A DNA stretch of 64,000 nt, from assembly GCF_014137855.1 (NCBI RefSeq), contig NZ_JACGWT010000004.1, forward strand, positions 62,001 through 126,000, written 5' to 3'. Both the position numbers and the translations under genes were made by a program. Below the pieces are notes generated by a model. The model ran no database searches, was not told where the DNA came from, and was given only the letters and a program-made list of their open reading frames with translations. This DNA is from Microlunatus kandeliicorticis. GTDB taxonomy: Bacteria; Actinomycetota; Actinomycetes; Propionibacteriales; Propionibacteriaceae. How positions within the stretch are numbered: the stretch's first letter is position 1; each line of letters opens with the position of its first letter. Below are positions 1 to 64,000 of this stretch, in pieces.

Positions 1-1194
1 GTGTTCTTCCTCAACGGCATCGCCGTCGCGACCTGGGTGACGCGGACGCCGGCGATCCGCGACGCGCTGAGCGCCAGCACCGCCGAGATGGGTCTGGTGC
101 TCGTCGGCACCTCGATCGGATCGTTCGTCGGCATCTCGATCGCCGGCGTCGTGGTCGAGCGGCGCGGGGCCCGGTTCGTCGTCCTCGTCGGCATCGGCGC
201 GGTCGCGATCGGCCTCGGCGTCGTCGCCCTCGGGGCCGCGATCGCCCAACCCGTAGTGGTCTCGGGCGGGCTGGCGCTGCTGGGCTACGGCTTCGGGTCG
301 AGCGAGATCGGGACCAACGTGTCCGGGGTCGAGCTCGAGCGGGCGATGGCCCGCAGCGTGATCCCCGGGCTGCACGGGCTCTACAGCGTCGGGACGGTGA
401 TCGGCGCGCTGCTGGGACTGGTCGCCAACCACCTCGACCTGCCCGTGGTGCTGCACCTGGCCGTCGCAGCGGTGGTGATCGCTGCGGTCACCGCACTGAT
501 CGGCCGGCACCTGCCCGCCCCCGCTGCCGCGACGGCCCCGTCGACCGAAACCTCGGCCCAGAACGACGATCCCGCGCCGGATACCGCACCCGAGGACAGC
601 CGGCGGCTGGCCTGGGTCGACCGGCGGCTGGTCGCCCTCGGGTTCATCATCCTGGGCATGGCGCTGGCCGAGGGCTCGGCGACCGACTGGCTGCCGCTGA
701 TCGTCGTCGACGGGTACGGCTCGACCGCCGCGGTGGGATCGGTGGTCTACGCCTTCTTCGGCGCGGCGATGGCCGTCGGCCGGCTCAACGGCGGTCGCGC
801 GATCGACCGGTTCGGCCGCACCGCGGTGATGCGGGTCAGCGCGCTGATCGGTGCCGTCGGGATCGCCACCGTCGTGGTGGCGCCGACGCTCTGGGTCGGG
901 GCGATCGGCGTGCTGCTGTGGGGGATCGGCGCTTCGTTGGGCTTCCCGGTGGCGCTGTCGGCCGCCGGTGATCATCCGCGGTACGCAGCGCGCCGGGCCA
1001 GCGCGGTGGCCACCGCCGGCTACGCCGCCTTCCTGATCGGGCCGCCGATCCTCGGGTTCCTCGGCCAGCACGTCGGACTCCGCGAGGCGATGCTGGTGGT
1101 GATGGTCGTGGTCGCCGCCACCGCGCTGTTCGCCGGGGCGGTGCGCGGCCGACCGGCACCCGCGGCGCCCGCGGTGCCCAACGGTCCGGCCTGA
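1..1194 (+). CDS. MFS transporter (YbjJ-like), 5' end outside window
   Basis: Inner-membrane transporter of the major facilitator superfamily; substrate unknown. The 397 visible residues hold about eleven hydrophobic segments. A motif-A-like loop (VERRGAR) lies near residue 53 and a second (IDRFGRTAVMR) near 265; residues about 170-205 are a polar Ala/Pro/Asp-rich linker between the two halves. The frame is open to base 1 and its first residues (FFLNG) already look like the inside of helix 1 of YbjJ/FucP-type proteins, so the true start is probably upstream and the GTG at base 1 incidental. It runs towards the hydrolase genes that follow, which suggests but does not prove a sugar or sugar-derivative substrate. 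Confidence 0.8.
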   Translation: MFFLNGIAVATWVTRTPAIRDALSASTAEMGLVLVGTSIGSFVGISIAGVVVERRGARFVVLVGIGAVAIGLGVVALGAAIAQPVVVSGGLALLGYGFGSSEIGTNVSGVELERAMARSVIPGLHGLYSVGTVIGALLGLVANHLDLPVVLHLAVAAVVIAAVTALIGRHLPAPAAATAPSTETSAQNDDPAPDTAPEDSRRLAWVDRRLVALGFIILGMALAEGSATDWLPLIVVDGYGSTAAVGSVVYAFFGAAMAVGRLNGGRAIDRFGRTAVMRVSALIGAVGIATVVVAPTLWVGAIGVLLWGIGASLGFPVALSAAGDHPRYAARRASAVATAGYAAFLIGPPILGFLGQHVGLREAMLVVMVVVAATALFAGAVRGRPAPAAPAVPNGPA

Positions 1195-1221
1195 TCCCGC
1201 GGCCCGCGCCCAGGACCTGAC

Positions 1222-3129
1222 TCAGGGGCGCGTCGGGAAGTAGACGGTGTAGGTCTCGTCGGTGACCTGGTTGAGGGCCACGAAGCGGAACCCGCGGTCC
1301 TGACCGACGACCCGGTAGCTGCCGACGCTCCACCAGCCGTGCTGGCGTTCCTGGTCGGCGACCAGCACCGCGGCAGGAGCCCCGTCGCCGACGACGAGCG
1401 TCCGCTCCTCGTCGACCAGGCCGGCCAGCACCTGGGGACCGTCGAGGAAGGCGACCGTGCCCGGGGCGCCCCCGAGCTCCACCGTGGTGATCGTCTTCGG
1501 CAGCTCGATCCGGACGGTCTGGTGACGCCACCGGCGGCGCAGCCGCACGAACCCCGCCGACGGCTCGGTCGGGACCGGTTCGTCGTCCACGGTCACCCGC
1601 ACCGGACCGCTGACCCACGACGGGATCCGCAGCGCCAGGGTGAGCTCGGTCTCGGTCGCGCAGTCGACCACCACCTCGTGCACCTCGGCCGCCGGGCGGT
1701 CGATCGGGTGCGGCTCGACGTCGAGCCTCTGGATGTGGGCCGACGCCTCGGCGGTCTGCCGCTGGCCGCCCACCGGGCCGTGCCCGGCGTCGTTGCGGAC
1801 GGTGACCGTCACCTCGGTCCCCCCGGCGGACCACCGCGAGGTCGAGCCCAGGTACTGGGTCACCCGCAGGGTGTCGACCGGTCCGGACCCGCCACCAGGA
1901 CGGTCCAGCTCGTCCGACGGGGGGCGTTCGAGGTGGACGGCGGCGTCGGGACACCACGCGTGCGCCTGCATCAACGTGCCGTGGCAGCACCAGAAGTCGG
2001 ACGTCGGGCTTCCCCAGGTCTTGCGGCTGCCGGCGGCCAACGGCAGGAAGTAACTGATCATGCCGGTTCGCGGGTGCTGCTGGGCGAGCACGCCGTTGAC
2101 CAGGTTGCGCTCCCAGTGGTCGGCGTAGACGGCGTCGCCGGTCCACCGGTAGAGCGTCTCGGCGAGCCGCATCATGTTGTGCACGACGCAGTGCTCCTGC
2201 ACCGCGGCCAGCCGCGAGGTCTGCCGGAACGGCGGCTGCCACACCTCGCCGCTGGTGCTGCCGCCGGTGCAGTAGGTGCCGCGCTCGGTCACCGCCTGGC
2301 GCCAGAAGGCGTGCACGACGTCGCGCCACCGGTCCTCACCGGTGACCTCCCAGGCGCGCGCCGCACCGAGGATCTCCGGGATCTGGGTGTTCGCGTGCTT
2401 GTTGGTCAGGACGTCCTCGCCGGCCAGCAACCGGTCGAAGAGCCGCGGGCGGTCGTAGCGGTCCATCAGCTCGCGGTGCCGGGCCTCGCCGGTCCGGGCG
2501 TAGAGGTCGGCCCAGACCTCCAGCATCCCGCCGGTCTCGACGTCGAGCAGGTCGTCGAGCTGGTCACGGCTGAACGGCCGCGTCCACCGCTCGAACCAGT
2601 CCGCGAAGCGTCGGACCAGCGGCAGCGCACCGTCGTGCCCGAGCCGGTCGGCGTCGAGCAGCCCGGCCAGCAGCTTGTGCAGCACGTACTGCGGGGCCCA
2701 GACCGGCGTCCCGGCCGCGGCACGGTCGAGGTAGGAGCGGGGAAACGGCCCGAGCCACTCGCCGCCGTTGGCCTGCTGGCAGCGCGCGAGCTCGGCCAGC
2801 ACCGTGTCGACGCGGACCGCGGCCTCGGGCTCGTCGCGTCCGATCCGCGCCGCGGCCGAGATCCAGTGCCCGAGGATGTGGCCGCGCACCTCGCTCGTCG
2901 GGGCCTCCCAGCCCCAGTGCCAGGTTCCCGGTCCGTCCGGGTCCGGTTCGCCGACGCTGGTGCCCAGCGAGCCGTTGTAGCTCCACAGCCCGGCCTCGGC
3001 GCGGTAGGGGCGCAGCAGGTTGTCGGGCCGCAGGCTCAGCAGGTAGTCGCGGTTGCGTGACCACCGGTCGCGCAGCGGCCCCGGCTCGAACCGACCCCAG
3101 GACCCGACCTGCTGGTGGGACGCGAGCAT
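1222..3129 (-). CDS. GH127-type glycoside hydrolase (beta-L-arabinofuranosidase-like, DUF1680)
   Basis: Predicted 635-residue cytoplasmic retaining glycosidase. Known GH127 enzymes use a cysteine nucleophile held by a Zn site of one Glu and three Cys. The matching residues are visible: an E-x-C in QEHCVVHNMMRL near residue 303 and the vicinal pair in DFWCCHG near 370. The N-terminal two thirds have the helical pattern of an (alpha/alpha)6 barrel and the C-terminal third is beta-rich. Start chosen at ATG 3129, which has AAGGAG five bases upstream; the frame extends further upstream but would run into the divergent gene's leader. No signal peptide. It is divergent from a GH95-like gene (164-base gap), so the two probably share control and act on the same plant-type oligosaccharide. 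Exact substrate is inference. Confidence 0.8.
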   Translation of the reverse strand: MLASHQQVGSWGRFEPGPLRDRWSRNRDYLLSLRPDNLLRPYRAEAGLWSYNGSLGTSVGEPDPDGPGTWHWGWEAPTSEVRGHILGHWISAAARIGRDEPEAAVRVDTVLAELARCQQANGGEWLGPFPRSYLDRAAAGTPVWAPQYVLHKLLAGLLDADRLGHDGALPLVRRFADWFERWTRPFSRDQLDDLLDVETGGMLEVWADLYARTGEARHRELMDRYDRPRLFDRLLAGEDVLTNKHANTQIPEILGAARAWEVTGEDRWRDVVHAFWRQAVTERGTYCTGGSTSGEVWQPPFRQTSRLAAVQEHCVVHNMMRLAETLYRWTGDAVYADHWERNLVNGVLAQQHPRTGMISYFLPLAAGSRKTWGSPTSDFWCCHGTLMQAHAWCPDAAVHLERPPSDELDRPGGGSGPVDTLRVTQYLGSTSRWSAGGTEVTVTVRNDAGHGPVGGQRQTAEASAHIQRLDVEPHPIDRPAAEVHEVVVDCATETELTLALRIPSWVSGPVRVTVDDEPVPTEPSAGFVRLRRRWRHQTVRIELPKTITTVELGGAPGTVAFLDGPQVLAGLVDEERTLVVGDGAPAAVLVADQERQHGWWSVGSYRVVGQDRGFRFVALNQVTDETYTVYFPTRP

Positions 3130-3240
3130 CGTTCTCCTTGGGCGTCGACGGTGACGGCTGCGTGCACCGACCCCCGCGCGCGACGGTCGGCCGGAGCCAG
3201 AGATCCTACGTTTGCCGCACGGACTCCCCGCGGCTGCCGG

Positions 3241-3254
3241 TCGGTCACGACCGA
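3241..3254. promoter_or_regulatory. Palindrome in divergent hydrolase promoter region (candidate operator)
   Basis: Perfect inverted repeat TCGGTC-AC-GACCGA in the 164-base gap between the GH127 and GH95-like genes, 40 bases before the latter's GTG. Size and place fit a LacI- or TetR-type operator, but no regulator gene is adjacent and the site is unproven. Confidence 0.35.
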
Positions 3255-3293
3255 GGCCGGACTCCCGACCCACCTACCATCACCGGAGCGCTC

Positions 3294-5879
3294 GTGACAC
3301 CCAACGGCGGGGCGGCGACCCCGAGGATCCTGCCCACCGTGACCCGCGGCGACCGCGGGCGACCGTGGCTGTTCGCGCCGGACGTGGCCGCTCTGGTCGG
3401 ACGGTCCGATCTGGAGCACCGGGGAACGGTCGGCCGCGGCCCGGAAGGCTTCCCGGTCGGCTCCGGCCGGCTCGGCGGGCCGGTCTGGCAGAGCGACGAG
3501 CGGACGCTCAGCCTGCAGCTCAACCACACCGACGCATTCATGTTCGGTGACGCCTCGGCGGCCTCGTCCGACCACCCGAACGCCGGCGGGGGCGCGCTCG
3601 GACGGGTGCACGTCGACCTGGGCGGCCCGGTGTTCGGGCCGGACACCACCCAGCGGCTCGCCCTGCACCGCGGCACCCTGACCGTCGACGGTGCCGGGGT
3701 GCACGTCGAGGTGTCCGGCGACCCGGTCGGCGACCGGGTGATGATCATGGTCCGGGACGAGCGGGCGGAGCCGGCGCCGGTCACGGTCGCGTTGACCCTG
3801 GTTCGTGAGGCCGATCAGCACTGGGGTGAGCACCGCGCGAGTTCGGTGCTGCGAACACTCGGCCGGTCGGCCGTGCTCGAGCAGTCGATCACCGAACCGG
3901 CCGACAGCGCAGTGGCCGGGAACGATTTCGCCGTGTCCACCGTCCTGTCGGTGAGCGTGCCGGACCGGGTGGTCACCGCGGTGACTCCGGGTCGCGTCGG
4001 CGAGCGGGACTGTCTGCGGCTCGAGCTGCCGGCGGCCTCCGGCACCACCATGATCATGATCAACGGGGCGGCGGTGGTCGGTTCCGACACCGGCGCGTGC
4101 CGGGCCGTGCTGGCCGGCATCGGGGCTCCGGTCGACCCCGCAGCGGTGCGGGAGGCCGCGCTGGCCTGGTGGGAGGACTTCTGGGACCGGTCGTTCGTGT
4201 ACCTGCCCGACCGTCCCGACTACGAGCAGCGCCGGACCTACTTCCTCTACCTGTCGGCGATCGCCAACGGCGGTGCATTCCCGGGCAAGTACAACGGCGG
4301 TCTGTGGATCGGGGAGGAGGACCGTCGCGACTGGGGCAGCTTCTACTGGAACTGGAACCAGGACCCGCTCTACCAGCCGCTGGCAGCCGCCGACCAGCTC
4401 GAGCTGCTGTTCCCGTTGATCCGGATGCGGTACGCCGCGCTCCCGCGCTACCGGGCGGCTGCGAGGCAGCTGTGGGGCGCCGACGGGCTGTTCATCGGCG
4501 AGACCGTCGGTGTTCTCGGCTGGGAGGTGCTGGCCGACGACGTCGCCGACGAGCTGCGCGACTACTACGGGTTCCGGAGGCCGGTGCCCGGTCCGGCGCT
4601 CCGGGAGCAGACCGCTCGGCGGAACCGGTTCCTGGTCCCGTGGAACTGGTACGTCGACGGTGTCGAGCGACCGGCCGGGTACGTGACGCACACTCTGGTG
4701 GCCACGCAGGAGACCGCCGAGCACCTGTGGACGGTCTACGGCCACACCCTCGACCTGGACTGGTTGCGCGAGGTCGCCTATCCGTTCATCGCCGGGGCCG
4801 CCGAGCTGTACCGGACCTTCCCCGGGCTGCGGCGGGAGGACGACGGCCTGTTCCACGTCACCGGCACCAATTTGCACGAGCACATCTGGGGTGGTCGCGA
4901 CGTGATCGACGACCTCGCCCTGGCCCGGGGGACGTTCGGCGTCGCGGTGGCGGCCGCCGAGCTGCTCGACCTCGACGCGGAGCTCCGTGAGCAGTGGGCC
5001 CTGATCCGTGATCACCTGGCGCCCTACCCGCGGCGCACCGATCCGGGGGCGTTGTGGGCGGCGACCACCAACCCGACGCTCGCCGACCGGCTGGCGAGCC
5101 CCGAACCGGCCTGGGCCCAGGGCCTCGAGCCGGCGGTGTTCGTCCGCGACCTGCATGGCACCGAGAGCCCGGTGCTCAAGATGATCGAAAAGTACGACGT
5201 CCTCACCCTCGAGACCCGCGACCAGGGCCTCGACGGCGGCGACTGGGCGATCGCGCAGAACACCTTCCGGCACGCGCCCGGCTACCTGAACCAGGTCAGC
5301 GGTGACGAGGTGGACCGGAACGGCTCGAGCCGCTTCCACGTGGACGCCGCCCGGCTCGGTCGGGCCGACGACCTCGACCGGATCCTCGCGACCCAGTACG
5401 GCGTCTTCTCGACCTACGGCGAGCAGCCGAACCTGCTGTTCGACCAGGGCGACTACTACTCGATCGAGGGCTTCGGCACCTTCGTGACGGCCGTGCAGGA
5501 GGCACTCCAGCAGAGCCTCGCCCCGCGTCCGGGTGGCGATCCGGTGGTGCGCGTCTTCCCGGCCTGGCCGCGTGATCACGACGTCCGCTACCGGCTGCTC
5601 GCCAGGGGCGGCTTCTTGGTCGCGTCGGCGATGACCGGCGGCCGGATCGGCTATGTCGAGGTCGAGTCGCGGCTCGGCGGCCTGCTGCGGGTCCGCAAGC
5701 CCTGGGCCGAACCCACGCAGGTCCAGCGTGACGGCGTCCCGGCCGAACGCCTCGACGGACCGGAGAACGCGCTGCTCACGCTCGACACGGACTCCGGCGA
5801 GCGGCTGGTCCTGGTCCGGGTGGGGGAGTCGCCCGATGATCACCGGTCGTCGACCGTGGTGCCGACCCGGCGGCCGTGA
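3294..5879 (+). CDS. GH95-like glycoside hydrolase
   Basis: Large 861-residue protein without a signal peptide. Near residues 53-62 it has PVGSGRLGG followed by LSLQLNHTD, resembling the N-terminal block of GH95 fucosidase/galactosidase proteins (P-x-G-N-G-x-L-G followed by LNEDTLW). The middle is rich in aromatic helical segments (FYWNWNQDPLYQPL) as expected for an (alpha/alpha)6 barrel, and the last 150 residues look like a beta-sandwich. Start set at GTG 3294, which has GGAG at a good distance; earlier in-frame codons overlap the divergent GH127 gene. Family assignment is by motif and layout only; the catalytic residues were not identified. A DUF5703-type protein is the main alternative. 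Confidence 0.6.
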   Translation: MTPNGGAATPRILPTVTRGDRGRPWLFAPDVAALVGRSDLEHRGTVGRGPEGFPVGSGRLGGPVWQSDERTLSLQLNHTDAFMFGDASAASSDHPNAGGGALGRVHVDLGGPVFGPDTTQRLALHRGTLTVDGAGVHVEVSGDPVGDRVMIMVRDERAEPAPVTVALTLVREADQHWGEHRASSVLRTLGRSAVLEQSITEPADSAVAGNDFAVSTVLSVSVPDRVVTAVTPGRVGERDCLRLELPAASGTTMIMINGAAVVGSDTGACRAVLAGIGAPVDPAAVREAALAWWEDFWDRSFVYLPDRPDYEQRRTYFLYLSAIANGGAFPGKYNGGLWIGEEDRRDWGSFYWNWNQDPLYQPLAAADQLELLFPLIRMRYAALPRYRAAARQLWGADGLFIGETVGVLGWEVLADDVADELRDYYGFRRPVPGPALREQTARRNRFLVPWNWYVDGVERPAGYVTHTLVATQETAEHLWTVYGHTLDLDWLREVAYPFIAGAAELYRTFPGLRREDDGLFHVTGTNLHEHIWGGRDVIDDLALARGTFGVAVAAAELLDLDAELREQWALIRDHLAPYPRRTDPGALWAATTNPTLADRLASPEPAWAQGLEPAVFVRDLHGTESPVLKMIEKYDVLTLETRDQGLDGGDWAIAQNTFRHAPGYLNQVSGDEVDRNGSSRFHVDAARLGRADDLDRILATQYGVFSTYGEQPNLLFDQGDYYSIEGFGTFVTAVQEALQQSLAPRPGGDPVVRVFPAWPRDHDVRYRLLARGGFLVASAMTGGRIGYVEVESRLGGLLRVRKPWAEPTQVQRDGVPAERLDGPENALLTLDTDSGERLVLVRVGESPDDHRSSTVVPTRRP

Positions 5880-5914
5880 TCATCGCAGGACCGTGATGAT
5901 CATCAGACCGTGAT
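5874..5914. repeat. Three CCGTGAT direct repeats at exact 17-bp spacing
   Basis: CCGTGAT begins at 5874, 5891 and 5908, and the intervening bases are partly alike (TCATC). The first copy overlaps the stop of the GH95-like gene; the array lies 86 bases before the next gene. Helically phased direct repeats of this kind can be a regulator site, but this is inference. Confidence 0.4.
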
Positions 5915-5999
5915 CGACGCGGCCGGGCCGATGAGAACCGGTGAGGGTCGGGGTCGTAGCGGTCGTGGGAGCCGAGAGTCGACGACGAAGGCGGAGGAC

Positions 6000-6572
6000 A
6001 TGAGACCCCTGCGGTACGCGATCAACGCCACCCTCGACGGGTGCTGCCACCACGAGGCTGGGCTGCCCCCGGACGAGGAGTCGATGCGCTTCTGGACAGC
6101 CGAGCTCGCCCGGGCCGACGCGCTGCTCTACGGCCGCACCACCTTCGAGATGATGCGGTCGGCCTGGCGACGGCCGGCGAGCGGCGGGTGGCCGGACTGG
6201 ATGCGGAGCTGGGAGACGCCGTTCGCCGAGACCATCGACGCGATGCCCAAGCACGTCGTCTCGTCGACGCTCAGCGAGGTCGACTGGCGGGCCGAGCTGG
6301 TGCGTGGTGACCTCGAGCGGGCCGTCCGGGAACTGAAGCAGCAGCCGGGTCGAGGGCTGTCGGTCGGCGGCGTCGCCCTGCCGTCGGCGCTGGCCGCGCT
6401 CGGGCTGATCGACGAGTACACGGTCGTGGTCCATCCGGTGGTGGCCGGACACGGTCCGACGCTGCTCGGCGGAGTGCGCGAGCGGCTCGTCCTCGACCAG
6501 GTCGCGGAGCACGCGTTCGGATCGGGAGCGGTGGCCCGGCGGTACGTGCCGCGTCGCCGACCGCAGGGTTGA
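6000..6572 (+). CDS. Dihydrofolate reductase-fold protein (RibD C-terminal family)
   Basis: 190-residue soluble protein of the RibD_C/DHFR-like family, probably an NADPH-dependent reductase of unknown substrate. Visible features are the opening strand (LRYAINATLDG), the LLYGRTTFEMM segment near residue 40 where the family binds nucleotide, and the C-terminal block LIDEYTVVVHPVVAGHGPTLL typical of these proteins. The start is ATG 6000, with GGAGG five bases upstream; upstream in-frame codons would add an unstructured Arg/Gly-rich stretch. Common in actinobacteria, usually in isolation, so the neighbours say little. Confidence 0.8.
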   Translation: MRPLRYAINATLDGCCHHEAGLPPDEESMRFWTAELARADALLYGRTTFEMMRSAWRRPASGGWPDWMRSWETPFAETIDAMPKHVVSSTLSEVDWRAELVRGDLERAVRELKQQPGRGLSVGGVALPSALAALGLIDEYTVVVHPVVAGHGPTLLGGVRERLVLDQVAEHAFGSGAVARRYVPRRRPQG

Positions 6573-6603
6573 CGGTGTCCGCGGACGGCCCCAGGGTGCG
6601 GAC

Positions 6604-7527
6604 GTGGACCTGACGGTGCTCGGCGAGCCGACCCGACCGATGGTGGAGGTGGGGGGCGGCTTCGCCAACCGGCTGCAGCGGCTCGACACCGACCAGGGGT
6701 CGTTCGCGGTCAAGACGCTTGCGCTCACCGACCGGCGTGAGCCGTACCGCGCGGCGGCGGTGTTCCGGCTGGAGCAGGCAGCGTTCGCCGCCGGGATCCC
6801 GATGCCCGAGCCGATCGCGGCGTCGGCGGACACCCTGGTGCACCGCTGGGTCGACGGCGTCGCGGTGCCCGAGGCGCCGGTGTCGCCAAACTTCGGCGCC
6901 GCGGTCGGACGACTGCTCGCGCGGCTGCACGCCCTCGACGTCGACTGGCCCGCCGATCCGGAGCCGTCACCGGTCCCGCGGGACTGGCCCGGGCTGGCCG
7001 CGCGGGCGGTGCGTTCCGGGCAGCCCTGGGCTGCGGAGCTCGCCGCGAAAGCGGAGACGTTCCAGGCGATCGCCGCCTTCGTCGACAGCTGCCCGCGGCC
7101 CGGACCGGTGGTCCTGACCCACCGGGACGTCCAGCCGTGGAACCTGCTGTCCCAGGACGGGGCGCCGGTGCTGCTCGACTGGGAGCTCGCGGGTCGGCTC
7201 GACCTGGCCGCCGAGCTGGGGTCCACCGCCCTCGGTCTTGCCAAGGGTCCTGGCCTCGACACCGTCCGGCCGGCCAGCTTCCGTGCGGTGCTCGACGGCT
7301 ACGTCGACGCGGGCGGGACGCTGCCGCCGTCGGGCCCCGGCTGGTTCGTCCACACGCTCGGCGGGTGGCTGGGTCACACCCGGCTGAACCTGCTCCGCTG
7401 CCTCAGCGGGGAGGCGGCCGTCGCGGGCCCTGACCTGGCGATGTCGCATCGCATCGTCGCCGACGGGGTGAGCGGCCTGCCCGAGCTGTACGAGCGGCTG
7501 CCGCAGCTGCAAGCGCTGCTCCCGTAG
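6604..7527 (+). CDS. Aminoglycoside phosphotransferase-family kinase
   Basis: 307-residue protein with the APH/choline-kinase fold. The catalytic loop reads THRDVQPWNLL near residue 173 and the metal-binding Asp follows in LLDWELAG near 190; a Lys in the N-terminal lobe (FAVKTL) fits ATP anchoring. The family phosphorylates small alcohols or antibiotics; nothing here fixes the substrate and resistance should not be assumed. Start GTG 6604 has no strong ribosome site, but a -10-like CAGGGT ends six bases before it. It follows the DHFR-like gene by 31 bases on the same strand. Confidence 0.75.
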   Translation: MDLTVLGEPTRPMVEVGGGFANRLQRLDTDQGSFAVKTLALTDRREPYRAAAVFRLEQAAFAAGIPMPEPIAASADTLVHRWVDGVAVPEAPVSPNFGAAVGRLLARLHALDVDWPADPEPSPVPRDWPGLAARAVRSGQPWAAELAAKAETFQAIAAFVDSCPRPGPVVLTHRDVQPWNLLSQDGAPVLLDWELAGRLDLAAELGSTALGLAKGPGLDTVRPASFRAVLDGYVDAGGTLPPSGPGWFVHTLGGWLGHTRLNLLRCLSGEAAVAGPDLAMSHRIVADGVSGLPELYERLPQLQALLP

Positions 7528-7598
7528 CGGGAGGAGGTAGCGCCGATGTGGTGGGTCCGTGAGGCCCGGGAACACGCCGGGCGGGGGAGACGTCGAGG

Positions 7599-7670
7599 TG
7601 GGCGATACTGGGTTTGAACCAGTGACCTCTTCCGTGTCAGGGAAGCGCGCTACCGCTGCGCCAATCGCCC
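7599..7670 (-). tRNA. tRNA-Val (anticodon GAC)
   Basis: Cloverleaf on the minus strand: acceptor GGGCGAT/ATCGCCC, anticodon stem CTTCC/GGAAG around loop CTGACAC (anticodon GAC), T arm with GGTTCAAACC and discriminator A. CCA is not fully encoded. It is the last of three tRNAs transcribed leftwards and nearly matches tRNA-Val(CAC) at 9046. Confidence 0.95.
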
Positions 7671-7716
7671 GTGCTGGTGGAGTCGCGCTCCACCGATGGA
7701 GTTGTGCCGTGCTGCG

Positions 7717-7787
7717 AGGTGGGTACGGGATTTGAACCCGTGTACACGGATTTGCAGTCCGTTGCCTCGCCTCTCGGCCAACCCACC
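7717..7787 (-). tRNA. tRNA-Cys (anticodon GCA)
   Basis: Minus-strand cloverleaf with acceptor GGTGGGT/ACCCACC, anticodon stem ACGGA/TCCGT around loop CTGCAAA (anticodon GCA), and the U73 discriminator expected for tRNA-Cys. Middle gene of the Gly-Cys-Val cluster. Confidence 0.95.
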
Positions 7788-7824
7788 GTGTCTGGGAGAC
7801 CTCCTGGAGTGGAGACCCGCTCCG

Positions 7825-7897
7825 AGCGGACGACGGGATTCGAACCCGCGACCCTCACCTTGGCAAGGTGATGCTCTACCAACTGAGCCACGTCCGC
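7825..7897 (-). tRNA. tRNA-Gly (anticodon GCC)
   Basis: Minus-strand cloverleaf with acceptor GCGGACG/CGTCCGC, anticodon stem TCACC/GGTGA around loop TTGCCAA (anticodon GCC) and U73. First gene of the leftward tRNA cluster, downstream of the promoter at 7951-7980. Confidence 0.95.
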
Positions 7898-7950
7898 GCG
7901 ACCACCTCGGTTCCGGCCTCTCGGTCGGCCCCTCTGCGGTGCGGTGAGCA

Positions 7951-7980
7951 ACCATAGCCGAGCGCCCGACGGCGAAACAA
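7951..7980 (-). promoter_or_regulatory. Promoter of the tRNA-Gly-Cys-Val cluster
   Basis: On the minus strand TTGTTT (7980-7975), an 18-base spacer and TATGGT (7956-7951), about 54 bases before tRNA-Gly. It is the best sigma-70-like match in the gap and points away from the aminotransferase gene. Confidence 0.55.
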
Positions 7981-8022
7981 ACCGGCTCGATCCGGCGGCT
8001 CGGCGTCGGCGATGATGGGGTC

Positions 8023-8949
8023 GTGTCCACCACGGAGATGAGCCCGTCCAGCGCCGCCGGCAGCACCCGCGAGACCGATCCGGCCGAGGCCAGCCTGGCC
8101 CCGATCACCGACGCGTTGCGGGTCTGGGTCAACGGCGAGCTCCACGACCGGCCGGCCGAGGCGCGGGTCTCGGCCGTCGACCACGGGCTGGTGGTCGGCG
8201 ACGGCGTCTTCGAGGCGCTCAAGGTGGTCGCCGGCGGTCCGTTCAGCGTCCAGCGGCACCTCGACCGGCTCACCCGCTCGGCCGCCGCGCTCGCCCTCCC
8301 GGCTCCCGACCACGACCTGGTCCGGCAGGGGATCGAGGCCGTGCTCGCCGACCGCGACTGGGAGGAGGGCAAGATCCGGATCACCTACACCGGGGGCCGC
8401 GGACCGCTCGGCTCGCAAGCCGCGTTCGGCCCGACCACGCTGGTCGTCGCCGCCGACTCCCGCGTCGTCTCGGACCCGGTGGCCACCATCGTCACCGTGC
8501 CCTGGACCCGCAACGAGAACGGCGCGATGGCCGGGATCAAGAGCACCTCGTACGCCGAGAACGTCCGCGGGCTGGCCTTCGCCACCGACCGGGACGCCGA
8601 CGAGGCGATCTTCCTCAACACCGCCGGACACGTCTGCGAGGGCACCGGCTCGAACATCTTCTTCGTCTTCGGCACCGGTGAGGACGCCGAGGTCGTCACT
8701 CCGCCGCTGTCCGCCGGGCCGCTCCGCGGCGTCACCCGTGACCTGCTGCTCGAGTGGTGCCCGATCATCGAGCGCGACCTCACCCTCGAGCAGGCGAAGG
8801 CAGCCGACGAGGTGTTCATCACCTCCTCGCTCCGCGACGTCCAGGCGGTCAGCCGCTGGGACGAGACCAGCTACGCAGCGGTCGGGCCGGTCACGGCGCG
8901 GATCGCCCGCACCTTCGCCGAGCGAAGCCCGGCCGACCTCGAGCCCTGA
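8023..8949 (+). CDS. Class IV PLP-dependent aminotransferase (PabC/branched-chain family)
   Basis: 308-residue fold-type IV PLP enzyme, either aminodeoxychorismate lyase or a branched-chain or D-amino-acid aminotransferase; the sequence alone does not decide. Visible: VSAVDHGLVVGDGVFEAL near residue 47, the PLP lysine in AGIKSTSY near 171, and the cofactor-binding EGTGSNIF near 206. The first 30 residues are a polar extension outside the fold. Start GTG 8023 follows a -10-like GATGAT (8011-8016) by six bases, consistent with a leaderless message. It lies between two tRNA loci. Confidence 0.8.
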   Translation: MSTTEMSPSSAAGSTRETDPAEASLAPITDALRVWVNGELHDRPAEARVSAVDHGLVVGDGVFEALKVVAGGPFSVQRHLDRLTRSAAALALPAPDHDLVRQGIEAVLADRDWEEGKIRITYTGGRGPLGSQAAFGPTTLVVAADSRVVSDPVATIVTVPWTRNENGAMAGIKSTSYAENVRGLAFATDRDADEAIFLNTAGHVCEGTGSNIFFVFGTGEDAEVVTPPLSAGPLRGVTRDLLLEWCPIIERDLTLEQAKAADEVFITSSLRDVQAVSRWDETSYAAVGPVTARIARTFAERSPADLEP

Positions 8950-9003
8950 GCCGGACGCGGGCGTCGTCCGCCCGAGGGACCCCCGGGGCGGTGGCGATCC
9001 GTT

Positions 9004-9032
9004 TCGACAGGCGTCGGCGGCTCACGTAGAGT
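9004..9032 (+). promoter_or_regulatory. Promoter of tRNA-Val(CAC)
   Basis: TCGACA at 9004-9009, a 17-base spacer and TAGAGT at 9027-9032, ending 13 bases before the tRNA. It lies outside the integrated element, so the tRNA keeps its own promoter after integration. Confidence 0.6.
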
Positions 9033-9045
9033 GTGCTTCCGCCGC

Positions 9046-9117
9046 GGGCGATTGGCGCAGTGGTAGCGCGCTTCGTTCACACCGAAGAGGTCACTGGTTC
9101 GAACCCAGTATCGCCCA
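9046..9117 (+). tRNA. tRNA-Val (anticodon CAC), integration target
   Basis: Complete cloverleaf: acceptor GGGCGAT/ATCGCCC, anticodon stem CTTCG/CGAAG around loop TTCACAC (anticodon CAC), T arm GGTTCGAACC and discriminator A. Its last 25 bases plus four more are repeated at 21898-21926, so this is the attachment gene of the element; integration leaves an intact tRNA on the left. Confidence 0.95.
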
Positions 9118-9121
9118 CCCG
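9093..9121 (+). repeat. attL: left 29-bp core repeat inside tRNA-Val(CAC)
   Basis: Starts ACTGGTTCGAACC in the T arm and ends four bases beyond the tRNA. Identical to 21898-21926. The repeat is bounded by differing bases on both sides (C versus G before it, T versus C after it). Confidence 0.93.
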
Positions 9122-9285
9122 TATGTTCCCTAGTCAGAGCAGATTTCTGGCGAGGTGATCCCCCCGACGTGCAGCCCACGTGCAGGAACGATCGAGCGGC
9201 TGCCTTCCGGACGCGAAACGGCCCCGACCGGTGCTGGAACACCAGATCGAGGCCTCACACGACGAACCTGTATCGGAGGACCGTC

Positions 9286-9585
9286 ATGCTGACGGAGAAC
9301 ACTAGCGCCCCTACGGTCACCTACGACCCCCACGACGACCTGACCCACCGCCACCCCGGCTGGACCGTCACCGCGGCCGCCGAAGGCCCCGCAGAGCTCA
9401 TCCTGTGGGCTCGCCGCGAGATCCGCCTCAACCCGCGCGCGACAAGCCACGGCTGCCACCGCCGTCTGCTGGCACACGCGGTCGCCCACGTCGACCTGCA
9501 CCTCGAGGGCCGGCACGATCCGTTCACGGCCGAGGAGGAGCGACAGGCCGACGCGCTGTCCCGGGTCAAGCTCGAGCGCGCGTAG
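9286..9585 (+). CDS. Small ImmA/IrrE-like protein with degenerate HExxH motif
   Basis: 99-residue protein. The segment HRRLLAHAVAHVDLHLEG (about 63-80) followed by EEERQADALSRVKL has the layout of ImmA/IrrE metallopeptidases of actinobacterial phages and islands: an HExxH helix and a downstream acidic residue. Here the motif reads HAVAH, so the catalytic Glu is absent and hydrolysis is doubtful. In active relatives the protease cleaves a repressor; a binding-only role is possible. Start ATG 9286 has GGAGGA at a good distance; the frame opens earlier but that part lacks a ribosome site. First gene of the left plus-strand module. Family call is tentative. Confidence 0.5.
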   Translation: MLTENTSAPTVTYDPHDDLTHRHPGWTVTAAAEGPAELILWARREIRLNPRATSHGCHRRLLAHAVAHVDLHLEGRHDPFTAEEERQADALSRVKLERA

Positions 9586-9595
9586 GGCGGGCAGG

Positions 9596-9811
9596 ATGGC
9601 GGTCGTGCAGTGGTTCACGACGGCCGAGGTGGCCGAGCGCCTGCGAACTACCCGTGAGCAGGTGCAGCTGCTCTGCCAGACCGGGCAGATTGCCTGGCGG
9701 CCGCAGAACCCGTCGGCCCGCCGCCGCATCTACCTCATCTCCGACGAGGCCATCGCCGCGTACGAGGAGGCGACCACCCGGCCCGCGACGATCCGCCCGC
9801 TCCGGCGGTAG
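9596..9811 (+). CDS. Helix-turn-helix protein, excisionase/MerR-like
   Basis: 71-residue DNA-binding protein. FTTAEVAERLRTTREQVQLL (residues 7-26) is a winged helix-turn-helix of the HTH_17 class, and RRRIYLISDEAIAAYEEA provides the usual wing and capping helix. Such proteins act as recombination directionality factors or small repressors. Start ATG 9596, ten bases after the previous stop; a GTG at 9605 is an alternative. It overlaps the next gene by one base (TAG/GTG), so the left module is probably one transcript. This is one of three HTH_17-like proteins in the element. Confidence 0.7.
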   Translation: MAVVQWFTTAEVAERLRTTREQVQLLCQTGQIAWRPQNPSARRRIYLISDEAIAAYEEATTRPATIRPLRR

Positions 9812-10521
9812 TGGGAGTCTGCAAGACTCAGCCGGTGCCGATCCCGATCCCGCCAGAGCTGGGGCGCTCGCCCGTCACCTGCCCGCAATGCGGCACGGTC
9901 GCCGAGCAGGACTGGTTACGGCTGAGTGGCTACTCGGTGCAATCGGGCAACAAGCAGCTTCCCGACTTCACTTGGTGCATCTGTCGGGCCTGCTCGAAGC
10001 CGAGCCTGTGGGAGGTGAATGCCCTCATCTCGGCGGACGATGGTGAGGACGTACTGAAGGTCGGCCGACAGGTGTGGCCGCTTCGTGGCGGGCCGCCACC
10101 CCACGAGGACATGCCGGCAGATGCCCGCCGGCATTACGAGCAGGCGCGCGAGGTCCTGAACGCTTCACCGCAGGCAGCCTCTGCCCTGCTCCGTGTCGCG
10201 ACGGAATCCCTAGTGCTCGAGCTACTCGGGACCTCAGCGAAGTTGAATGACGCGATCGGAGAACTCTTGTCCTCGGGCCGAATCACCCCGAGAGTCCAGC
10301 AGGCTTGTGACGTCCTCCGAGTTACGGGCAATGACGCTCTTCATCCAGGCCAGATCGACGAGGCCGAGGAGGCTGCCGACGCAACGGCTCTATTCTCCCT
10401 GGTGAATCTCATCGTCGAGCAAGCGATCACGGAGCCGAAAACTGTTGCAGCGATGTATGCGGCGCTTCCGGCGACCAAACGCGAGGCCATCGAGAAGCGC
10501 GATCAGCGGAATCACAGCTAA
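9811..10521 (+). CDS. DUF4145-domain protein with N-terminal zinc ribbon
   Basis: 236-residue protein. The N-terminal 65 residues carry two Cys pairs (CPQCG near 24 and CRAC near 58) that can form a zinc ribbon; the C-terminal part (about 110-215) matches the DUF4145 pattern, with SPQAASALLRVATESLVLEL, LNDAIGELLSSGRI and GNDALHPGQ. DUF4145 proteins often occur in mobile and defence-related loci, but their biochemical role is not settled. The gene starts at GTG 9811 on the previous stop. Bases 10200-10500 are clearly less GC-rich than the window, a sign of transfer. Confidence 0.7.
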   Translation: MGVCKTQPVPIPIPPELGRSPVTCPQCGTVAEQDWLRLSGYSVQSGNKQLPDFTWCICRACSKPSLWEVNALISADDGEDVLKVGRQVWPLRGGPPPHEDMPADARRHYEQAREVLNASPQAASALLRVATESLVLELLGTSAKLNDAIGELLSSGRITPRVQQACDVLRVTGNDALHPGQIDEAEEAADATALFSLVNLIVEQAITEPKTVAAMYAALPATKREAIEKRDQRNHS

Positions 10522-10543
10522 CCCTTCGCAATAGCATTTGCTC

Positions 10544-10723
10544 ATGGCCGATCAAACTTGCCCGGCGTGCTACGCACACTTCGACGCCGCGCCAAAGCCA
10601 ATCCCCTCGGAGCCGAAGTCGATCGCGACTTGGGAGGGCGTCATCTCTCGACCACCCGGTCCACCCGAGCGAGGCGAATTGACCTGCCCGAGTTGCGGTT
10701 TGATCTACGAGCAACAGCTCTAG
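10544..10723 (+). CDS. Small zinc-ribbon protein
   Basis: 59-residue protein with two CxxC pairs (CPACY near residue 6 and CPSCG near 48) separated by a Pro-rich linker, a layout for one zinc site. Function unknown. ATG 10544 preferred over TTG 10538; no clear ribosome site, but it follows the DUF4145 gene by 22 bases. Its TAG stop shares the tetramer CTAG with the stop of the convergent HNH gene. Confidence 0.5.
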   Translation: MADQTCPACYAHFDAAPKPIPSEPKSIATWEGVISRPPGPPERGELTCPSCGLIYEQQL

Positions 10724-11061
10724 CGGTGCGCCGCCCGGCCTGCCGCCGAGAGGTTGCAGGAGACGTGCTCCGGCCCGCGAGTGACCGCCCGGTCGTTGTC
10801 GTCGTGGCCCAGATGCCACAGTGTCCCAGGGACGATCGGGCGGCGGCAGTCCGGCCGCCAGCAGAGGACGAGCTCGCCGGCGTCGATCCTGGCCTGCCAG
10901 GACGCCCTGAGCGCCCTGTGTGGCCCTCCGTAGCCGCGTTCGCTGCTGGCGCCGCGTTGGCGGTCCTGCTGACGCGCACACGGGCCGCATAACCCGCCGC
11001 GGGCGCCTGACGCAACCAGCGTCGGGCAGCCTGGCCGGGAGCAGGCTCGCCGGCCAGTCAC
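10720..11061 (-). CDS. HNH endonuclease-like protein
   Basis: 113-residue protein with an N-terminal Cys cluster (CSRPGCP, then CGPC) and a C-terminal beta-beta-alpha-metal region: LCWRPDCRRPI, WHLGHDD near residue 83 and GPEHVSCN near 99. This is the arrangement of small phage HNH proteins, which often lie beside terminase genes and help genome packaging; no terminase is present here. The last metal ligand is an Asn or is lost, so activity is uncertain. Start GTG 11061 overlaps the preceding stop by four bases (GTGA). Last gene of the long minus-strand operon. Confidence 0.75.
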   Translation of the reverse strand: MTGRRACSRPGCPTLVASGARGGLCGPCARQQDRQRGASSERGYGGPHRALRASWQARIDAGELVLCWRPDCRRPIVPGTLWHLGHDDNDRAVTRGPEHVSCNLSAAGRAAHR

Positions 11062-11501
11062 CCTCGTCCGTAGATCCGGTCGACGGTGGGTCGGTCGTCG
11101 AGCGGGCTCATGCCCCAGACACGCCAGGTGCCGTCGTCCAGGCGCACCATGGTCAGCCAGGCGCCTTCTCGAATCTGGGCAGTTCCGAATGCTCGGACGT
11201 TGTGCTCGGTGTTCGCTCGCAGCTTCACCCAGCAGATGTCGGGGTCCGTTGAAGGTTCCGCGTTCAACGCGACGCCGAATCCGTCTGTGAGCCGAGCGAC
11301 GTCGTCCAGATCCCAGTTTGCAGGCTGGTAGGTCAGCTGCTCGGCGGTGCCACGGTCGCCGGTGGGGTCGAGACCACCTAGCCAGAGGGCGGCGACTTGA
11401 ACCGGGATCGTCAGGTCGATGCGGCCATCAGGAAAGAACGCGTTGAGCGCGTCCTGTTCGTTGACGATCTCGAGCGGGTCGGGCATCTCGTTGTCGGTCA
11501 T
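11058..11501 (-). CDS. Hypothetical protein after the tape measure gene
   Basis: 147-residue acidic soluble protein that I do not recognise. It is rich in Asp and Trp (LWLGGLDP, DGTWRVWGMSP) with no signal peptide or membrane segment. It begins four bases after the tape measure stop and overlaps the HNH gene by four bases. In a siphovirus this position would hold a distal tail protein, but the length and composition do not support that. Confidence 0.65.
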   Translation of the reverse strand: MTDNEMPDPLEIVNEQDALNAFFPDGRIDLTIPVQVAALWLGGLDPTGDRGTAEQLTYQPANWDLDDVARLTDGFGVALNAEPSTDPDICWVKLRANTEHNVRAFGTAQIREGAWLTMVRLDDGTWRVWGMSPLDDRPTVDRIYGRG

Positions 11502-11505
11502 GGCT

Positions 11506-14500
11506 TCATCGTCTCCCCATCGCTGACAGCCTGGCCAGCGTTTGCTGGCCGGCGAGTACGGCCGCCGCCTCTGCGGTGAGAGAGGACGGGAAGCTGTTGT
11601 GGAAAGTGTTGTGCTGGTGGTGCTCCTGCACGACTCGCGGCTGCGACCCGGCCATCATCGACGCGAACCGCTGCGGCAGGCGCCGGTTGTTGACGTCGTC
11701 CATGAACCGGGTGCCCCAGAACCGGTGCGCCGCCGCCGACTGCATGAACTCCTCATTGGAGGCGGCGACGAGGATGCTGTCCGAAGTGGTTGAGCCCGGA
11801 CCGTAGATCGGGCCACCCGCGGCCCTGCGGACGGTCGGCTGCGCCACGTTGAGGCCGATGTTGTCCGCCGCCGACTGCAGCGACTTCTGCGCCGAGTCGA
11901 GCGACGACACCAGCGACTTCCCGCCCTGCAGGATCTGCGTCGCGATGTCACCGCCGGCGAGGGTGCCCTGCGACGCGATCTCCTGGACGAGCGGCTCAGA
12001 CAGGCCAGCCTTGCGGAGCTGGTCGAGCTGCTTCTGGAAGGCGGTGATGTCCTTCGCGCCCTGCCGCATCTGGTCGAGCCAGTCGAGGACCCCGCCGGCC
12101 ATCTGCCCGCCGTTGGCGCCGTAGAACGACTCCGACGTCTGCCGGGCCGAGTCGGCGAGCGCCTTCTGCGTCTCGAGCAGCTTCGCCTGCGCGTCCTTGA
12201 GCTTGTCCGTCGCAGCCTTCGACTTCTCGGCGGCCTTGTTGTAGGCGTCCTGCGCGGACTTGCGGGTCTTGTCCCGCGCCTTGACCTTGTCGTTCGCCTT
12301 CTGCAGGTCGGCGGAGTATTCGCGGTCCAGCTTCGCGAGCTTCGCCCGGGCCGCGGTCAGGTCACGGTCGGCCTTCGTGGTGCCCTTGGTGGCTGCGGCC
12401 CGCTTCTGCAGGACCGCGATCCGGTCCTTCTGCCGCTTCTGCTCTTCGGCATGATCAGACCGAAGCTCGTCGCGTGCGTCGACGGCCCGGTTGTAGTCCC
12501 GCTTCGCGGCGTTGTACCGGTCGGTGGGGACGCGGGCGGCCCGGTTGGCGTCCTTCACGGCCTTCGCGGCCAGTGTCATTGCCCGGGCCGCGGCGGAGAT
12601 CTCGCCGAGCGGGTTGCTGCTGGACGTCAGGAGCCGGCGAATGGTCGTGTAGTCGACCTGCCCGCCGGAGGCGTAGCCGACGAGGCCACCGTCGGCGAAG
12701 GCCGGCATGCGGCCGGTGGCATTCATGTACTGCAACCGGTCGACGCCGATGCTCTCCGTCGAGCTGGCCTTGACCACGAACTCCTTGTTCGACAGCAGCG
12801 CCGGGATGCTGTCGGAGGTGGTGGTGCCGGGGCCCTGGATGTAGCCGCCGGTCGCCACCTGAGCCTTCTTGCCGACGCGGCTGATCGTGTTGTTGATCGT
12901 CGTGTGGGTGGTGGTGATGCTGACCGACTTGCTGTGGATCGAGTCGATGAGGTTCTTCGCCGACCGGGCGGCGTCGAGCTGCGCGGAGGTAAGGATCCTC
13001 GGGTTCTTGCCCTTGATGGAGTCGAGGTAGCGCTGCGCGGCCGCCGCGACCGACTTGGTGTTGTCGCCGGTCTTGATCTTCGGGTCGACGTCCTTGATCG
13101 CCCGCATGAAGCCCTGGGCCTCCTTGGAGACCTTCGGCGCGTTCGACTGGGCGTCGATCTTCGGGCTGGCCTTCTTCTTGTCGAGCTTGTTCAGCTCCGC
13201 CAGGGCCGCCTGCGCGCCCTCCTTCTTCCAGACGGCGATGATGCGCGCCTGCTGCTCCTTCGGGAGCTTGGACAGGGAGGTGCTGAACTTCTCGACCTCC
13301 TGCTTCTGGACGGCCAGGCCGAACGCGTCGATCTCCGTGGTCACCTTGGCCGGTACGAGGCCGTAGGAGTCAGCCAGTGCCCGGGCAGCCTTGCCGGTGA
13401 GCCCGGCGTCCTCGGCAGCCTTCACGAACTGGGCCCGCACCGCCTTCGTCGCGCCGACGATCTTCGCGTTGCCGGCTCCCTGCGCGGCCAGCGATGACAC
13501 ATAGGCCTTGCCAGCGGAGGCGAGCCCGTTGAGGGCGTCGATGTTCTCGCGGCCCTTCGCGGTGTTGTCGGAGAGGGCCGTGCCCGCCTTGTTCGTGTAG
13601 TCGGCGTTGGCCTTGAGGGTGGCGCTGGCCTGGTCGATTGAGGCGGCGTAGGCCGAGTGGGCTGAGATCGTCGACTGGTAGGCGTTGCCCTGGTCGAACA
13701 GCGACGAGGCGAGCTGCTGGTTCTGCTCGGCCGTCCGGGCGAGCGGACGCGACAGCGCCTCGAGCGCTTCCCGCGCCGAGGAGAACGCGGTCGTCTGCTC
13801 CCGCTGCGCATCGGTCATGCCGTCGACGGCCGTCGAGTTCGCGATCGCGGCCGGCGTCAGCTTGCCCGCCAGGATCGCCGACACCTGGTCAGCGTTGAAG
13901 CCGGACTCCGATAGGGCAGCGGAGAACTGCTGCACATCGTGTGAGTTGATCTTCCCTGAGGCCCTGAGGAGACGCTGGTAGCCGGTCACGGCGGCGTCGA
14001 GGCTGCCGCCGGACACCATCTTCGCGAGGCTGGTGTCGACGTTCGTGATGGCCTCGCGCTGCTTCTCCAGACCCTGCTGGCCCGGGATCAGCGCCTCACG
14101 GAACGTCTCGTACCCCGCCTGCAGCTTGCCGAGCGAGGTGGTCTGCTGGACGTTGCTGACGGCCAGCGCCTCACCGAGGCTGCTGACCCGGTTGGTGGTC
14201 TGGAACAGCGAGTCGCTGATCGCGTCGGCAGCGTTGGTCTTGCCGATGGTGTCGAGAGTGAGCGCGGTGTCGTCACCGGTCTTTGCCAGCTGCCTGAGGG
14301 CGTCGGTGACCTGGTCAACGGAGGCGACCTTCTGACCCAGGGCGTCGAGCCCTGTGCCGGCCGCCCCGACCGCGACGAGAGCGATCGCGGCAGGGCCGGC
14401 TGCCGAGGCGAGCGCCGTGAGCCTGCCGGCGCTGTTTAGGTCGATCAGCGCCGCTCTTGTGGCGGCGGCGGTGGTCGTGAGCTTGATGAGGGCGCCGACA

Positions 14501-15852
14501 CCGAGACCAGCCGCGGCGACGATGGCCGCGCCCATCAGGGTTGCGTGCTGCGCACCCGCGGGCAGGTAGTTGAACTCATTGACGAGCTCGGTCGCGCCCT
14601 GCGTGAGGTCCCGCAGAGCCTTGGTCCCGCCCGAGCCGGCACCGATCAAAGCGGTCTCAACGGACCCGCGGAAAGTCTCGAGGTCGCCGTTGAGGTTGTC
14701 CATCTTCGTCGACGCAACCTCGGCGGCCGTGCCGAAGTTCGCGAACTCGGCGCCCATGTCCTTTAGGCCAGCGCTGCCAGCCTTCAACAGGATGGGTGCG
14801 ACCCGGATGGCGTCGGAGCCAAAGATCTGGCTGAGCGCCTGGTTGCGGTCTCCCTCCGACAGCCCAGACAGGGCGCCGTTCAGCTCGTCCATCAGAGGAC
14901 CGATGTCCTTGATGTTGCCCGACGCGTCGTAGGCCGAGATGCCGAGCTTGTCGAGCGCCTTCGCCCCGGACCCAACCGGCGCGTACAGCGACTGCAGCAT
15001 CGTCTTGAAGCTCGTGCCGGCGTCGGAGCCGGTGTAGCCCTGCTTCGCGAACAGGGCCAGCGACTCGACGGTCTCGTCGATGCTCAGGCCGTACTGCTTC
15101 GCGACGCCGCCGGACTGACGCAGCGCCATCGCGAGGTCCGACACCTCACCGGAGGCGGTCCCTGCACCCTGGGCGAGCAGGTCCGCAACGTGGGTGACGT
15201 CGGAACCTCGCAGCTGGAACTGGTTCATCGCCGACGCAGCCGTCTCAGCCGCCTCGCCGACCGACTGGTTGCCAGCAGCGGCGAGGTTCAACGCGCCGGC
15301 CAGGCCGCCGCCGAGGACGTCCTTCGCGGACACGCCAGCCTTGAGGAGCTCCTCAACCCCACCAGCTGCGTCCGTTGCCGAGTACTTCGTCGCAGCGCCA
15401 GCCTTGACCGCCTCAGCCCGCAACGCCGACAGGTTCTGCCGGGCATCGGCACCCGTCGACGCGACCCCAGACATCGCCTGGTCGAAATCAGCGGCCGACT
15501 TGACCGCGACACCGAAGCCAGCCGCAGCCGCCAGACCGACCACACTGAAACCGCGGCCGACCTTGTCCAGCGTGTCCCGGTGGGCGGTGACGGTCGAGGT
15601 GATCTTGCCGTACTTCTGCGCCGCGATCAGCTGCTTCTCCGACGCCGCGACCTCTGCCGCCGCGGCTTGGGTCCGGACGGCAGCGCGGACCTTCTCCGCG
15701 TCGGCGGCCTTGAGCGCGGAAGCGGCGTTCGTCTTGTTCGCAGCGTCGGCGACCGCGGCGGTCTTGCGGATTTCGCCCTGCGCCTGCGTCAAGCCGGCCC
15801 GCAACCCGCTGATATCGGCGCGGAGCTTCGCGACAATGGATCTCTCGGCCAT
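11506..15852 (-). CDS. Phage tail tape measure protein
   Basis: 1448-residue protein. Such proteins fill the tail tube and set its length. The N-terminal 80 residues are coiled-coil; residues about 100-440 form the TP901-type core (DFDQAMSGVASTGAD, TKYSATDAAGGVEELLKAG, FKTMLQSLYAP, ALSQIFG); two hydrophobic stretches lie near 470-540; long Lys/Ala coiled-coil follows, with a second one near 1180-1310. A motif GPG(T/S)TTSDSI followed by SN(K/E)EF occurs twice, near 1080 and 1385. Start ATG 15852 has AGGAGG six bases upstream. The frame is intact. No other tail gene flanks it: the usual chaperones, tube and tip genes are missing, which is the oddest feature of the element. Confidence 0.92.
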   Translation of the reverse strand: MAERSIVAKLRADISGLRAGLTQAQGEIRKTAAVADAANKTNAASALKAADAEKVRAAVRTQAAAAEVAASEKQLIAAQKYGKITSTVTAHRDTLDKVGRGFSVVGLAAAAGFGVAVKSAADFDQAMSGVASTGADARQNLSALRAEAVKAGAATKYSATDAAGGVEELLKAGVSAKDVLGGGLAGALNLAAAGNQSVGEAAETAASAMNQFQLRGSDVTHVADLLAQGAGTASGEVSDLAMALRQSGGVAKQYGLSIDETVESLALFAKQGYTGSDAGTSFKTMLQSLYAPVGSGAKALDKLGISAYDASGNIKDIGPLMDELNGALSGLSEGDRNQALSQIFGSDAIRVAPILLKAGSAGLKDMGAEFANFGTAAEVASTKMDNLNGDLETFRGSVETALIGAGSGGTKALRDLTQGATELVNEFNYLPAGAQHATLMGAAIVAAAGLGVGALIKLTTTAAATRAALIDLNSAGRLTALASAAGPAAIALVAVGAAGTGLDALGQKVASVDQVTDALRQLAKTGDDTALTLDTIGKTNAADAISDSLFQTTNRVSSLGEALAVSNVQQTTSLGKLQAGYETFREALIPGQQGLEKQREAITNVDTSLAKMVSGGSLDAAVTGYQRLLRASGKINSHDVQQFSAALSESGFNADQVSAILAGKLTPAAIANSTAVDGMTDAQREQTTAFSSAREALEALSRPLARTAEQNQQLASSLFDQGNAYQSTISAHSAYAASIDQASATLKANADYTNKAGTALSDNTAKGRENIDALNGLASAGKAYVSSLAAQGAGNAKIVGATKAVRAQFVKAAEDAGLTGKAARALADSYGLVPAKVTTEIDAFGLAVQKQEVEKFSTSLSKLPKEQQARIIAVWKKEGAQAALAELNKLDKKKASPKIDAQSNAPKVSKEAQGFMRAIKDVDPKIKTGDNTKSVAAAAQRYLDSIKGKNPRILTSAQLDAARSAKNLIDSIHSKSVSITTTHTTINNTISRVGKKAQVATGGYIQGPGTTTSDSIPALLSNKEFVVKASSTESIGVDRLQYMNATGRMPAFADGGLVGYASGGQVDYTTIRRLLTSSSNPLGEISAAARAMTLAAKAVKDANRAARVPTDRYNAAKRDYNRAVDARDELRSDHAEEQKRQKDRIAVLQKRAAATKGTTKADRDLTAARAKLAKLDREYSADLQKANDKVKARDKTRKSAQDAYNKAAEKSKAATDKLKDAQAKLLETQKALADSARQTSESFYGANGGQMAGGVLDWLDQMRQGAKDITAFQKQLDQLRKAGLSEPLVQEIASQGTLAGGDIATQILQGGKSLVSSLDSAQKSLQSAADNIGLNVAQPTVRRAAGGPIYGPGSTTSDSILVAASNEEFMQSAAAHRFWGTRFMDDVNNRRLPQRFASMMAGSQPRVVQEHHQHNTFHNSFPSSLTAEAAAVLAGQQTLARLSAMGRR

Positions 15853-15956
15853 CAGCGACCTCCTGAATGTTTGAACCCTTCGCGGGGTAGAGCGCCCCCA
15901 CCGGCGGTGACCGTGAGGGGGGTGCTTGGGGCACCGGCCCCATCTCGGGAGGCGGT

Positions 15957-15999
15957 GGCAGCCGACGGAGTGCGGTCCCGCGCGCGTCCGTCGGCTGCC
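15957..15999 (-). repeat. 13-bp perfect inverted repeat upstream of the tape measure gene
   Basis: GGCAGCCGACGGA (15957-15969) pairs with TCCGTCGGCTGCC (15987-15999) across a 17-base loop, in the only long gap (198 bases) of the minus-strand operon. No T-run follows on either strand, so it may be an RNA processing or attenuation hairpin or a protein site rather than a plain terminator. Confidence 0.6.
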
Positions 16000-16050
16000 G
16001 CCTGGTCGCCGGAGCGATGCGGCGACGTCTGTGGGGTGGGAGGCATCGGG

Positions 16051-16434
16051 TTACCAGCTCCCGTTGACCTTGAGGATCTCGCCGCGCTTCTCCTTCTCGT
16101 AGCGTTCGCGCTGCCGCTCGTCCATGCCTGCGACGCGTTGCGCCTCGATGTGCTCGGCGTCCTCGGCCCGCTTGCGCTCGGCTGCTTCGCGTTCACGTCG
16201 GCGTTCCTGCATGACGGCGCTGACGGAGCGCGGGCGATGCTTTTCGCGGTCTGCACGGTCTGCTGCGGCCTTGGCCCGCAGATGCTCGGTCGCGGCCCAT
16301 CGGGCCTCGTGCGCGGCCTGGTCGAGCACCTCGAGCGTGAGCTCGGCCCGCTTGTCTCCACGCTTGGCTGCGGAGCGGAGCCGGTTCCGCTCGAGCAGCG
16401 TGTCCTGGACTGAGTACGGCTCCATGCCGCTCAT
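16051..16434 (-). CDS. Hypothetical charged coiled-coil protein
   Basis: 127-residue highly charged protein, mainly Arg, Glu and Ala; almost the whole length predicts as one long helix (for example ERRREREAAERKRAEDAEH). Unrecognised. The ATG at 16434 overlaps the previous stop by four bases (ATGA); a second Met three residues on is an alternative. A scaffold- or chaperone-like part with the downstream tape measure protein is conceivable but is only position-based inference. Confidence 0.65.
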   Translation of the reverse strand: MSGMEPYSVQDTLLERNRLRSAAKRGDKRAELTLEVLDQAAHEARWAATEHLRAKAAADRADREKHRPRSVSAVMQERRREREAAERKRAEDAEHIEAQRVAGMDERQRERYEKEKRGEILKVNGSW

Positions 16435-16700
16435 GCCGGGTCCGCCAGCTGGGCGTGGACGAGGCCGAGCTGGACCTGCGACGCGTAGCCGTAGTTGCTG
16501 CCGAGGTCGCCGCGGTGGGCTTGGGCCTGGTCGAGCGCCGCCTCCGCGGAGGCGTAGTGGCTGCCAGTGCCGGCCGTCCGGCCGAGGGCGGCGTGGGCGC
16601 TAATCATCAGCCAGTCAGTGCCGGAGGTGATCCGGTTGGGGCGGACGGCGTCAGCGAGGAGCGCTTCGGCGGTTGCGATGTGCTGGGCGGGTGTGGGCAT
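16431..16700 (-). CDS. Small hypothetical protein
   Basis: 89-residue soluble, Ala-rich helical protein, unrecognised. Its pattern (HIATAEALLADA, MISAHAALGRTA, YASAEAALDQAQAH) suggests helix-hairpin pairs like tetratricopeptide repeats. ATG 16700 has AGGAG eight bases upstream and is 14 bases after the previous gene; it overlaps the next gene by four bases. Confidence 0.65.
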   Translation of the reverse strand: MPTPAQHIATAEALLADAVRPNRITSGTDWLMISAHAALGRTAGTGSHYASAEAALDQAQAHRGDLGSNYGYASQVQLGLVHAQLADPA

Positions 16701-16714
16701 CAGGGTCTCCTGAG

Positions 16715-17689
16715 TCAGGCGTGGGCGAGGGACTGGTGTCCCCAGGTGCGGCGGCGCCGTTCGGCGGCCTCGGCGTCGGGATCGTTGGACTGCTGGCCCG
16801 GTCTGGCCTTCGCTCGCGCGGTGGCATGGGCTTCGTCGACGAGCTGGTTGTGGAGCTCGGTCATCTGCTCGAGGGTCGGCACCCAGACGGCAAGGTCGTC
16901 GCGGCCGATCATCCACAGCAGGACGTCGTCGGGTGTGGCGTCGGAGTTGGTGGTGTCGGGCCACGGCGGCCGGGCGCGGACGACGTTGCCGCGGGCATCC
17001 CGCTGGCCGGTGTTCGTGTTGCCGATCATGTACTCGGGCAGCCCGGGCCAGACAGCGGCGAGGTTCGGTGACAGGGCGAGGACGTCCCACCACCGGCGGA
17101 GCTGGTTGTTGAAGGTGAACCGGTCGACCTCGGTCAGGCCGTGCGTGAACAGGGTGCGCTGCGCCTGCCGGATCTGGTGGTAGTCGCGGCGGAGCTGGCC
17201 GGCGGTCTGGTACAGCTCGACCTGCCCAGCGTCGATTGCCGCCTCAGCCGTGACCGGCACCCGACCCATGCCCTGCAGCTCGGCGAACACTGACTTGACC
17301 CGCTTGTCGAGAAACTGGCACATCTGGTCGAAGCCGGCCTGGATGTCGCGGTCGACAGCGCTGCCGAGGGAATCGGCCAACGTCTGCATCTCGGCGCGCA
17401 TGGTGTCCCAGGCGGCGTCGGTGGCGGAGGCCTTCGCGTACTGGGCGAGCAGGTTGTCGGCCAGCCCGTCACCGTCCGTGAGGCCGGCGAAGATCTTGTC
17501 GGTCAGCTTCCGCGCCGCGCCCGGGTGGTCGATCTTGGCGGTGTCGGCGGCGATGCGGTCGAGGATGGCCAGCGTCGACAGGACGTCTCCGATTTCACCC
17601 AAGGCTTTGGTGAGGATCGGATCGTTCGAGGCGTAGCGGGGCAGCCGACTGCGCTCGGGTGTCGAGATCGGCTTGATCGGGTGGATCAT
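16715..17689 (-). CDS. Hypothetical element protein, 324 residues
   Basis: Mostly helical soluble protein with no family I can name. Residues about 20-170 are helical (LSTLAILDRIAADTAKI, NLLAQYAKASATDAAWDTM), and Trp-rich loops follow near 200-260 (RRWWDVLALSPNLAAVWPGLPEYM, VLLWMIGRDDLAVWVP). Start ATG 17689 has GGAAGG upstream and overlaps the previous stop as ATGA. Two small genes separate it from the tape measure gene. A structural or packaging-redirecting role would be speculation. Confidence 0.65.
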   Translation of the reverse strand: MIHPIKPISTPERSRLPRYASNDPILTKALGEIGDVLSTLAILDRIAADTAKIDHPGAARKLTDKIFAGLTDGDGLADNLLAQYAKASATDAAWDTMRAEMQTLADSLGSAVDRDIQAGFDQMCQFLDKRVKSVFAELQGMGRVPVTAEAAIDAGQVELYQTAGQLRRDYHQIRQAQRTLFTHGLTEVDRFTFNNQLRRWWDVLALSPNLAAVWPGLPEYMIGNTNTGQRDARGNVVRARPPWPDTTNSDATPDDVLLWMIGRDDLAVWVPTLEQMTELHNQLVDEAHATARAKARPGQQSNDPDAEAAERRRRTWGHQSLAHA

Positions 17690-18069
17690 CCGCGGCCTTC
17701 CTGTCGGTCCTGTCGGTCGATGACGAGAGCCTCGACAGCCGCGAGGTCGAACGTCCACGAACGTCCAACCTTGCGGCCGCCGAGTTGATCGGCGAGGTTG
17801 CGCACTTGCCGCTCGGAAACCCCTACCAATCGAGCGGCGTGCGCGCTGCCAATTCGGTCTCGCACAACTGAGTCAACCGGATCAGGCGGTGGCGGAACTT
17901 CCGCAGTTCCGTTAGGGGAAATCGCCTTGAGCGCAGCCATCAACTTCTCGTACCGATCGTCGGCCATTCCGTTCACCGTCCAGAGCGGATCCTTGGCGAA
18001 GGACAGCCAATACCTCAAGAGCGGAGCCTCCCGGGCGGAGATCAGCAGCGCCTGCTCGACCTTGATCAC
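17686..18069 (-). CDS. Helix-turn-helix protein, Xis-like C-terminus
   Basis: 127-residue protein. The C-terminal 50 residues (AARLVGVSERQVRNLADQ, then GRSWTFDLAAVEAL) form an HTH_17-type DNA-binding domain; the N-terminal 70 residues are helical and unrecognised. Start GTG 18069 has GGAGG upstream and overlaps the preceding open frame as GTGA. It could be a regulator of the operon or bind the repeat cluster 200-360 bases upstream. Confidence 0.65.
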   Translation of the reverse strand: MIKVEQALLISAREAPLLRYWLSFAKDPLWTVNGMADDRYEKLMAALKAISPNGTAEVPPPPDPVDSVVRDRIGSAHAARLVGVSERQVRNLADQLGGRKVGRSWTFDLAAVEALVIDRQDRQEGRG

Positions 18070-18437
18070 CGGCCGACCTCCACCCACACCGAAGCCCTGG
18101 GGGACTGGGGCAAGCCCCACCCCCCAGACAGCGACCGACGGAGAGGTGACTCGCCGTCCGCGAGGCTGAGTTTTGCGGCGGGCCCCGGGCGTGTCGAACC
18201 TCCAGACCCGTACACACTTCTTTTCGCCTCCCCATCGGTCAGCGCCCTAGGGAGTGGCTGGGGATGATGGGGCAGGGGGTAACGGGTCATGACCGTTCCC
18301 CTGGTCGTGGCCGCGGGTGTTGCGCTTGTGGGGGCGTTACCGTTCCCCGTTCCTTTACAGAGGGGAACGGGGTAACGGGCACGCACGGCGTTCCTGGGGA
18401 ACGCTGGGGAACGGTCGGGGAACGGGGGAACGATCAT
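18066..18437 (-). CDS. Candidate 123-residue protein across the repeat cluster
   Basis: Open frame linked to both neighbours by 4-base overlaps (ATGA at 18437, GTGA at 18069), the same joining used along the rest of the operon, which argues that it is translated. The predicted protein is Pro/Arg/Gly-rich and low in hydrophobic residues, and its first half is written by the GGGGAACG repeat array, so it may instead be a leader or spacer. No family recognised. Confidence 0.35.
   Translation of the reverse strand: MIVPPFPDRSPAFPRNAVRARYPVPLCKGTGNGNAPTSATPAATTRGTVMTRYPLPHHPQPLPRALTDGEAKRSVYGSGGSTRPGPAAKLSLADGESPLRRSLSGGWGLPQSPRASVWVEVGR
18275..18432. repeat. GGGGAACG repeat cluster (iteron-like)
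   Basis: GGGGAACG occurs at 18362, 18396, 18406, 18417 and 18425, the last four spaced 10, 11 and 8 bases. Inverted copies are at 18293-18301 (CCGTTCCCC) and 18341-18348 (CGTTCCCC). GGGGTAACGGG variants occur at 18276 and 18369, with an inverted partner CGTTAC at 18335. The CGTTACCGTTCCCC/GGGGAACGGGGTAACG pair forms a large imperfect palindrome. It lies immediately behind the RepA-like ATPase gene; an origin or an operator array are the main readings. Confidence 0.75.
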
Positions 18438-19474
18438 GCTGCCTGTCCGTTCCTCGGGTACGGCTTGATCAGCTCGTGCGGTGACCGCTCGGTGACGTAG
18501 CCGTCGAGGATGAGGAAGTCGAGGGCTTGTCGCTTGCTGTCGGTCTTGCCCTTGGTTGCGGCGAGGATCCGCCGCTGAGCGAGCGGTCCGTACTCGGCCA
18601 GCGCCTCGCTGATGCGATGCATGAGTTCGGTGGGGCGGAAGTCTTCGTCGGTCTGGTGTGGTGGCGTGATGCTGACTTCGGCGAAGTCCTGGTTGTGGGA
18701 CTCGAGGACGAGGTCGCCGTACCAGTGGAGCCCGCTGCTTGAGGGCAGTGCGTGCGCGCGTAGCTGTCCTGGTCGGTCCTTGGCGATGTTGATGGTGGAG
18801 CGGCCGGTGAGGCCGATGCCGAAGGGTGTGCGGTTGGTGAGCGTGTATTGGGCGCCGGAGAGGCCGTTGAGCTTGTGGACGGCGCCGAGGGCGTATCGGC
18901 CGCGGTTCTCGCGGTCCTTAGTGACGTGGTCGAGGCTGACGACGGCGGCGCCGGTGTCGGTGATGCGTTTGGTGACGCGGCGGCCGAAGATGGCGGCGTC
19001 GGCGTTCTTGAGGGGGTCGAGGCCGTGGAGGCCCATGGCTTCGGTGATGCCGTCGAGAACGACCAGCCGGGGGCGTGTGTCGCCGAGGAGCTGTGTGAGG
19101 TCTCCGGCGTTGTCGTCGGCGCCGATGCCGGCGTCGGGGCGTAGGTAGTGGAAGTGGTTCCGGATCCGATCGGGGGTTGCGCCGAGGGTGAGGAGCCGGG
19201 TGACGACGCTGCCTTCGTCGTCCTCAAAGTCGATGTAGACCGCGTGGTGGCTGGCTGCCATCTCGTCGAGTGCCGCGGAGAGCGCAAACCAGGTCTTGCC
19301 GCCTTCGGTCTCGGAGACGACGGTGTGGCTCTTGCCTGGGTAGAACAGCCCGCGACCGTCGGTGCGGGATCCGACGGTCGGCTCGGGCCGCTGATAGGTC
19401 CCGCTCAGGACGGCCTCGAGGTCGACGGGCTGCCAGGGTCGACGGAGCTCGGTGTTGTCCTGGTCGTCGGTCAT
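18434..19474 (-). CDS. RepA/DnaB-like AAA ATPase (RecA fold)
   Basis: 346-residue P-loop ATPase resembling hexameric replicative helicases of the RepA/AAA_25 type. The nucleotide loop reads SHTVVSETEGGKTW near residue 56-69 (GKT present; first Gly of the classical P-loop replaced), the Walker B is RLVVLDGITEA near 145, and SLDHVTKD near 202 fits the third motif. The last 70 residues resemble a winged helix (RRILAATKGKTDSKRQALDFL). Start ATG 19474 overlaps the preceding stop as ATGA. It most likely drives replication of the excised element, with the repeat cluster just downstream as candidate origin. Confidence 0.78.
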   Translation of the reverse strand: MTDDQDNTELRRPWQPVDLEAVLSGTYQRPEPTVGSRTDGRGLFYPGKSHTVVSETEGGKTWFALSAALDEMAASHHAVYIDFEDDEGSVVTRLLTLGATPDRIRNHFHYLRPDAGIGADDNAGDLTQLLGDTRPRLVVLDGITEAMGLHGLDPLKNADAAIFGRRVTKRITDTGAAVVSLDHVTKDRENRGRYALGAVHKLNGLSGAQYTLTNRTPFGIGLTGRSTINIAKDRPGQLRAHALPSSSGLHWYGDLVLESHNQDFAEVSITPPHQTDEDFRPTELMHRISEALAEYGPLAQRRILAATKGKTDSKRQALDFLILDGYVTERSPHELIKPYPRNGQAA

Positions 19475-19719
19475 GGGGCGCACCAGCTTTCGGCGGCGAG
19501 ACTGGCGCGATGTCGGCAAAGCCGGGCAGCTTCGGCGAGCCGGGCGTCGGTGGCAGCGATCTCCTCGGCGGAAGCGAGTCCGACGAAGTCGCCGGGCTGG
19601 GGACGGCACTCCTCGAGTTGGTCTGCTCGTCGGAGCCAGTAACGTCGGGTGCCCTCGAGGACGGCGTCCTGGATTGCCCGGGTGACCGTGTCGGCCAGCC
19701 GGTAGTCGGCGACGCTCAC
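19471..19719 (-). CDS. Small hypothetical protein before the ATPase gene
   Basis: 82-residue helical protein, unrecognised; content is Ala, Arg and Glu rich (TVTRAIQDAVLEGTRRYWLRRADQLEE). The GTG at 19719 is chosen because it overlaps the previous stop as GTGA; an earlier in-frame start would overlap the neighbour by 70 bases. The gene overlaps the ATPase gene by four bases, so the two are probably co-translated. Confidence 0.6.
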   Translation of the reverse strand: MSVADYRLADTVTRAIQDAVLEGTRRYWLRRADQLEECRPQPGDFVGLASAEEIAATDARLAEAARLCRHRASLAAESWCAP

Positions 19720-20111
19720 CGGATTCGGGTCCCGTCGGACAGACCCCACCAGCGCCGCACGAGGCGCCCGCCAGCGCCGACCTGGCATCCCACGGGCTCG
19801 ATCAGCCCGGACCTCTGCGCGCCGGCCATGACTGCACCGACGTAGGCGCTGGCAGGCGGCTGGCCTACGAGGTCGAGGACTTGGTCGACGGTGAACGCGC
19901 GGCCGGTGAGGGCCAGTTGCTGCACTGCGGTTCGGGCTGAGGCGTACCAGGTGTCGCGGCTGGCGTTCTCGATGGCCAGGTCGACGCCTGTCGGTGTCGC
20001 GATTTGTCGGCGGGTGAAGCTACACTTCGCTTCAGCTTTGGTCGGCTGGACCTTGCTGCTGCTGGAGACGGCGCCCCTTACCGGGCGCCGTTTCGCATTC
20101 CGGCGCTTCAC
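19716..20111 (-). CDS. Hypothetical helical protein, possible DNA-binding
   Basis: 131-residue basic protein, unrecognised. A Lys/Arg-rich tail (first 35 residues) precedes a compact helical region with a possible winged-helix pattern (RAFTVDQVLDLVGQPP, AYVGAVMAGAQRSGLIEPVG, VRRWWGLSDG), as seen in small replication-initiation or regulatory proteins. Start GTG 20111 overlaps the excisionase-like gene stop as GTGA. Confidence 0.6.
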   Translation of the reverse strand: MKRRNAKRRPVRGAVSSSSKVQPTKAEAKCSFTRRQIATPTGVDLAIENASRDTWYASARTAVQQLALTGRAFTVDQVLDLVGQPPASAYVGAVMAGAQRSGLIEPVGCQVGAGGRLVRRWWGLSDGTRIR

Positions 20112-20296
20112 CCATTCACCCGCTCGAACAGTGCGTCGAGGTCGGAGCGCTTGAAGCGGAGTTCCTTTGGGCCGATGCGGTAGGCGACGAGGACCCCGTC
20201 GGCGATGTACCGACGCAGTGTTCGTGGCGAGAGGCTCGTGTAGTCCGATGCGGGCTGCATCTTGAGCCAGGTGGGCGCGTTGGGCTGTGCAACCAT
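20108..20296 (-). CDS. Excisionase-like helix-turn-helix protein
   Basis: 62-residue winged helix-turn-helix protein (YTSLSPRTLRRYIADGVLVAYRIG, then RFKRSDLDALF), the standard form of AlpA/Xis-type recombination directionality factors. Start ATG 20296 has AGGAGG eight bases upstream, the strongest ribosome site of the element, and the gene opens the long minus-strand operon. It is adjacent to the integrase gene, as excisionases usually are. Confidence 0.75.
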   Translation of the reverse strand: MVAQPNAPTWLKMQPASDYTSLSPRTLRRYIADGVLVAYRIGPKELRFKRSDLDALFERVNG

Positions 20297-20329
20297 GAGG
20301 GCTGCCTCCTCAGTTCGTCAGACGGAGGT

Positions 20330-20374
20330 GAGCGCCCCGGGCCGGGTTCTTGGCGGAGTCAGGCCCGGGCGCTC
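20330..20374 (-). promoter_or_regulatory. Strong hairpin in the leader of the excisionase-led operon
   Basis: GAGCGCCCCGGGCC (20330-20343) pairs with GGCCCGGGCGCTC (20362-20374) with one bulged C. On the minus strand it sits between the probable operon promoter and the AGGAGG of the first gene. A short T-rich run follows only on the plus strand (TTTGCTT), so it may instead stop plus-strand transcripts. Confidence 0.5.
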
Positions 20375-20450
20375 TTTGCTTGCTGACGCTTACGGTACGA
20401 GCGGGAAGTGACACGCGAGACCTGGTCGCACGCGGTCACGTCTTCCCTTT

Positions 20451-20589
20451 GTGTCCAACGGATGCAGGGGCCTCGGTGTCCACGTGACAGTCCTTGTCAG
20501 CGTGTGGCAGCGCAAATGGACGGGATGGGTTGGTGTCCAATGCGTTCGGTCATCACGGCTCGGTGAGGTGTCCAAAACTGACTTGTCCA
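20451..20589. repeat. Five TGTCCA direct repeats between integrase and excisionase genes
   Basis: GTGTCCA starts at 20451, 20476, 20533 and 20568 and TTGTCCA at 20583, all in one orientation, in the 332-base gap (20297-20628) behind the integrase gene. They could be sites for the excisionase or integrase. Apart from these and the hairpin at 20330 I see no gene in this gap. Confidence 0.5.
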
Positions 20590-20628
20590 CAGTTCCGCAT
20601 GCTGAGACACGGATGCAGTAGGAGGGGG

Positions 20629-21735
20629 TCAGACTCCTCGAGCCATCGCACTGAGGCGGCGGGCGATCTCCAGATCTCTGTCGGCAGCCGCGTGCTGGTA
20701 GCGAAGGGCGGCGCCCTGTGTGCTGTGGCCGAGGCGGGCCATCAGCTCGGCCATCGTCGCCCCGGTCATGGCTGCCATCGTTGCGCCAGTGTGGCGGAGG
20801 TCGTGCCAGCGGAGGTCCGGGCGGCCGGCGGCCGCTCTGGCCCGGTAGAAGACCTTGTAGAGAGTCGACGTCGCCATGTGGTTGACACCATCGGCGGCCG
20901 GGAAGAGAAGTGCGTCGTGGCCGGCTGCTGTGTGCTCTGTGAGGTGGGCCCGGATCACGGGCTCGAGGTGGTCGGGGTAGGCGACGTCGCGAATTCCTGC
21001 GTCTGACTTCGGGGTGCCGACGATCGTTTGCCCGTCGACCCGGACGACGGCGCGACGGACGCGGATCCGCTGGTTCTCGAGGTCGAGGTCGAAGCGGCGG
21101 AGCTCGGCCAGCTCGCCGAAGCGCAGTCCGCACCATGCGGCGAAGAGGACCATGAGGCGGTACCGCGGCGGCATGGCGCCGGCGATGGCGGCGATTTGCT
21201 CGAGTGTCGCGGGCTCGATGCGGTGGACGCGCTTTGCGTTCCCGGCACCTCGGATGTGAGCCGGGTTCGAAGGGATGAGCCCGTCCTGGACTGCTGAGCC
21301 GAGGATGGTCCGCAGCAGGGCGTAGGCATGAGCTCGGAGCGTTGGGGTCGCGCTTCCGAGGTCGGCGTGCCACTGCCGGATGGTCAGGGGCGTGAGGGAC
21401 CGAAGCGGCCGCTCGCCAAGGGCCGGCAAAATCTGTCGGTCGAGCAGCTGCCGATAGTGCTGCCTGGTCCTCGGCTTCAGCGTCCGGTCGGCCAACCAAG
21501 GCTCGGAGTAGGCGGCAACGGTCGGGGCGGCCTTCGATCCAGCGACGCGATCAGACGGCGGTGTCCACATGCCGGACTCAAGAAGACGGCGCTCGTCGGT
21601 GAGCCATGCCTCGGCGTCGATCTTGGCTTTGAAGGTCGATGAAGCGTGGTGAACGCGTCCCTGGGCGGTGTATCCCGCCTGCCAACGCTTGCTCGGAAGC
21701 CGTCGCAACTGGCCGAAAGAGCGTCGCGTTCCCAT
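20629..21735 (-). CDS. int: Tyrosine-type site-specific integrase
   Basis: 368-residue phage-type integrase that inserts and excises the element at tRNA-Val. It has an AP2-like N-terminal arm-binding segment (RWQAGYTAQGRVHHASSTF), a SAM-like core-binding domain about residues 70-160, and a catalytic domain with the first Arg in CGLRFGELAEL, the H-x-x-R box in WHDLRHTGA, the His/Trp position in LGHS, and the nucleophile Tyr in ALRYQHA near residue 347. ATG 21735 is chosen; the frame opens earlier but without a ribosome site. It reads inwards from attR, 162 bases away, the usual orientation. Confidence 0.9.
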   Translation of the reverse strand: MGTRRSFGQLRRLPSKRWQAGYTAQGRVHHASSTFKAKIDAEAWLTDERRLLESGMWTPPSDRVAGSKAAPTVAAYSEPWLADRTLKPRTRQHYRQLLDRQILPALGERPLRSLTPLTIRQWHADLGSATPTLRAHAYALLRTILGSAVQDGLIPSNPAHIRGAGNAKRVHRIEPATLEQIAAIAGAMPPRYRLMVLFAAWCGLRFGELAELRRFDLDLENQRIRVRRAVVRVDGQTIVGTPKSDAGIRDVAYPDHLEPVIRAHLTEHTAAGHDALLFPAADGVNHMATSTLYKVFYRARAAAGRPDLRWHDLRHTGATMAAMTGATMAELMARLGHSTQGAALRYQHAAADRDLEIARRLSAMARGV

Positions 21736-21897
21736 GATCAACTCCGCCCCGCGTGCGACATACGTGCAAGATATCAGTCCATTAGTGCCCCGAGTGGCTG
21801 CTTGTGTCAACGTCACGAAGGCGCTACTGTCCATCTCGTTGGGCGCTTCACCAGGCATTTCACGCTCAGCACACAGTGTCGCCCCGAGGTGCGGGGG

Positions 21898-21926
21898 ACT
21901 GGTTCGAACCCAGTATCGCCCACCCG
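21898..21926 (+). repeat. attR: right 29-bp core repeat, tRNA-Val 3' fragment
   Basis: Exact copy of 9093-9121. Only the T arm and acceptor 3' side of a tRNA are present, so it is not a gene. It marks the right end of the element; chromosomal sequence resumes at 21927. Confidence 0.92.
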
Positions 21927-22084
21927 CAGTCTTCTCGAGACGCCGTCACCGGCGCCCGGCGGCGACCCCGTCGCTGTGCTTCCTCTCCCTCTGCCCGAGC
22001 TTTGCGCTGCCCTCGCACCCGGCGATTTCCTGCGTTCGCCGACGACGCGTCATGGTCCGGGCCCGAGTGAACCTTCCGCGACGG

Positions 22085-22117
22085 TAGAGTTGGACGTGCA
22101 CCGGACCGGTGCACGTC
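22085..22117 (+). promoter_or_regulatory. Promoter with 25-bp perfect palindrome at the start site
   Basis: A -10-like TAGAGT (22085-22090) is followed by GACGTGCACCGG-A-CCGGTGCACGTC (22093-22117), a perfect palindrome with 12-base arms that covers the expected transcription start of the acyltransferase gene. Position and symmetry suit a repressor operator; as RNA it would also be a strong hairpin. Confidence 0.6.
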
Positions 22118-22133
22118 TGCTCGGGGGAGCATC

Positions 22134-23216
22134 GTGAGGACACTCAGTGTGCGGTTCGACCCGCGCCGCAACAGCTTCGACGCCCTGCGCCTGCTGCTGG
22201 CCGGGCTGGTCGCCGTGGACCACGGCGCGATCCTGCGCAGCGGCGAGGTGCAGACCCACCGCGGCACGGGACTCGGCGACTACGCCGTCGACGGCTTCTT
22301 CGTGATCTCCGGCTTCCTGGTCACCTCGAGCTATCTCCGGCTCTCCTCGCTGGCCCGGTTCGTCTGGCACCGCGCGCTCCGGATCCTGCCGGGCTTCTGG
22401 GTGTGTCTGCTGATGACCGCCCTGGTCGCCGCGCCGCTGATCGCCGTGCTGGAGGGCAAGCCCGCCGCCTCGGTGTTCAGCACCGCGCCGACCGCCGTCG
22501 ACTACGTCGTGCGCAACGCGTCCCTGCTGATGCGGCAGTTCGGGATCGCCGACCTGCTGGCGGACAACCCGACCCCGACCACGCTCGACGGGTCGCTGTG
22601 GACGCTGTTCTACGAGGCGGTCTGCTATGCGCTGGTCGCCGGGCTGGGCGTCGTCGGTGTGCTGGCCCGGCGGCGCTGGCTGGTGCTGGTCCTCACCGGG
22701 GCGGTGTGGGCGCTGACGATCACCAACGCGGCCGGGGTCACCGACTTCGCGTCGCTCGGCTCGCGGCTGGCCCTGATGTTCCTGCTCGGCGCCCTCGCCC
22801 ACCTCTACCTCGACCGGCTGCCGACCGGTCCGGGCTGGCTGCTGGCCGCCGTGCTCGTCTTCGTGGTCGCGATGGTGTGGGCCGAGCCGTACCGCGTCCT
22901 CGGCGCCGCGGCGTTCGCCTTCCTGCTGGTGCAGGCGGCGGTCCGGTCACCGTTCGCGTTCCACCTGCGCACCGACCTGTCCTACGGCCTGTACATCTAC
23001 CACTTCCTGGTCTTCCAGGTGCTGGTGCTGACGCCGGTCGGGCTGCTCCCGGTCGCGCCGTTCATCGCCCTCGGCATCGCGGTGTCCCTGGTCGTCGCCG
23101 GCGGGTCGTGGTTCCTGGTCGAACGGCCCGCGATGGCCCACAAGGGGGCCGGCTTCGTCAGCGTCGTCGAACGCGCGCTCGGGACGGCCCGCCGGAGGGC
23201 TGCGGCGCTCGACTAG
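22134..23216 (+). CDS. Acyltransferase family 3 membrane protein (OafA/YrhL-like)
   Basis: 360-residue membrane acyltransferase with about ten hydrophobic helices. It opens with RNSFDALRLLLAGLVAVDHG and GDYAVDGFFVISGFLV, the usual first two conserved blocks of acyltransferase family 3 (the catalytic His is in VDHG). These enzymes O-acylate sugars, peptidoglycan or exopolysaccharide. Start GTG 22134 has GGGGGAG upstream. It is the first chromosomal gene after attR and has a palindromic operator candidate at its promoter. Confidence 0.85.
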   Translation: MRTLSVRFDPRRNSFDALRLLLAGLVAVDHGAILRSGEVQTHRGTGLGDYAVDGFFVISGFLVTSSYLRLSSLARFVWHRALRILPGFWVCLLMTALVAAPLIAVLEGKPAASVFSTAPTAVDYVVRNASLLMRQFGIADLLADNPTPTTLDGSLWTLFYEAVCYALVAGLGVVGVLARRRWLVLVLTGAVWALTITNAAGVTDFASLGSRLALMFLLGALAHLYLDRLPTGPGWLLAAVLVFVVAMVWAEPYRVLGAAAFAFLLVQAAVRSPFAFHLRTDLSYGLYIYHFLVFQVLVLTPVGLLPVAPFIALGIAVSLVVAGGSWFLVERPAMAHKGAGFVSVVERALGTARRRAAALD

Positions 23217-23226
23217 ATTCCGGCCG

Positions 23227-24444
23227 GTGTCATCCACGGACCGCGCGGTGAGTCTCGCCGGTCGACCCCCGAGCCGGCTGTCGCTGGTCCTGCTGGTGCT
23301 CTTTGCCGTCGGCTGGGGCGCCAACCACTTCGCCTCGGCGATCCCGGTGCTGGCCCGCCGCACCGGCTTCGACCAGGCCGTCCTCGACGGTGCCTTCGGG
23401 GTGTACGCGGTCGGCCTGCTGCCCGGGCTGCTCGGCGGGGGCGCGTTCTCCGACCGGCTCGGGCGTCGTCCGGTGATGGTGACCGGCGCGGTGATCGCCG
23501 CGCTCGGCAACCTGGTCATCGCCGGCTGGCCCGAGGTCACCGGGATCTTCCTCGGTCGGCTGGTGGTCGGCGTCGGCACCGGTCTCGCGGTCAGCGCGGG
23601 GACGGCCTGGTCGGGCGACCTCGGTGGTCGGCGCGGGGCCCCGCTGGCCGGCACCCTGCTCACCTGCGGTTTCGCGGCCGGGCCGCTGGTCACCGGCCTG
23701 CTGGCCACGGTCCTGACCGGGTCGGCCACGCTGCCGGTGCCGTTCGTGGTGGCCAGTGCGCTCACGGTGATCGCCACGGTCGCCCTGGCCGTCGCCACCC
23801 GGTCTCCCGGCGACGCCGCCGCCGGAGAGCGGGGGAGTGCGGCCCGGGTGGGCGGAACCGGCCAGCCCGCCCCGGCCGGTCCGGTCCGCAGCAACGGCCG
23901 CGCCCTCGCGGCGGCGATCCCGATGGCACTGTGGGTCTTCTCCACCGCGACCATCTCGCTGCTGGTGCTCTCGGCCCGGCTCGGTGGTGGCGGTGAACGT
24001 CCCTGGCTACCCGGCGTGGCGGCAGTGCTCACCCTCGGGTCCGGCGTGCTGGTCCAGCTCGCCGCCCGGCGGGCCGGCTGGGGCCCGCAGGCCGGGGTGG
24101 TCGGCTCGGGGCTCGCCACCCTCGGCTTCGTCGGTTCCGCGCTGGCCGGCGACCACCCGTCGCCGCTGGTCTTCGTGGTCTGCTCGGTGGTGCTCGGCTG
24201 TGCCTACGGACTCTGTCTGCGCGACGGGCTGGTCGACGTCGAGACGCTGACCCCGGTCCGCAGCCGCGGCCTGGTCACCGGCGTCTTCTACGCCGCTACC
24301 TACCTCGGATTCGGCGTCCCGGTGCTGCTCGAGGTGCTGCGGCCGGTGGTCGGCGTGGCGCCGCCGCTGCTGGTGCTGGCGGCCCTGGCTCTGCTGGCCG
24401 CGCTGTGGCGGACCACCCAGGTGCGCGCCGGTCGGCTGCGCTGA
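23227..24444 (+). CDS. MFS transporter
   Basis: 405-residue permease with twelve hydrophobic segments; motif A reads GGGAFSDRLGRRPVMV near residue 72. Substrate unknown. The start GTG 23227 lies seven bases after TAGATT (23214-23219), so it is probably leaderless and separately transcribed from the acyltransferase gene that ends 11 bases earlier. Drug or metabolite efflux is typical of such proteins; nothing local decides. Confidence 0.85.
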   Translation: MSSTDRAVSLAGRPPSRLSLVLLVLFAVGWGANHFASAIPVLARRTGFDQAVLDGAFGVYAVGLLPGLLGGGAFSDRLGRRPVMVTGAVIAALGNLVIAGWPEVTGIFLGRLVVGVGTGLAVSAGTAWSGDLGGRRGAPLAGTLLTCGFAAGPLVTGLLATVLTGSATLPVPFVVASALTVIATVALAVATRSPGDAAAGERGSAARVGGTGQPAPAGPVRSNGRALAAAIPMALWVFSTATISLLVLSARLGGGGERPWLPGVAAVLTLGSGVLVQLAARRAGWGPQAGVVGSGLATLGFVGSALAGDHPSPLVFVVCSVVLGCAYGLCLRDGLVDVETLTPVRSRGLVTGVFYAATYLGFGVPVLLEVLRPVVGVAPPLLVLAALALLAALWRTTQVRAGRLR

Positions 24445-24472
24445 CCGGACCCGGACGTGGTTCGCTTGCCCG

Positions 24473-25228
24473 ATGGCGGAGCGCAGCGTGGTGGTCACCG
24501 GGTCGTCGTCGGGCATCGGGGCGGCGGTGGCCGCGCGGCTGGTCGCCGACGGCTGGGCCGTGGTCGGGCTCGACCTCGCCGAGAACCCGAAGCTGGCCGA
24601 CACGGTGACCGGTGACGTCAGCCGGCGAGAGACCTCCGAGCAGGCCGCCGACCGGGCGCAACGGCTCGCCCCGCTGCGCGGCTGGGTGAACTGTGCCGGC
24701 ATCCTCAGCAGCCAGAGCGCTGCCGACCTCACCGAGGAGGAGCTGCGCCGGGTCGTCGACGTCAACCTGATCGGTACGGCCTGGGGCTGCTCGGTGGCGG
24801 TGGCACGAATGATCGCCGACCCCGACCAGCGCGGCGGGTCGATCGTCAACATCAGCTCGGTCCAGGCGATCCGCTCGACCCCGCGCACCTTTGTCTACGC
24901 GGCCACCAAGGGCGCCAGCACCGCCATGGCCCGACAGGTGGCGATCGAGTACGCCGCCCAGGGGATCCGCGCCAACGCGGTGCTGCCCGGCGCGATCCTG
25001 ACGCCGCTCAACGAGCAGAAGTTCGCCGCCGCCGCCGACCCCGACGCCGCCCGCCGGCGCGAGGCCTGGCTCGCACCGATCGGGCGGCTCGGACGCTCCG
25101 AGGAGGTCGCGGCTTGCGTGGCGTGGCTGCTCGGGCCGGACGCGTCGTTCGTCACCGGGCACGAGCTCGGGGTGGACGGCGGTGCAGCGGCCTGGCTGAC
25201 CAGCTCCGCCGACAACCCCGACCTCTGA
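24473..25228 (+). CDS. SDR-family oxidoreductase
   Basis: 251-residue classical short-chain dehydrogenase. The cofactor loop is VVTGSSSGIGAAVA at residues 5-18, an acidic residue after strand 2 (GLDLAE) suggests NAD over NADP, the structural NCAG is near 76, and the catalytic Ser and Y-x-x-x-K are in NISSVQ and YAATK near 125-144. The C-terminal PDASFVTGHELGVDGG matches classical SDRs. Substrate unknown. Followed by a tandem repeat array, then a convergent gene. Confidence 0.88.
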   Translation: MAERSVVVTGSSSGIGAAVAARLVADGWAVVGLDLAENPKLADTVTGDVSRRETSEQAADRAQRLAPLRGWVNCAGILSSQSAADLTEEELRRVVDVNLIGTAWGCSVAVARMIADPDQRGGSIVNISSVQAIRSTPRTFVYAATKGASTAMARQVAIEYAAQGIRANAVLPGAILTPLNEQKFAAAADPDAARRREAWLAPIGRLGRSEEVAACVAWLLGPDASFVTGHELGVDGGAAAWLTSSADNPDL

Positions 25229-25240
25229 CCCGGGTCCCCG

Positions 25241-25413
25241 GCGCTTCGACAAACTCAGCGAGCGCTTCGACAAGCTCAGTGAGCGCGCCCCGACGGGCTC
25301 AGCGAGCGCGCTTCGACAGGCTCAGCGAGCGCGCCCCGACGGGCTCAGCGAGCGCGCTTCGACGGGCTCAGCGAGCGCGCTTCGACGGGCTCGGCGAGCG
25401 CCTCGACGGCTCA
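25241..25413. repeat. Tandem array of about eight 23-bp CTTCGACRGGCTCAGCGAG units
   Basis: Units of roughly GCGCTTCGACGGGCTCAGCG follow head to tail with small changes (some read GCCCCGACGGG). The array fills the gap between two convergent genes and its last unit supplies the stop codon of the minus-strand gene at 25411. Related copies occur at 48608-48774. No spacers, so not CRISPR. Confidence 0.9.
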
Positions 25414-26265
25414 GCGGGCGGCGATCTCCTCCACCAGCGACCGGCCGGTCGGCTCCCAGCCGAGCTCGGTGCGGGCCTTCGCACCGGACGCCTGCTGGTC
25501 GAGCAGCAGCGCCTCGGCGAAACCGGCGCCGAGCCGCTCCTCCGCCTCCGCGGGGCTGCCCGGGACGACTGTCCTGTCCGGGCCGACGAAGGCCTGCCCG
25601 ATCTCGCGGACCGTCGGGTTCTGCCCGGTCGCGCCGATGTAGGTGGTGTGCCCGGCCGAGCGTTCGAGCGCCCGGACGTAGAGGTCGGCGAGGTCGGCGG
25701 TCGACACGGTGGTCCAGTGCTGGTCACCCGAGCCGATCAGCACCAGCGCGCCGTCGGGGTCGGTCGGACCGTTCGCGATCATCTGCGGGATCCCGGTGCC
25801 GCCCGGGCCGTAGACGATGCCGGGCGCGATCAGGGTCGCCCGGACCGACGAGCCGAGGATCGTCGACTCCGGGCCCGAGCGCCAGGCGGTGATCGCCGGC
25901 GGCTGCTGCGGAGCGTCCTCGGTGAGGTCGCTGCCGCTGCCCCAGACCCAGACACCGCCGGTGTGGACGTAGGGGTTGTCGGTGCCGTCGAACGCGGTGA
26001 TCACCGCGCTAACGACCGCCTCGTCCATCCCCGGCCCCTGGTTGTCGGTCGCGGTGTGGATCGCCCCGTCGACCCCGCGCAGCCGGGCGGCGAGCCAGTC
26101 GCGGTCGGTGAGGTCGCCGATCACCGGGTGGGCACCCGCCTCGGACACCTTGGTGGCCGAGGCGTCGCTGCGGACGACGGCGACCACGTCGTGGCCGGCG
26201 GAGCGGAGAGCGGACAGGACCGCGGAACCGACGAGGCCGGTGCCGCCCGTGAGGAGTACGCGCAT
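25411..26265 (-). CDS. NAD(P)-binding epimerase/oxidoreductase (extended or atypical SDR)
   Basis: 284-residue Rossmann protein beginning RVLLTGGTGLVGSAVLSAL, the TGxxGxxG cofactor loop of NAD-dependent epimerases and reductases; VVAVVRSD follows strand 2 and an Arg there suggests NADP. A classical Y-x-x-x-K is not obvious. Start ATG 26265 chosen; the frame continues upstream through an Ala/Arg-rich stretch with no ribosome site. Its last codons and stop lie in the first unit, read leftwards, of the tandem repeat array. Confidence 0.8.
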   Translation of the reverse strand: MRVLLTGGTGLVGSAVLSALRSAGHDVVAVVRSDASATKVSEAGAHPVIGDLTDRDWLAARLRGVDGAIHTATDNQGPGMDEAVVSAVITAFDGTDNPYVHTGGVWVWGSGSDLTEDAPQQPPAITAWRSGPESTILGSSVRATLIAPGIVYGPGGTGIPQMIANGPTDPDGALVLIGSGDQHWTTVSTADLADLYVRALERSAGHTTYIGATGQNPTVREIGQAFVGPDRTVVPGSPAEAEERLGAGFAEALLLDQQASGAKARTELGWEPTGRSLVEEIAAR

Positions 26266-26418
26266 GTCCGGGCCAACCGGCCCGCTCGCCGCCGCATTCC
26301 CGGACCGGGCGGGATCCCGCCGGGTTCGCAGCGGGCTCACAGCCGGCTCCCGGGCGACACCCATCGGTCGCGGTCAGGGTGAGCCCCGGGCGCGCCCGGC
26401 GCCCGGCGAAGGAGACGC

Positions 26419-27822
26419 ATGACCGACACCCTCCCGGCCGACCCGGCCCTCGACGGCTCCGCCGCGGCGAGGACCGGGCACGGCACCGGCCTCTTCCGAC
26501 GGTCGGCACCGTCCCTGGTCCTCGCCCTCGCGGTGCTGGTCGCGCTCGGGCTCCGCTGGTGGCTCCGCGACGTCGTCACCGGTGACTACCGGGCCTTCCT
26601 CGACCCCTGGTACCGGCACCTGCAGCGGCAGGGGTTCGCCGGGCTGGCCGACATCGACGCGAACTACAACACGCCCTACCTGGTGCTGCTGGCTGTGGTG
26701 GCGAAGCTGCCGGTGCCCGAGCTCTACGCGATCAAGGCGATCTCGGTGGTCTTCGACCTGGTGCTCGCCTTCTTCGCTCACCGGATCGTCCGGGTGGTGC
26801 GGCCGGGCTCGCGGTGGTGGCCGGTGATCATCACCAGCGCGGTGCTGCTGCTGCCGACGGTGATCATGAACGGCAGCGCCTGGGCCCAGTGCGACGCCAT
26901 CTACGCCGCGTTCTGCCTGGGCAGTCTGTGGTGCCTGCTCACCGGCCGGGCCTGGCGGGCCTGTGTGCTCTTCGGCCTGGCCTTCGCGTTCAAGCTGCAG
27001 GCGGTGTTCTTCCTCCCGGTGCTGCTCGGGGTGCTGGTGGTCAACCGGATGCGGCTGCGGGCGCTGGTCGCGGTCCCGGTGACCTTCCTGGCGGCGCTGG
27101 TGCCGGCCTGGCTCGCCGGCCGCAGCCTGCTCACCCAGCTGATGACCTATCCGAGCCAGATCACCGACGGCAGCACCGGCGGTGGGTTCGGCGGGCGGTC
27201 CGGGGGAGCGGTCGGCCGGTCGTCCGGCGGCGGACGGGCGTTCGGGGACGGGGCGGGCCCGGGCGGCTTCCGCGGCGGAGGGACCGGCGGCTTCCCCGGG
27301 GGCGGCGGATCACCCGGCGGAGGCGGCCTGCACGTCGCCGGCGGCCAGCACGCGTTCACCGACAACGCACCGACCTGGTACGCCTGGCTGCCGACCGACG
27401 CGGGCAGCGGCTGGAAGGTGGTCGGCCTCGTCCTGGCCGCCGCGGTGGCACTGGTCTTCGCCGTCGTCCTGCTCCGCCGCCGCCGGCGGCTCGCCCCCGC
27501 CGACGTGCTGCTGCTGGCGGCTGCGACGACCTTGATCATCCCGCTGCTGCTGCCCGAGATGCACGAGCGCTACTTCTACCTGGCCGAGGTGCTCACCGTG
27601 CTCGCCGTCGCCGCGGGCGGCCGACGCTGGCTGGTGCCCGCCGCCGCCATCCAGCTGGCCAGCATCAGCACCTACGCGGCCTACCTGAGCGAGGTCGACG
27701 TCGTCCCGCTCGGGCTGGCCGCGCTGGTCGCCCTGGCCGGTGCGGTCGTCGCCGGCGTGCTCCTGCTCGGTCGGCTGACCGGGCCGGACCGAGGACGGCG
27801 GTCGGAGGGCGGGATGACCTGA
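26419..27822 (+). CDS. GT-C-type membrane glycosyltransferase-like protein with Gly-rich insert
   Basis: 467-residue polytopic membrane protein resembling GPI18/PIG-V- and GT87-like polyprenyl-sugar mannosyltransferases: an early acidic loop (VTGDYRAFLDPWY), NGSAWAQCDAIYA near residue 153, and MHERYFYLAEV near 380. About ten helices. Between helices near residues 253-310 is a long Gly/Ser/Pro-rich loop, absent from a minimal family fold. Start ATG 26419 has GGAGA upstream. Possible substrate is a lipid-linked sugar for cell-envelope glycans; that is inference. It ends about 110 bases before thrS. Confidence 0.7.
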   Translation: MTDTLPADPALDGSAAARTGHGTGLFRRSAPSLVLALAVLVALGLRWWLRDVVTGDYRAFLDPWYRHLQRQGFAGLADIDANYNTPYLVLLAVVAKLPVPELYAIKAISVVFDLVLAFFAHRIVRVVRPGSRWWPVIITSAVLLLPTVIMNGSAWAQCDAIYAAFCLGSLWCLLTGRAWRACVLFGLAFAFKLQAVFFLPVLLGVLVVNRMRLRALVAVPVTFLAALVPAWLAGRSLLTQLMTYPSQITDGSTGGGFGGRSGGAVGRSSGGGRAFGDGAGPGGFRGGGTGGFPGGGGSPGGGGLHVAGGQHAFTDNAPTWYAWLPTDAGSGWKVVGLVLAAAVALVFAVVLLRRRRRLAPADVLLLAAATTLIIPLLLPEMHERYFYLAEVLTVLAVAAGGRRWLVPAAAIQLASISTYAAYLSEVDVVPLGLAALVALAGAVVAGVLLLGRLTGPDRGRRSEGGMT

Positions 27823-27930
27823 GCGGTCGGGAGGCGCCGGTCAACTAGGGTGTCGGGTGCGTCGGCGACCCGCCGACCACTCGTCTCGTCCGGTGCCCGC
27901 GGGCCCGGATCCGACCGGAGAGGACGGCTC

Positions 27931-29964
27931 GTGTCGTCGATGTCGATCACCGTGGTCAGCGGAACGGGTCCGGAGCGGACCTCGACGCGACAGGCGATCG
28001 AGACCACCACCACCGGGCTCGACCTGTTCGGTGCGGACCGCACCGTGGTGGCGGTCCGGGTCGACGGCGAGCTGCGCGACCTGGCCGCCCCGCTGCCCGA
28101 GGGGTCCGAGGTCGAGCCGGTCGGCATCGGGACCCCCGACGGGCTCGACGTGCTGCGCCACTCGGCCGCGCACGTCGCCGCCCAGGCCGTGCAGAGCCTC
28201 CGCTCCGACGCCAAGCTCGGCATCGGCCCGCCGATCACCGACGGCTTCTACTACGACTTCGCCGTCGACGAGCCGTTCACGCCCGAGGACCTCAGGGCCG
28301 TCGAGAAGCAGATGGGCCGGATCGTCAAGGAGCGGCAGCGCTTCCGCCGCCGGGTGGTCACCGAGGAGGAGGCCCGCGCCGAGCTGGCCGACGAGCCGTT
28401 CAAGCTCGAGCTGATCGGGCTCAAGGGCGGTTCCGGCGACCAGGGGCCCAGTGACGACGACGGCTCGAGCGTTGAGGTCGGCGGCGCCGAGCTGACCATC
28501 TACGACAACCTCCGGCGCGACGACTCGACCGCCTGGAAGGACCTGTGCCGCGGCCCGCACGTCCCGCACACCGGCTACATCCCGGCCTACGCGATCACCC
28601 GGTCCTCGGCCGCCTACTGGCGCGGTGACCAGGCCAACCCCCAGCTGCAGCGGGTCTACGGCACCGCCTGGCCGAGCCGCGACGAGCTCAAGGCGCACCA
28701 GACCCGGCTCGAGGAGGCGGCCAAGCGCGACCACCGCAAGCTCGGCCGCGAGCTCGACCTGTTCAGCTTCCCCGACGAGATCGGCTCCGGGCTGGCGGTC
28801 TTCCACCCCAAGGGCGGCGTGCTGCGCAAGGTGATGGAGGACTACTCCCGGCAGCGCCACATCGAGGCCGGCTACCAGTTCGTCAACACCCCGCACATCA
28901 CCAAGGCCGAGCTGTTCGAGATCTCCGGCCACCTCGGCTTCTACGCCGACGGGATGTTCCCGCCGATGCACCTCGACGAGGAGCGTCACCCCGACGGCAG
29001 CATCAAGCGGCAGGGGCAGGACTACTACCTCAAGCCGATGAACTGCCCGATGCACTGCCTGATCTTCCGGGCCCGCGGGCGGTCCTACCGGGAGCTGCCG
29101 CTGCGGCTGTTCGAGTTCGGCAGCGTCTACCGCTACGAGATGTCCGGCGTGGTCCACGGCCTGACCCGGGTCCGCGGGATGACCCAGGACGACGCCCACA
29201 TCTACTGCACCGTCGACCAGCTGCAGGACGAGATCAAGAGCCTGCTGCGGTTCGTCCTCGATCTGCTGGCCGACTACGGGCTGGACGAGTTCTACCTCGA
29301 GCTGTCCACCCGCGACCCCGAGAAGAGCATCGGCACCGACGAGGAGTGGGAGCGGGCCACCGACGCCCTGCGCGAGGCGGCCGCCGACACCGGGCTCGAC
29401 CTGGTGCTCGACCCGGGTGGGGCGGCCTTCTACGCCCCGAAGATCAGCGTCCAGGCCCGCGACGCGATCGGCCGCACCTGGCAGCTGTCGACGATCCAGG
29501 TCGACCTAATGCTGCCCGAGCGGTTCGGGCTGGAGATCACCGCGCCCGACGGCAGCCGGCAGCGCCCGGTGATGATCCACCGCGCGCTGTTCGGCTCGAT
29601 CGAACGCTTCGTCGGCGTGCTCACCGAGCACTACGCCGGCGCCTTCCCGCCCTGGCTGGCCCCGGTGCAGGTGGTCGGCATCCCGGTGGCCGAGGCCTTC
29701 AACGACTACCTGCAGGCGGTCGCCGAGCAGCTCCGGATCGCCGGTGTGCGGGTGGAGGTCGACACCAGCGACGACCGGATGCCGAAGAAGATCAGGAACG
29801 CCCAGCAGCAGAAGGTGCCGTTCATGCTGATCGCCGGGGGCGAGGACGCCGCCGCCGACGCGGTGTCGTTCCGCTACCGCGACGGCACCCAGAAGAACGG
29901 CGTGCCGATCGGCGAGGCGATCAAGGAGATCGTCGACGCGATCGCCGAGCGCCGGCAGCTCTGA
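27931..29964 (+). CDS. thrS: Threonyl-tRNA synthetase
   Basis: 677-residue cytoplasmic enzyme that charges tRNA-Thr. Order: short TGS-like domain (residues 1-60), editing domain with [10 protein letters not shown] near 74 (the H-x-x-x-H of the second additional domain), class II catalytic core with motif 2 region FRYE-like ([11 protein letters not shown]) and the Zn ligands in [10 protein letters not shown] and later His, then the C-terminal anticodon-binding domain. Start GTG 27931 is preferred because CGGAGAGGA lies upstream; ATG 27940 is the alternative. The stop overlaps the next start as ATGA-type overlap (29962-29966). Confidence 0.96.
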
Positions 29965-30521
29965 TGGAGCCGACCGTGCCCCCGGACGAGTACGCCCGGG
30001 TGCCGGACGCCTTCCAGCGGCTCTGGACCCCGCACCGGATGGTCTACATCTCGGGCGAGAACAAGCCGCCGGACGGCACCGCGGCCTCCTGCCCGTTCTG
30101 CCTCAGTCCGCAGCGTGCGGACGCCGACGCCCTGATCGTCCACCGCGACGAGCTGGCCTACGTGGTGCTCAACCTCTACCCGTACTCGCCGGGTCACCTG
30201 CTGGTCTGCCCCTACCGGCACGTCGCCGACTACACCGACCTGACCGAGGACGAGACGGTGGCGGTGGCCCGGCTGACCCGCACCGCGATGCGGGTGCTGC
30301 GCGCGGTGAGTGCCCCGCACGGGTTCAACCTCGGGCTGAACCAGGGGGCGGTGGCCGGTGCCGGGATCGCGGCCCACCTGCACCAGCACGTCGTCCCGCG
30401 CTGGTCGGGCGACGCCAACTTCCTGCCGGTGATCGGCCAGACCAAGGCGGTCCCGCAGCTGCTCGGCCAGACCCGCGAGCTGATCGCCGCGGCCTGGGGA
30501 ACGCCGGAGGACGAGGCCTGA
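29964..30521 (+). CDS. HIT-family hydrolase/phosphorylase (AP4A phosphorylase-like)
   Basis: 185-residue protein with the histidine triad HLHQHVVPRW near residue 139 and the LNLYPYSPGHLLVCPYRH block. The N-terminal CPFC (near 35) with the triad region fits the actinobacterial zinc-containing Ap4A phosphorylase-like branch (Rv2613c type), which in mycobacteria also sits between thrS and pgsA. ATG 29964 overlaps the thrS stop and its own TGA overlaps the next ATG, so translation is coupled. Confidence 0.9.
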   Translation: MEPTVPPDEYARVPDAFQRLWTPHRMVYISGENKPPDGTAASCPFCLSPQRADADALIVHRDELAYVVLNLYPYSPGHLLVCPYRHVADYTDLTEDETVAVARLTRTAMRVLRAVSAPHGFNLGLNQGAVAGAGIAAHLHQHVVPRWSGDANFLPVIGQTKAVPQLLGQTRELIAAAWGTPEDEA

Positions 30522-31147
30522 TGCTCGAACGCTTCCGGGGCGCCTGGACCGCGGTGATCGCGCCGATCGCCGCGTTCTTCGTCCGCCGCAACGTGTCGCC
30601 CGACGTGATCACCGTGGTGGGCACCGTCGGCGTCTGCGTCGGCGCGCTGGTCTGCTTCCCCAACGGCTGGCTCTGGCAGGGCGTCGTGGTGATCACGCTG
30701 TTCGTCTTCGCCGACATGGTCGACGGCCAGATGGCCCGCAGCACCGGCCGGTCGAGCCGCTGGGGCGCGTTCCTCGACTCGAGCCTGGACCGGCTCGGTG
30801 ACGGCGCCGTGTTCGGCGGGATCGTGCTGTTCTTCGTCGGTCGGCACGCCGTCGACCACCCCTACCCGACGGTGTGGGCGGCCGTCGCGCTGTGGGCACT
30901 GGTCCTCGGCCAGCTCACCTCCTACGTCAAGGCCCGGGCCGAGAGCCTGAACTTCACCACCGTCGGTGGGCTCGCCGCGCGCGCCGACCGGCTGCTGGTC
31001 ATCCTGCTCGGCGCGTTCCTGGCCGGTCTCGGTGTGCCCTGGGCGCTCGAGATCGCCGTCACGCTGCTCGCCCTGGGCAGCTCGGTCACCGTCGTCCAGC
31101 GGATCGCGCAGGTCCGGCGTCAGGCGGTCGAGCAGGTCGATGCCTGA
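30521..31147 (+). CDS. pgsA: CDP-alcohol phosphatidyltransferase, phosphatidylinositol phosphate synthase
   Basis: 208-residue membrane enzyme with about six helices that joins CDP-diacylglycerol to inositol phosphate, the first lipid step of PIM and lipomannan synthesis in actinobacteria. The family motif D-G-x2-A-R-x8-G-x3-D-x3-D is complete in the stretch starting VDGQMARSTGRSSRWG near residue 67. Assignment to PIP rather than phosphatidylglycerol phosphate synthase rests on the neighbours PatA and PimA. Overlaps both neighbours by one to eight bases. Confidence 0.92.
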   Translation: MLERFRGAWTAVIAPIAAFFVRRNVSPDVITVVGTVGVCVGALVCFPNGWLWQGVVVITLFVFADMVDGQMARSTGRSSRWGAFLDSSLDRLGDGAVFGGIVLFFVGRHAVDHPYPTVWAAVALWALVLGQLTSYVKARAESLNFTTVGGLAARADRLLVILLGAFLAGLGVPWALEIAVTLLALGSSVTVVQRIAQVRRQAVEQVDA

Positions 31148-32141
31148 TCGCCCGACGGGCCCGTCGGGTCCGGGCGGGCGGGACCTGTACCGACGCGGCC
31201 TGGCCCAGCTGTACGGGCTCGGCTGGCGGATCGGCCCGCACCTGCCCGACACCAGCTCACCGCGGGTGTCCGCGCTGCTCGACCGCGTCGCCGGAGGGGT
31301 GCTCGCGCGCGAGCGGCGCCGCGGCAGCCGCTACCCGGCCCAGCTGGCCGAGAACCTCGAGCTGGCCACCGGCGCGCCGGCCGACCCGGAGCTGCTCCGC
31401 CGGGCGTACGCGTCCTACCTCCGTACCCTGTGGGAGGTGATGAACCTTCCCGGCTGGACGCCCGCGCAGGTGCAGGCGCGCGTCCGGACCACCGGTGAGG
31501 ACACCCTGCGACGGGCGTTCGCCCAGCGTGGCGCGGTGGTCGCGCTGCCGCACAGCGCCAACTGGGACCTGGCCGGAGCCTGGTCGTGCGGGACCGGGAT
31601 GCCGGTCACCACGGTGGCCGAGGCCTTCCTCGGCCCGGGTTCGCAGGGGTTCACCGCCTTCCGCCACCGGCTCGGGATGCGGGTGCTCGACCACTCCGAC
31701 CGCCAGGCCATCGCCGAGCTCGTCGGCGACGCCCGAGGACGACGGCTGGTCTGTCTGGTCGCCGACCGCGACCTGACCGGCAGCGGGCTGCCGGTGCGGT
31801 GGGGCCGCCACCGGGTCTCGCTGCCCGCCGGCCCCGCGGTGGTGGCCCGCCGCAGCGGTGCGGCGCTGGTCCCCGCGGTCTGCCGCTACGACACCGACGA
31901 GCCCGGCGTGATGTGGATCGACTTCGGCGCCGAGATCCCGGCCGAGCCCGGTCGGGCCGGGCTGGTCGCGATGACCCAGCAGGTCGCCGACTTCTTCGCC
32001 GCCCGGATCGCCCGCGCTCCGCAGGACTGGCACCTGCTGCAGCCCTTCTTCGCCGCCGCCGAGCCGGGCGGCCCGAGCCCCGCGGTGCGGACCCCGGCGG
32101 GGTCGCCGGTGGCCACCGGCCGACAGTGGGCGGCCCGATGA
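31140..32141 (+). CDS. patA: Phosphatidylinositol mannoside acyltransferase (LpxL/HtrB family)
   Basis: 333-residue membrane-associated acyltransferase that in relatives adds palmitate to the mannose of PIM1/PIM2. The catalytic H-x4-D is HSANWD near residue 140, and DRDLTGSGLPVRWG (near 210) fits the acceptor-binding block. The ATG at 31140 overlaps pgsA by eight bases; the stop overlaps pimA by four. Part of the thrS-HIT-pgsA-patA-pimA operon. Confidence 0.92.
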   Translation: MPDRPTGPSGPGGRDLYRRGLAQLYGLGWRIGPHLPDTSSPRVSALLDRVAGGVLARERRRGSRYPAQLAENLELATGAPADPELLRRAYASYLRTLWEVMNLPGWTPAQVQARVRTTGEDTLRRAFAQRGAVVALPHSANWDLAGAWSCGTGMPVTTVAEAFLGPGSQGFTAFRHRLGMRVLDHSDRQAIAELVGDARGRRLVCLVADRDLTGSGLPVRWGRHRVSLPAGPAVVARRSGAALVPAVCRYDTDEPGVMWIDFGAEIPAEPGRAGLVAMTQQVADFFAARIARAPQDWHLLQPFFAAAEPGGPSPAVRTPAGSPVATGRQWAAR

Positions 32142-33547
32142 CCTCGCGTCGGATCGGGCTCGTCTGCCCGTACTCGCTGGCCGTCCCCGGCGGCGTCCAG
32201 AACCACGTCCTCGGGCTGGCCGGTCACCTCACCGCGCGCGGTCACCACGTCGAGGTCTTCGCTCCCGGCTCGGTCGAGCCGGCGCGGCTGGCCGCGTTCG
32301 GGCTCCGCGGCGACCAGCTGACCGACGCCGGGCGCACGGTCGGAATCCCGTACAACGGCTCGGTGGCACCGGTGAACTTCGGGCCGCTCAGCCTGCTCCG
32401 GGTGCACCGCTGGCTGCGGCGCGGCCGGTTCGACCTGGTCCACGTGCACGAGCCGCTGACCCCGTCGGTGGCCGGCTGGGCGCTGGTGGCGGCCCGCGTG
32501 CCGGTGGTGGCGACCTTCCACACCGCGACGCCGCGGTCGCGGACGATGGGCGTCGCGGGCGCCCTGCTCCGGCGGACCGTCGACCGGATCGACGCCGGCA
32601 TCGCCGTCTCGGCCACCGCGCGGCAGGTCGTCGTCCAGCACCTCGGTCGCGACGCGCGGATCCTGCCCAACGGGTTCCGGCGCGCCGACTTCGGGCCGCG
32701 CCCGGCGGCGCGGCGACCCGGCGGCCCGCGGATCGCCTTCCTGGGCCGGCTGGACGAGCCGCGCAAGGGTCTCGAGGTGCTGCTGGGGGCGCTGCCGCGG
32801 CTGCGTACCGCCCACCCCGGGCTCGAGGTGGTGGTGGCCGGCCAGGGTCACCGGCCGCTGCCCGCCTGGGTGCAGGCGCCGGGGCGGATCGACGACCCGG
32901 CCCGCGCCGAGCTGCTCGGCTCGGTCGATCTGTTCGTCGCCCCGCACGTGGCCCGCGAGAGCTTCGGGATCGTGCTGGTCGAGGCGATGGCCTCGGGAGC
33001 CGCCGTGGTCGCCTCCGACCTGCCGCCGTTCGTCGACCTGCTCTCCGGTCCCGAGCGGCTGGGGTACCAGTTCGCCGCCGGAGACGCCGACGCGCTGGCC
33101 GAGGCCGTCCTGCTCGCCCTCGACGAAGACCGCTCCGAGCTGGTCCGGCGGGCCCGCCATGCCACCCGCCGCTACGACTGGACGCGGGTTGGCGCCGAGG
33201 TGGAGGCGGTCTACCAGGACGTGCTGACCGGTCCGCGCTCGCCGGGCCCGTGGACCGGGATCGATCCGGCGACCGTGGCCGAAGCGCGCTGGCGGCTCCG
33301 GCTGGCCGCCCGACGCGGCGTCGGCGCTCCGCAGGCCGCCGCCCTCCGGCTCGCCGCCCGCGCGCTCCTCGACCAGGCCGCCGGGGCAGTCGACGCGGAG
33401 CAGCCGGACAGGACGCCCGCCGCCGACGCAGCGGACGCGTCGGCGGGCGACGGACGGGGCAGCGCGCCGACGCCCGGGCGGGGGCGCCGGGCCGTCCGCG
33501 GGCACCGGTCCCGCCGGGTGTCCACCGCGGCCGGGCGGACCCGGTGA
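32138..33547 (+). CDS. pimA: Phosphatidylinositol alpha-mannosyltransferase
   Basis: GT4 glycosyltransferase (GT-B fold) that transfers mannose from GDP-mannose to phosphatidylinositol on the inner membrane face. Visible: N-terminal GGVQNHV loop, VHVHEPLTPS, and the nucleotide-binding E-x7-E in ESFGIVLVEAMASG near residue 272. At 469 residues it is about 90 longer than typical PimA; the excess is a C-terminal Ala/Arg/Pro-rich tail from about 380 on, with a helical part and a disordered end. Start overlaps patA as ATGA. Confidence 0.93.
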   Translation: MTSRRIGLVCPYSLAVPGGVQNHVLGLAGHLTARGHHVEVFAPGSVEPARLAAFGLRGDQLTDAGRTVGIPYNGSVAPVNFGPLSLLRVHRWLRRGRFDLVHVHEPLTPSVAGWALVAARVPVVATFHTATPRSRTMGVAGALLRRTVDRIDAGIAVSATARQVVVQHLGRDARILPNGFRRADFGPRPAARRPGGPRIAFLGRLDEPRKGLEVLLGALPRLRTAHPGLEVVVAGQGHRPLPAWVQAPGRIDDPARAELLGSVDLFVAPHVARESFGIVLVEAMASGAAVVASDLPPFVDLLSGPERLGYQFAAGDADALAEAVLLALDEDRSELVRRARHATRRYDWTRVGAEVEAVYQDVLTGPRSPGPWTGIDPATVAEARWRLRLAARRGVGAPQAAALRLAARALLDQAAGAVDAEQPDRTPAADAADASAGDGRGSAPTPGRGRRAVRGHRSRRVSTAAGRTR

Positions 33548-34362
33548 GTCCCGCCCCGCCGCGCGGTCCGCGTCCCGCGGTCGACGCGAGCATGGATCTG
33601 CTCAACCAGATCATCCGGCAGCCGGTGGACCCCGACTACGCGGCCGTCGCGGCCCGGCCCGGCCCGCCCCGCCGTTCGCGGATCGCGTTCGCGGTGGTCA
33701 GTCTGCTGATCGGCGCGCTGTTCGCGGTGGCGGCGCTGCAGACCACCCGGTCGGCCCCGGACATCGCCCGCGAGCGCACCGAGCTGATCGCCCGGATCAA
33801 GGCCGCGCAGCAGAACCAGGACGCGCTCCGCGACCGGGCCGGCGCGCTGGCCGCGGAGAACGCCCGGTTGCGGCTGGCCGGGCTCGGTGACGACGCCGAG
33901 GCCAGGAGCCTGGAGCGCCAGCTCGACACCCTCGAGCCCGAGGTGGGCACCACCGCGGTGAGCGGACCCGGGCTGGTGATCACCGTCGACGACGGCCCGG
34001 GCACCGACAGCAAGGCGCAGGTGCTCGACACCGACCTGCAGATCATGGTCAACGGGCTGTGGGCCTCCGGCGCGGAGGCGATCACCGTCAACGACCAGCG
34101 CCTGACCTCGGTCAGCGCCATCCGGACCGCCGGACAGGCGATCACCGTCAACTACCGGTCGCTCAGCCCGCCCTACACCGTCCGCGCCATCGGCGACCTG
34201 CGCACCCTCCAGGCGCGGTTCGTCCAGTCCAGCGGCGGAACGTGGTGGAATGCTCTCGAGGTGAACGAGGGCATGCGGTACGACATCCAGAGCTCCGAGC
34301 AGCTCGAGCTGCCCGGCGACCCGGGGCTCGTGCTGCACTACGCGAAGAAGGCCGGCTCGTGA
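33544..34362 (+). CDS. DUF881 family membrane-anchored protein
   Basis: 272-residue protein with a single N-terminal membrane segment (IAFAVVSLLIGALFAVAALQ), a coiled coil (about 70-110) and a DUF881 globular domain outside the cell (GPGLVITVDDGPG, WASGAEAITVNDQRL). Function of DUF881 is not established; it recurs beside sbp and cell-division genes. Start GTG 33544 overlaps pimA as GTGA; ATG 33592 is an alternative without ribosome site. Confidence 0.85.
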   Translation: MSPAPPRGPRPAVDASMDLLNQIIRQPVDPDYAAVAARPGPPRRSRIAFAVVSLLIGALFAVAALQTTRSAPDIARERTELIARIKAAQQNQDALRDRAGALAAENARLRLAGLGDDAEARSLERQLDTLEPEVGTTAVSGPGLVITVDDGPGTDSKAQVLDTDLQIMVNGLWASGAEAITVNDQRLTSVSAIRTAGQAITVNYRSLSPPYTVRAIGDLRTLQARFVQSSGGTWWNALEVNEGMRYDIQSSEQLELPGDPGLVLHYAKKAGS

Positions 34363-34691
34363 TCCCGGTCATCGGGCTGATCCTCGGCATCCTGCTCGGG
34401 CTGGTGCTCGAGCCGAGCGTCCCGCAGGGCCTCCAGCCCTACCTCCCGATCGCGATCGTCGCCGCCATGGACGCGCTCTTCGGTGCCTTCCGCGCCTACC
34501 TCGAGGGCACCTTCACCGACCGGGTCTTCGTGGTCTCGTTCATCTCGAACGTCCTGATCGCCGCCGCCATCGTCTTCGTCGGCGATCAGATCGGGGTCGG
34601 CTCGCAGCTGTCCACCGGCGTCGTGGTGGTGCTGGGCATCCGCATCTTCACCAACGTCGCCGCGATCCGACGGGCGTTGTTCCGTGCCTGA
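34359..34691 (+). CDS. Small basic protein Sbp-like (DUF1290)
   Basis: 110-residue membrane protein with three hydrophobic helices and the conserved centre AAMDALFGAFRAYLEGTFTDRVF, matching DUF1290 (small basic protein). It always travels with DUF881 genes, as here on both sides. GTG 34359 overlaps the first DUF881 stop; its own end overlaps the second DUF881 start by eight bases. Role unknown. Confidence 0.88.
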   Translation: MIPVIGLILGILLGLVLEPSVPQGLQPYLPIAIVAAMDALFGAFRAYLEGTFTDRVFVVSFISNVLIAAAIVFVGDQIGVGSQLSTGVVVVLGIRIFTNVAAIRRALFRA

Positions 34692-35580
34692 CCGCGACCA
34701 GAACCCCGACGAGACGCCGGACGAGACCCCCGTCGAGAACCCGGCGGAGCCGAGCGACTCCACCGACACGAAGTCGGCGGAAGCGACAGGGGAGCCGAAG
34801 GCGAAGGAGCCGGCGGAGGAGCCGGCGGCCACCGGCCTGCCCGACGCCCGTGCCGCCCGGCGCCGGCTGGCCGGGGCGTTCCTGCACCCCGGGCGCGGCC
34901 AGCTGGTGGCGGCGGTGCTGCTCTTCGCGGTCGGGCTGGCCGGGGTGATGCAGGTCAAGTCCAACCAGTCCGACGAGGGCTTCAGCACCGCCCGGCGCAC
35001 CGACCTGGTCCAGCTGCTCGACGGGCTCAACACCGAGTCGCGCCGGCTCGAGGACGAGATCGCCGACCTCGAACGGACCCGCAGCACCCTGCAGTCCGGG
35101 GCCAGCTCGCAGCGGGTGGCGCGCCAGGAGGCGCAGAAGCGGATCGACGCTCTCGGCATCCTGGCCGGCACCGTCCCGGCCCAGGGTCCCGGCATCCGGG
35201 TGACCATCAACGACCCGCAGGACAAGCTCACCGCCGCCGAGCTGCTCGACGGCATCGAGGAGCTCCGCGACGCCGGGGCCGAGGTGATCGAGATCAACGG
35301 CAAGGTCCGGGTGGTCGCCTCCAGCTGGTTCGGCAGCGGTCCCGACGGCCTGGTGGTGGACGGCACCACGCTGACCCGACCGGTCACCATCGCCGCGATC
35401 GGCGACCAGCACAGCCTGCAGACCGGGCTGACCTTCCGCGGCGGATTCGCCGACAAGGTCAAGGCCAACGCGGGCGCCGACCTGGCCTTCGAGAGCGTCG
35501 ACCAGCTCAGGATCACCTCCTTGCACAGCCCGCCGGGCCATCAGTACGCTCAACCGACCGCGACGAAGTCCCCGCGCTGA
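34684..35580 (+). CDS. DUF881 family membrane-anchored protein, second copy
   Basis: 298 residues: an acidic Pro/Glu-rich cytoplasmic tail (1-60), one membrane helix (about 75-93), a coiled coil (NTESRRLEDEIADLERTRS), and a DUF881 domain (GPGIRVTINDPQ, LRDAGAEVIEINGKVRV). Differs from the first copy mainly by the tail. Start GTG 34684. Last gene of the long operon that begins at thrS; the next gene has its own ribosome site after 136 bases in which I see no other feature. Confidence 0.87.
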   Translation: MPDRDQNPDETPDETPVENPAEPSDSTDTKSAEATGEPKAKEPAEEPAATGLPDARAARRRLAGAFLHPGRGQLVAAVLLFAVGLAGVMQVKSNQSDEGFSTARRTDLVQLLDGLNTESRRLEDEIADLERTRSTLQSGASSQRVARQEAQKRIDALGILAGTVPAQGPGIRVTINDPQDKLTAAELLDGIEELRDAGAEVIEINGKVRVVASSWFGSGPDGLVVDGTTLTRPVTIAAIGDQHSLQTGLTFRGGFADKVKANAGADLAFESVDQLRITSLHSPPGHQYAQPTATKSPR

Positions 35581-35716
35581 CCCGTGGCGCCGCGTCCGCC
35601 CGGGCCGATCCGGCGAGATCGCGAGCCCGCACCGCCGCGCACCCCACCCTGATCCCGAACCCGCCCGCGACCCGACGACCACCCGCCGAGCACCCGAGAG
35701 CCTGAGGAGCAGCGCC

Positions 35717-36109
35717 TTGCCGAGCTATCCGGAGGACCTGAAGTACACCCCCGACCACGAGTGGGTGCGCGAGGGCAACGAGTCCACGGTCCGGATCGGG
35801 ATCACCGACTACGCCGCCGAGCAGCTCGGGGACATCGTCTTCGTCTCGCTGCCCGACGTCGGCGACACGGTGACGGCCGGGGACGCCTGCGGCGAGCTCG
35901 AGTCGACCAAGAGCGTCTCGGACCTGTTCGCCCCGGTCGCCGGCACCGTCACGGCGGTCAACGAGACGCTCGACGGGACGCCGGAGCTGATCAACTCCGA
36001 CCCCTACGGCGACGGCTGGCTCTTCGAGGTGGAGACCGCCGAGGACGTCGACCTCGACGCGCTGCTCGACGCCGACGGGTACGCCGACCAGGTCGAGAGC
36101 GCCGGCTGA
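35717..36109 (+). CDS. gcvH: Glycine cleavage system H protein
   Basis: 130-residue lipoyl carrier of the glycine cleavage complex. The lipoylated Lys is in ELESTKSVSD near residue 64, flanked by the conserved hairpin (GDACGELEST) and the PELINSDPYGDGWLF block. The TTG start at 35717 has GAGGAG at ideal spacing and no in-frame ATG/GTG fits the family length. gcvP lies 4 kb downstream behind a riboswitch; gcvT is not in the window. Confidence 0.95.
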   Translation: MPSYPEDLKYTPDHEWVREGNESTVRIGITDYAAEQLGDIVFVSLPDVGDTVTAGDACGELESTKSVSDLFAPVAGTVTAVNETLDGTPELINSDPYGDGWLFEVETAEDVDLDALLDADGYADQVESAG

Positions 36110-36621
36110 TGCCCTTCTGCACGAACTGCGGGCACGAGAACCCCGAGGGCAGCAACTTCTGCAGCAACTGCGGGACGCCGCTCAACCGCGGGACCAAGCC
36201 CGCCGCCGCGCCGTCCGGCCCGACCGGTGACACCACCCGCACCATGCCGGTGATCGTCGACGACCGCGACGAGGGCAGCCTCAGCTCCGAGGACGAGGCG
36301 GCGGTCAACGCGCTGCCGCAGGGCTCCGCGCTGCTGATCGTCCAGCGCGGCGCCAACGCCGGCAGCCGTTTCCTGCTCAACACCGACGAGATCAAGGCCG
36401 GCCGGTCCCAGGACGCCGAGATCTTCCTCGACGACATCTCGGTCTCGCGCAAGCACGCGGTGTTCCTGCGCAGCGAGGAGGGGATCGTGGTCCGCGACGT
36501 CGGCAGCCTCAACGGCACCTACGTCAACCGCGAGATGGTCGACGAGCGCCTGCTGCACGACGGCGACGAGGTGCAGATCGGGAAGTTCCGGCTGGTCTAC
36601 TACGCCAGCCAGCAGGACTGA
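36109..36621 (+). CDS. garA: FHA-domain regulator GarA/OdhI-like with zinc ribbon
   Basis: 170-residue protein. An N-terminal zinc ribbon (FCTNCG and FCSNCG, residues 3-22) precedes a Thr-rich segment (GDTTRTMPV) that corresponds to the kinase-phosphorylated site of GarA/OdhI, then an FHA domain with GRSQDAEIFLDDISVSRKHA and GSLNGTYVN. In relatives the FHA domain inhibits 2-oxoglutarate dehydrogenase unless phosphorylated. ATG 36109 overlaps the gcvH stop. Confidence 0.88.
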   Translation: MPFCTNCGHENPEGSNFCSNCGTPLNRGTKPAAAPSGPTGDTTRTMPVIVDDRDEGSLSSEDEAAVNALPQGSALLIVQRGANAGSRFLLNTDEIKAGRSQDAEIFLDDISVSRKHAVFLRSEEGIVVRDVGSLNGTYVNREMVDERLLHDGDEVQIGKFRLVYYASQQD

Positions 36622-36656
36622 CCGGCCCGGTCCACCGGGTCGGCCCCGGGCCGGTC
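36620..36656 (+). terminator. Hairpin after garA, probable terminator without T-run
   Basis: GACCGGCCCGG (36620-36630) pairs perfectly with CCGGGCCGGTC (36646-36656) just after the garA stop and before the ftsR promoter. No T-run follows, as is common in very GC-rich actinobacteria. Confidence 0.5.
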
Positions 36657-36719
36657 ACAGGAAAGGCACCGGCGCGGATCAGGGGATCGTGAAAATTCCT
36701 CGCCTATCGTGGGGGCCCT

Positions 36720-37502
36720 ATGGCTGCCTCCACACCGCGCAGCATCGGCCAGGTGCTCAGCGTCCTCAAGGGCGACTTCCCGGACATCTCGATCTCGAAG
36801 ATCAGGTTCCTGGAGAGCGAGGGCCTGCTGCAGCCCGAGCGCGCGCCGTCGGGGTACCGGCGCTACGCCGAGCACGACGTGGCACGGCTGCGCTACATCC
36901 TGCGGATGCAACGTGATCACTACCTGCCGCTGCGGGTGATCCGCGAGCACCTCGAGGTGATCGACGCGGGCGGCCAGCCGCCCGTCCCGGGCCCGCCCGC
37001 ACCGGCCGCCGACGGGCCGGGGACGGAACCGGCCGCCGCTGCCGACCCGGTCGCGCCGGCCGCCTCCGCGGTCTCGGCGCCGCGCCTGCCGCCCGCCGAC
37101 CCCGGGCCCGCGGCCGGGTCCACCGGGGTCGACCGGTCCGCGGTGCGCAAGCCGCCGGTCCGGCTGACCCGCACCGACCTGCTCCGGGCCAGCGGACTGA
37201 CCGAGGCGGCGCTCACCGAGCTCGAGCGGATCCAGGTGGTCCAGCCCAAGCGTGGCACCCACCACTACGGCCGGGAGGCCCTGGCCGTCGCCGTCGCGGC
37301 CAAGCGGCTGGCCGTCTACGGCATCGACAGCCGTCACCTGCGGGCGTTCAAGATGGCGGCCGACCGCGAGATCGGTCTGGTCGAGCAGGCGATCGCCCCG
37401 CACGTCCGCCGGGCCAAGGGCGGACCGGACGTGACCGCGGAGGTCACCCAGTTGATCATCAGCGTGCACGCCGCGCTGCTCCGGATCGGGATGACGCCCT
37501 GA
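36720..37502 (+). CDS. ftsR: MerR-family regulator FtsR-like
   Basis: 260-residue regulator. The N-terminal MerR helix-turn-helix (ISKIRFLESEGLLQPERAPSGYRRY) is followed by an Ala/Pro-rich linker (about 85-140) and a C-terminal domain with a second helix-turn-helix-like part (LTRTDLLRASGLTEAALTELE) and AFKMAADREIGLVEQ. Position between the GarA gene and the bifunctional nuclease gene is that of FtsR, which activates ftsZ in corynebacteria. TATCGT at 36705-36710 lies nine bases before the ATG, so the leader is very short. Confidence 0.85.
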   Translation: MAASTPRSIGQVLSVLKGDFPDISISKIRFLESEGLLQPERAPSGYRRYAEHDVARLRYILRMQRDHYLPLRVIREHLEVIDAGGQPPVPGPPAPAADGPGTEPAAAADPVAPAASAVSAPRLPPADPGPAAGSTGVDRSAVRKPPVRLTRTDLLRASGLTEAALTELERIQVVQPKRGTHHYGREALAVAVAAKRLAVYGIDSRHLRAFKMAADREIGLVEQAIAPHVRRAKGGPDVTAEVTQLIISVHAALLRIGMTP

Positions 37503-37574
37503 GCCGCTCCGGCCCGCCGGGGGACCGGCGAATGGCTGCTGGGTAACGGTTCGCGGCGACATCCCCCGGTCATC

Positions 37575-37602
37575 TTGTGACCCGGAGGGCGCGGCGTAGT
37601 GT
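37575..37602 (+). promoter_or_regulatory. Promoter for the bifunctional nuclease gene
   Basis: TTGTGA (37575-37580), a 16-base spacer and TAGTGT (37597-37602), ending six bases before the ATG at 37609; the message should be leaderless. Confidence 0.6.
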
Positions 37603-37608
37603 GGGGCC

Positions 37609-38136
37609 ATGCGCGAACTGGACGTGGTCGGGGTGCGTGTGGAGATGCCGTCGAACGCACCGATGGTGCTGCTGCGCGAGGTCGGCGGGACCCGATACCT
37701 CCCGATCTGGATCGGCGCCGGGGAGGCGTCGGCCATCGCGAACGCCCAGGAGGGCATCGTCCCGCCGCGCCCGCTGACCCACGACCTGATGGTCGACACG
37801 CTGGCCACCCTGGGCCACCGGCTCACCGAGGTCCAGATCACCGAGCTCGACGGCGGCACCTTCTACGCCGTGCTGCTGGTCGACGGCGTCGAGGTGAGCG
37901 CGCGGCCGTCCGACGCGATCGCGCTCGCCCTCCGGGTCGGCTCCGACATCTACTGCGCCGAGGACGTCCTCGACGAGGCCGGGGTCGAGGTGCCCGAGGG
38001 CGAGGAACCCGACACCGAGGAGACCGACGAGGCCCCGGTCGACTCGGACAACGAGGTGGAGAAGTTCCGCGAGTTCCTCGACCACGTCAACCCCGACGAC
38101 TTCGTCACCGGCGAGGAACCCAAGCCCGAGCGCTGA
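37609..38136 (+). CDS. Bifunctional nuclease family protein (DUF151)
   Basis: 175-residue protein with the BFN/DUF151 fold: LREVGGTRYLPIWIGAGEASAI near residue 23, a RPLTHDLM block near 50 and SARPSDAIALALRVG near 102. The C-terminal 40 residues are strongly acidic. Relatives are reported to have RNase/DNase activity; the role here is unknown. The gene stands between ftsR and a second MerR gene, a conserved actinobacterial order. Confidence 0.88.
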   Translation: MRELDVVGVRVEMPSNAPMVLLREVGGTRYLPIWIGAGEASAIANAQEGIVPPRPLTHDLMVDTLATLGHRLTEVQITELDGGTFYAVLLVDGVEVSARPSDAIALALRVGSDIYCAEDVLDEAGVEVPEGEEPDTEETDEAPVDSDNEVEKFREFLDHVNPDDFVTGEEPKPER

Positions 38137-38197
38137 GCCCGGCCACCACCGCAGGCCGGGCGCCGTGGCGCGCTCGGTCCGGTCCTGACCTGATCCG

Positions 38198-39163
38198 GTG
38201 ACCACCCCCGCCCGCATGCACCACGACCAGCTGCCCGTGGACGCAGGCCTGGTGGCGCGTCTGGTCGCCGACCAGTTCCCGGCCTGGGCCGGGTGGCCGG
38301 TCACCGAGGTGCGCGGCGGCGGCACCGTCAACGCGATCTTCCGGATCGGGGACGAGCTGGCCGCCCGCCTGCCGCTCCGCCCGGACCGTCCCGACCGGGT
38401 GCGTGCCGCGCTCCGGGCCGAGCAGCAGGCCGCCCGCCGGCTGGTCGGCCGGACGACGGTCCCGGTGCCCGCGCCCGTCGCGCTCGGTGAACCCGGACCG
38501 GGCTACCCGCTGCCGTGGTCGGTGCAGCGCTGGCTGCCCGGCCACCCCGCCACGCCCGACGTCCCGGGGACGGGGCCGGGCGCCGACCGGTTCGCCCGCG
38601 AGCTGGCCCGGTTCGTCCGCGAGGTGCGTGGCGTCGACACCGGCGGCGTCACCTTCGCCGACCGCGGGCTGAGCGGGGCCCGCGGCGGGGTGCTCGCCGA
38701 CCACGACGGCTGGGTGCAGGAGTGCCTGGAGCGCAGCGTCCCGCTGGCCGGGGCGGTCGACGTCGCCGGCGCGCGGGCGCTGTGGGCCGACTGCCGCGAC
38801 CTGCCGCGACGCAAGCCCGACGTCACCAGCCACGGCGACCTGATCCCGGCGAACCTGCTGACCGGGACGCCCGGTTCGCCCGCGCAGGGTCGGCTGACCG
38901 GCGTCCTCGACGTCGGCGGCACCGGACCCGCCGACCCCGCGCTCGACCTGGTGGCCGGCTGGCACCTGCTCGACGCCGCCGCCCGGCGGACCTTCCGCGC
39001 CGCGCTCGGCGACGACGCGGTCGGGTGCGACGACCTTGACTGGGAGCGCGGGCGCGGCTGGGCGCTCGAGCAGGCGCTCGGGCTGGTCTGGTACTACGTC
39101 GACACCAACCCGCCGATGGCCGCCCTGGGCCGCAGCACGATCGCCCGGTTGCTCGCGGGCTAA
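38198..39163 (+). CDS. Aminoglycoside phosphotransferase-family kinase
   Basis: 321-residue kinase-fold protein. GGGTVNAIFRIGDELAARLP (near residue 35) is the ATP-binding start, SHGDLIPANLL near 210 the catalytic loop, and VLDVGGTGPADPALDLV the metal-binding block, in which the usual DWE/DFG reads DVGG. Substrate unknown; antibiotic resistance is not implied. It separates two genes of a conserved cluster (bfn and merR), so it may be an insertion. GTG 38198 lacks a clear ribosome site. Confidence 0.75.
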   Translation: MTTPARMHHDQLPVDAGLVARLVADQFPAWAGWPVTEVRGGGTVNAIFRIGDELAARLPLRPDRPDRVRAALRAEQQAARRLVGRTTVPVPAPVALGEPGPGYPLPWSVQRWLPGHPATPDVPGTGPGADRFARELARFVREVRGVDTGGVTFADRGLSGARGGVLADHDGWVQECLERSVPLAGAVDVAGARALWADCRDLPRRKPDVTSHGDLIPANLLTGTPGSPAQGRLTGVLDVGGTGPADPALDLVAGWHLLDAAARRTFRAALGDDAVGCDDLDWERGRGWALEQALGLVWYYVDTNPPMAALGRSTIARLLAG

Positions 39164-39235
39164 CACCGGCGCCGACCGAAGCCTCACCTGGAGGTTGAGA
39201 CCAGTACGCGGCGGCGTCGCGGCGGCGGCGTGTCG

Positions 39236-39265
39236 TTGACCGTTCGCTGAGAGCCGCCGTAGCGT
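39236..39265 (+). promoter_or_regulatory. Promoter of the second MerR gene
   Basis: TTGACC (39236-39241), an 18-base spacer and TAGCGT (39260-39265), about 178 bases before the merR GTG. ACCTGGAGGT, a 10-base palindrome near 39187-39196, lies just upstream. The 279-base gap 39164-39442 holds no convincing gene. Confidence 0.6.
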
Positions 39266-39442
39266 TCCGTGAGTAATCCTCCCCGTGGAATTACACCGGC
39301 CGGCATGGCGGGCACACTCGCGGAGAGCGCAGGTCAGCAGTTCCGGCAGTGGCCAAGACGGTCGCCGCCAGGTCGAACGGCGAGGTCGCCCGCAGGACGA
39401 GCGCCTCGGGGTCCGGGGGGACCCAGGACAGCGGAGGCAGAC

Positions 39443-40048
39443 GTGGGCAACGAGCAGATCCGGTCAGCGGGGCAGAGCGCCGACGGCACCAGCGGCTACG
39501 GCCCGACGCCCGAGGGCGCCCAGGAGCTGCTCTTCGAGGGCGACTTCTCGCCGATGCCGGCCGACGTCGGCTACCGCGGGCCGATCGCCTGCAGCGCCGC
39601 CGGGATCACCTACCGCCAGCTCGACTACTGGGCCCGGACCGGTCTGGTCACGCCGGAGATCCGCGGCGCCCAGGGGTCGGGCAGCCAGCGGCTCTACAGC
39701 TTCCGGGACATCCTCATCCTGCGCGTGATCAAGCGCCTGATCGACGCCGGCATCTCGCTCCAGCAGATCCGCACCGCGATCGACCACCTGCGCCGCCGCG
39801 GGGTCGAGGACCTCAGCCAGGTCACCCTGATGAGCGACGGCGTCTCGGTGTTCGAGTGCACCTCCGACGACGAGGTCATCGACCTGCTCCGGGGCGGTCA
39901 GGGCGTGTTCGGGATCGCCATCGGCGGCGTCTGGCGCGACATCGAGGGCACCCTGTCCGAGCTGCCCGGCGAGCGCGCCGAGGAGCCGGTCGCCCCGAGC
40001 GCGGGCGACGACGAGCTCTCGCAGCGCCGCCGGGCCCGCACCGCCTGA
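39443..40048 (+). CDS. MerR-family transcriptional regulator
   Basis: 201-residue regulator. The MerR domain (GITYRQLDYWARTGLVTPEI, residues about 52-71, then LYSFRDILILRVIKRLIDAGISLQQI) is followed by a C-terminal domain that starts LSDGVSVFEC-like (LMSDGVSVFECTSDDEVIDLL) and has no Cys cluster, so it is not a metal or redox sensor of the SoxR kind. It belongs to the garA-ftsR-bfn-merR group. Start GTG 39443 has GGAGG six bases upstream; earlier in-frame codons lie in a low-complexity Arg/Gly stretch. Confidence 0.85.
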   Translation: MGNEQIRSAGQSADGTSGYGPTPEGAQELLFEGDFSPMPADVGYRGPIACSAAGITYRQLDYWARTGLVTPEIRGAQGSGSQRLYSFRDILILRVIKRLIDAGISLQQIRTAIDHLRRRGVEDLSQVTLMSDGVSVFECTSDDEVIDLLRGGQGVFGIAIGGVWRDIEGTLSELPGERAEEPVAPSAGDDELSQRRRARTA

Positions 40049-40121
40049 GCCGTGACCGCACGCTGACGTGCGCCGAGCCCGTGGACGGGCAGCGGCGGCG
40101 TTAGACTGACCCGAGCTGAAC

Positions 40122-40245
40122 CGCCGACGCGGGAGAGTCCGTCACCGTCGATGGCGCCGAAGGGGCAACCTCCCCGGAACCTCTCAGGCACCCAGACCGC
40201 GTCGCGCCGACAACTCTGGAGCCACCGGGTGACAGAGGGGGAACG
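40122..40245 (+). promoter_or_regulatory. Glycine riboswitch upstream of gcvP
   Basis: Contains the glycine aptamer landmarks in order: GGGAGAG near 40131, GCGCCGAAGGGGCAA near 40155, CCTCTCAGGCA near 40190, CCAGACCGC and ACTCTGGAG near 40213. Only one full aptamer is present, with a possible degenerate partner after it. TAGACT at 40102-40107 is a plausible -10 just ahead. In known cases glycine binding turns on glycine cleavage genes. Confidence 0.92.
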
Positions 40246-40293
40246 CACGGCCGAGCCGTGCGGTGACGACCCTCGGACGAGAGACCGGTCAGC

Positions 40294-43329
<3,036 letters not shown>

Positions 43330-43404
43330 CTCGGGGCGTCGGGGACACGGAGCCCGGCAGGACTCGGCCGACGGCGGACGGCGAGGCCGCGGCGGGATGA
43401 CGGT

Positions 43405-43441
43405 GGCGCGCCTGCTGCGTCGGTCCCCACGGCGGCGCGCC
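43405..43441. terminator. Hairpin between convergent gcvP and dehydratase genes
   Basis: GGCGCGCC at 43405-43412 pairs with GGCGCGCC at 43434-43441 between two convergent genes, a position for a two-way terminator. No T-runs; low certainty. Confidence 0.35.
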
Positions 43442-43448
43442 GCGGAGG

Positions 43449-43730
43449 TCAGCTCTCGGCGCTGATCTGGATGGCCAGCTCGATGTCGGTCTGGGTGAGA
43501 CCGCCGACGTCGTGGCTGGTCAGGGCCAGCCGGACCTTGTTCCACCGGATGTCGATGTCCGGGTGGTGCTGGGCCTGCTCGGCCAGGTCACCGACCCGGT
43601 TGACGAAGGCGAGCGCCTCGGCGAAGTCGTCGAACGCGAACTCGGCGACGATCTCGTCGCCGATCCGGCTCCAGTCGTCGAGCTCGGACAGCTGTCGCAT
43701 GATCTCGTCGGCGTTGAGAAGTCGGGCCAT
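43449..43730 (-). CDS. 4a-hydroxytetrahydrobiopterin dehydratase-like protein (PCD/DCoH)
   Basis: 93-residue protein with the complete family signature: W-x...F-x-F-x-x-F near residues 20-34, AEQAQHHPDIDIRWNKV around 50-66 with the catalytic His pair, and LTSHDVGGLTQTDIELA. It dehydrates 4a-hydroxytetrahydropterin, or acts as a stand-alone pterin recycling or moonlighting protein where no aromatic hydroxylase exists; none is in the window. Confidence 0.92.
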   Translation of the reverse strand: MARLLNADEIMRQLSELDDWSRIGDEIVAEFAFDDFAEALAFVNRVGDLAEQAQHHPDIDIRWNKVRLALTSHDVGGLTQTDIELAIQISAES

Positions 43731-43898
43731 GCGGCCAGTCTGTCCTGCCGGTCCCGCAACCGCCAGGGCCGGGTCGGCCGACTAGACCGGTGACGACCGG
43801 GCGGGACGGCACCAGAGCCCGGGCCCGAGCGGGCGTGAGAGGCTGCCGAGGTCGGCGACCGCCGGACGGACGTCGCGACGGACGCGAAGGGGACGCAG

Positions 43899-44873
43899 AT
43901 GAACGGCACCGTGCTGGTGACCGGGGCGACCGGGTTCATCGGCTCCCGGTTGTGCCCGGCGCTCGAGCAGGCGGGGTGGACGGTCCGGGCGATGACCCGC
44001 CACCCCGAGGACTACGCCGGGGCCGGTGAGCCGGTGGCCGGGGACGTCTCCGACCCCGACAGCCTGGTCGGGGCCCTCCGGGGCGTCCGGGCCGCCTACT
44101 ACCTGGTCCACTCGCTCAGCTCGTCCGACTTCGTCGAGAAGGACGCGGCCGCCGCACGGGCGTTCGGGCGGGCGGCGGCGGAAGCCGGGGTCGAGCAGAT
44201 CGTCTACATGGGCGGGCTCGGGTCCGACGACGACGACCTCTCGGACCACCTGCGGTCGCGGCGCGAGGTCGAGGGGCTGCTGGCCGAGGGCGGGGTGCCG
44301 GTGACGGTGCTCCGGGCCGCGATCGTGGTCGGGCACGGCGGGATCTCCTGGGAGATCACCCGGCAGCTGGTCAAGCACCTGCCGGTGATGATCGCCCCGA
44401 TCTGGGTGACCACCCGGAGCCAGCCGATCGCGCTGCCCGACGTGATCCGCTACCTGGTGGGCGTGCTCGGGCACCCCGACGCCGTCGGCCGGGTGTTCGA
44501 GATCGGCGGCCCGGAGGTGCTGAGCTACTCCGACATGCTGCGCCGGGCCGGCAAGGTGCAGAACGGGCGGGACGTCCCGATCCTCACCGTCCCGCTGTTC
44601 ACCCCGAACCTGTCCTCGCACTGGCTCGCGCTGATCACCGACGTCGACGTGGCCACCGGCCGGAACCTGATCGACTCGATGAGCAACGAGGTGGTCGTCC
44701 ACGACGACAGCATCCGCGCGGTGGTGCCCGGCCAGCCGATCGGCTACGACGAGGCGGTCCGGTTGGCGCTGGCCGAACGGGCCGCCGCCGGGGCCGACGA
44801 CGGCCGGCCGGGGGACCGCGGGCGGGCCCGGAGTGCGCAGCAGACCGGCGCGCCGGGGACCCGGGCGGAGTGA
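43899..44873 (+). CDS. NAD(P)H-binding protein, atypical SDR/NmrA-like
   Basis: 324-residue Rossmann protein starting TVLVTGATGFIGSRLCPAL; VRAMTRHPED after strand 2 suggests NADP. AYYLVHSL near residue 66 and VYMGGLG near 105 match the complex-I-associated or DUF2867-type atypical SDRs, which usually lack the catalytic Tyr-Lys pair. Likely a reductase or quinone-binding protein of unknown substrate. It overlaps the next gene by four bases (GTGA). Confidence 0.85.
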   Translation: MNGTVLVTGATGFIGSRLCPALEQAGWTVRAMTRHPEDYAGAGEPVAGDVSDPDSLVGALRGVRAAYYLVHSLSSSDFVEKDAAAARAFGRAAAEAGVEQIVYMGGLGSDDDDLSDHLRSRREVEGLLAEGGVPVTVLRAAIVVGHGGISWEITRQLVKHLPVMIAPIWVTTRSQPIALPDVIRYLVGVLGHPDAVGRVFEIGGPEVLSYSDMLRRAGKVQNGRDVPILTVPLFTPNLSSHWLALITDVDVATGRNLIDSMSNEVVVHDDSIRAVVPGQPIGYDEAVRLALAERAAAGADDGRPGDRGRARSAQQTGAPGTRAE

Positions 44874-45631
44874 GCGCACCGCCCGGGCGGACCGGCCGCC
44901 GGCCCCGGGCCGGGCGGCCGCTGGTGCCCGGCCGGACCGGGCGCTGGTCGGACCAGGAGTGGTCCGTGCGACCGGGTCCGGGCTCGGGTGCGTCGGGCAA
45001 CCCGGCCAACGCCCGGCGGATCGGCGTCGCCGTCGCCACCCTGGTGGTCGGGGCGGTGCTGCTCGGCTTCGGGCTCAACAGCCCGCCCGGCGGGCTGCGG
45101 TTCTACGTGCTGACCGTCGCGCTGGCGCTGACCTGGGCGGTCGGGGCGTTCGCCTCCGGGACCCTGCACCTGGGGGTCATCCGGCGTCGGGACGTGCTGC
45201 GCCGACCGGTGCTCGCGCCGGCGCTGCTCGGACTGCTGGTCGGCGGCGTCTTCGTGCTCGGCGGGCTGGTGGTGCGGCAGGTCCCACCGCTGCGCGCCTA
45301 CGTCAGCACGGTGCTCGACCACGCGACCGTCTCCGGCGCCCTGCCGGTGGTGATCGGGATCACCCTGGGCAACGGGCTGGCCGAGGAGCTGTTCTTCCGC
45401 GGTGCCCTGTTCGCCGCGCTCGGCCGACACCGGCCCGCGGTCTTCTCCACGCTGATCTACGCCCTGATCACCGTGGCCACCGGGAACCCGATGCTGGTCT
45501 TCGCCGCCCTCGTCCTCGGCTCGCTGCTCGCGCTGCAGCGGACGGTGACCCGCGGCGTGCTGGCACCGATCCTCACCCACCTCTCCTGGTCGCTGGTGAT
45601 GCTGTTCGTGCTGCCCGCCGTGCTGCGCTGA
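44870..45631 (+). CDS. CPBP-family intramembrane protease-like protein
   Basis: 253-residue membrane protein with about seven helices after a basic, Pro-rich cytoplasmic tail (1-45). The CPBP/ABI active-site motif EE-x3-R is present as AEELFFRGAL near residue 170, and HLSWSLVML near 240 supplies the second His block. Such Rce1-like proteins are proteases or immunity-type membrane proteins. GTG 44870 overlaps the SDR gene. Confidence 0.88.
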   Translation: MSAPPGRTGRRPRAGRPLVPGRTGRWSDQEWSVRPGPGSGASGNPANARRIGVAVATLVVGAVLLGFGLNSPPGGLRFYVLTVALALTWAVGAFASGTLHLGVIRRRDVLRRPVLAPALLGLLVGGVFVLGGLVVRQVPPLRAYVSTVLDHATVSGALPVVIGITLGNGLAEELFFRGALFAALGRHRPAVFSTLIYALITVATGNPMLVFAALVLGSLLALQRTVTRGVLAPILTHLSWSLVMLFVLPAVLR

Positions 45632-45722
45632 CGCGACGCCCGAACCGGATGCCCGACCGCGGCAGCGGGTCTCCGGCTCGTCTCACAGGGTCGCGCTCGA
45701 CCTGACCTCTAGGGTGTGGCGG

Positions 45723-46799
45723 GTGCACCTCGAGGCCCTGTTCGAGCGCGTCGGACCGATCCTCGGGTTCCTCGTCTGCATCACCGTCGTTGCCGAGCTG
45801 GCCGACCGGATCGGGCTGTTCGACGTGCTGGCCCGCGAGGCGGCCAGGATCGCCCGTGGCTCGGTGGTCGGGCTGTGGCTGCTGGTCGTGCTGGTCGGCA
45901 GCGTCTCCTCGGCGGTGCTGTCGCTCGACACCACGGCGGTGCTGATCACCCCGGTGGTCCTGGTGCTGGCGCGCCAGCTCGGACTCAGCCAGTCGCTGTT
46001 CGCCTACACCGCGGTCTGGCTGGCCAACACCGCCTCGCTGGTGCTGCCGGTGTCCAACCTGACCAACCTGCTCGCCTGGAACCGGCTCGGGGGCGGCATC
46101 TTCCGCTTCGCCGAGGTGATGTGGCCTGCGGCGCTGGCCGCCTTGCTGATCACCGTCGGGTTCGCCGCGGTCGTGTTCCGGCGCGAGCTCCGTGGACGCT
46201 ACCAGCAGCCGCCCGAGGTGCACGTCGAGGACAAGCCGCTGCTGATCACGGCCGGGGTGGTCTGCGGTGGGCTCGGCCCGGCGTTCGCGCTCGGGGTCGA
46301 CGTCACGCTCGCCGCCGCGGTCGGCGCGGTGATCATGGTGGTCGCCTGCCTGGTCCGGAACCGCAGCCACCTCAGCTGGAAGCTGTTGCCCTGGCAGCTG
46401 GTGGTCGGCGTCAGCGTGCTGTTCGTGGTCGTCCAGTTCGCCCAGGAGCACGGCCTGTCCACGGTGCTCGGCTACGCGGCCGGGCACGGCGAGCGCTGGC
46501 TCGACCTGCTCCGGCTGAGCGGGATCTCCGCGGCCAGCGCCAACGTCGTCGACAACCTGCCCGCCTATCTGGCGCTCGAACCGCTGGCCGACACCCCGCA
46601 GCGGATCGCCGCGCTGTTGATCGGGGTGAACGCCGGGCCGCTGATCCTGCCCTGGGCCAGTCTGGCCACGCTGCTCTGGGCGGGCCGCTGCCGCGCGGCC
46701 GGGGTCAGCGTGAACTGGCGGACGTTCGCGCTCCGCGGCCTGGTGCTGGTGCCGCTGCTGGTCGTCGGCTGCGTCAGCGCCACCGCGCTGCTCGGCTGA
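45723..46799 (+). CDS. ArsB/NhaD-type ion permease (SLC13-like)
   Basis: 358-residue membrane protein of the ion transporter superfamily. Typical is the first re-entrant block SAVLSLDTTAVLITPVVLVLARQLG near residues 60-86 and a second SANVVDNLPAYLAL near 270, with NLTNLLAW between. About nine or ten helices. Substrate might be arsenite, Na+/H+ or a dicarboxylate; there is no arsR or arsC nearby. TAGGGT at 45710-45715 lies seven bases before GTG 45723, so this leaderless start is preferred over GTG 45714. Confidence 0.82.
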   Translation: MHLEALFERVGPILGFLVCITVVAELADRIGLFDVLAREAARIARGSVVGLWLLVVLVGSVSSAVLSLDTTAVLITPVVLVLARQLGLSQSLFAYTAVWLANTASLVLPVSNLTNLLAWNRLGGGIFRFAEVMWPAALAALLITVGFAAVVFRRELRGRYQQPPEVHVEDKPLLITAGVVCGGLGPAFALGVDVTLAAAVGAVIMVVACLVRNRSHLSWKLLPWQLVVGVSVLFVVVQFAQEHGLSTVLGYAAGHGERWLDLLRLSGISAASANVVDNLPAYLALEPLADTPQRIAALLIGVNAGPLILPWASLATLLWAGRCRAAGVSVNWRTFALRGLVLVPLLVVGCVSATALLG

Positions 46800-46881
46800 A
46801 CCGCCGGTCGCTGCCCGCGCGGCACGTCGGGGGCGCGCAGGGGGTGTCCGACTGTCGGTGGCCGGCTCTAAGGTCTCGCGC

Positions 46882-47310
46882 ATGTTGGATCATCTCGGGG
46901 TGCCGGTGGCCGATCTGGACGCCACCGTCGGGTTCTGGACCACGGTCTTCGCGCCGCTCGGGCTGCGCGAGATCACCCGTTTTCCCACCGGACCGGAGAG
47001 CTGGCTGGCCGGGCTCGGCGGCGGGGACGGCGCACCGTTCCTCTGGTTCCACAGCGGCATGGGCGCGCCCGTCGACCAGGAGCTGCACATCGCCCTGGCC
47101 GCGGACGCCGGTCAGGTCGAGGCGGTGCACCGCGCGGCGGTGCAGGCCGGCGCGGAGGTGCTGCACGCGCCCAGGGAGTGGCCGGAGTACCACCCGGGCT
47201 ATTACGCGGTCTTCCTCCGCGACCCGAACGGGCACAACGCGGAGGCGGTCTGCCACACCGGCGGGCCGTCAGCTCCCGACGCGGCCGGGTTGGCAGAATC
47301 GAGCGGGTGA
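46882..47310 (+). CDS. VOC-family (glyoxalase-fold) protein
   Basis: 142-residue vicinal-oxygen-chelate protein: MLDHLGVPVADLDATVGFW at the start and YYAVFLRDPNGHNAEAVCH near the end, with the metal-ligand positions His 4, Glu in QELHIAL and Glu in HNAEAV. Substrate unknown. ATG 46882 follows TAAGGT (46869-46874) by seven bases, so it is probably leaderless. Confidence 0.88.
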   Translation: MLDHLGVPVADLDATVGFWTTVFAPLGLREITRFPTGPESWLAGLGGGDGAPFLWFHSGMGAPVDQELHIALAADAGQVEAVHRAAVQAGAEVLHAPREWPEYHPGYYAVFLRDPNGHNAEAVCHTGGPSAPDAAGLAESSG

Positions 47311-47395
47311 CCCCACCGAGCACGACGGCCACGGCCCACCCGCCCGCGACGGCCGACGGCAGCGCCGCGGAGCCCCGTGAGCGGGGGAGCCGGCG

Positions 47396-48586
47396 GTGAG
47401 CGGAGCGGTCACCGCGGCGAAGCGGTTCGTCGACCGTCCGGGCGTCGCCCACCTGCTGCGCGCCAACACCCGGTTCACCAGCCGGCTCGGCACCCAGTTC
47501 AGCGCGGCGGTCACCTACTTCTCGGTGCTGGCCATCGTCCCGATCGTGCTGTTCGCCTTCTCGGTGGTCGGCTTCGTGCTGACCGTGGTCAACCCCGGTG
47601 CCCTGGGCTTCGTGCTGTCCCAGCTCTCGGGCGCACTCCAGCCGTTCGGCGCCTCCGCCTCGCGGCGGGTGCTGGCGCTGGTGGAGAACGCGCTGCGGCA
47701 CTGGGCCGCGCCCGGGATCATCGGGCTGCTGTCGGCGATGTACTCCGGAGCCGGCTGGGCCGGCAACCTGCGTGACGCGGTGCGCGCACAGTGGACCGAG
47801 AACTTCGACGTCCAGTTCCGGCAGCAGCAGAACATCGTGGTCAAGACGCTCAAGAACTTCGGCGTCCTGATCGGGCTGCTGGTCTCGCTGGTGATCACCT
47901 TCGCGCTGGCCTCGATCTCGACCGCGCTGACCGACACGGTGCTCGACCTCGTCGGGCTGAGCGACATCAGCTGGCTCAAGCCGGTGCTGGTGGTGGTCCC
48001 GATCGTCATCTCGATCGCCGCCGGTTGGCTGGTCTTCCTCTACCTCTTCCTGGTGCTGCCCGAGGAGCGGGCGCCGTGGCCGGCGCTGCGACGCGGATGC
48101 CTGATCGGGGCAGTCGGGCTCGGGGTGCTCCAGTACGGCACCACGCTGCTGATCCAGGCGCTCAGCGGCAACAAGGCGGTCCAGCTGTTCGGGCCGGTGG
48201 TCGTCGTCATGCTGTTCTTCAACCTGTTCGCCCGGCTGGTGCTGTTCTGCGCGGCCTGGATCGTCACCTGGGAGGAGCCGGCGATCGAGCCGCGCACCAG
48301 TGCGGAGCCCGGGGCCATCCCGCCGGAGAACCGGACCCGGCGGACCGCCGCGCAGTCGTACGTCCGCGGTGAGCCGACGCCGGATCCCGAGCTCGACGAG
48401 CCGCTCGACCCCGACGCCCCGCGGAACATCCGGACCCCGGGCACCCCGGTGCCCGAGAAGGTGGCCCTCCGGGCCAGCCGGCTCAGCCTCGGGGCGGGGT
48501 GGATCACCGGCACCGCCACCGGCGCGGGGCTCGGCGCCCTGCTCGCCCTCGGCCTGAGTCGGCTCACCCGCGGCCGCAAGGACTGA
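47396..48586 (+). CDS. YihY/virulence factor BrkB-family membrane protein
   Basis: 396-residue protein with six hydrophobic helices. The first block RLGTQFSAAVTYFSVLAIVPIVLFAFSV and the last helix FGPVVVVMLFFNLFARLVLFCAAW are typical of the YihY family (formerly misnamed RNase BN). The C-terminal 130 residues are a soluble Pro/Asp-rich tail ending in one more hydrophobic stretch. Function unestablished. Start GTG 47396 has GGGGGAG upstream. Confidence 0.87.
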   Translation: MSGAVTAAKRFVDRPGVAHLLRANTRFTSRLGTQFSAAVTYFSVLAIVPIVLFAFSVVGFVLTVVNPGALGFVLSQLSGALQPFGASASRRVLALVENALRHWAAPGIIGLLSAMYSGAGWAGNLRDAVRAQWTENFDVQFRQQQNIVVKTLKNFGVLIGLLVSLVITFALASISTALTDTVLDLVGLSDISWLKPVLVVVPIVISIAAGWLVFLYLFLVLPEERAPWPALRRGCLIGAVGLGVLQYGTTLLIQALSGNKAVQLFGPVVVVMLFFNLFARLVLFCAAWIVTWEEPAIEPRTSAEPGAIPPENRTRRTAAQSYVRGEPTPDPELDEPLDPDAPRNIRTPGTPVPEKVALRASRLSLGAGWITGTATGAGLGALLALGLSRLTRGRKD

Positions 48587-48607
48587 CCTCGCCGGGCGCG
48601 CTGCGCC

Positions 48608-48774
48608 CTTCGACGGGCTCAGGCTCGATGACCGCGCGTTGAGCTTGTCGAAGCGCCGTCAACCACGCGCGCTGAGCCCTTCGACAGGCTCAGGGCCCGT
48701 GGTGACGCCGCGCCGGGAGACGTGCGCTGAGCCTGTCGAAGCGCCTTCAACTACGTGCGCTGAGCCTGCCGAAA
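48608..48774. repeat. Five CTTCGACAGGCTCAG elements in mixed orientation
   Basis: Plus copies at 48608-48622 and 48679-48693; inverted copies at 48639-48653, 48727-48741 and 48760-48774. Neighbouring opposite copies can pair as hairpins. They fill most of the 237-base gap between yihY and the convergent phosphofructokinase gene and belong to the same family as the array at 25241. No gene is seen in the gap. Confidence 0.88.
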
Positions 48775-48823
48775 CGCGCTGGACCCGCCCGTCGACGGCC
48801 CCAGCGCATCGTGCTCGGCTCGC

Positions 48824-50044
48824 TCAGTGCGAGACCGGGACCGGCTCGGCGGCGGGCTGGCCGATGGCGGCGAGCAGCTCGGTGTACCAGTCCTGGGTGA
48901 CGTCGAAGGGCTTGGCGCCGGCGATCCGAGCGAACTCGATCGCCCGGAGCTCGCCGCCGCGCTCCTCGTCCTCGCCGATCACGCCGGGCTCGCCGCGGCG
49001 GGCGCAGTCGACGGCGAGGTCGGTCATCTTCTTGATCAGCGCCAGGTCCTCCTCGTTGGCCGCAGCCGACCGGGAGAAGTAGCCGGACTTCTGCACCAGC
49101 ACCTTCTGCGCGCCGAGCCGCTCGGCGAACTGCTTGCCGAACCACTGGCCGGGGTTGATCGTGTCGAGCCGGACGTGACCGAACGGGTCGCGCGCGACCT
49201 CCTCGCCGGACCGCTCCAGCTCGCTGATGATCGTGTCGACGCCCGCACCCTCGGAGACGAACAGGTTGACGTTGCCCACCTCGTCCATGACCGTCTGCAG
49301 CCGCGCCGCCTCGGTCTCGAGGTCGAAGCGGGCCTCGGGCACGTAGACGCCGTGGATGTCCCAGGCCTCCCTGCTCAGACCGATCTCCGGCAGCCACTGC
49401 CGGCTCTCGATCCACTTGCGGTACGACCGCGCGGCGGCGGCGGTCAGCCAGCCGCAGTTGCGTCCCATCACCTCGTGCACGATCAGCATCCGCGCGCCGG
49501 AATTGTGCTCGGCGAGCACGTTCTGGGCGAAGAGGGCGGCCTGGTCGGCGGCGGTCCAGGCGCCGAGCGACTGCCGGATCGGGACGATGTCGTTGTCGAT
49601 GGTCTTGGGCAGCCCGACCACCGTGAGCCGGTAATCGTGCTCGGCCAGGTAGGCGGCCAGATCGGCGGCGGTGGTGTTGGTGTCGTCCCCGCCGATGGTG
49701 TGCAGGACGTCGACCCCGTCCTCGGTCAGCCGCTGCGCCGCCGCCTCCAGCGGGTCGACGCCCTCGGCGACCAGGCCGCGTTTGACCAGGTCCTTGGCGT
49801 TGGTGAGCTTGACCCGCGAGTTGCCGATCGGCGAACCGCCGAACGCGTGCAGCAGCGCCGCGTTCTCGCGCACCGCCGGCGTGACGGTGATCGAGTCGCC
49901 GCTCAGCAGGCCCTGGTAGCCGTGGCGGTAGGCGATGATCTCGACGTCGGGGGCGATCTCGGTGTACCGCTCGATCAGCCCGCCCACGGCGGAGGACAAG
50001 CACGGGGCGAATCCGCCGGCGGTCAGCAACGCGACTCGGTTCAT
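48824..50044 (-). CDS. pfp: Pyrophosphate-dependent 6-phosphofructokinase
   Basis: 406-residue glycolytic enzyme, fructose 6-phosphate to fructose 1,6-bisphosphate. The donor loop reads GGDDTNT near residue 107: the second Asp in place of Gly marks PPi rather than ATP use. PKTIDND near 137 (catalytic Asp), MGRNCGWL near 185 and SEGAGVD near 255 complete the site. ATG 50044 follows TAGGCT (on the minus strand, 50057-50052) by seven bases, so it is probably leaderless; the frame opens further upstream but with no signal. Confidence 0.93.
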   Translation of the reverse strand: MNRVALLTAGGFAPCLSSAVGGLIERYTEIAPDVEIIAYRHGYQGLLSGDSITVTPAVRENAALLHAFGGSPIGNSRVKLTNAKDLVKRGLVAEGVDPLEAAAQRLTEDGVDVLHTIGGDDTNTTAADLAAYLAEHDYRLTVVGLPKTIDNDIVPIRQSLGAWTAADQAALFAQNVLAEHNSGARMLIVHEVMGRNCGWLTAAAARSYRKWIESRQWLPEIGLSREAWDIHGVYVPEARFDLETEAARLQTVMDEVGNVNLFVSEGAGVDTIISELERSGEEVARDPFGHVRLDTINPGQWFGKQFAERLGAQKVLVQKSGYFSRSAAANEEDLALIKKMTDLAVDCARRGEPGVIGEDEERGGELRAIEFARIAGAKPFDVTQDWYTELLAAIGQPAAEPVPVSH

Positions 50045-50177
50045 GACCGGCAGCCTATCGGCGCCCCCGGGTGCACCCGTCCGGCCGGGGAAGCGGTGGA
50101 CAGTGCTCACGCAGGCCCCCACGCGGCTCGCGCGAGGCGTCCCGTCGGCACCTCCGTGACGCCCGGCCGGACCCGGC

Positions 50178-50636
50178 TCAGGCGGTCCCGCGGTCGCCGG
50201 GCTCGAGGAACCGGGCGCCCGTGCCGCTGAGCGCAGCGCGGTCACCCGGGTTCTGCAACACGCAGCGCTGCAGGCTGAGGCAGCCGCACCCGATGCAGCC
50301 GTCGAGGTTGTCGCGCAGCCGCTCCAGCCGTTCGATCTGTTCGTCGATCCGCCCGCGCCAGCCCCGGGACAGCCGGGCCCAGTCCGCCTTGGTCGGGGTC
50401 CGCCCGTTCGGCAGCCGCGCCAGCGCCTCGGTGATCTCCTCCAGGCTGAGTCCGACCCGTTGCGCCGACCGGATGAACGCCAGCCGGCGCAGGGTCGAAC
50501 GACGGAACCGGCGCTGGTTGCCGCCGGTGCGCTCGGAGCTGACCAGTCCGTGGCTCTCGTAGAAGCGGATCGCCGACGGCGCCACCCCGGAGCGGGCGGC
50601 GACGTCGCCGATGGTCAGCAGGTCGGTGCTGTGCAT
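50178..50636 (-). CDS. soxR: Redox-sensing MerR regulator SoxR
   Basis: 152-residue SoxR. The MerR helix-turn-helix is IGDVAARSGVAPSAIRFYESHGLV, and the [2Fe-2S] ligands C-x2-C-x-C-x5-C are in GCIGCGCLSLQRC near residues 119-130. In actinobacteria SoxR responds to redox-cycling compounds and controls few genes, usually its divergent neighbour. ATG 50636 lies seven bases from TAGGCT (50649-50644), leaderless. The divergent SDR gene shares a SoxR box. Confidence 0.95.
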   Translation of the reverse strand: MHSTDLLTIGDVAARSGVAPSAIRFYESHGLVSSERTGGNQRRFRRSTLRRLAFIRSAQRVGLSLEEITEALARLPNGRTPTKADWARLSRGWRGRIDEQIERLERLRDNLDGCIGCGCLSLQRCVLQNPGDRAALSGTGARFLEPGDRGTA

Positions 50637-50655
50637 GACCGCGAGCCTAAGACAA

Positions 50656-50673
50656 CCTGGAGTGAACTTGAGG
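50656..50673. promoter_or_regulatory. SoxR operator
   Basis: CCTGGAGTGAACTTGAGG matches the known 18-bp SoxR box CCTCAAGTTAACTTGAGG at 15 positions, in the gap between soxR and the divergent SDR gene, just upstream of the soxR -10. It can serve autoregulation and the SDR gene; the SDR gene's own -10-like TAGGGT lies 40 bases beyond, at 50714-50719. Confidence 0.85.
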
Positions 50674-50745
50674 TCGTCGCGGCGGCCGCGCCGCGCACCG
50701 GGTGCACGCCGGGCTAGGGTGCGGCGCAACCGGAAGGGGAGCGCG

Positions 50746-51579
50746 ATGGCCACGAACGGCCGGTTCGAGGACCGCACGGCGCTGGTGACCGGCGGAGCGC
50801 ACGGCATCGGCCGCGCCGCCGTCGCGCGACTGCTCGACGAGGGTGCCCGGGTGGCGGTCGCCGACCGGGACGCGGACCAGGCGGAGCAGACCGTCGTCGC
50901 TCTGGCCGCCGGCGCCGACCCGGCGGACGGTCCGGACCGGGCCCGCGGCGCACGGTTGCTGGCCCTCGGGTGCGACGTCACCGACCGCAGCCAGGTGGAG
51001 ACCGCCGTCGCCCGCACCGTCGAGCGGTTCGGCGGGCTCGACCACGTGGTCTGCGTCGCCGGGGCCTCGGCGGGCACCGCGGACCTCGCGGCGACGGACG
51101 ACGACGTCTGGCGGGCCATGTTCGAGCTCAACCTGCTCGGCGCGACCCGGGTGCTCCGGGCCGCCGAGCCGGCTCTGACCGCTGCGGCGGCAGCCGGCCG
51201 GGGCGCGACGGCGGTGCTGGTCGGCTCGGTCAACGGTCTGGCCGCCTGGGGTGAGGAGCCCTACGCCGTGGCCAAGGCCGGGCTGGTCAACCTCGCCGCG
51301 AACCTGGCGGTCCGATGGGGGCCGCGCGGGATCCGGATCAACGTCGTCGCGCCGGGCACCGTCCGCACCCGGGTCTGGGACGGCCGCCCCGACGACCTCA
51401 AGCGGCTGGCCCGGGCCTACCCGCTCGGTCGGGTGGGGGAGCCGGCCGAGGTGGCCGCCGCGATCGCCTTCCTGGCCTCGAACGACGCGTCCTGGATCAC
51501 CGGGGTCACGCTGCCGGTCGACGGCGGCGGCTCGACCGGCCCGCGGCGGCTGCTCGACGCCGGCGCCGGAGACGGCTGA
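50746..51579 (+). CDS. SDR-family oxidoreductase, predicted SoxR target
   Basis: 277-residue classical short-chain dehydrogenase: ALVTGGAHGIGRAAVARLL, then VADRD after strand 2 (NAD preference), CVAGASAG in place of the usual NNAG, and YAVAKAG for the catalytic Tyr-Lys near residue 173. Ends with ASWITGVTLPVDGGG. ATG 50746 has GAAGGGGAG upstream. Divergent from soxR with the SoxR box between, so induction by redox-active quinones or antibiotics is likely. A role in reducing such compounds is inference. Confidence 0.88.
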   Translation: MATNGRFEDRTALVTGGAHGIGRAAVARLLDEGARVAVADRDADQAEQTVVALAAGADPADGPDRARGARLLALGCDVTDRSQVETAVARTVERFGGLDHVVCVAGASAGTADLAATDDDVWRAMFELNLLGATRVLRAAEPALTAAAAAGRGATAVLVGSVNGLAAWGEEPYAVAKAGLVNLAANLAVRWGPRGIRINVVAPGTVRTRVWDGRPDDLKRLARAYPLGRVGEPAEVAAAIAFLASNDASWITGVTLPVDGGGSTGPRRLLDAGAGDG

Positions 51580-51602
51580 GCGCCGGCTGTCATGATGGCG
51601 CG

Positions 51603-52280
51603 ATGCCCTTGCTGCTGGTCGACCTCGACGACACGCTGGTGCAGCGCGCCGTCGTCTTCGAGCAGTGGGTCGCGGACTTCGCCGACCGGCACCGGCTCGC
51701 TCCGGCCACGGTCGACTGGCTCCGCGAGCACGACGCCGGTGGTCGTCGGGACCGGATCGCCTTCTTCGCCGACGTCGCCGAGCGTTGCGGTCTCGACCTC
51801 GACCCGGTCGAGCAGCTGGACCGCTGGCGCACCGACTTCGCCGCCCGCTACCGGCTCGAACCGGCCACCGTGGCGGCGCTCCACGCGGCCCGGGCGGCCG
51901 GCTGGAAGATCGGGGTGGTGACCAACGGCCGCGAGCGGGTGCAGCTGGCCAAGCTCGACGCCTGCGCGATCTATCCGGTGCTCGACGCGGTCTGCATCTC
52001 CGAGGAGATCGGGGCGGCCAAGCCGGACCTGCGGATGTTCGCGGCGGCCGCCAACCGAGCCCGCGACGGGCTGGCCGGTGGCTGGATGATCGGCGACAAC
52101 CCGGAGGCCGACATCGCCGGCGGGCGCAATGCCGGGTTGCGCACCGCCTGGATCCGGATGGGCCGCCGGTGGACCGGCCCGGGTCCGGAGCCGGACGTCA
52201 CCGCCGACACCTTCGCCGAGGCGGTGGCCGCGGTGCTGGCGCGCGGGCCACGGACCGGGCGGCCGCAGGCCCGCCGCTGA
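51603..52280 (+). CDS. HAD-superfamily hydrolase
   Basis: 225-residue HAD phosphatase with all four motifs: LLVDLDDTLVQ (nucleophile Asp 8), VVTNGR near 115, AAKPDLRMF (Lys) near 142, and GDNPEADIAGG near 165. Helical cap of type I between residues 15 and 95. Substrate unknown. CATGAT at 51591-51596 lies six bases before the ATG. Confidence 0.9.
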   Translation: MPLLLVDLDDTLVQRAVVFEQWVADFADRHRLAPATVDWLREHDAGGRRDRIAFFADVAERCGLDLDPVEQLDRWRTDFAARYRLEPATVAALHAARAAGWKIGVVTNGRERVQLAKLDACAIYPVLDAVCISEEIGAAKPDLRMFAAAANRARDGLAGGWMIGDNPEADIAGGRNAGLRTAWIRMGRRWTGPGPEPDVTADTFAEAVAAVLARGPRTGRPQARR

Positions 52281-52302
52281 CGTCCCGGACTAGCATCCGG
52301 GC

Positions 52303-52923
52303 ATGGCGCGGTACCTCGACGTCCACCCCGACAACCCGCAGCCGCGGCTGATCGGCCAGGCGGTCCAGGCGCTCCGGGACGACGCACTGATCGTCTACCC
52401 GACCGACTCCTGCTATGCGCTGGGCTGCCGGATCGGCAACCGCGACGGCCTCGACCGGATCCGGGCCATCCGCCGGCTCGACGACAAGCACCACTTCACC
52501 CTGGTCTGCGCCGAGTTCGCCCAGCTGGGCCAGCTGGTGCAGATCGACAACGCGGTGTTCCGGCTGATCAAGGCGAACACGCCGGGGCGCTACACCTTCA
52601 TCCTGCCGGCCACCCGGGAGGTACCGCGGCGCTTGCAGAACCCGCGGAAGAAGACCGTCGGGGTGCGGATCCCCGACCACGTGGTCACCCAGGCCCTGCT
52701 CGCCGAGCTGGGTGAGCCGATCCTCTCCAGCACCCTGCTGCTCCCGGGCCAGGAGGAGCCGATGACCCAGGGCTGGGAGATCAAGGACGCGCTCGACCAC
52801 CAGGTCGACCTGGTGCTCGACTCCGGAGACTGCGGTCCGGACCCGACCACGGTGGTCGACCTGTCCGGTGGCGAACCGGTGGTGACCCGGCTCGGCGCCG
52901 GCGACGCCACGCCGTTCGAGTAG
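52303..52923 (+). CDS. Sua5/YciO/YrdC-family protein
   Basis: 206-residue YrdC-fold protein: LRDDALIVYPTDSCYALGCRI near residue 24, RRLDDKHHFTLVCAEFAQL near 65, and PGRYTFILPATREVPRRL. This is the YciO-like branch (it has KHHFT rather than the KR-x-P of YrdC/TsaC), so threonylcarbamoyl-AMP synthesis is possible but not certain. TAGCAT at 52291-52296 lies six bases before ATG 52303. Confidence 0.88.
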   Translation: MARYLDVHPDNPQPRLIGQAVQALRDDALIVYPTDSCYALGCRIGNRDGLDRIRAIRRLDDKHHFTLVCAEFAQLGQLVQIDNAVFRLIKANTPGRYTFILPATREVPRRLQNPRKKTVGVRIPDHVVTQALLAELGEPILSSTLLLPGQEEPMTQGWEIKDALDHQVDLVLDSGDCGPDPTTVVDLSGGEPVVTRLGAGDATPFE

Positions 52924-52953
52924 GACCGGCCCACCCGCGGCCGACCCCGAGGG

Positions 52954-54441
52954 TCAGCTCGCGGCGTGCCGCGGGGCGGCGTCGGGCACCCGGACCACCT
53001 CGTCGGCCACGTGCTCGGCCCGGGCCTTCGGCGTCCGGCGGCGGAACAGGTCGACCAGCGCGAGCACCAGGGCCACCAGCACGAAGGCCACGGTGGTGCG
53101 GAGCGAGATCGACAGCGCGTCGGCGAAGTTCCCGCGGTTGCCCGCCAACTGGGCGAAGAACTGGGCCAGCACGATGGCCACGCCGATCGCCGAGCCCACC
53201 CGCTGGGCGGTCTGCAGCATCCCGCCGCCCGAGCCGGCCTGCGCCGGGTTGACCTCGGCCAGGGTCAGGGTGACGTTGGGCGAGACGACCAGACCGCCGC
53301 CGAAGCCGGCGACGAAGAAGGCCGGGGCCAGCTTGAGCCCGACCAGGCCGTTCAGGTGGGGGACCAGCAGGTCGACCGCGATCAACCCGACGCTCACCCC
53401 GACCAGCCCCAGCACCACCAGCAGGCGGCCCATCCGCTGCACCAGCCGACCGCCGAGCCAGGCCGAGATCGCCGAGCCGACCGCGAACGACATCTGGGTG
53501 GCTCCGGCCTCGAGCGCGGAGTATTTCAACCCCTGCTGGAGGTAGAGGGTGATGACCAGGAAGATCGAGGTGAAGCCGGCGAAGTAGAAGGTGCCCAGCG
53601 TGAGGCCACTCATGTAGGACGACACCTTGAGCAGCGACAGGTCGATCAGGGTCGCGTTGCCGCGGCGCTGCCAGAAGCGCTCCCACAGCCAGAAGCCGAG
53701 CAGCAGCGCGACCGCGGGGATCAGCAGCCACCACGGGCGGTCGGACAGCGGAGCACCCTGTCCGCCCTCGACCAGTGGATAGAGCACCAGCAGGATCGAG
53801 GCGGCGAACAGCAGGATGCCGAAGGGGTCGAGCGACTGCTTGCGACCGGCCGAGCCGCTCGGCAGATAGCGCAGCGCGAGCAGCACCAGCACGATGCCGA
53901 CCGGGACGTTGACGTAGAAGACCAGCCGCCAGCCGAAGTCTGGCCCGCCCAGGTTGACCAGCAGACCGCCGAGCAGCGGGCCGATCGCCGTCGAGACGCC
54001 GATGGTCGCGCCGAACAGCCCGAAGGCGCGGCCGCGTTCGGGGCCGCGAAAGAGGTTCTGGATGAAGCCCGAGACCTGGGGCGAGATCATCCCCCCGCCG
54101 ATGCCCTGGAGCACCCGGGCGATGGAGAGGTAGATCGGGGCGGGTGCGGCTCCGGAGGCCGCGCTCGCCAGGGTGAACAGCGCGACGCCGGCGATGAAGA
54201 CGCCCCGGCGGCTGCGCGCGTCACCGAGCCGGCCCGAGGGGACCAGGGCCATCCCGAAGGCCAGCGCGTAGCCGGCGACGATCCACTGGATGTCGCTGTC
54301 GTTGGCCTTGAGCCCGGTCCGCAGCGTGGGCAGCGCGACGTTGACGATGCTGACGTCGAGCAGCGTCATCCCGCCCGCGACCAGGCAGACGGCCAGCGCT
54401 CGCCAGCGGGCCGGGTCGGGACGGTTGTCGGTTTCGGGCAC
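52954..54441 (-). CDS. DHA2-family MFS efflux transporter (EmrB/QacA-like)
   Basis: 495-residue permease with 14 hydrophobic segments. The DHA2 marks are LDVSIVNVALPTLR in helix 1 (motif D1), GRLGDARSRRGVF (motif A) near residue 71, and GPLLGGLLVNLGGPDFGWRLVFYVNVPVG (motif C region). Proton-driven export of drugs or hydrophobic cations is typical. GTG 54441 lies six bases from TAATCT (54453-54448) on the minus strand. Divergent from a methyltransferase gene. Confidence 0.92.
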   Translation of the reverse strand: MPETDNRPDPARWRALAVCLVAGGMTLLDVSIVNVALPTLRTGLKANDSDIQWIVAGYALAFGMALVPSGRLGDARSRRGVFIAGVALFTLASAASGAAPAPIYLSIARVLQGIGGGMISPQVSGFIQNLFRGPERGRAFGLFGATIGVSTAIGPLLGGLLVNLGGPDFGWRLVFYVNVPVGIVLVLLALRYLPSGSAGRKQSLDPFGILLFAASILLVLYPLVEGGQGAPLSDRPWWLLIPAVALLLGFWLWERFWQRRGNATLIDLSLLKVSSYMSGLTLGTFYFAGFTSIFLVITLYLQQGLKYSALEAGATQMSFAVGSAISAWLGGRLVQRMGRLLVVLGLVGVSVGLIAVDLLVPHLNGLVGLKLAPAFFVAGFGGGLVVSPNVTLTLAEVNPAQAGSGGGMLQTAQRVGSAIGVAIVLAQFFAQLAGNRGNFADALSISLRTTVAFVLVALVLALVDLFRRRTPKARAEHVADEVVRVPDAAPRHAAS

Positions 54442-54497
54442 GGGTGGAGATTAGGTGACCCCGGCGACCGCGGATGCGGCCGGTAGCGTGCGCGGTC

Positions 54498-55307
54498 ATG
54501 AGCGGAACGGACGGGCCGGGACCGGCCTCGGGACCTGCACCGGGGCCGGCGTCGTGGCCGGACGACCGGCGGGAGCGGCACGCGGCCACCTTCGGCCGTG
54601 CGGCCGACCGGTACGCCCGCAGCCGACCCGGCTATCCCGACGCGGCGGTCGACTGGCTGGTCGCGGACGCGCGCACGATCTGCGACCTGGGCGCCGGCAC
54701 CGGGAAGCTGACCCGTGCGCTGGTCGACCGCGGGCTCGCCGTCCGCGCCGTCGACCCGTCGCCGGAGATGCTCGACCAGCTGCGCGCGGCGGTGCCCGAG
54801 GCGGAGGCCGTCGTCGGCCGGGCGGAGGCGACCGGTCTGCCGGACGCCGCCGTCGATCTGGTCGTCGCCGCGCAGTCCTGGCACTGGGTCGACCCCGCAC
54901 CCGCCGTGGCCGAGATGGCCCGAGTGCTGCGGCCGGACGGCGTGCTCGCCCTGGTCTGGAACCTCCGCGAGACCAGCACCGACTTCGCCGCCGAGCTGGC
55001 CACCGTGCTGGGCGGTGGGGACGACACCGGCTTCAGCCACACCGACCCGTCGACCGTCGCCGGGTCACCCTTCGCGCCCGGCGAGTTCTTCGAGGCGACC
55101 TGGACCCACCGGCTGACCGCCGGGCTGCTGGTCGACCTGGTGGCGTCGCGCAGCTACGTCATCGACCTCGACGAGGACGCGCGAACGCGCCTGCTCGACC
55201 GGGTCGACCGGCTGGCCCGGACCCACCCGGCCGCCCGCGAGAGCGGCATCGTCGAGATCCCCTACCGCACCCGGTGCTGGCGGCACCGGCTGCGGACCGA
55301 GGGCTGA
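54498..55307 (+). CDS. Class I SAM-dependent methyltransferase
   Basis: 269-residue methyltransferase. TFGRAADRYARSRPGYPDAAVDWL is the start of the UbiE-like fold, ICDLGAGTGKLTRAL near 65 the SAM-binding loop, and LVVAAQSWHWVDPAPAVAEM near 125 motif II/III, typical of trans-aconitate- or UbiE-like actinobacterial enzymes. Substrate unknown. ATG 54498 lies eight bases after TAGCGT (54484-54489). Confidence 0.88.
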   Translation: MSGTDGPGPASGPAPGPASWPDDRRERHAATFGRAADRYARSRPGYPDAAVDWLVADARTICDLGAGTGKLTRALVDRGLAVRAVDPSPEMLDQLRAAVPEAEAVVGRAEATGLPDAAVDLVVAAQSWHWVDPAPAVAEMARVLRPDGVLALVWNLRETSTDFAAELATVLGGGDDTGFSHTDPSTVAGSPFAPGEFFEATWTHRLTAGLLVDLVASRSYVIDLDEDARTRLLDRVDRLARTHPAARESGIVEIPYRTRCWRHRLRTEG

Positions 55308-55308
55308 G

Positions 55309-56829
55309 TCACTTGACCCAGACCAGGCCCCTGTAGGTCTTGTCCGCCGACGGCAGCCACTGCTTGGTGCTGGGGTAGTACACCTGCCCGCGCAGCGTCC
55401 CGGCCTTGACGTTGACCGTGATCAGCCGGGTGGGGTTGCGGCGGATGTCGTGGAAGCACTGCAGATAGCTGACCACCGGGTTCTTGCCCCGGGGGTCGAT
55501 CCGCGAGGCGGCACTGCCGACGTGGCCCGACAGCACGAGCTTCACGTTGGGGTTCTTGGACACGAAGTTCTTCCACAGGTACTCGGGCGACGTCGAGCCG
55601 TACTCCGACTTGGTGAAGATGCCCCCGTTGCCGGTCAGATAGGAGTGCGTCACCACGATCACGTTGTCGTGCGGGTGCGCCTTGACCACCTTGTTGGCCC
55701 AGGCCACCACGGCCGGGCGCGGCCACAGCTCGAGGTTCATCACCATGAAGGTGCGGCCCTCGGCGCTGAAGCTCGACCAGCTGTTGTCGACCTTGCCCGC
55801 CTCGAACTCGCCCTTCATCGCCCGGAACCGCTTCACCGGGAAGTAGCGGTTGAAGGTGTGGGTGTCGCGCATGGTGACCCAGGTCTTCTGGCCGGGGCAG
55901 GCCGACCCGCCCTGACAGGTCGCCTCGCTGTCGTGGTTGCCGATGGTGGGGGACCACGGGACGCCGGCCTTCTCCAGCACGCTCATCGCGCTGCTCGCGT
56001 TGGCGTACTGGTCGTGGTTCGGGGTGTCCCAGTTGACCAGGTCGCCGACCTGGGTGACGTAGCGGATGTCGTACTTCTTCCGGTTCGCGACGATCCAGCG
56101 GTTCCGGTCGGCGAACCGGGTGCTGTTGCCGAACACCTCCTGCTGGGTGTCGGGCAGCACGGCGATGGTGAAGACCCCGTCGGTGTTGGACGCGCCCGTG
56201 CCGGTGAGCGGCGGGGTGGTCCAGCCGCCCGCCGAACCGGTGGGCGGGGGCACCGTCGGAGCCGGGTTCGAGGTCGGTGCGTAGAACGCGACCTTGTCGC
56301 TGGTCCAGTGCGCGGCCGACAACGACCCGGCGGTACGGCTGCCCGCGGTGACCTGGTGGTAGCCGCCCTTGGCGAACCGCTCGACCCGCTGGGTGCAGCC
56401 GCTGCTGGGCGAGGTGAGCGCGTAGAAGACGTTGCCGCTGTCCACGTAGCCGGCCTGCTTGAGGCGGGAACGGTCGGTGTCGCCGACGGCGAACGCGAAG
56501 TCGCCGTTCGCGCGACGGTACATCCGGTGCACCGCCGTCAGGCCGGCGGCCGGGCGGGTCGAGGCGAGGATCGGGGCACCCAGCGAGTCGCTGAAGCCGT
56601 AGCGCGAGGCACGCGACGCCTCCGTCGACCACGGCGTCAGCAGACCGCTGCCCTTCGGGTTCACCCGGTAGTAGATCGGGCTCGTCATGGCCTGGCAGCC
56701 CGACGCCGCGGCGTCGGCGGTGTCGGTGGCGACCACGGCGGAGCCGAGACCGAGGGTGAGCACGAGGGGCAAGGTGGAGGCGGCCGCGAAGCGGCGGCGG
56801 GCCGGGGGGAAACCGCGCATGCCGGTCAT
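55309..56829 (-). CDS. Secreted calcineurin-like metallophosphoesterase
   Basis: 506-residue exported protein. Residues 1-42 form a signal peptide (RRRFAAASTLPLVLTLGLG, cleavage near ADAAAS). Residues 45-150 resemble DUF5648-like sugar-binding repeats (IYYRVNPKGSG, VHRMYRRANGDFAFAVGD). The phosphoesterase domain (about 205-470) has VLPDTQQ, QVGDLVNW, GNHD, VVTHSYL and LSGHVG, the full two-metal set. Cell-surface or extracellular phosphate scavenging is plausible. ATG 56829 or 56820 are both possible. Confidence 0.9.
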   Translation of the reverse strand: MTGMRGFPPARRRFAAASTLPLVLTLGLGSAVVATDTADAAASGCQAMTSPIYYRVNPKGSGLLTPWSTEASRASRYGFSDSLGAPILASTRPAAGLTAVHRMYRRANGDFAFAVGDTDRSRLKQAGYVDSGNVFYALTSPSSGCTQRVERFAKGGYHQVTAGSRTAGSLSAAHWTSDKVAFYAPTSNPAPTVPPPTGSAGGWTTPPLTGTGASNTDGVFTIAVLPDTQQEVFGNSTRFADRNRWIVANRKKYDIRYVTQVGDLVNWDTPNHDQYANASSAMSVLEKAGVPWSPTIGNHDSEATCQGGSACPGQKTWVTMRDTHTFNRYFPVKRFRAMKGEFEAGKVDNSWSSFSAEGRTFMVMNLELWPRPAVVAWANKVVKAHPHDNVIVVTHSYLTGNGGIFTKSEYGSTSPEYLWKNFVSKNPNVKLVLSGHVGSAASRIDPRGKNPVVSYLQCFHDIRRNPTRLITVNVKAGTLRGQVYYPSTKQWLPSADKTYRGLVWVK

Positions 56830-56979
56830 CCTGACCCATCGCTGCTTTTTTCGCACCTCGTAGCTATTCGCCGGGGCAAGCGCTGTCCTGAGGAGGGCCG
56901 AAGAGAGCGCCGCGCACGGGGCCGTCAAGAACGCGTCAAGACGGTTGCCCCGGCGGGCCGGGAGGCGTGCGATGGGGGC

Positions 56980-57807
56980 GTGAACGGGGTCCTCCGGCGG
57001 CATCGCGCTGCCCTCCTGCTGGCGGCGGTCGTGCTGCCGCTGGCCGTCTGCCTGGTGGTGAGCCGTTTCCCGACCGCGCTCACCCGCACCGACGCAGCGC
57101 TGGTGCTGGTGCTGCTGGTGCTCGCCGCCGCCTCCACCGGGCTCCGCGGCCCGGGGCTGGTCGCCGCCCTGGCGGCAGCGGTCGGCTACGACTTCTTCCT
57201 GACCCGTCCCTTCCTCGACCTCGCCATCGTCGACCGGTCCGACGTCGAGACCACGGTGCTGCTGCTGGTCATCGGCGTCGTGGTCACCGAGCTGGCGCTC
57301 TGGGGACGCCGACAGCAGGACCGCGGGAGCCGCCAGTACGGCTACCTGGTCGGTGTGCTCGACACCGCCGCCGCGCTCGCCGACGACACCCCGGCACCGG
57401 TGATGGCCGAGCGGGTGGCGGCGCGGATCGCCGAGGTGCTCGGCGCCGACCGCTGCCGCTACAGCGCCGAGGTCCCGGCCGACCGCCCGGTGCTCGGTTC
57501 CGACGGCGTGGTCCGGAGCTCCGGGCAGGCCCTCGACGTGAGCCGTGACGGCCTGCCGACCGACGATGAGATCGTGCTCCCGGCCGGAGCCGAGGGCTGC
57601 TTCCTGATCACCGCGGCCACCCACGTGCGCAAGCCCGGGCTCGACGAGCGCCGGGTCGCGGTCGCGCTGGCCGAGCAGGCCGGTGCCGCGCTCGTGCACG
57701 ACCGGATCGGGCGTCGCGGGTCGGCCGGTTCGGTCGCGTCCGACGGGATGGTCGGCTCCGGGCGTGGATCGGCCGTCCTGGACGCCCGGGGGAGTAGCGT
57801 CCGGTGA
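56980..57807 (+). CDS. DUF4118 (KdpD-like) membrane sensor protein
   Basis: 275-residue protein with four hydrophobic helices in residues 8-110 that match DUF4118, the membrane module of the potassium sensor KdpD ([31 protein letters not shown]-like order), followed by a GAF-like soluble domain (about 120-245: [33 protein letters not shown]). No kinase domain follows. Its GTGA stop/start overlap with the permease gene suggests it regulates or senses for that transporter. Start GTG 56980 preferred. Confidence 0.75.
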
Positions 57808-59798
57808 CCGTGTCCTCCCAGACCCTGACCCGCGACCGGTCGTCCGCCCGCGGCCCCCTCGGCCAGTGGCTCCTGCACGGCCTGCGCGAGACCGGCACCG
57901 GTCACCCGGGCCCGCACGCCGCGCCGGAGCAGCGCGAGCGCAAGCACGCCTGGTGGAAGGTCATGTGCCTCACCGGGGTCGACTACTTCTCCACCCTCGG
58001 CTACCAGCCGGGTATCGCCGCGCTCGCCGCCGGGGCGATCTCGCCGATCGCCACCCTGGTGCTGGTCGCGCTGACCCTGCTCGGCGCGCTGCCGGTCTAC
58101 CGACGGGTCGCGGAGGAGAGCCCGCACGGCGAGGGCTCGATCGCCATCCTCGAGCGGGTCCTCTCGTTCTGGTGGAGCAAGCTCTTTGTGCTGGTGCTGC
58201 TCGGCTTCGCCGCCACCGACTTCCTGATCACCATGACGCTGTCGGCGGCCGACGCCTCCGCCCACCTGGTGGAGAACCCGCTGCTCCGGCCGGTCACCTA
58301 CGGCCACAACGTGATCATCACGCTGGTCCTGCTGGCCATCCTCGGCGCGGTCTTCCTCAAGGGCTTCACCGAGGCGATCGGGATCGCGGTGGTGCTGGTC
58401 GGCGCCTACCTCGGGCTCAACGTGGTGGTCATCGCGGTCGGCCTGTTCGAGGCGTTCCGCACCCCGCTGCACACCGTCGACTGGCTGAACGCGCTCACCA
58501 CCCAGCACGGCAACCCGTTGATGGTGGTGGCCATCGCGCTGATCGTCTTCCCCAAGCTGGCCCTCGGCCTGTCCGGTTTCGAGACCGGTGTCGCGGTGAT
58601 GCCGCACATCCAGGGCGACCCGCACGAGGACGACCGGGTCGACGAGGAAGGCCGGACCACCGACCCGGTCGGTCGGATCCGCGGTGCCAAGCGGTTGCTC
58701 ACCGCGGCCGCGATCACCATGAGCTGCTTCCTGGTGACCAGCAGCTTCGTCACTACGCTGCTCATCCCCGCCGCCGACTTCCAGTCCGGCGGTCCGGCCA
58801 ACGGCCGGGCCCTGGCCTACCTCGCCCACCTCTACCTCGGCCCGGTCTTCGGCTCGGTGTACGACGTCTCCACCATCGCGATCCTCTGGTTCGCCGGCGC
58901 CTCGGCGATGGCCGGCATGCTCAACCTGATCCCGCGCTACCTGCCCCGCTACGGCATGGCGCCGGACTGGACGCGGGCGGTCCGTCCGCTGGTGCTGGTG
59001 CTGACCGGTGCGGCGTTCCTGATCACCTGGATCTTCAACGCCGACGTGGACGCCCAGGGCGGTGCCTACGCCACCGGGGTGCTGGTGCTCATCACCTCGG
59101 CCGCGGTCGCGGTCACCCTGGTCTGCCGCCGGGCCGGTCAGAAGAAGCGGATGATCGCCTTCGGCGTGGTGTCGGTGATCTTCGTCTACACCACCATCGA
59201 CAACATCATCGAGCGCCCGGACGGCGTCAAGATCGGGGCGATCTTCATCGCCGCCATCCTGTTGGTGTCGTTCGTCTCGCGGCTGCAGCGCGCCTTCGAG
59301 CTCCGGGTCAGCTCGGTCGAGCTGGACGAGATGGCCGAGCGGTTCGTCCGCGAGTGCGCCCGCCGGACCATCCGGCTGCTGGCCAACGAGCCGGGGCCGC
59401 GCGACGCCGCCGAGTACCGGGAGAAGATCCGGCAGGCCGTCCGCGACAACGACCTGCAGGACGAGCAGGACATCATCTTCGTCGAGGTGACCATCCGCGA
59501 CGCCTCCGACTTCGCCACCAACCTCAAGGTCCACGGGCAGGTGCTGCACGGCAAGTACCGGGTGCTGACCATGGAGCACGCCGCGGTGCCGAACGCGCTG
59601 GCCGCCCTGATGCTGCTGATCCGCGACCGCACCGGCCGCCGGCCGCACATCTACTTCGAGTGGACCGAGGGCAACCCCGTCACCAACCTGCTCCGGTTCC
59701 TGCTCTTCGGGGCCGGTGAGGTCGCCCCGACCATGCGCGAGGTGCTGCGCCGGGCGGAGCCGGACCGGTCCCGCCGGCCGCACGTCCACGTCGGCTGA
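57804..59798 (+). CDS. APC-superfamily permease with C-terminal cytoplasmic domain
   Basis: 664-residue transporter with twelve helices (about 60-470) and a soluble C-terminal domain of 190 residues. [24 protein letters not shown] near residue 52 is the unwound first helix of the fold; [13 protein letters not shown] near 98 follows. The family is usually called an amino-acid permease, but KUP/KimA-type potassium carriers are related and the coupled KdpD-like partner raises that option. Translation is coupled to the DUF4118 gene (GTGA). Confidence 0.82.
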
Positions 59799-60650
59799 CC
59801 GGGCCGCCGGCCACAGCCGCGTCCCCGCCGGTCGCGCTCGGTCCCAGCCGTCGGCCGGCGGACCGATCGGGCGCGGCGCGATGACGTCGGGCGGGTTGGC
59901 GGTGGCGCAGAAGGCCAGCCCGGCCGGGTCGGTGAACGCACGGAAGCCGTCGCCGTCGTGGAGGGGGAGAGCCCCGAGCCGCCGCAGCCGGGCCGCCTCG
60001 GCGTCGAGGTCGTCGGCGCCGAGGTCGAGATGGGCGCGGACCGGTCCGGTGGCTTCGCCGAGCCGCCGGAACAGCAGCTGGAGCGGCGACCCGGTCTCGT
60101 CCGGACCGCGCGCGTCGTGCCACTTCACCAGGAACTCCGGGCTGTCCGAGCGGCCCCACCGCCCGCGGTCGCCGAGGCCGCCGAGCGCCGCACGCCAGAA
60201 GCCGAGCTCGGCCTCCACCCGGTCCTCCGGCAGGTCGATGCACACCTGGACCAGCCGTACCCGGTGGCCCACCGGGTCGCCCACCGTGGTCGGACCGGGG
60301 ACCACGGCACCCGGGACGACGGGCACCAGGCAGAACGGGAGGCCGCCGGGGGAGAGCAGGGCGCGCCGGTCGTCGGTGCGGCTCACCGCGCCCGCGCCCA
60401 GCGCGGCCAGCCGGCCCGTCTGGGCGTCGACGTCGTCGACCTCGAGGTCGAGGTGGACGCCGGCGGGCCCGTCGACCAGCTGCCGGTGCAGCGAGGGCTG
60501 TCCGTCCGGCGGGACGAAGTCGGCGAGCTCGGGACGGTGCGGCGCGGGCGGCCCGAGTGGCCACCCGACCACCCGCTCCCAGAAGGAGACGGCGGCCGCG
60601 CTGCGCGGATCGTCGCGCGGCAGGTCGAGAACGGCGTGCAGCCAGCTCAT
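59799..60650 (-). CDS. Two-domain VOC-family protein lacking a nearby stop codon
   Basis: Glyoxalase-fold protein with two VOC domains (residues about 1-120: LHAVLDLP, GVHLDLEVDD, GGLPFCLVP; and about 130-260: VQVCIDLP, RAHLDLGADD, GLAFCATAN). Substrate unknown. The domain homology ends near 59880, but no frame contains a minus-strand stop between there and the permease gene; in frame, the next stop is at 57459, inside that gene. The coordinates end where the permease stop codon lies; the true 3' end is unknown. ATG 60650 follows TACCCT by six bases. Confidence 0.65.
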
Positions 60651-60714
60651 CCGCGCAGGGTAGCGAGCCCACCGGCCCGGGGCTCGGTCGTCAGCGGCTC
60701 GGTCGTCGGCGCGC

Positions 60715-62085
60715 TCAGTCGTCGCCGGAGACGGCCTCGAGGCTCCGCCCGGTGGTGCGCGGGCCGAGCAGCCCGACGTCGAGGCAGAGCAGCACCATGA
60801 TCACCGCTGACCCGCTGAACACCGCGACCGGTCCGAACCGCTCGAGCGCGGGAACGGCCAGGAAGGGCAGCAGGGCCGACACAGCCCGGGACAGCGAGTA
60901 GCACATGCCGACCCCGGTGGAGCGGACCGCGGTCGGGAAGATCTCGGCCTGATAGGTGTGGTACGCGTTCGAGAACACATTGCTGGACACGGTCAGCAGG
61001 AACCCGGCCAGCACGATCAGCACCACGTTCCCCGCGAACCCGAACACCAGCCCGAAGGCCGCGATGGCGATCACCGCGCCGATGATCAAGCGCTTGCGCT
61101 CGAAGCGTTCCATGATCGGCACCGCCAGCAGCGCGCCCAGCGGGTAGCCGCAGAAGGCCAGCGCGGAGTAGCCGAGCGAGCTGGTCACGGTGTAGCCCTT
61201 GGCGGTCAGCACCAGCGGCGCCAGGGTCCCGAAGCCGTAGTAGCCGACGGTCTGCAGGATGTTGAGGATCATCAGCATGACCGTGCGGCGCCGGTGGTCC
61301 GGTCCGAACAGGGACCGCACCGGCACCCGGCGCTCGGGCTCGGTCGCGGCGGCGACCGCCGGCGGCGGCGCGGCCGGCGTGGTCACGCCCGCCCGTCGCT
61401 CGAGCCCGGCGACCACCGTCTCCGCCTCGGCGGCGCGGCCGTGGGTGAGCAGCCAGCGGGGAGACTCCGGCAACCGACGACGCACCAGCAGCACCACCAG
61501 CGCCCCGAGCCCGCCCGCGATCAGCAGCCACCGCCAGCCCTCGAGGCCGAGGATCTGCTGCTTGGCCACCGCCCGGGCGCCGAACAACGCCGCCACCGGG
61601 ACGCCGAGGAAGCCGACCACGTAGGCCCAGGAGATGTAGCGGCCGCGGACGGCGCGCGGCAGGAACTCGGCCAGGTAGGTGTCGACCAGCACCAGCTCGG
61701 AGCCGATGCCGATCCCGCAGAGGAACCGCACCACGACGAAGAAGCCGAGGTTCGGCGAGAACGCCGCGACCACCGACAGCAGCGAGTAGCCGGCCAGGTT
61801 GATCATGAAGACCCGGCGGCGGCCGATCCGGTCGGCCAGCGCCGACATCAGGTTGGCGCCGACGAACATGCCGGCGAACGCCGAGCCGATCACCAGCGCC
61901 TTGCCGGTCGCGTCGAGGTGCCAGCGCTCGGCCAGCACGGCGGCCAGCACCCCGCCGAGGAAGACCTCGTAGAGGTCGAAGAACGACCCCAGCCCCACCA
62001 GCACGGTCAACCCCCGGTGCCAACCGAGCACCGGCAACCGGTCGAGCCGGGCGGCCGGGGTGTTCTCGAGCACGGTCTGCGGCAC
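60715..62085 (-). CDS. MFS transporter, metabolite:H+ symporter type
   Basis: 456-residue permease with twelve helices. FDLYEVFLGGVLAAVLAERW near residue 36 and SALADRIGRRRVFM near 80 (motif A) match the sugar/aromatic acid:H+ symporter branch; PESPRWLLTHGRAAEAETVV near 205 is the central loop conserved in that group. Substrate unknown. GTG 62085 has GGAGG six bases upstream. Confidence 0.88.
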   Translation of the reverse strand: MPQTVLENTPAARLDRLPVLGWHRGLTVLVGLGSFFDLYEVFLGGVLAAVLAERWHLDATGKALVIGSAFAGMFVGANLMSALADRIGRRRVFMINLAGYSLLSVVAAFSPNLGFFVVVRFLCGIGIGSELVLVDTYLAEFLPRAVRGRYISWAYVVGFLGVPVAALFGARAVAKQQILGLEGWRWLLIAGGLGALVVLLVRRRLPESPRWLLTHGRAAEAETVVAGLERRAGVTTPAAPPPAVAAATEPERRVPVRSLFGPDHRRRTVMLMILNILQTVGYYGFGTLAPLVLTAKGYTVTSSLGYSALAFCGYPLGALLAVPIMERFERKRLIIGAVIAIAAFGLVFGFAGNVVLIVLAGFLLTVSSNVFSNAYHTYQAEIFPTAVRSTGVGMCYSLSRAVSALLPFLAVPALERFGPVAVFSGSAVIMVLLCLDVGLLGPRTTGRSLEAVSGDD

Positions 62086-62190
62086 GGTGCACCTCCGGGG
62101 CGACGACGGATCGGATAGCCGAACGATCCATCTCTATCACCGTCGGCTCGATCACGGTGGGCGCCCACCGGAGGCCGTCCCGGGCCGGGC

Positions 62191-62529
62191 TCAGTCCGGC
62201 CGGTCGGCGAGGGCGTCGGCCGCGCGGACGCCCTCCGCGACCCAGGCGGCCAGGGCGGCCTCGGTCGCGACCCCGGCGGGCGCGACCCGCAGCCAGCCGC
62301 GCATCGGGCGGCCGCGCATGATCATCGGCGCGGCGTGCGGGCGGGCGGCGAGCGCGTCGGTGTCCGCGGCGGCACAGCGGACCATCAGCCCGCCGTCCGA
62401 CCCGGCGGCCACCGCCATCCGGCCGTCGAGCAGGAACGCCAGCCCGCCGAACATCGCCTTCTCGGTGAGGTCGCCGCGGTCGTCGAGCAGCGCCCGGAGC
62501 CGGCCGGCCAGCGCGCGGTCGTAGGCCAT
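62191..62529 (-). CDS. TfoX N-terminal-domain protein
   Basis: 112-residue protein with the TfoX_N signature: MAYDRALAGRLRALL, TEKAMFGGLAFLLDGRMAVA near 22-41, and MRGWLRVAP near 77. Small TfoX-N proteins are frequent in actinobacteria, and their function is not linked to competence there. ATG 62529 is five bases from TAGGCT (62540-62535). The 228-base gap to the next gene shows only a TAGCGT near 62673 as possible promoter. Confidence 0.87.
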   Translation of the reverse strand: MAYDRALAGRLRALLDDRGDLTEKAMFGGLAFLLDGRMAVAAGSDGGLMVRCAAADTDALAARPHAAPMIMRGRPMRGWLRVAPAGVATEAALAAWVAEGVRAADALADRPD

Positions 62530-62757
62530 GCCGCAGCCTAGGACGGCGGGCGGGCCGGCCGCAGCCCGTCGGGACGAGGGGAGTGTGAGGGGGCGGGGGA
62601 GCAGCGGGGAGCGGGCCGTGTGAGCATGAACGCCGGTCGGTCCGCCCCGGTGCACCGCTGCGCGCCGCTTCGGTAGCGTCCTCCCCCGGACATGCACCCG
62701 TCGGCGCTGCCCCGCGTCCCGCCCGCACACGACCCACTCACCGAGGAGACACCCGGC

Positions 62758-64000
62758 ATGGCCCCGTCCACGCAGCCGCGACCCGAGCACCCGCGCCCGC
62801 AGTTCGTCCGCACCGACTGGCTCAACCTCAACGGCACCTGGCAGTTCGAGACCGACCGCGGCGACAGCGGGCTCGAACGCGGTCTCCGGACCCGCGAGCT
62901 GGCCGGCGAGATCACCGTGCCGTTCTGCCCCGAGAGCGAGCTGTCCGGGGTCGCCGACGTCGACTTCCACGAGGCCGTCTGGTACCGCCGGACCATCGAG
63001 GTCCCGGCCGACTGGGCGGGCCGACGGGTGCTGCTGCACTTCGCCGCCGTGGACCACGACGCGACCGTCTGGGTCAACGACGTCGAGGTCGTGCGGCACC
63101 GCGGCGGGTTCACCGGCTTCGAGGCGGACATCACCGACCAGCTCGACGGCGACCACCGCGCGGTGGTGGTCGTCCGCGCCCGGGACAGCCGGCACGGGAT
63201 CCAGGCCCGGGGCAAGCAGTCGCGCGAGTACGCCAACCACGACTGCGACTACACCCGCACCACGGGCATCTGGCAGACCGTCTGGCTCGAGGCGGTGCCG
63301 CAGACCCGGCTGCTGGCCGGGGCCGTCCGGCCGAACGTCGCCGCGGGGGAGATCGTCGTCGAGCTGCCGGTGACCGGCAACCGCTCCGGCTGGACGGCCT
63401 CGGCGACCCTCGCCGACGCGCAGGGGGAGATCGTCACCGGCGCCGTCCGGGTCGACCTCGACCGGACGCCGACGGTCACCCTGGCCGTTCCCGAGGACCG
63501 TCGCCGGCTGTGGGCCCCGGGTGACCCGCACCTGTACGACCTCACGCTGCGGCTGCACGACGCCGACGGCGCGGTGGTCGACGAGGTGGCCAGCTACACC
63601 GCGCTGCGCTCGGTGGCCGTCGACGGGCAGGCGGTGACGATCAACGGCGAGCGGGTCTTCCAGCGGCTGGTGCTCGACCAGGGCTACTGGCCGACCGGGA
63701 TCATGACCGCGCCGAGCGACGACGAGCTGCGCGCCGACATCGAGCGGTCGCTGGCCGCCGGCTTCAACGGCGCCCGGTTGCACCAGAAGGTGTTCGAGGA
63801 GCGCTTCCTCTACCACGCCGACCGGCTCGGCTACCTGGTCTGGGGCGAGTTCGGCGACTGGGGCGCCAACGTCGGCGGCGACCCGACCCGCAACCAGCAC
63901 CCGACCGCCGCGTTCGTCAACCAGTGGATCGAAGCGGTCCGGCGCGACCGCAACCACCCGGCGATCGTCGGCTGGTGCCCGCTCAACGAGACCCACCAGG
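62758..64000 (+). CDS. GH2-family glycoside hydrolase, 3' end outside window
   Basis: First 414 residues of a GH2 enzyme (beta-galactosidase, glucuronidase or mannosidase branch). Jelly-roll sugar-binding domain (residues 1-185: LNLNGTWQFE, VWYRRTIEVPADW, VWVNDVEV, GIWQTVWLEAV), Ig-like domain (about 190-285), then the TIM barrel with FNGARLHQKVFEERFLYHADRLGYLVW and the acid/base Glu in CPLNET near 410; the nucleophile would lie beyond the window. No signal peptide. ATG 62758 has GAGGAG upstream. Confidence 0.92.
   Translation, partial: MAPSTQPRPEHPRPQFVRTDWLNLNGTWQFETDRGDSGLERGLRTRELAGEITVPFCPESELSGVADVDFHEAVWYRRTIEVPADWAGRRVLLHFAAVDHDATVWVNDVEVVRHRGGFTGFEADITDQLDGDHRAVVVVRARDSRHGIQARGKQSREYANHDCDYTRTTGIWQTVWLEAVPQTRLLAGAVRPNVAAGEIVVELPVTGNRSGWTASATLADAQGEIVTGAVRVDLDRTPTVTLAVPEDRRRLWAPGDPHLYDLTLRLHDADGAVVDEVASYTALRSVAVDGQAVTINGERVFQRLVLDQGYWPTGIMTAPSDDELRADIERSLAAGFNGARLHQKVFEERFLYHADRLGYLVWGEFGDWGANVGGDPTRNQHPTAAFVNQWIEAVRRDRNHPAIVGWCPLNETHQ

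Follow-up and report, generated by a model that had tools for sequence, protein, structure and literature searches.

A 12.8 kb integrated element of Microlunatus kandeliicorticis with a tape measure protein as its sole clear virion family

In the window, as we call the 64,000-nucleotide stretch of the Microlunatus kandeliicorticis genome analysed here, an element of 12.8 kb lies between perfect 29-bp repeats from tRNA-Val(CAC) (Table 1), an arrangement that was proposed in a preliminary description and is confirmed by a repeat search and by ARAGORN. Of the 20 exact 24-mer repeats that head the window's repeat list, six belong to the 29-bp att repeat, and the other 14 come from a tandem array at 25.27-25.40 kb that has no relation to it. 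The G+C content per kilobase is 65-71% within the element and >71% in most kilobases beyond it. The empty site in the genus was sought via the downstream acyltransferase, which gave matches in 5 of 20 genomes (its own included); none of the five acyltransferase loci fetched showed a tRNA, and the empty site was not recovered in this way.

Table 1. Features of the element and its attachment sites, in window coordinates
Feature	Position	Strand	Evidence
tRNA-Val(CAC), host attachment gene	9046..9119	+	ARAGORN
attL, 29-bp core at 3' end of tRNA-Val	9093..9121	+	perfect direct repeat
Small protein, weak IrrE/M78 peptidase similarity	9286..9585	+	PF06114 E=0.038 (below cut-off); peptidase_U41 0.0075
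HTH_17 DNA-binding protein	9596..9811	+	PF12728 3.6e-6; excisionase phrog_2907 3.8e-4
PD-T7-4 (DUF4145) anti-phage defence protein	9811..10521	+	PADLOC 2.5e-57; PF13643 3.4e-12
HNH endonuclease	10720..11061	-	phrog_1808 2.8e-8
147-aa protein, start 4 bases past TMP stop	11058..11501	-	no family match
Tape measure protein (TMP), 1448 aa, intact	11506..15852	-	PF10145 1.9e-49; phrog_1533 9.3e-93
Inverted repeat separating gene G from TMP (arms of 16 nt, 94%)	15954..16002	.	repeat I18
Gene G, charged, 127 aa	16051..16434	-	similarity to L169 gene
Gene H, 89 aa	16431..16700	-	codon-composition gene call
Gene I, 324 aa	16715..17689	-	28% identical to L169 gene, E=2e-7
Gene J, HTH protein just after iterons	17686..18120	-	PF12728 0.0039 (below cut-off)
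Iteron array, probable replication origin	18270..18433	.	7 copies of GGGGAACG
Rep, AAA_25/RepA-type ATPase	18434..19474	-	PF13481 2.6e-11; alignment A1
Gene L, 105 aa	19471..19788	-	homologs before Rep in relatives
Gene M, 131 aa	19716..20111	-	phrog_27658 1.1e-5
Xis-like HTH_17 protein	20108..20296	-	PF12728 2.9e-9; phrog_66 4.1e-6
Tyrosine integrase	20629..21735	-	PF00589 3e-17; phrog_1 3.5e-64
attR, 29-bp core	21898..21926	+	perfect direct repeat

The genes for a tyrosine integrase, an excisionase-like protein, an ATPase, a TMP and an HNH protein, all named previously, were borne out by Pfam and PHROG matches, while some of their proposed starts were not: comparison with relatives places the best Rep start at 19474 and that of the integrase, whose frame is open to 21858, at ~21735. 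The gene earlier labelled DUF4145 is now identified as PD-T7-4, a homolog of which is also present in a second element of the same genome, and the HNH protein is 44% identical to an HNH protein of prophage G104. Genes were called by codon composition rather than with a standard gene finder, by a caller that misses small genes and trims starts; in the window, the HNH gene and genes J and L escaped it, and from the element portions of L051 and L175 it called at most one gene each.

The iteron-like array of the preliminary description is real, with all seven copies of GGGGAACG in the element falling within 18294-18432, directly after rep, where repeats are found in relatives too. Homologs of gene L (40-44%) precede Rep in L049, L053, L178, L188, and L212; those of gene J follow Rep in L172 and L178; and a 53% identical homolog of gene M is encoded by the genome's second element. 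Relatives of Rep were found with the five-row alignment A1, a single Rep protein query having returned none in genome contigs or viral contigs.

The TMP is the sole clear virion family in the element by Pfam and PHROG scans. Its frame, which was said to be full-length, is indeed uninterrupted over all of its residues and keeps its coding signal (third-position G+C of 0.87-0.93 across its three thirds), and it combines an N-terminal PhageMin_Tail domain with C-terminal segments resembling phage TMPs. An 'endolysin' profile, phrog_971 (8.4e-15), matches the TMP itself and scores other TMPs as well. Portal, large-terminase, and capsid families gave no match to any scanned gene of the element, and neither other tail genes nor lysis genes were recognised there, in agreement with the original claim that terminase, portal, capsid, and lysis genes are lacking (two ambiguous profile matches excepted). 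The HTH part of gene J, and that part only, weakly matches a small-terminase profile (phrog_57, 4e-5).

The neighbours of the TMP gave few matches. For the 147-aa protein behind it, AlphaFold returned a mean pLDDT of 42 and no usable fold. Gene G resembles, with 55% identity over 30 residues, an 85-aa gene adjoining the gene I homolog in L169; a longer, 220-aa frame of gene H matched no family (Pfam, PHROG); and gene I was found in just one of 196 genomes of the order, namely its own. No tail assembly chaperone is recognisable, the scanned small genes upstream of the TMP matching no family. We also considered whether the 200-350-aa gene upstream of the TMP forms one conserved family and rejected this, clear kinship being confined to L046/L047 (47%) and window/L169 (28%).

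The preliminary description had suggested looking in other species for this order of genes, with frames intact, and it was found in several genera. Nine further elements, from Kribbella, Nocardioides, Mumia, Aeromicrobium, Micromonospora, Catellatospora, and others, encode a Rep 46-61% identical to that of the window, followed by iterons, small genes, and a TMP, with no recognised head genes; intact examples in other hosts are L176, L177, L182, L187, L202, L213, and L046. Across the ten elements, window included, the Rep-TMP distance is 2.06-2.93 kb in nine and 4.6 kb in one, and no TerL, portal, or capsid was recognised. For the 74 Rep loci, markers were sought in a limited protein set, so that "no head gene" here means none recognised. 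PHROG tape-measure profiles match the TMPs of all ten as well as the G050 TMP. A PHROG check of 108 other ORFs, drawn from ten such elements, gave small terminase but otherwise neither a further TMP nor any head or tail family among the matches listed (for the second batch, 25 of 38 families). L177 provides a packaging clue in the form of a clear TerS (phrog_1496, 2.5e-25). On the integrase side, G050 has an integrase 53% identical to that of the window and does not share its Rep, and L181, an element with the above gene order from an uncultured Nocardioides, has one 61% identical, preceded by the att core with one mismatch; the L181 contig ends just after the TMP, and G050 is also cut by a contig end soon after its TMP.

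Closely related Reps often come with TMPs that are unrelated: L046 and L213 have Reps 73% identical and TMPs without a match, and the TMPs of L179 and L213 (Reps 84% identical) align over 82 residues only, although a frameshift truncates the L179 frame. The TMP slot behind Rep is therefore, as judged from sequence, an exchangeable cassette. The TMP label clusters on the Rep tree more than in shuffles, 4 of 500 of which were equally low, so part of the TMP pattern reflects descent rather than repeated gain, and well-supported branches force at least three changes of TMP state.

By these comparisons, the element is no lone remnant. The intact TMP and the recurrence of the same design in several genera support the earlier view that a satellite fits better than random decay, and we give about even odds to the explanation that it is a phage satellite whose own TMP goes into tails otherwise built by a helper. 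The anatomy of the locus shows integration at tRNA-Val by the tyrosine integrase; excision via the Xis-like protein and replication from the iterons behind rep are strongly suggested. Packaging would then fall to a helper siphophage supplying head, terminase, tail tube, tail tip, and lysis, and the element's full-length TMP would, by analogy with the PLE satellites of Vibrio cholerae, replace the helper TMP to give chimeric tails. Such an exchange may (i) match satellite to helper, (ii) shield it from TMP-directed blocks, or (iii) alter tail length or entry. Tail length follows a rule of 1.5 Å per TMP residue, by which 1448 residues would give a tail of ~217 nm. Neither a helper phage nor a cos/pac site nor any particle was found. 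In its own genome, the window TMP had no match at 1e-3 beyond a remnant in the second element (L055), and no PF03354 terminase was detected (one family only, with a control positive in 3 of 14 genomes).

An own-TMP strategy had been called unusual, but it has already been demonstrated: satellite-encoded TMPs were first shown to work in 2026, in a single family, the Vibrio PLEs, which form chimeric tails with them (PMC12987554, Nature). Deletion of tmp lowered transduction by 96% in PLE1 and 99% in PLE4 (PMC12987554). PLE1, PLE4, and PLE11 resemble the Microlunatus element in having a TMP of their own. The PLEs, whose helper ICP1 has contractile tails, additionally have a tail assembly chaperone, remodel capsids, and, in PLE11, encode a baseplate hub (PMC12987554); no such partner gene was recognised here, and the hosts here are actinobacteria.

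A different role for the same gene, which we consider unlikely though the strongest of the alternatives, is that of a decoy that poisons helper tail assembly and is absent from satellite particles, with an outcome like that of Tai or Rta. The element does carry the defence gene PD-T7-4, and blocks on tail assembly are known from both satellites and prophages (Tai, PMC11364771; Rta, PMC12987554). Neither Tai nor Rta, however, is described as a TMP in the passages concerned (PMC11364771, PMC12987554), and a decoy would have no need of full length, yet the window TMP has both its N-terminal domain and its phage-like C-terminal segments.

It is improbable, and more so than the decoy, that the element is a prophage remnant from which head and most tail genes were deleted. 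Relatives with the missing genes, and decayed copies, had been named in advance as the cases that would count against a satellite, and both exist in part. Reps close to that of the window do occur alongside head and tail genes, in three small phages (L045, L212, and L214), so Rep alone proves nothing; but in these searches L212 shared with the window beyond Rep only gene L (43%), and L045 only a distant integrase (29%). L055 is clearly an internal deletion form, in which gene M runs into the TMP C-terminus, and the TMP of L179 (the same element as L047) is split by a frameshift; the marks of a decayed prophage (further virion remnants, broken frames) are found in L055 but not in the intact window element. 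Clustering of the TMP label on the Rep tree likewise speaks for a remnant. Against this reading stand the near-constant Rep-TMP spacing in ten elements whose TMPs are often unrelated, the intact coding signal of the window TMP, the TMP-state changes on well-supported branches, and the space between Rep and TMP, where no head or tail leftover was recognised.

In actinomycetes, a tRNA-borne int-xis-rep layout like that of the window element is also found in AICEs such as pSAM2, which transfer by an FtsK-type protein. Least probable of all is an integrative plasmid-like element (AICE or mobilizable type) that picked up a TMP without a role in transfer: the Rep family does occur on a 7.9 kb Streptomyces plasmid with an FtsK-type gene and on a 12.9 kb Kineococcus plasmid, and many integrase relatives have relaxase-like genes (recognised by eye), but no relaxase or FtsK-type (FtsK/TraB-type) transfer gene matched in the Microlunatus element, TMPs are found in many elements, and capsid or terminase genes in relatives suggest phage mobilisation. 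On these two plasmids, repeat counts did not confirm the iteron layout, since an equal count was reached by 7 of 37 sequence windows of the Streptomyces plasmid and 52 of 62 of the Kineococcus plasmid.

Returning to the satellite explanation, the integrase relatives include head-carrying, tail-less elements. Among them, L118, a capsid-type element by profiles, is flanked by the same 29-bp att core at the same tRNA-Val, and L157 and L049 were judged capsid-forming by eye; all three resemble cf-PICIs. Our impression is that integrase relatives rarely carry a TMP. It rests on reading a list of proteins of at least 450 aa (3 of the 40 loci being without an integrase in the gene calls) rather than on our home-made TMP profile. 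That profile picked out none of the 985 proteins from 52 loci as a TMP, but it is insensitive and missed the TMPs of L044, L046, and L047, which were among them. The cf-PICIs are satellites with their own virion genes, and putative tmp genes are present in some (PMC12987554, legend to Extended Data Fig. 10); they carry capsid and packaging genes (PMC10690885), and no gene of either kind was recognised in the Microlunatus element. Candidate mycobacterial PICIs and phiRv1/phiRv2 are also actinobacterial, with an integrase and phage genes, and three of the four are drawn at tRNA genes (PMC10654092). These candidates were defined by an integration gene plus a major capsid gene, and a TMP-only element would therefore have been undetectable in that search (PMC10654092). 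Streptomyces Mulch and Flayer are likewise actinobacterial satellites of siphophages, MulchRoom having a tyrosine integrase, but unlike the window element they encode capsid and packaging genes (PMC10690885).

In the open-licence literature, we found no actinobacterial TMP-carrying satellite in print. We tentatively propose, with somewhat less confidence than for the single element, a widespread actinobacterial satellite type whose only virion gene would be an exchangeable TMP cassette behind a shared rep-iteron replicon. TMP swaps would switch helpers and impose the satellite's own tail length and entry properties on helper-built tails, while elements with related integrases would swap in capsid modules, so that one replicon and integrase pool may sample virion assembly points. 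Capsid-keyed satellite searches would overlook such TMP-only elements, leaving a blind spot. The 12.8 kb element is probably a parasite of bacterial viruses, and the recurrence of its design with differing TMPs suggests that such parasites rebuild the tail of their host virus. If this is true, elements in Gram-positive actinobacteria in which the TMP is the only recognisable virion gene, and differs between close replicons, would turn the hijacking of tails into a strategy general to satellites. They would also offer a clean system in which to ask what the TMP by itself determines, be it host entry, the length of the tail, the choice of helper, or evasion of TMP-directed defences.

The window element is bounded by att repeats (table below), and the G+C content of the 12.8 kb between them is below that of most of the remaining window. 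Its tape measure protein (TMP) matches PF10145 across positions 2-201 of 201, as well as phage TMP profiles, with a third-position G+C of 0.87-0.93 in each third of the gene. No large terminase, portal, capsid, or lysis gene, no tail gene besides TMP, and neither a chaperone nor a clear small terminase was recognized in the element; the "endolysin" profile phrog_971 matches the TMP itself (8.4e-15), and likewise the TMPs of loci L046 and L045. The DUF4145 gene encodes the anti-phage defence protein PD-T7-4 (PADLOC, 2.5e-57). A strong inverted repeat beside TMP is a possible terminator or regulatory hairpin, and a tandem array beyond the element comprises six copies with a period of 23 bases, the unit containing CGACGGGCTCAGCGAGCGCG.

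Features of the window element and related loci (window positions unless another locus is named)
Feature	Locus	Position	Content
tRNA-Val(CAC)	window	9046-9119	
att repeats	window	9093-9121 and 21898-21926	perfect, 29 bp, from last bases of tRNA-Val(CAC)
Minus-strand genes	window		inward from attR: integrase, Xis-like HTH, M, L, Rep, iteron array, J, I, H, G, TMP, 147-aa protein, HNH
Plus-strand genes	window		attL end: three genes, DUF4145 gene largest
Inverted repeat	window	15954-16002	between gene G and TMP
Tandem array	window	25268-25402	outside element
Second element, own genome	L055 (G000:C5:255000-274900)	5225-12480	att copies from tRNA-Arg(CCG), 7.2 kb apart
Head-carrying element	L118 (G243)	1057-10972	
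Prophage-like element	L045 (G124)	about 700-16600	
TMP element	G050		integrase, Xis, small genes, WhiB-like gene, 260-aa gene, 923-aa TMP, small genes, contig end
TMP-only Rep locus	L176		Kribbella rubisoli
TMP-only Rep locus	L177		Nocardioides caldifontis
TMP-only Rep locus	L179		Aeromicrobium stalagmiti
TMP-only Rep locus	L181		uncultured Nocardioides
TMP-only Rep locus	L182		Mumia xiangluensis
TMP-only Rep locus	L187		Micromonospora qiuiae
TMP-only Rep locus	L202		Catellatospora methionotrophica
TMP-only Rep locus	L213		viral-collection contig

Elements with TMP as the only recognized virion gene recur. The window TMP was found at 1e-40 or better in 10 of 196 genomes of the order, own included; nine of the ten non-own places lie, by gene order, within long phage gene clusters, for which terminase and portal were profile-confirmed in genome G037 only. 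The tenth place is in G050, whose integrase is 53% identical to that of the window; no head gene was recognized up to its TMP, and beyond it the contig ends after further small genes. The replication ATPase (Rep, AAA_25/RepA-type) was present at 1e-10 in 11 of the 196 genomes and, searched with a five-row Rep alignment, at 1e-50 in 10 of 394 class genomes, own included in both counts. This alignment yielded 74 Rep loci (36 in named genomes, 38 in viral contigs), 12 of which carry TMP by a limited marker set. Eight of these 12 lack TerL, portal, and capsid markers and do not belong to a phage, and the remaining four (L212, L214, L216, and L236) contain head genes or are part of a phage; L046 (G025) is one additional TMP-only case. 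By PHROG profiles the TMPs of these elements are tape measures, the matches of L176/L044 (7e-6) and L181 (1.3e-7) being weak. The 108 other ORFs scanned with PHROG in ten such elements, one of them G050 (batches of 48 and 60), comprise integrases, excisionases, regulators, primase-like and small-terminase proteins, and unknowns, with no further head or tail family among the families listed (25 of 38 for the 60-ORF batch). Scanned one by one, nine genes of small or medium size near TMP matched no family, and a 252-aa gene behind the L187 TMP matches a PHROG of unknown function. L046 and L047 (the latter identical to L179, in G171) are related TMP elements with serine recombinases, and both adjoin tad-pilus-type genes by eye.

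Differing TMPs occupy one slot in these elements. In nine of ten elements, window included, Rep and TMP lie 2.06-2.93 kb apart; in L176 the distance is 4.6 kb. Rep identity to the window among the other nine is 46-61%, while only five of their TMPs match that of the window at 1e-3, with 22-30% identity over partial length, and four do not; the TMP of G050, an element without Rep, is 48% identical over 456 residues. L046 and L213 share 73% Rep identity and no TMP match, L046 and L179 share 76% with TMPs 49% identical over 441 residues, and L179 and L213 share 84% with TMPs aligning over 82 residues only, a frameshift having removed the N-terminus from the L179 frame. Further, L181 has a related Rep, repeats after rep, and an integrase 61% identical to that of the window, preceded by the att core with one mismatch; in these two elements, which use the same site, the TMPs are 22% identical over 355 residues. 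On a 31-row Rep tree, TMP-only elements are intermixed with head-carrying, phage, and empty ones, and the TMP label, which we assigned from the gene content of the loci, needs five changes. The label is more clustered than in shuffles (a mean of 8.7 changes; 4 of 500 shuffles were as low), yet at least three changes are forced by well-supported branches, indicating that both descent and exchange contribute.

The replicon plan is conserved. In all 17 tested loci of the closer Rep group, the top 8-mer directly after rep was unusually frequent (P at most 0.01; 600 bases after rep, 300 shuffles of two-base blocks per locus), and in the distant loci L118 and L049 it was not (P 0.23 and 0.18). The repeat unit varies among clades: it is of the GGGGAACG type in the window and Kribbella, Nocardioides and Aeromicrobium have CCTCGTCC, and Mumia has CGTGTCCC. 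The five loci inspected share a layout of one-strand copies, an AT-containing centre, and inverted copies. A 7.9 kb Streptomyces plasmid with a 49% identical Rep has a similar layout by eye, its repeat count being ordinary for that plasmid; no such layout follows rep in a Kineococcus plasmid.

L045, L212, and L214, which are small phages or prophage-like elements, also have Reps 56-58% identical to that of the window, so that the replicon is common to phages and satellites. At about 16 kb, L045 is a very small element whose Rep is 58% identical; it encodes TerL, a capsid protein, and, by eye, tail-like proteins, and its TMP-like protein, only 289 aa long, hints at a very short tail. The viral contigs L212 (18.7 kb) and L214 (13.8 kb) represent small phages whose Rep belongs to this family. 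Single TMP-only copies could have arisen by deletion, and a second element of the window element's family in the own genome, L055, proves that such deletions occur. L055 contains the one further piece of the window TMP in this genome; its integrase, Xis, and gene M are 57%, 42%, and 53% identical to those of the window element, and it also encodes PD-T7-4. A frame that starts as gene M continues as the TMP C-terminus; L055 is an internal deletion form, and its fusion is evidence of an ancestor with the shared order Int-Xis-M-...-TMP. By eye, an additional gene of L055 encodes a recombinase-like protein of 485 aa.

The window integrase was detected at 1e-60 in 81 of 198 family genomes, and several of the 40 regions retrieved resemble satellites and have head genes. 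One is L118 (TerL, portal, and capsid profile-confirmed), a capsid-forming, tail-less element that sits at the same tRNA-Val(CAC) between 72-bp att repeats and has an integrase 63% identical; L157 is another, by eye. A capsid gene without a recognized portal is present in L119 (profile-confirmed), L121, and L126 (both by eye). In these three and in L185, a single capsid gene accompanies a replication gene and either an integrase or a serine recombinase; portal and large terminase were not recognized, and the four are perhaps capsid-resizing satellites. Many other integrase relatives have a long relaxase-like protein, by eye.

Capsid-carrying actinobacterial satellites are already known or proposed (PMC10690885, PMC10654092), and satellite TMPs have been known since 2026 (PMC12987554). 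In the open-licence literature searched, no publication describes an actinobacterial satellite whose sole virion gene is TMP.

What we observe directly is where the element is integrated, which genes it has, that its replicon plan is conserved, that the design recurs, and that one slot holds differing TMPs; the course of events that we propose from them is as follows. A helper siphophage would induce the window element, Rep would amplify it from the iterons, and the helper head and terminase would package its DNA. HNH proteins have a role in cos phages, and the element HNH might assist cos cleavage; in G104, an HNH relative and a large terminase gene (assigned by homology to G037) are one gene apart. 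The element TMP would then be incorporated into the tail, by analogy with the Vibrio cholerae satellites (PLEs) of phage ICP1. According to PMC12987554, all PLEs have TMP and chaperone genes, tail length differs between PLE11 and ICP1 particles, and tmp loss lowers transduction by 96% in PLE1 and 99% in PLE4. TMP uptake into the tail is demonstrated there for PLE; the window element has no recognized counterpart of the PLE chaperone. The TMP satellites might have originated in small phages such as L212 and L214, or might use them as helpers.
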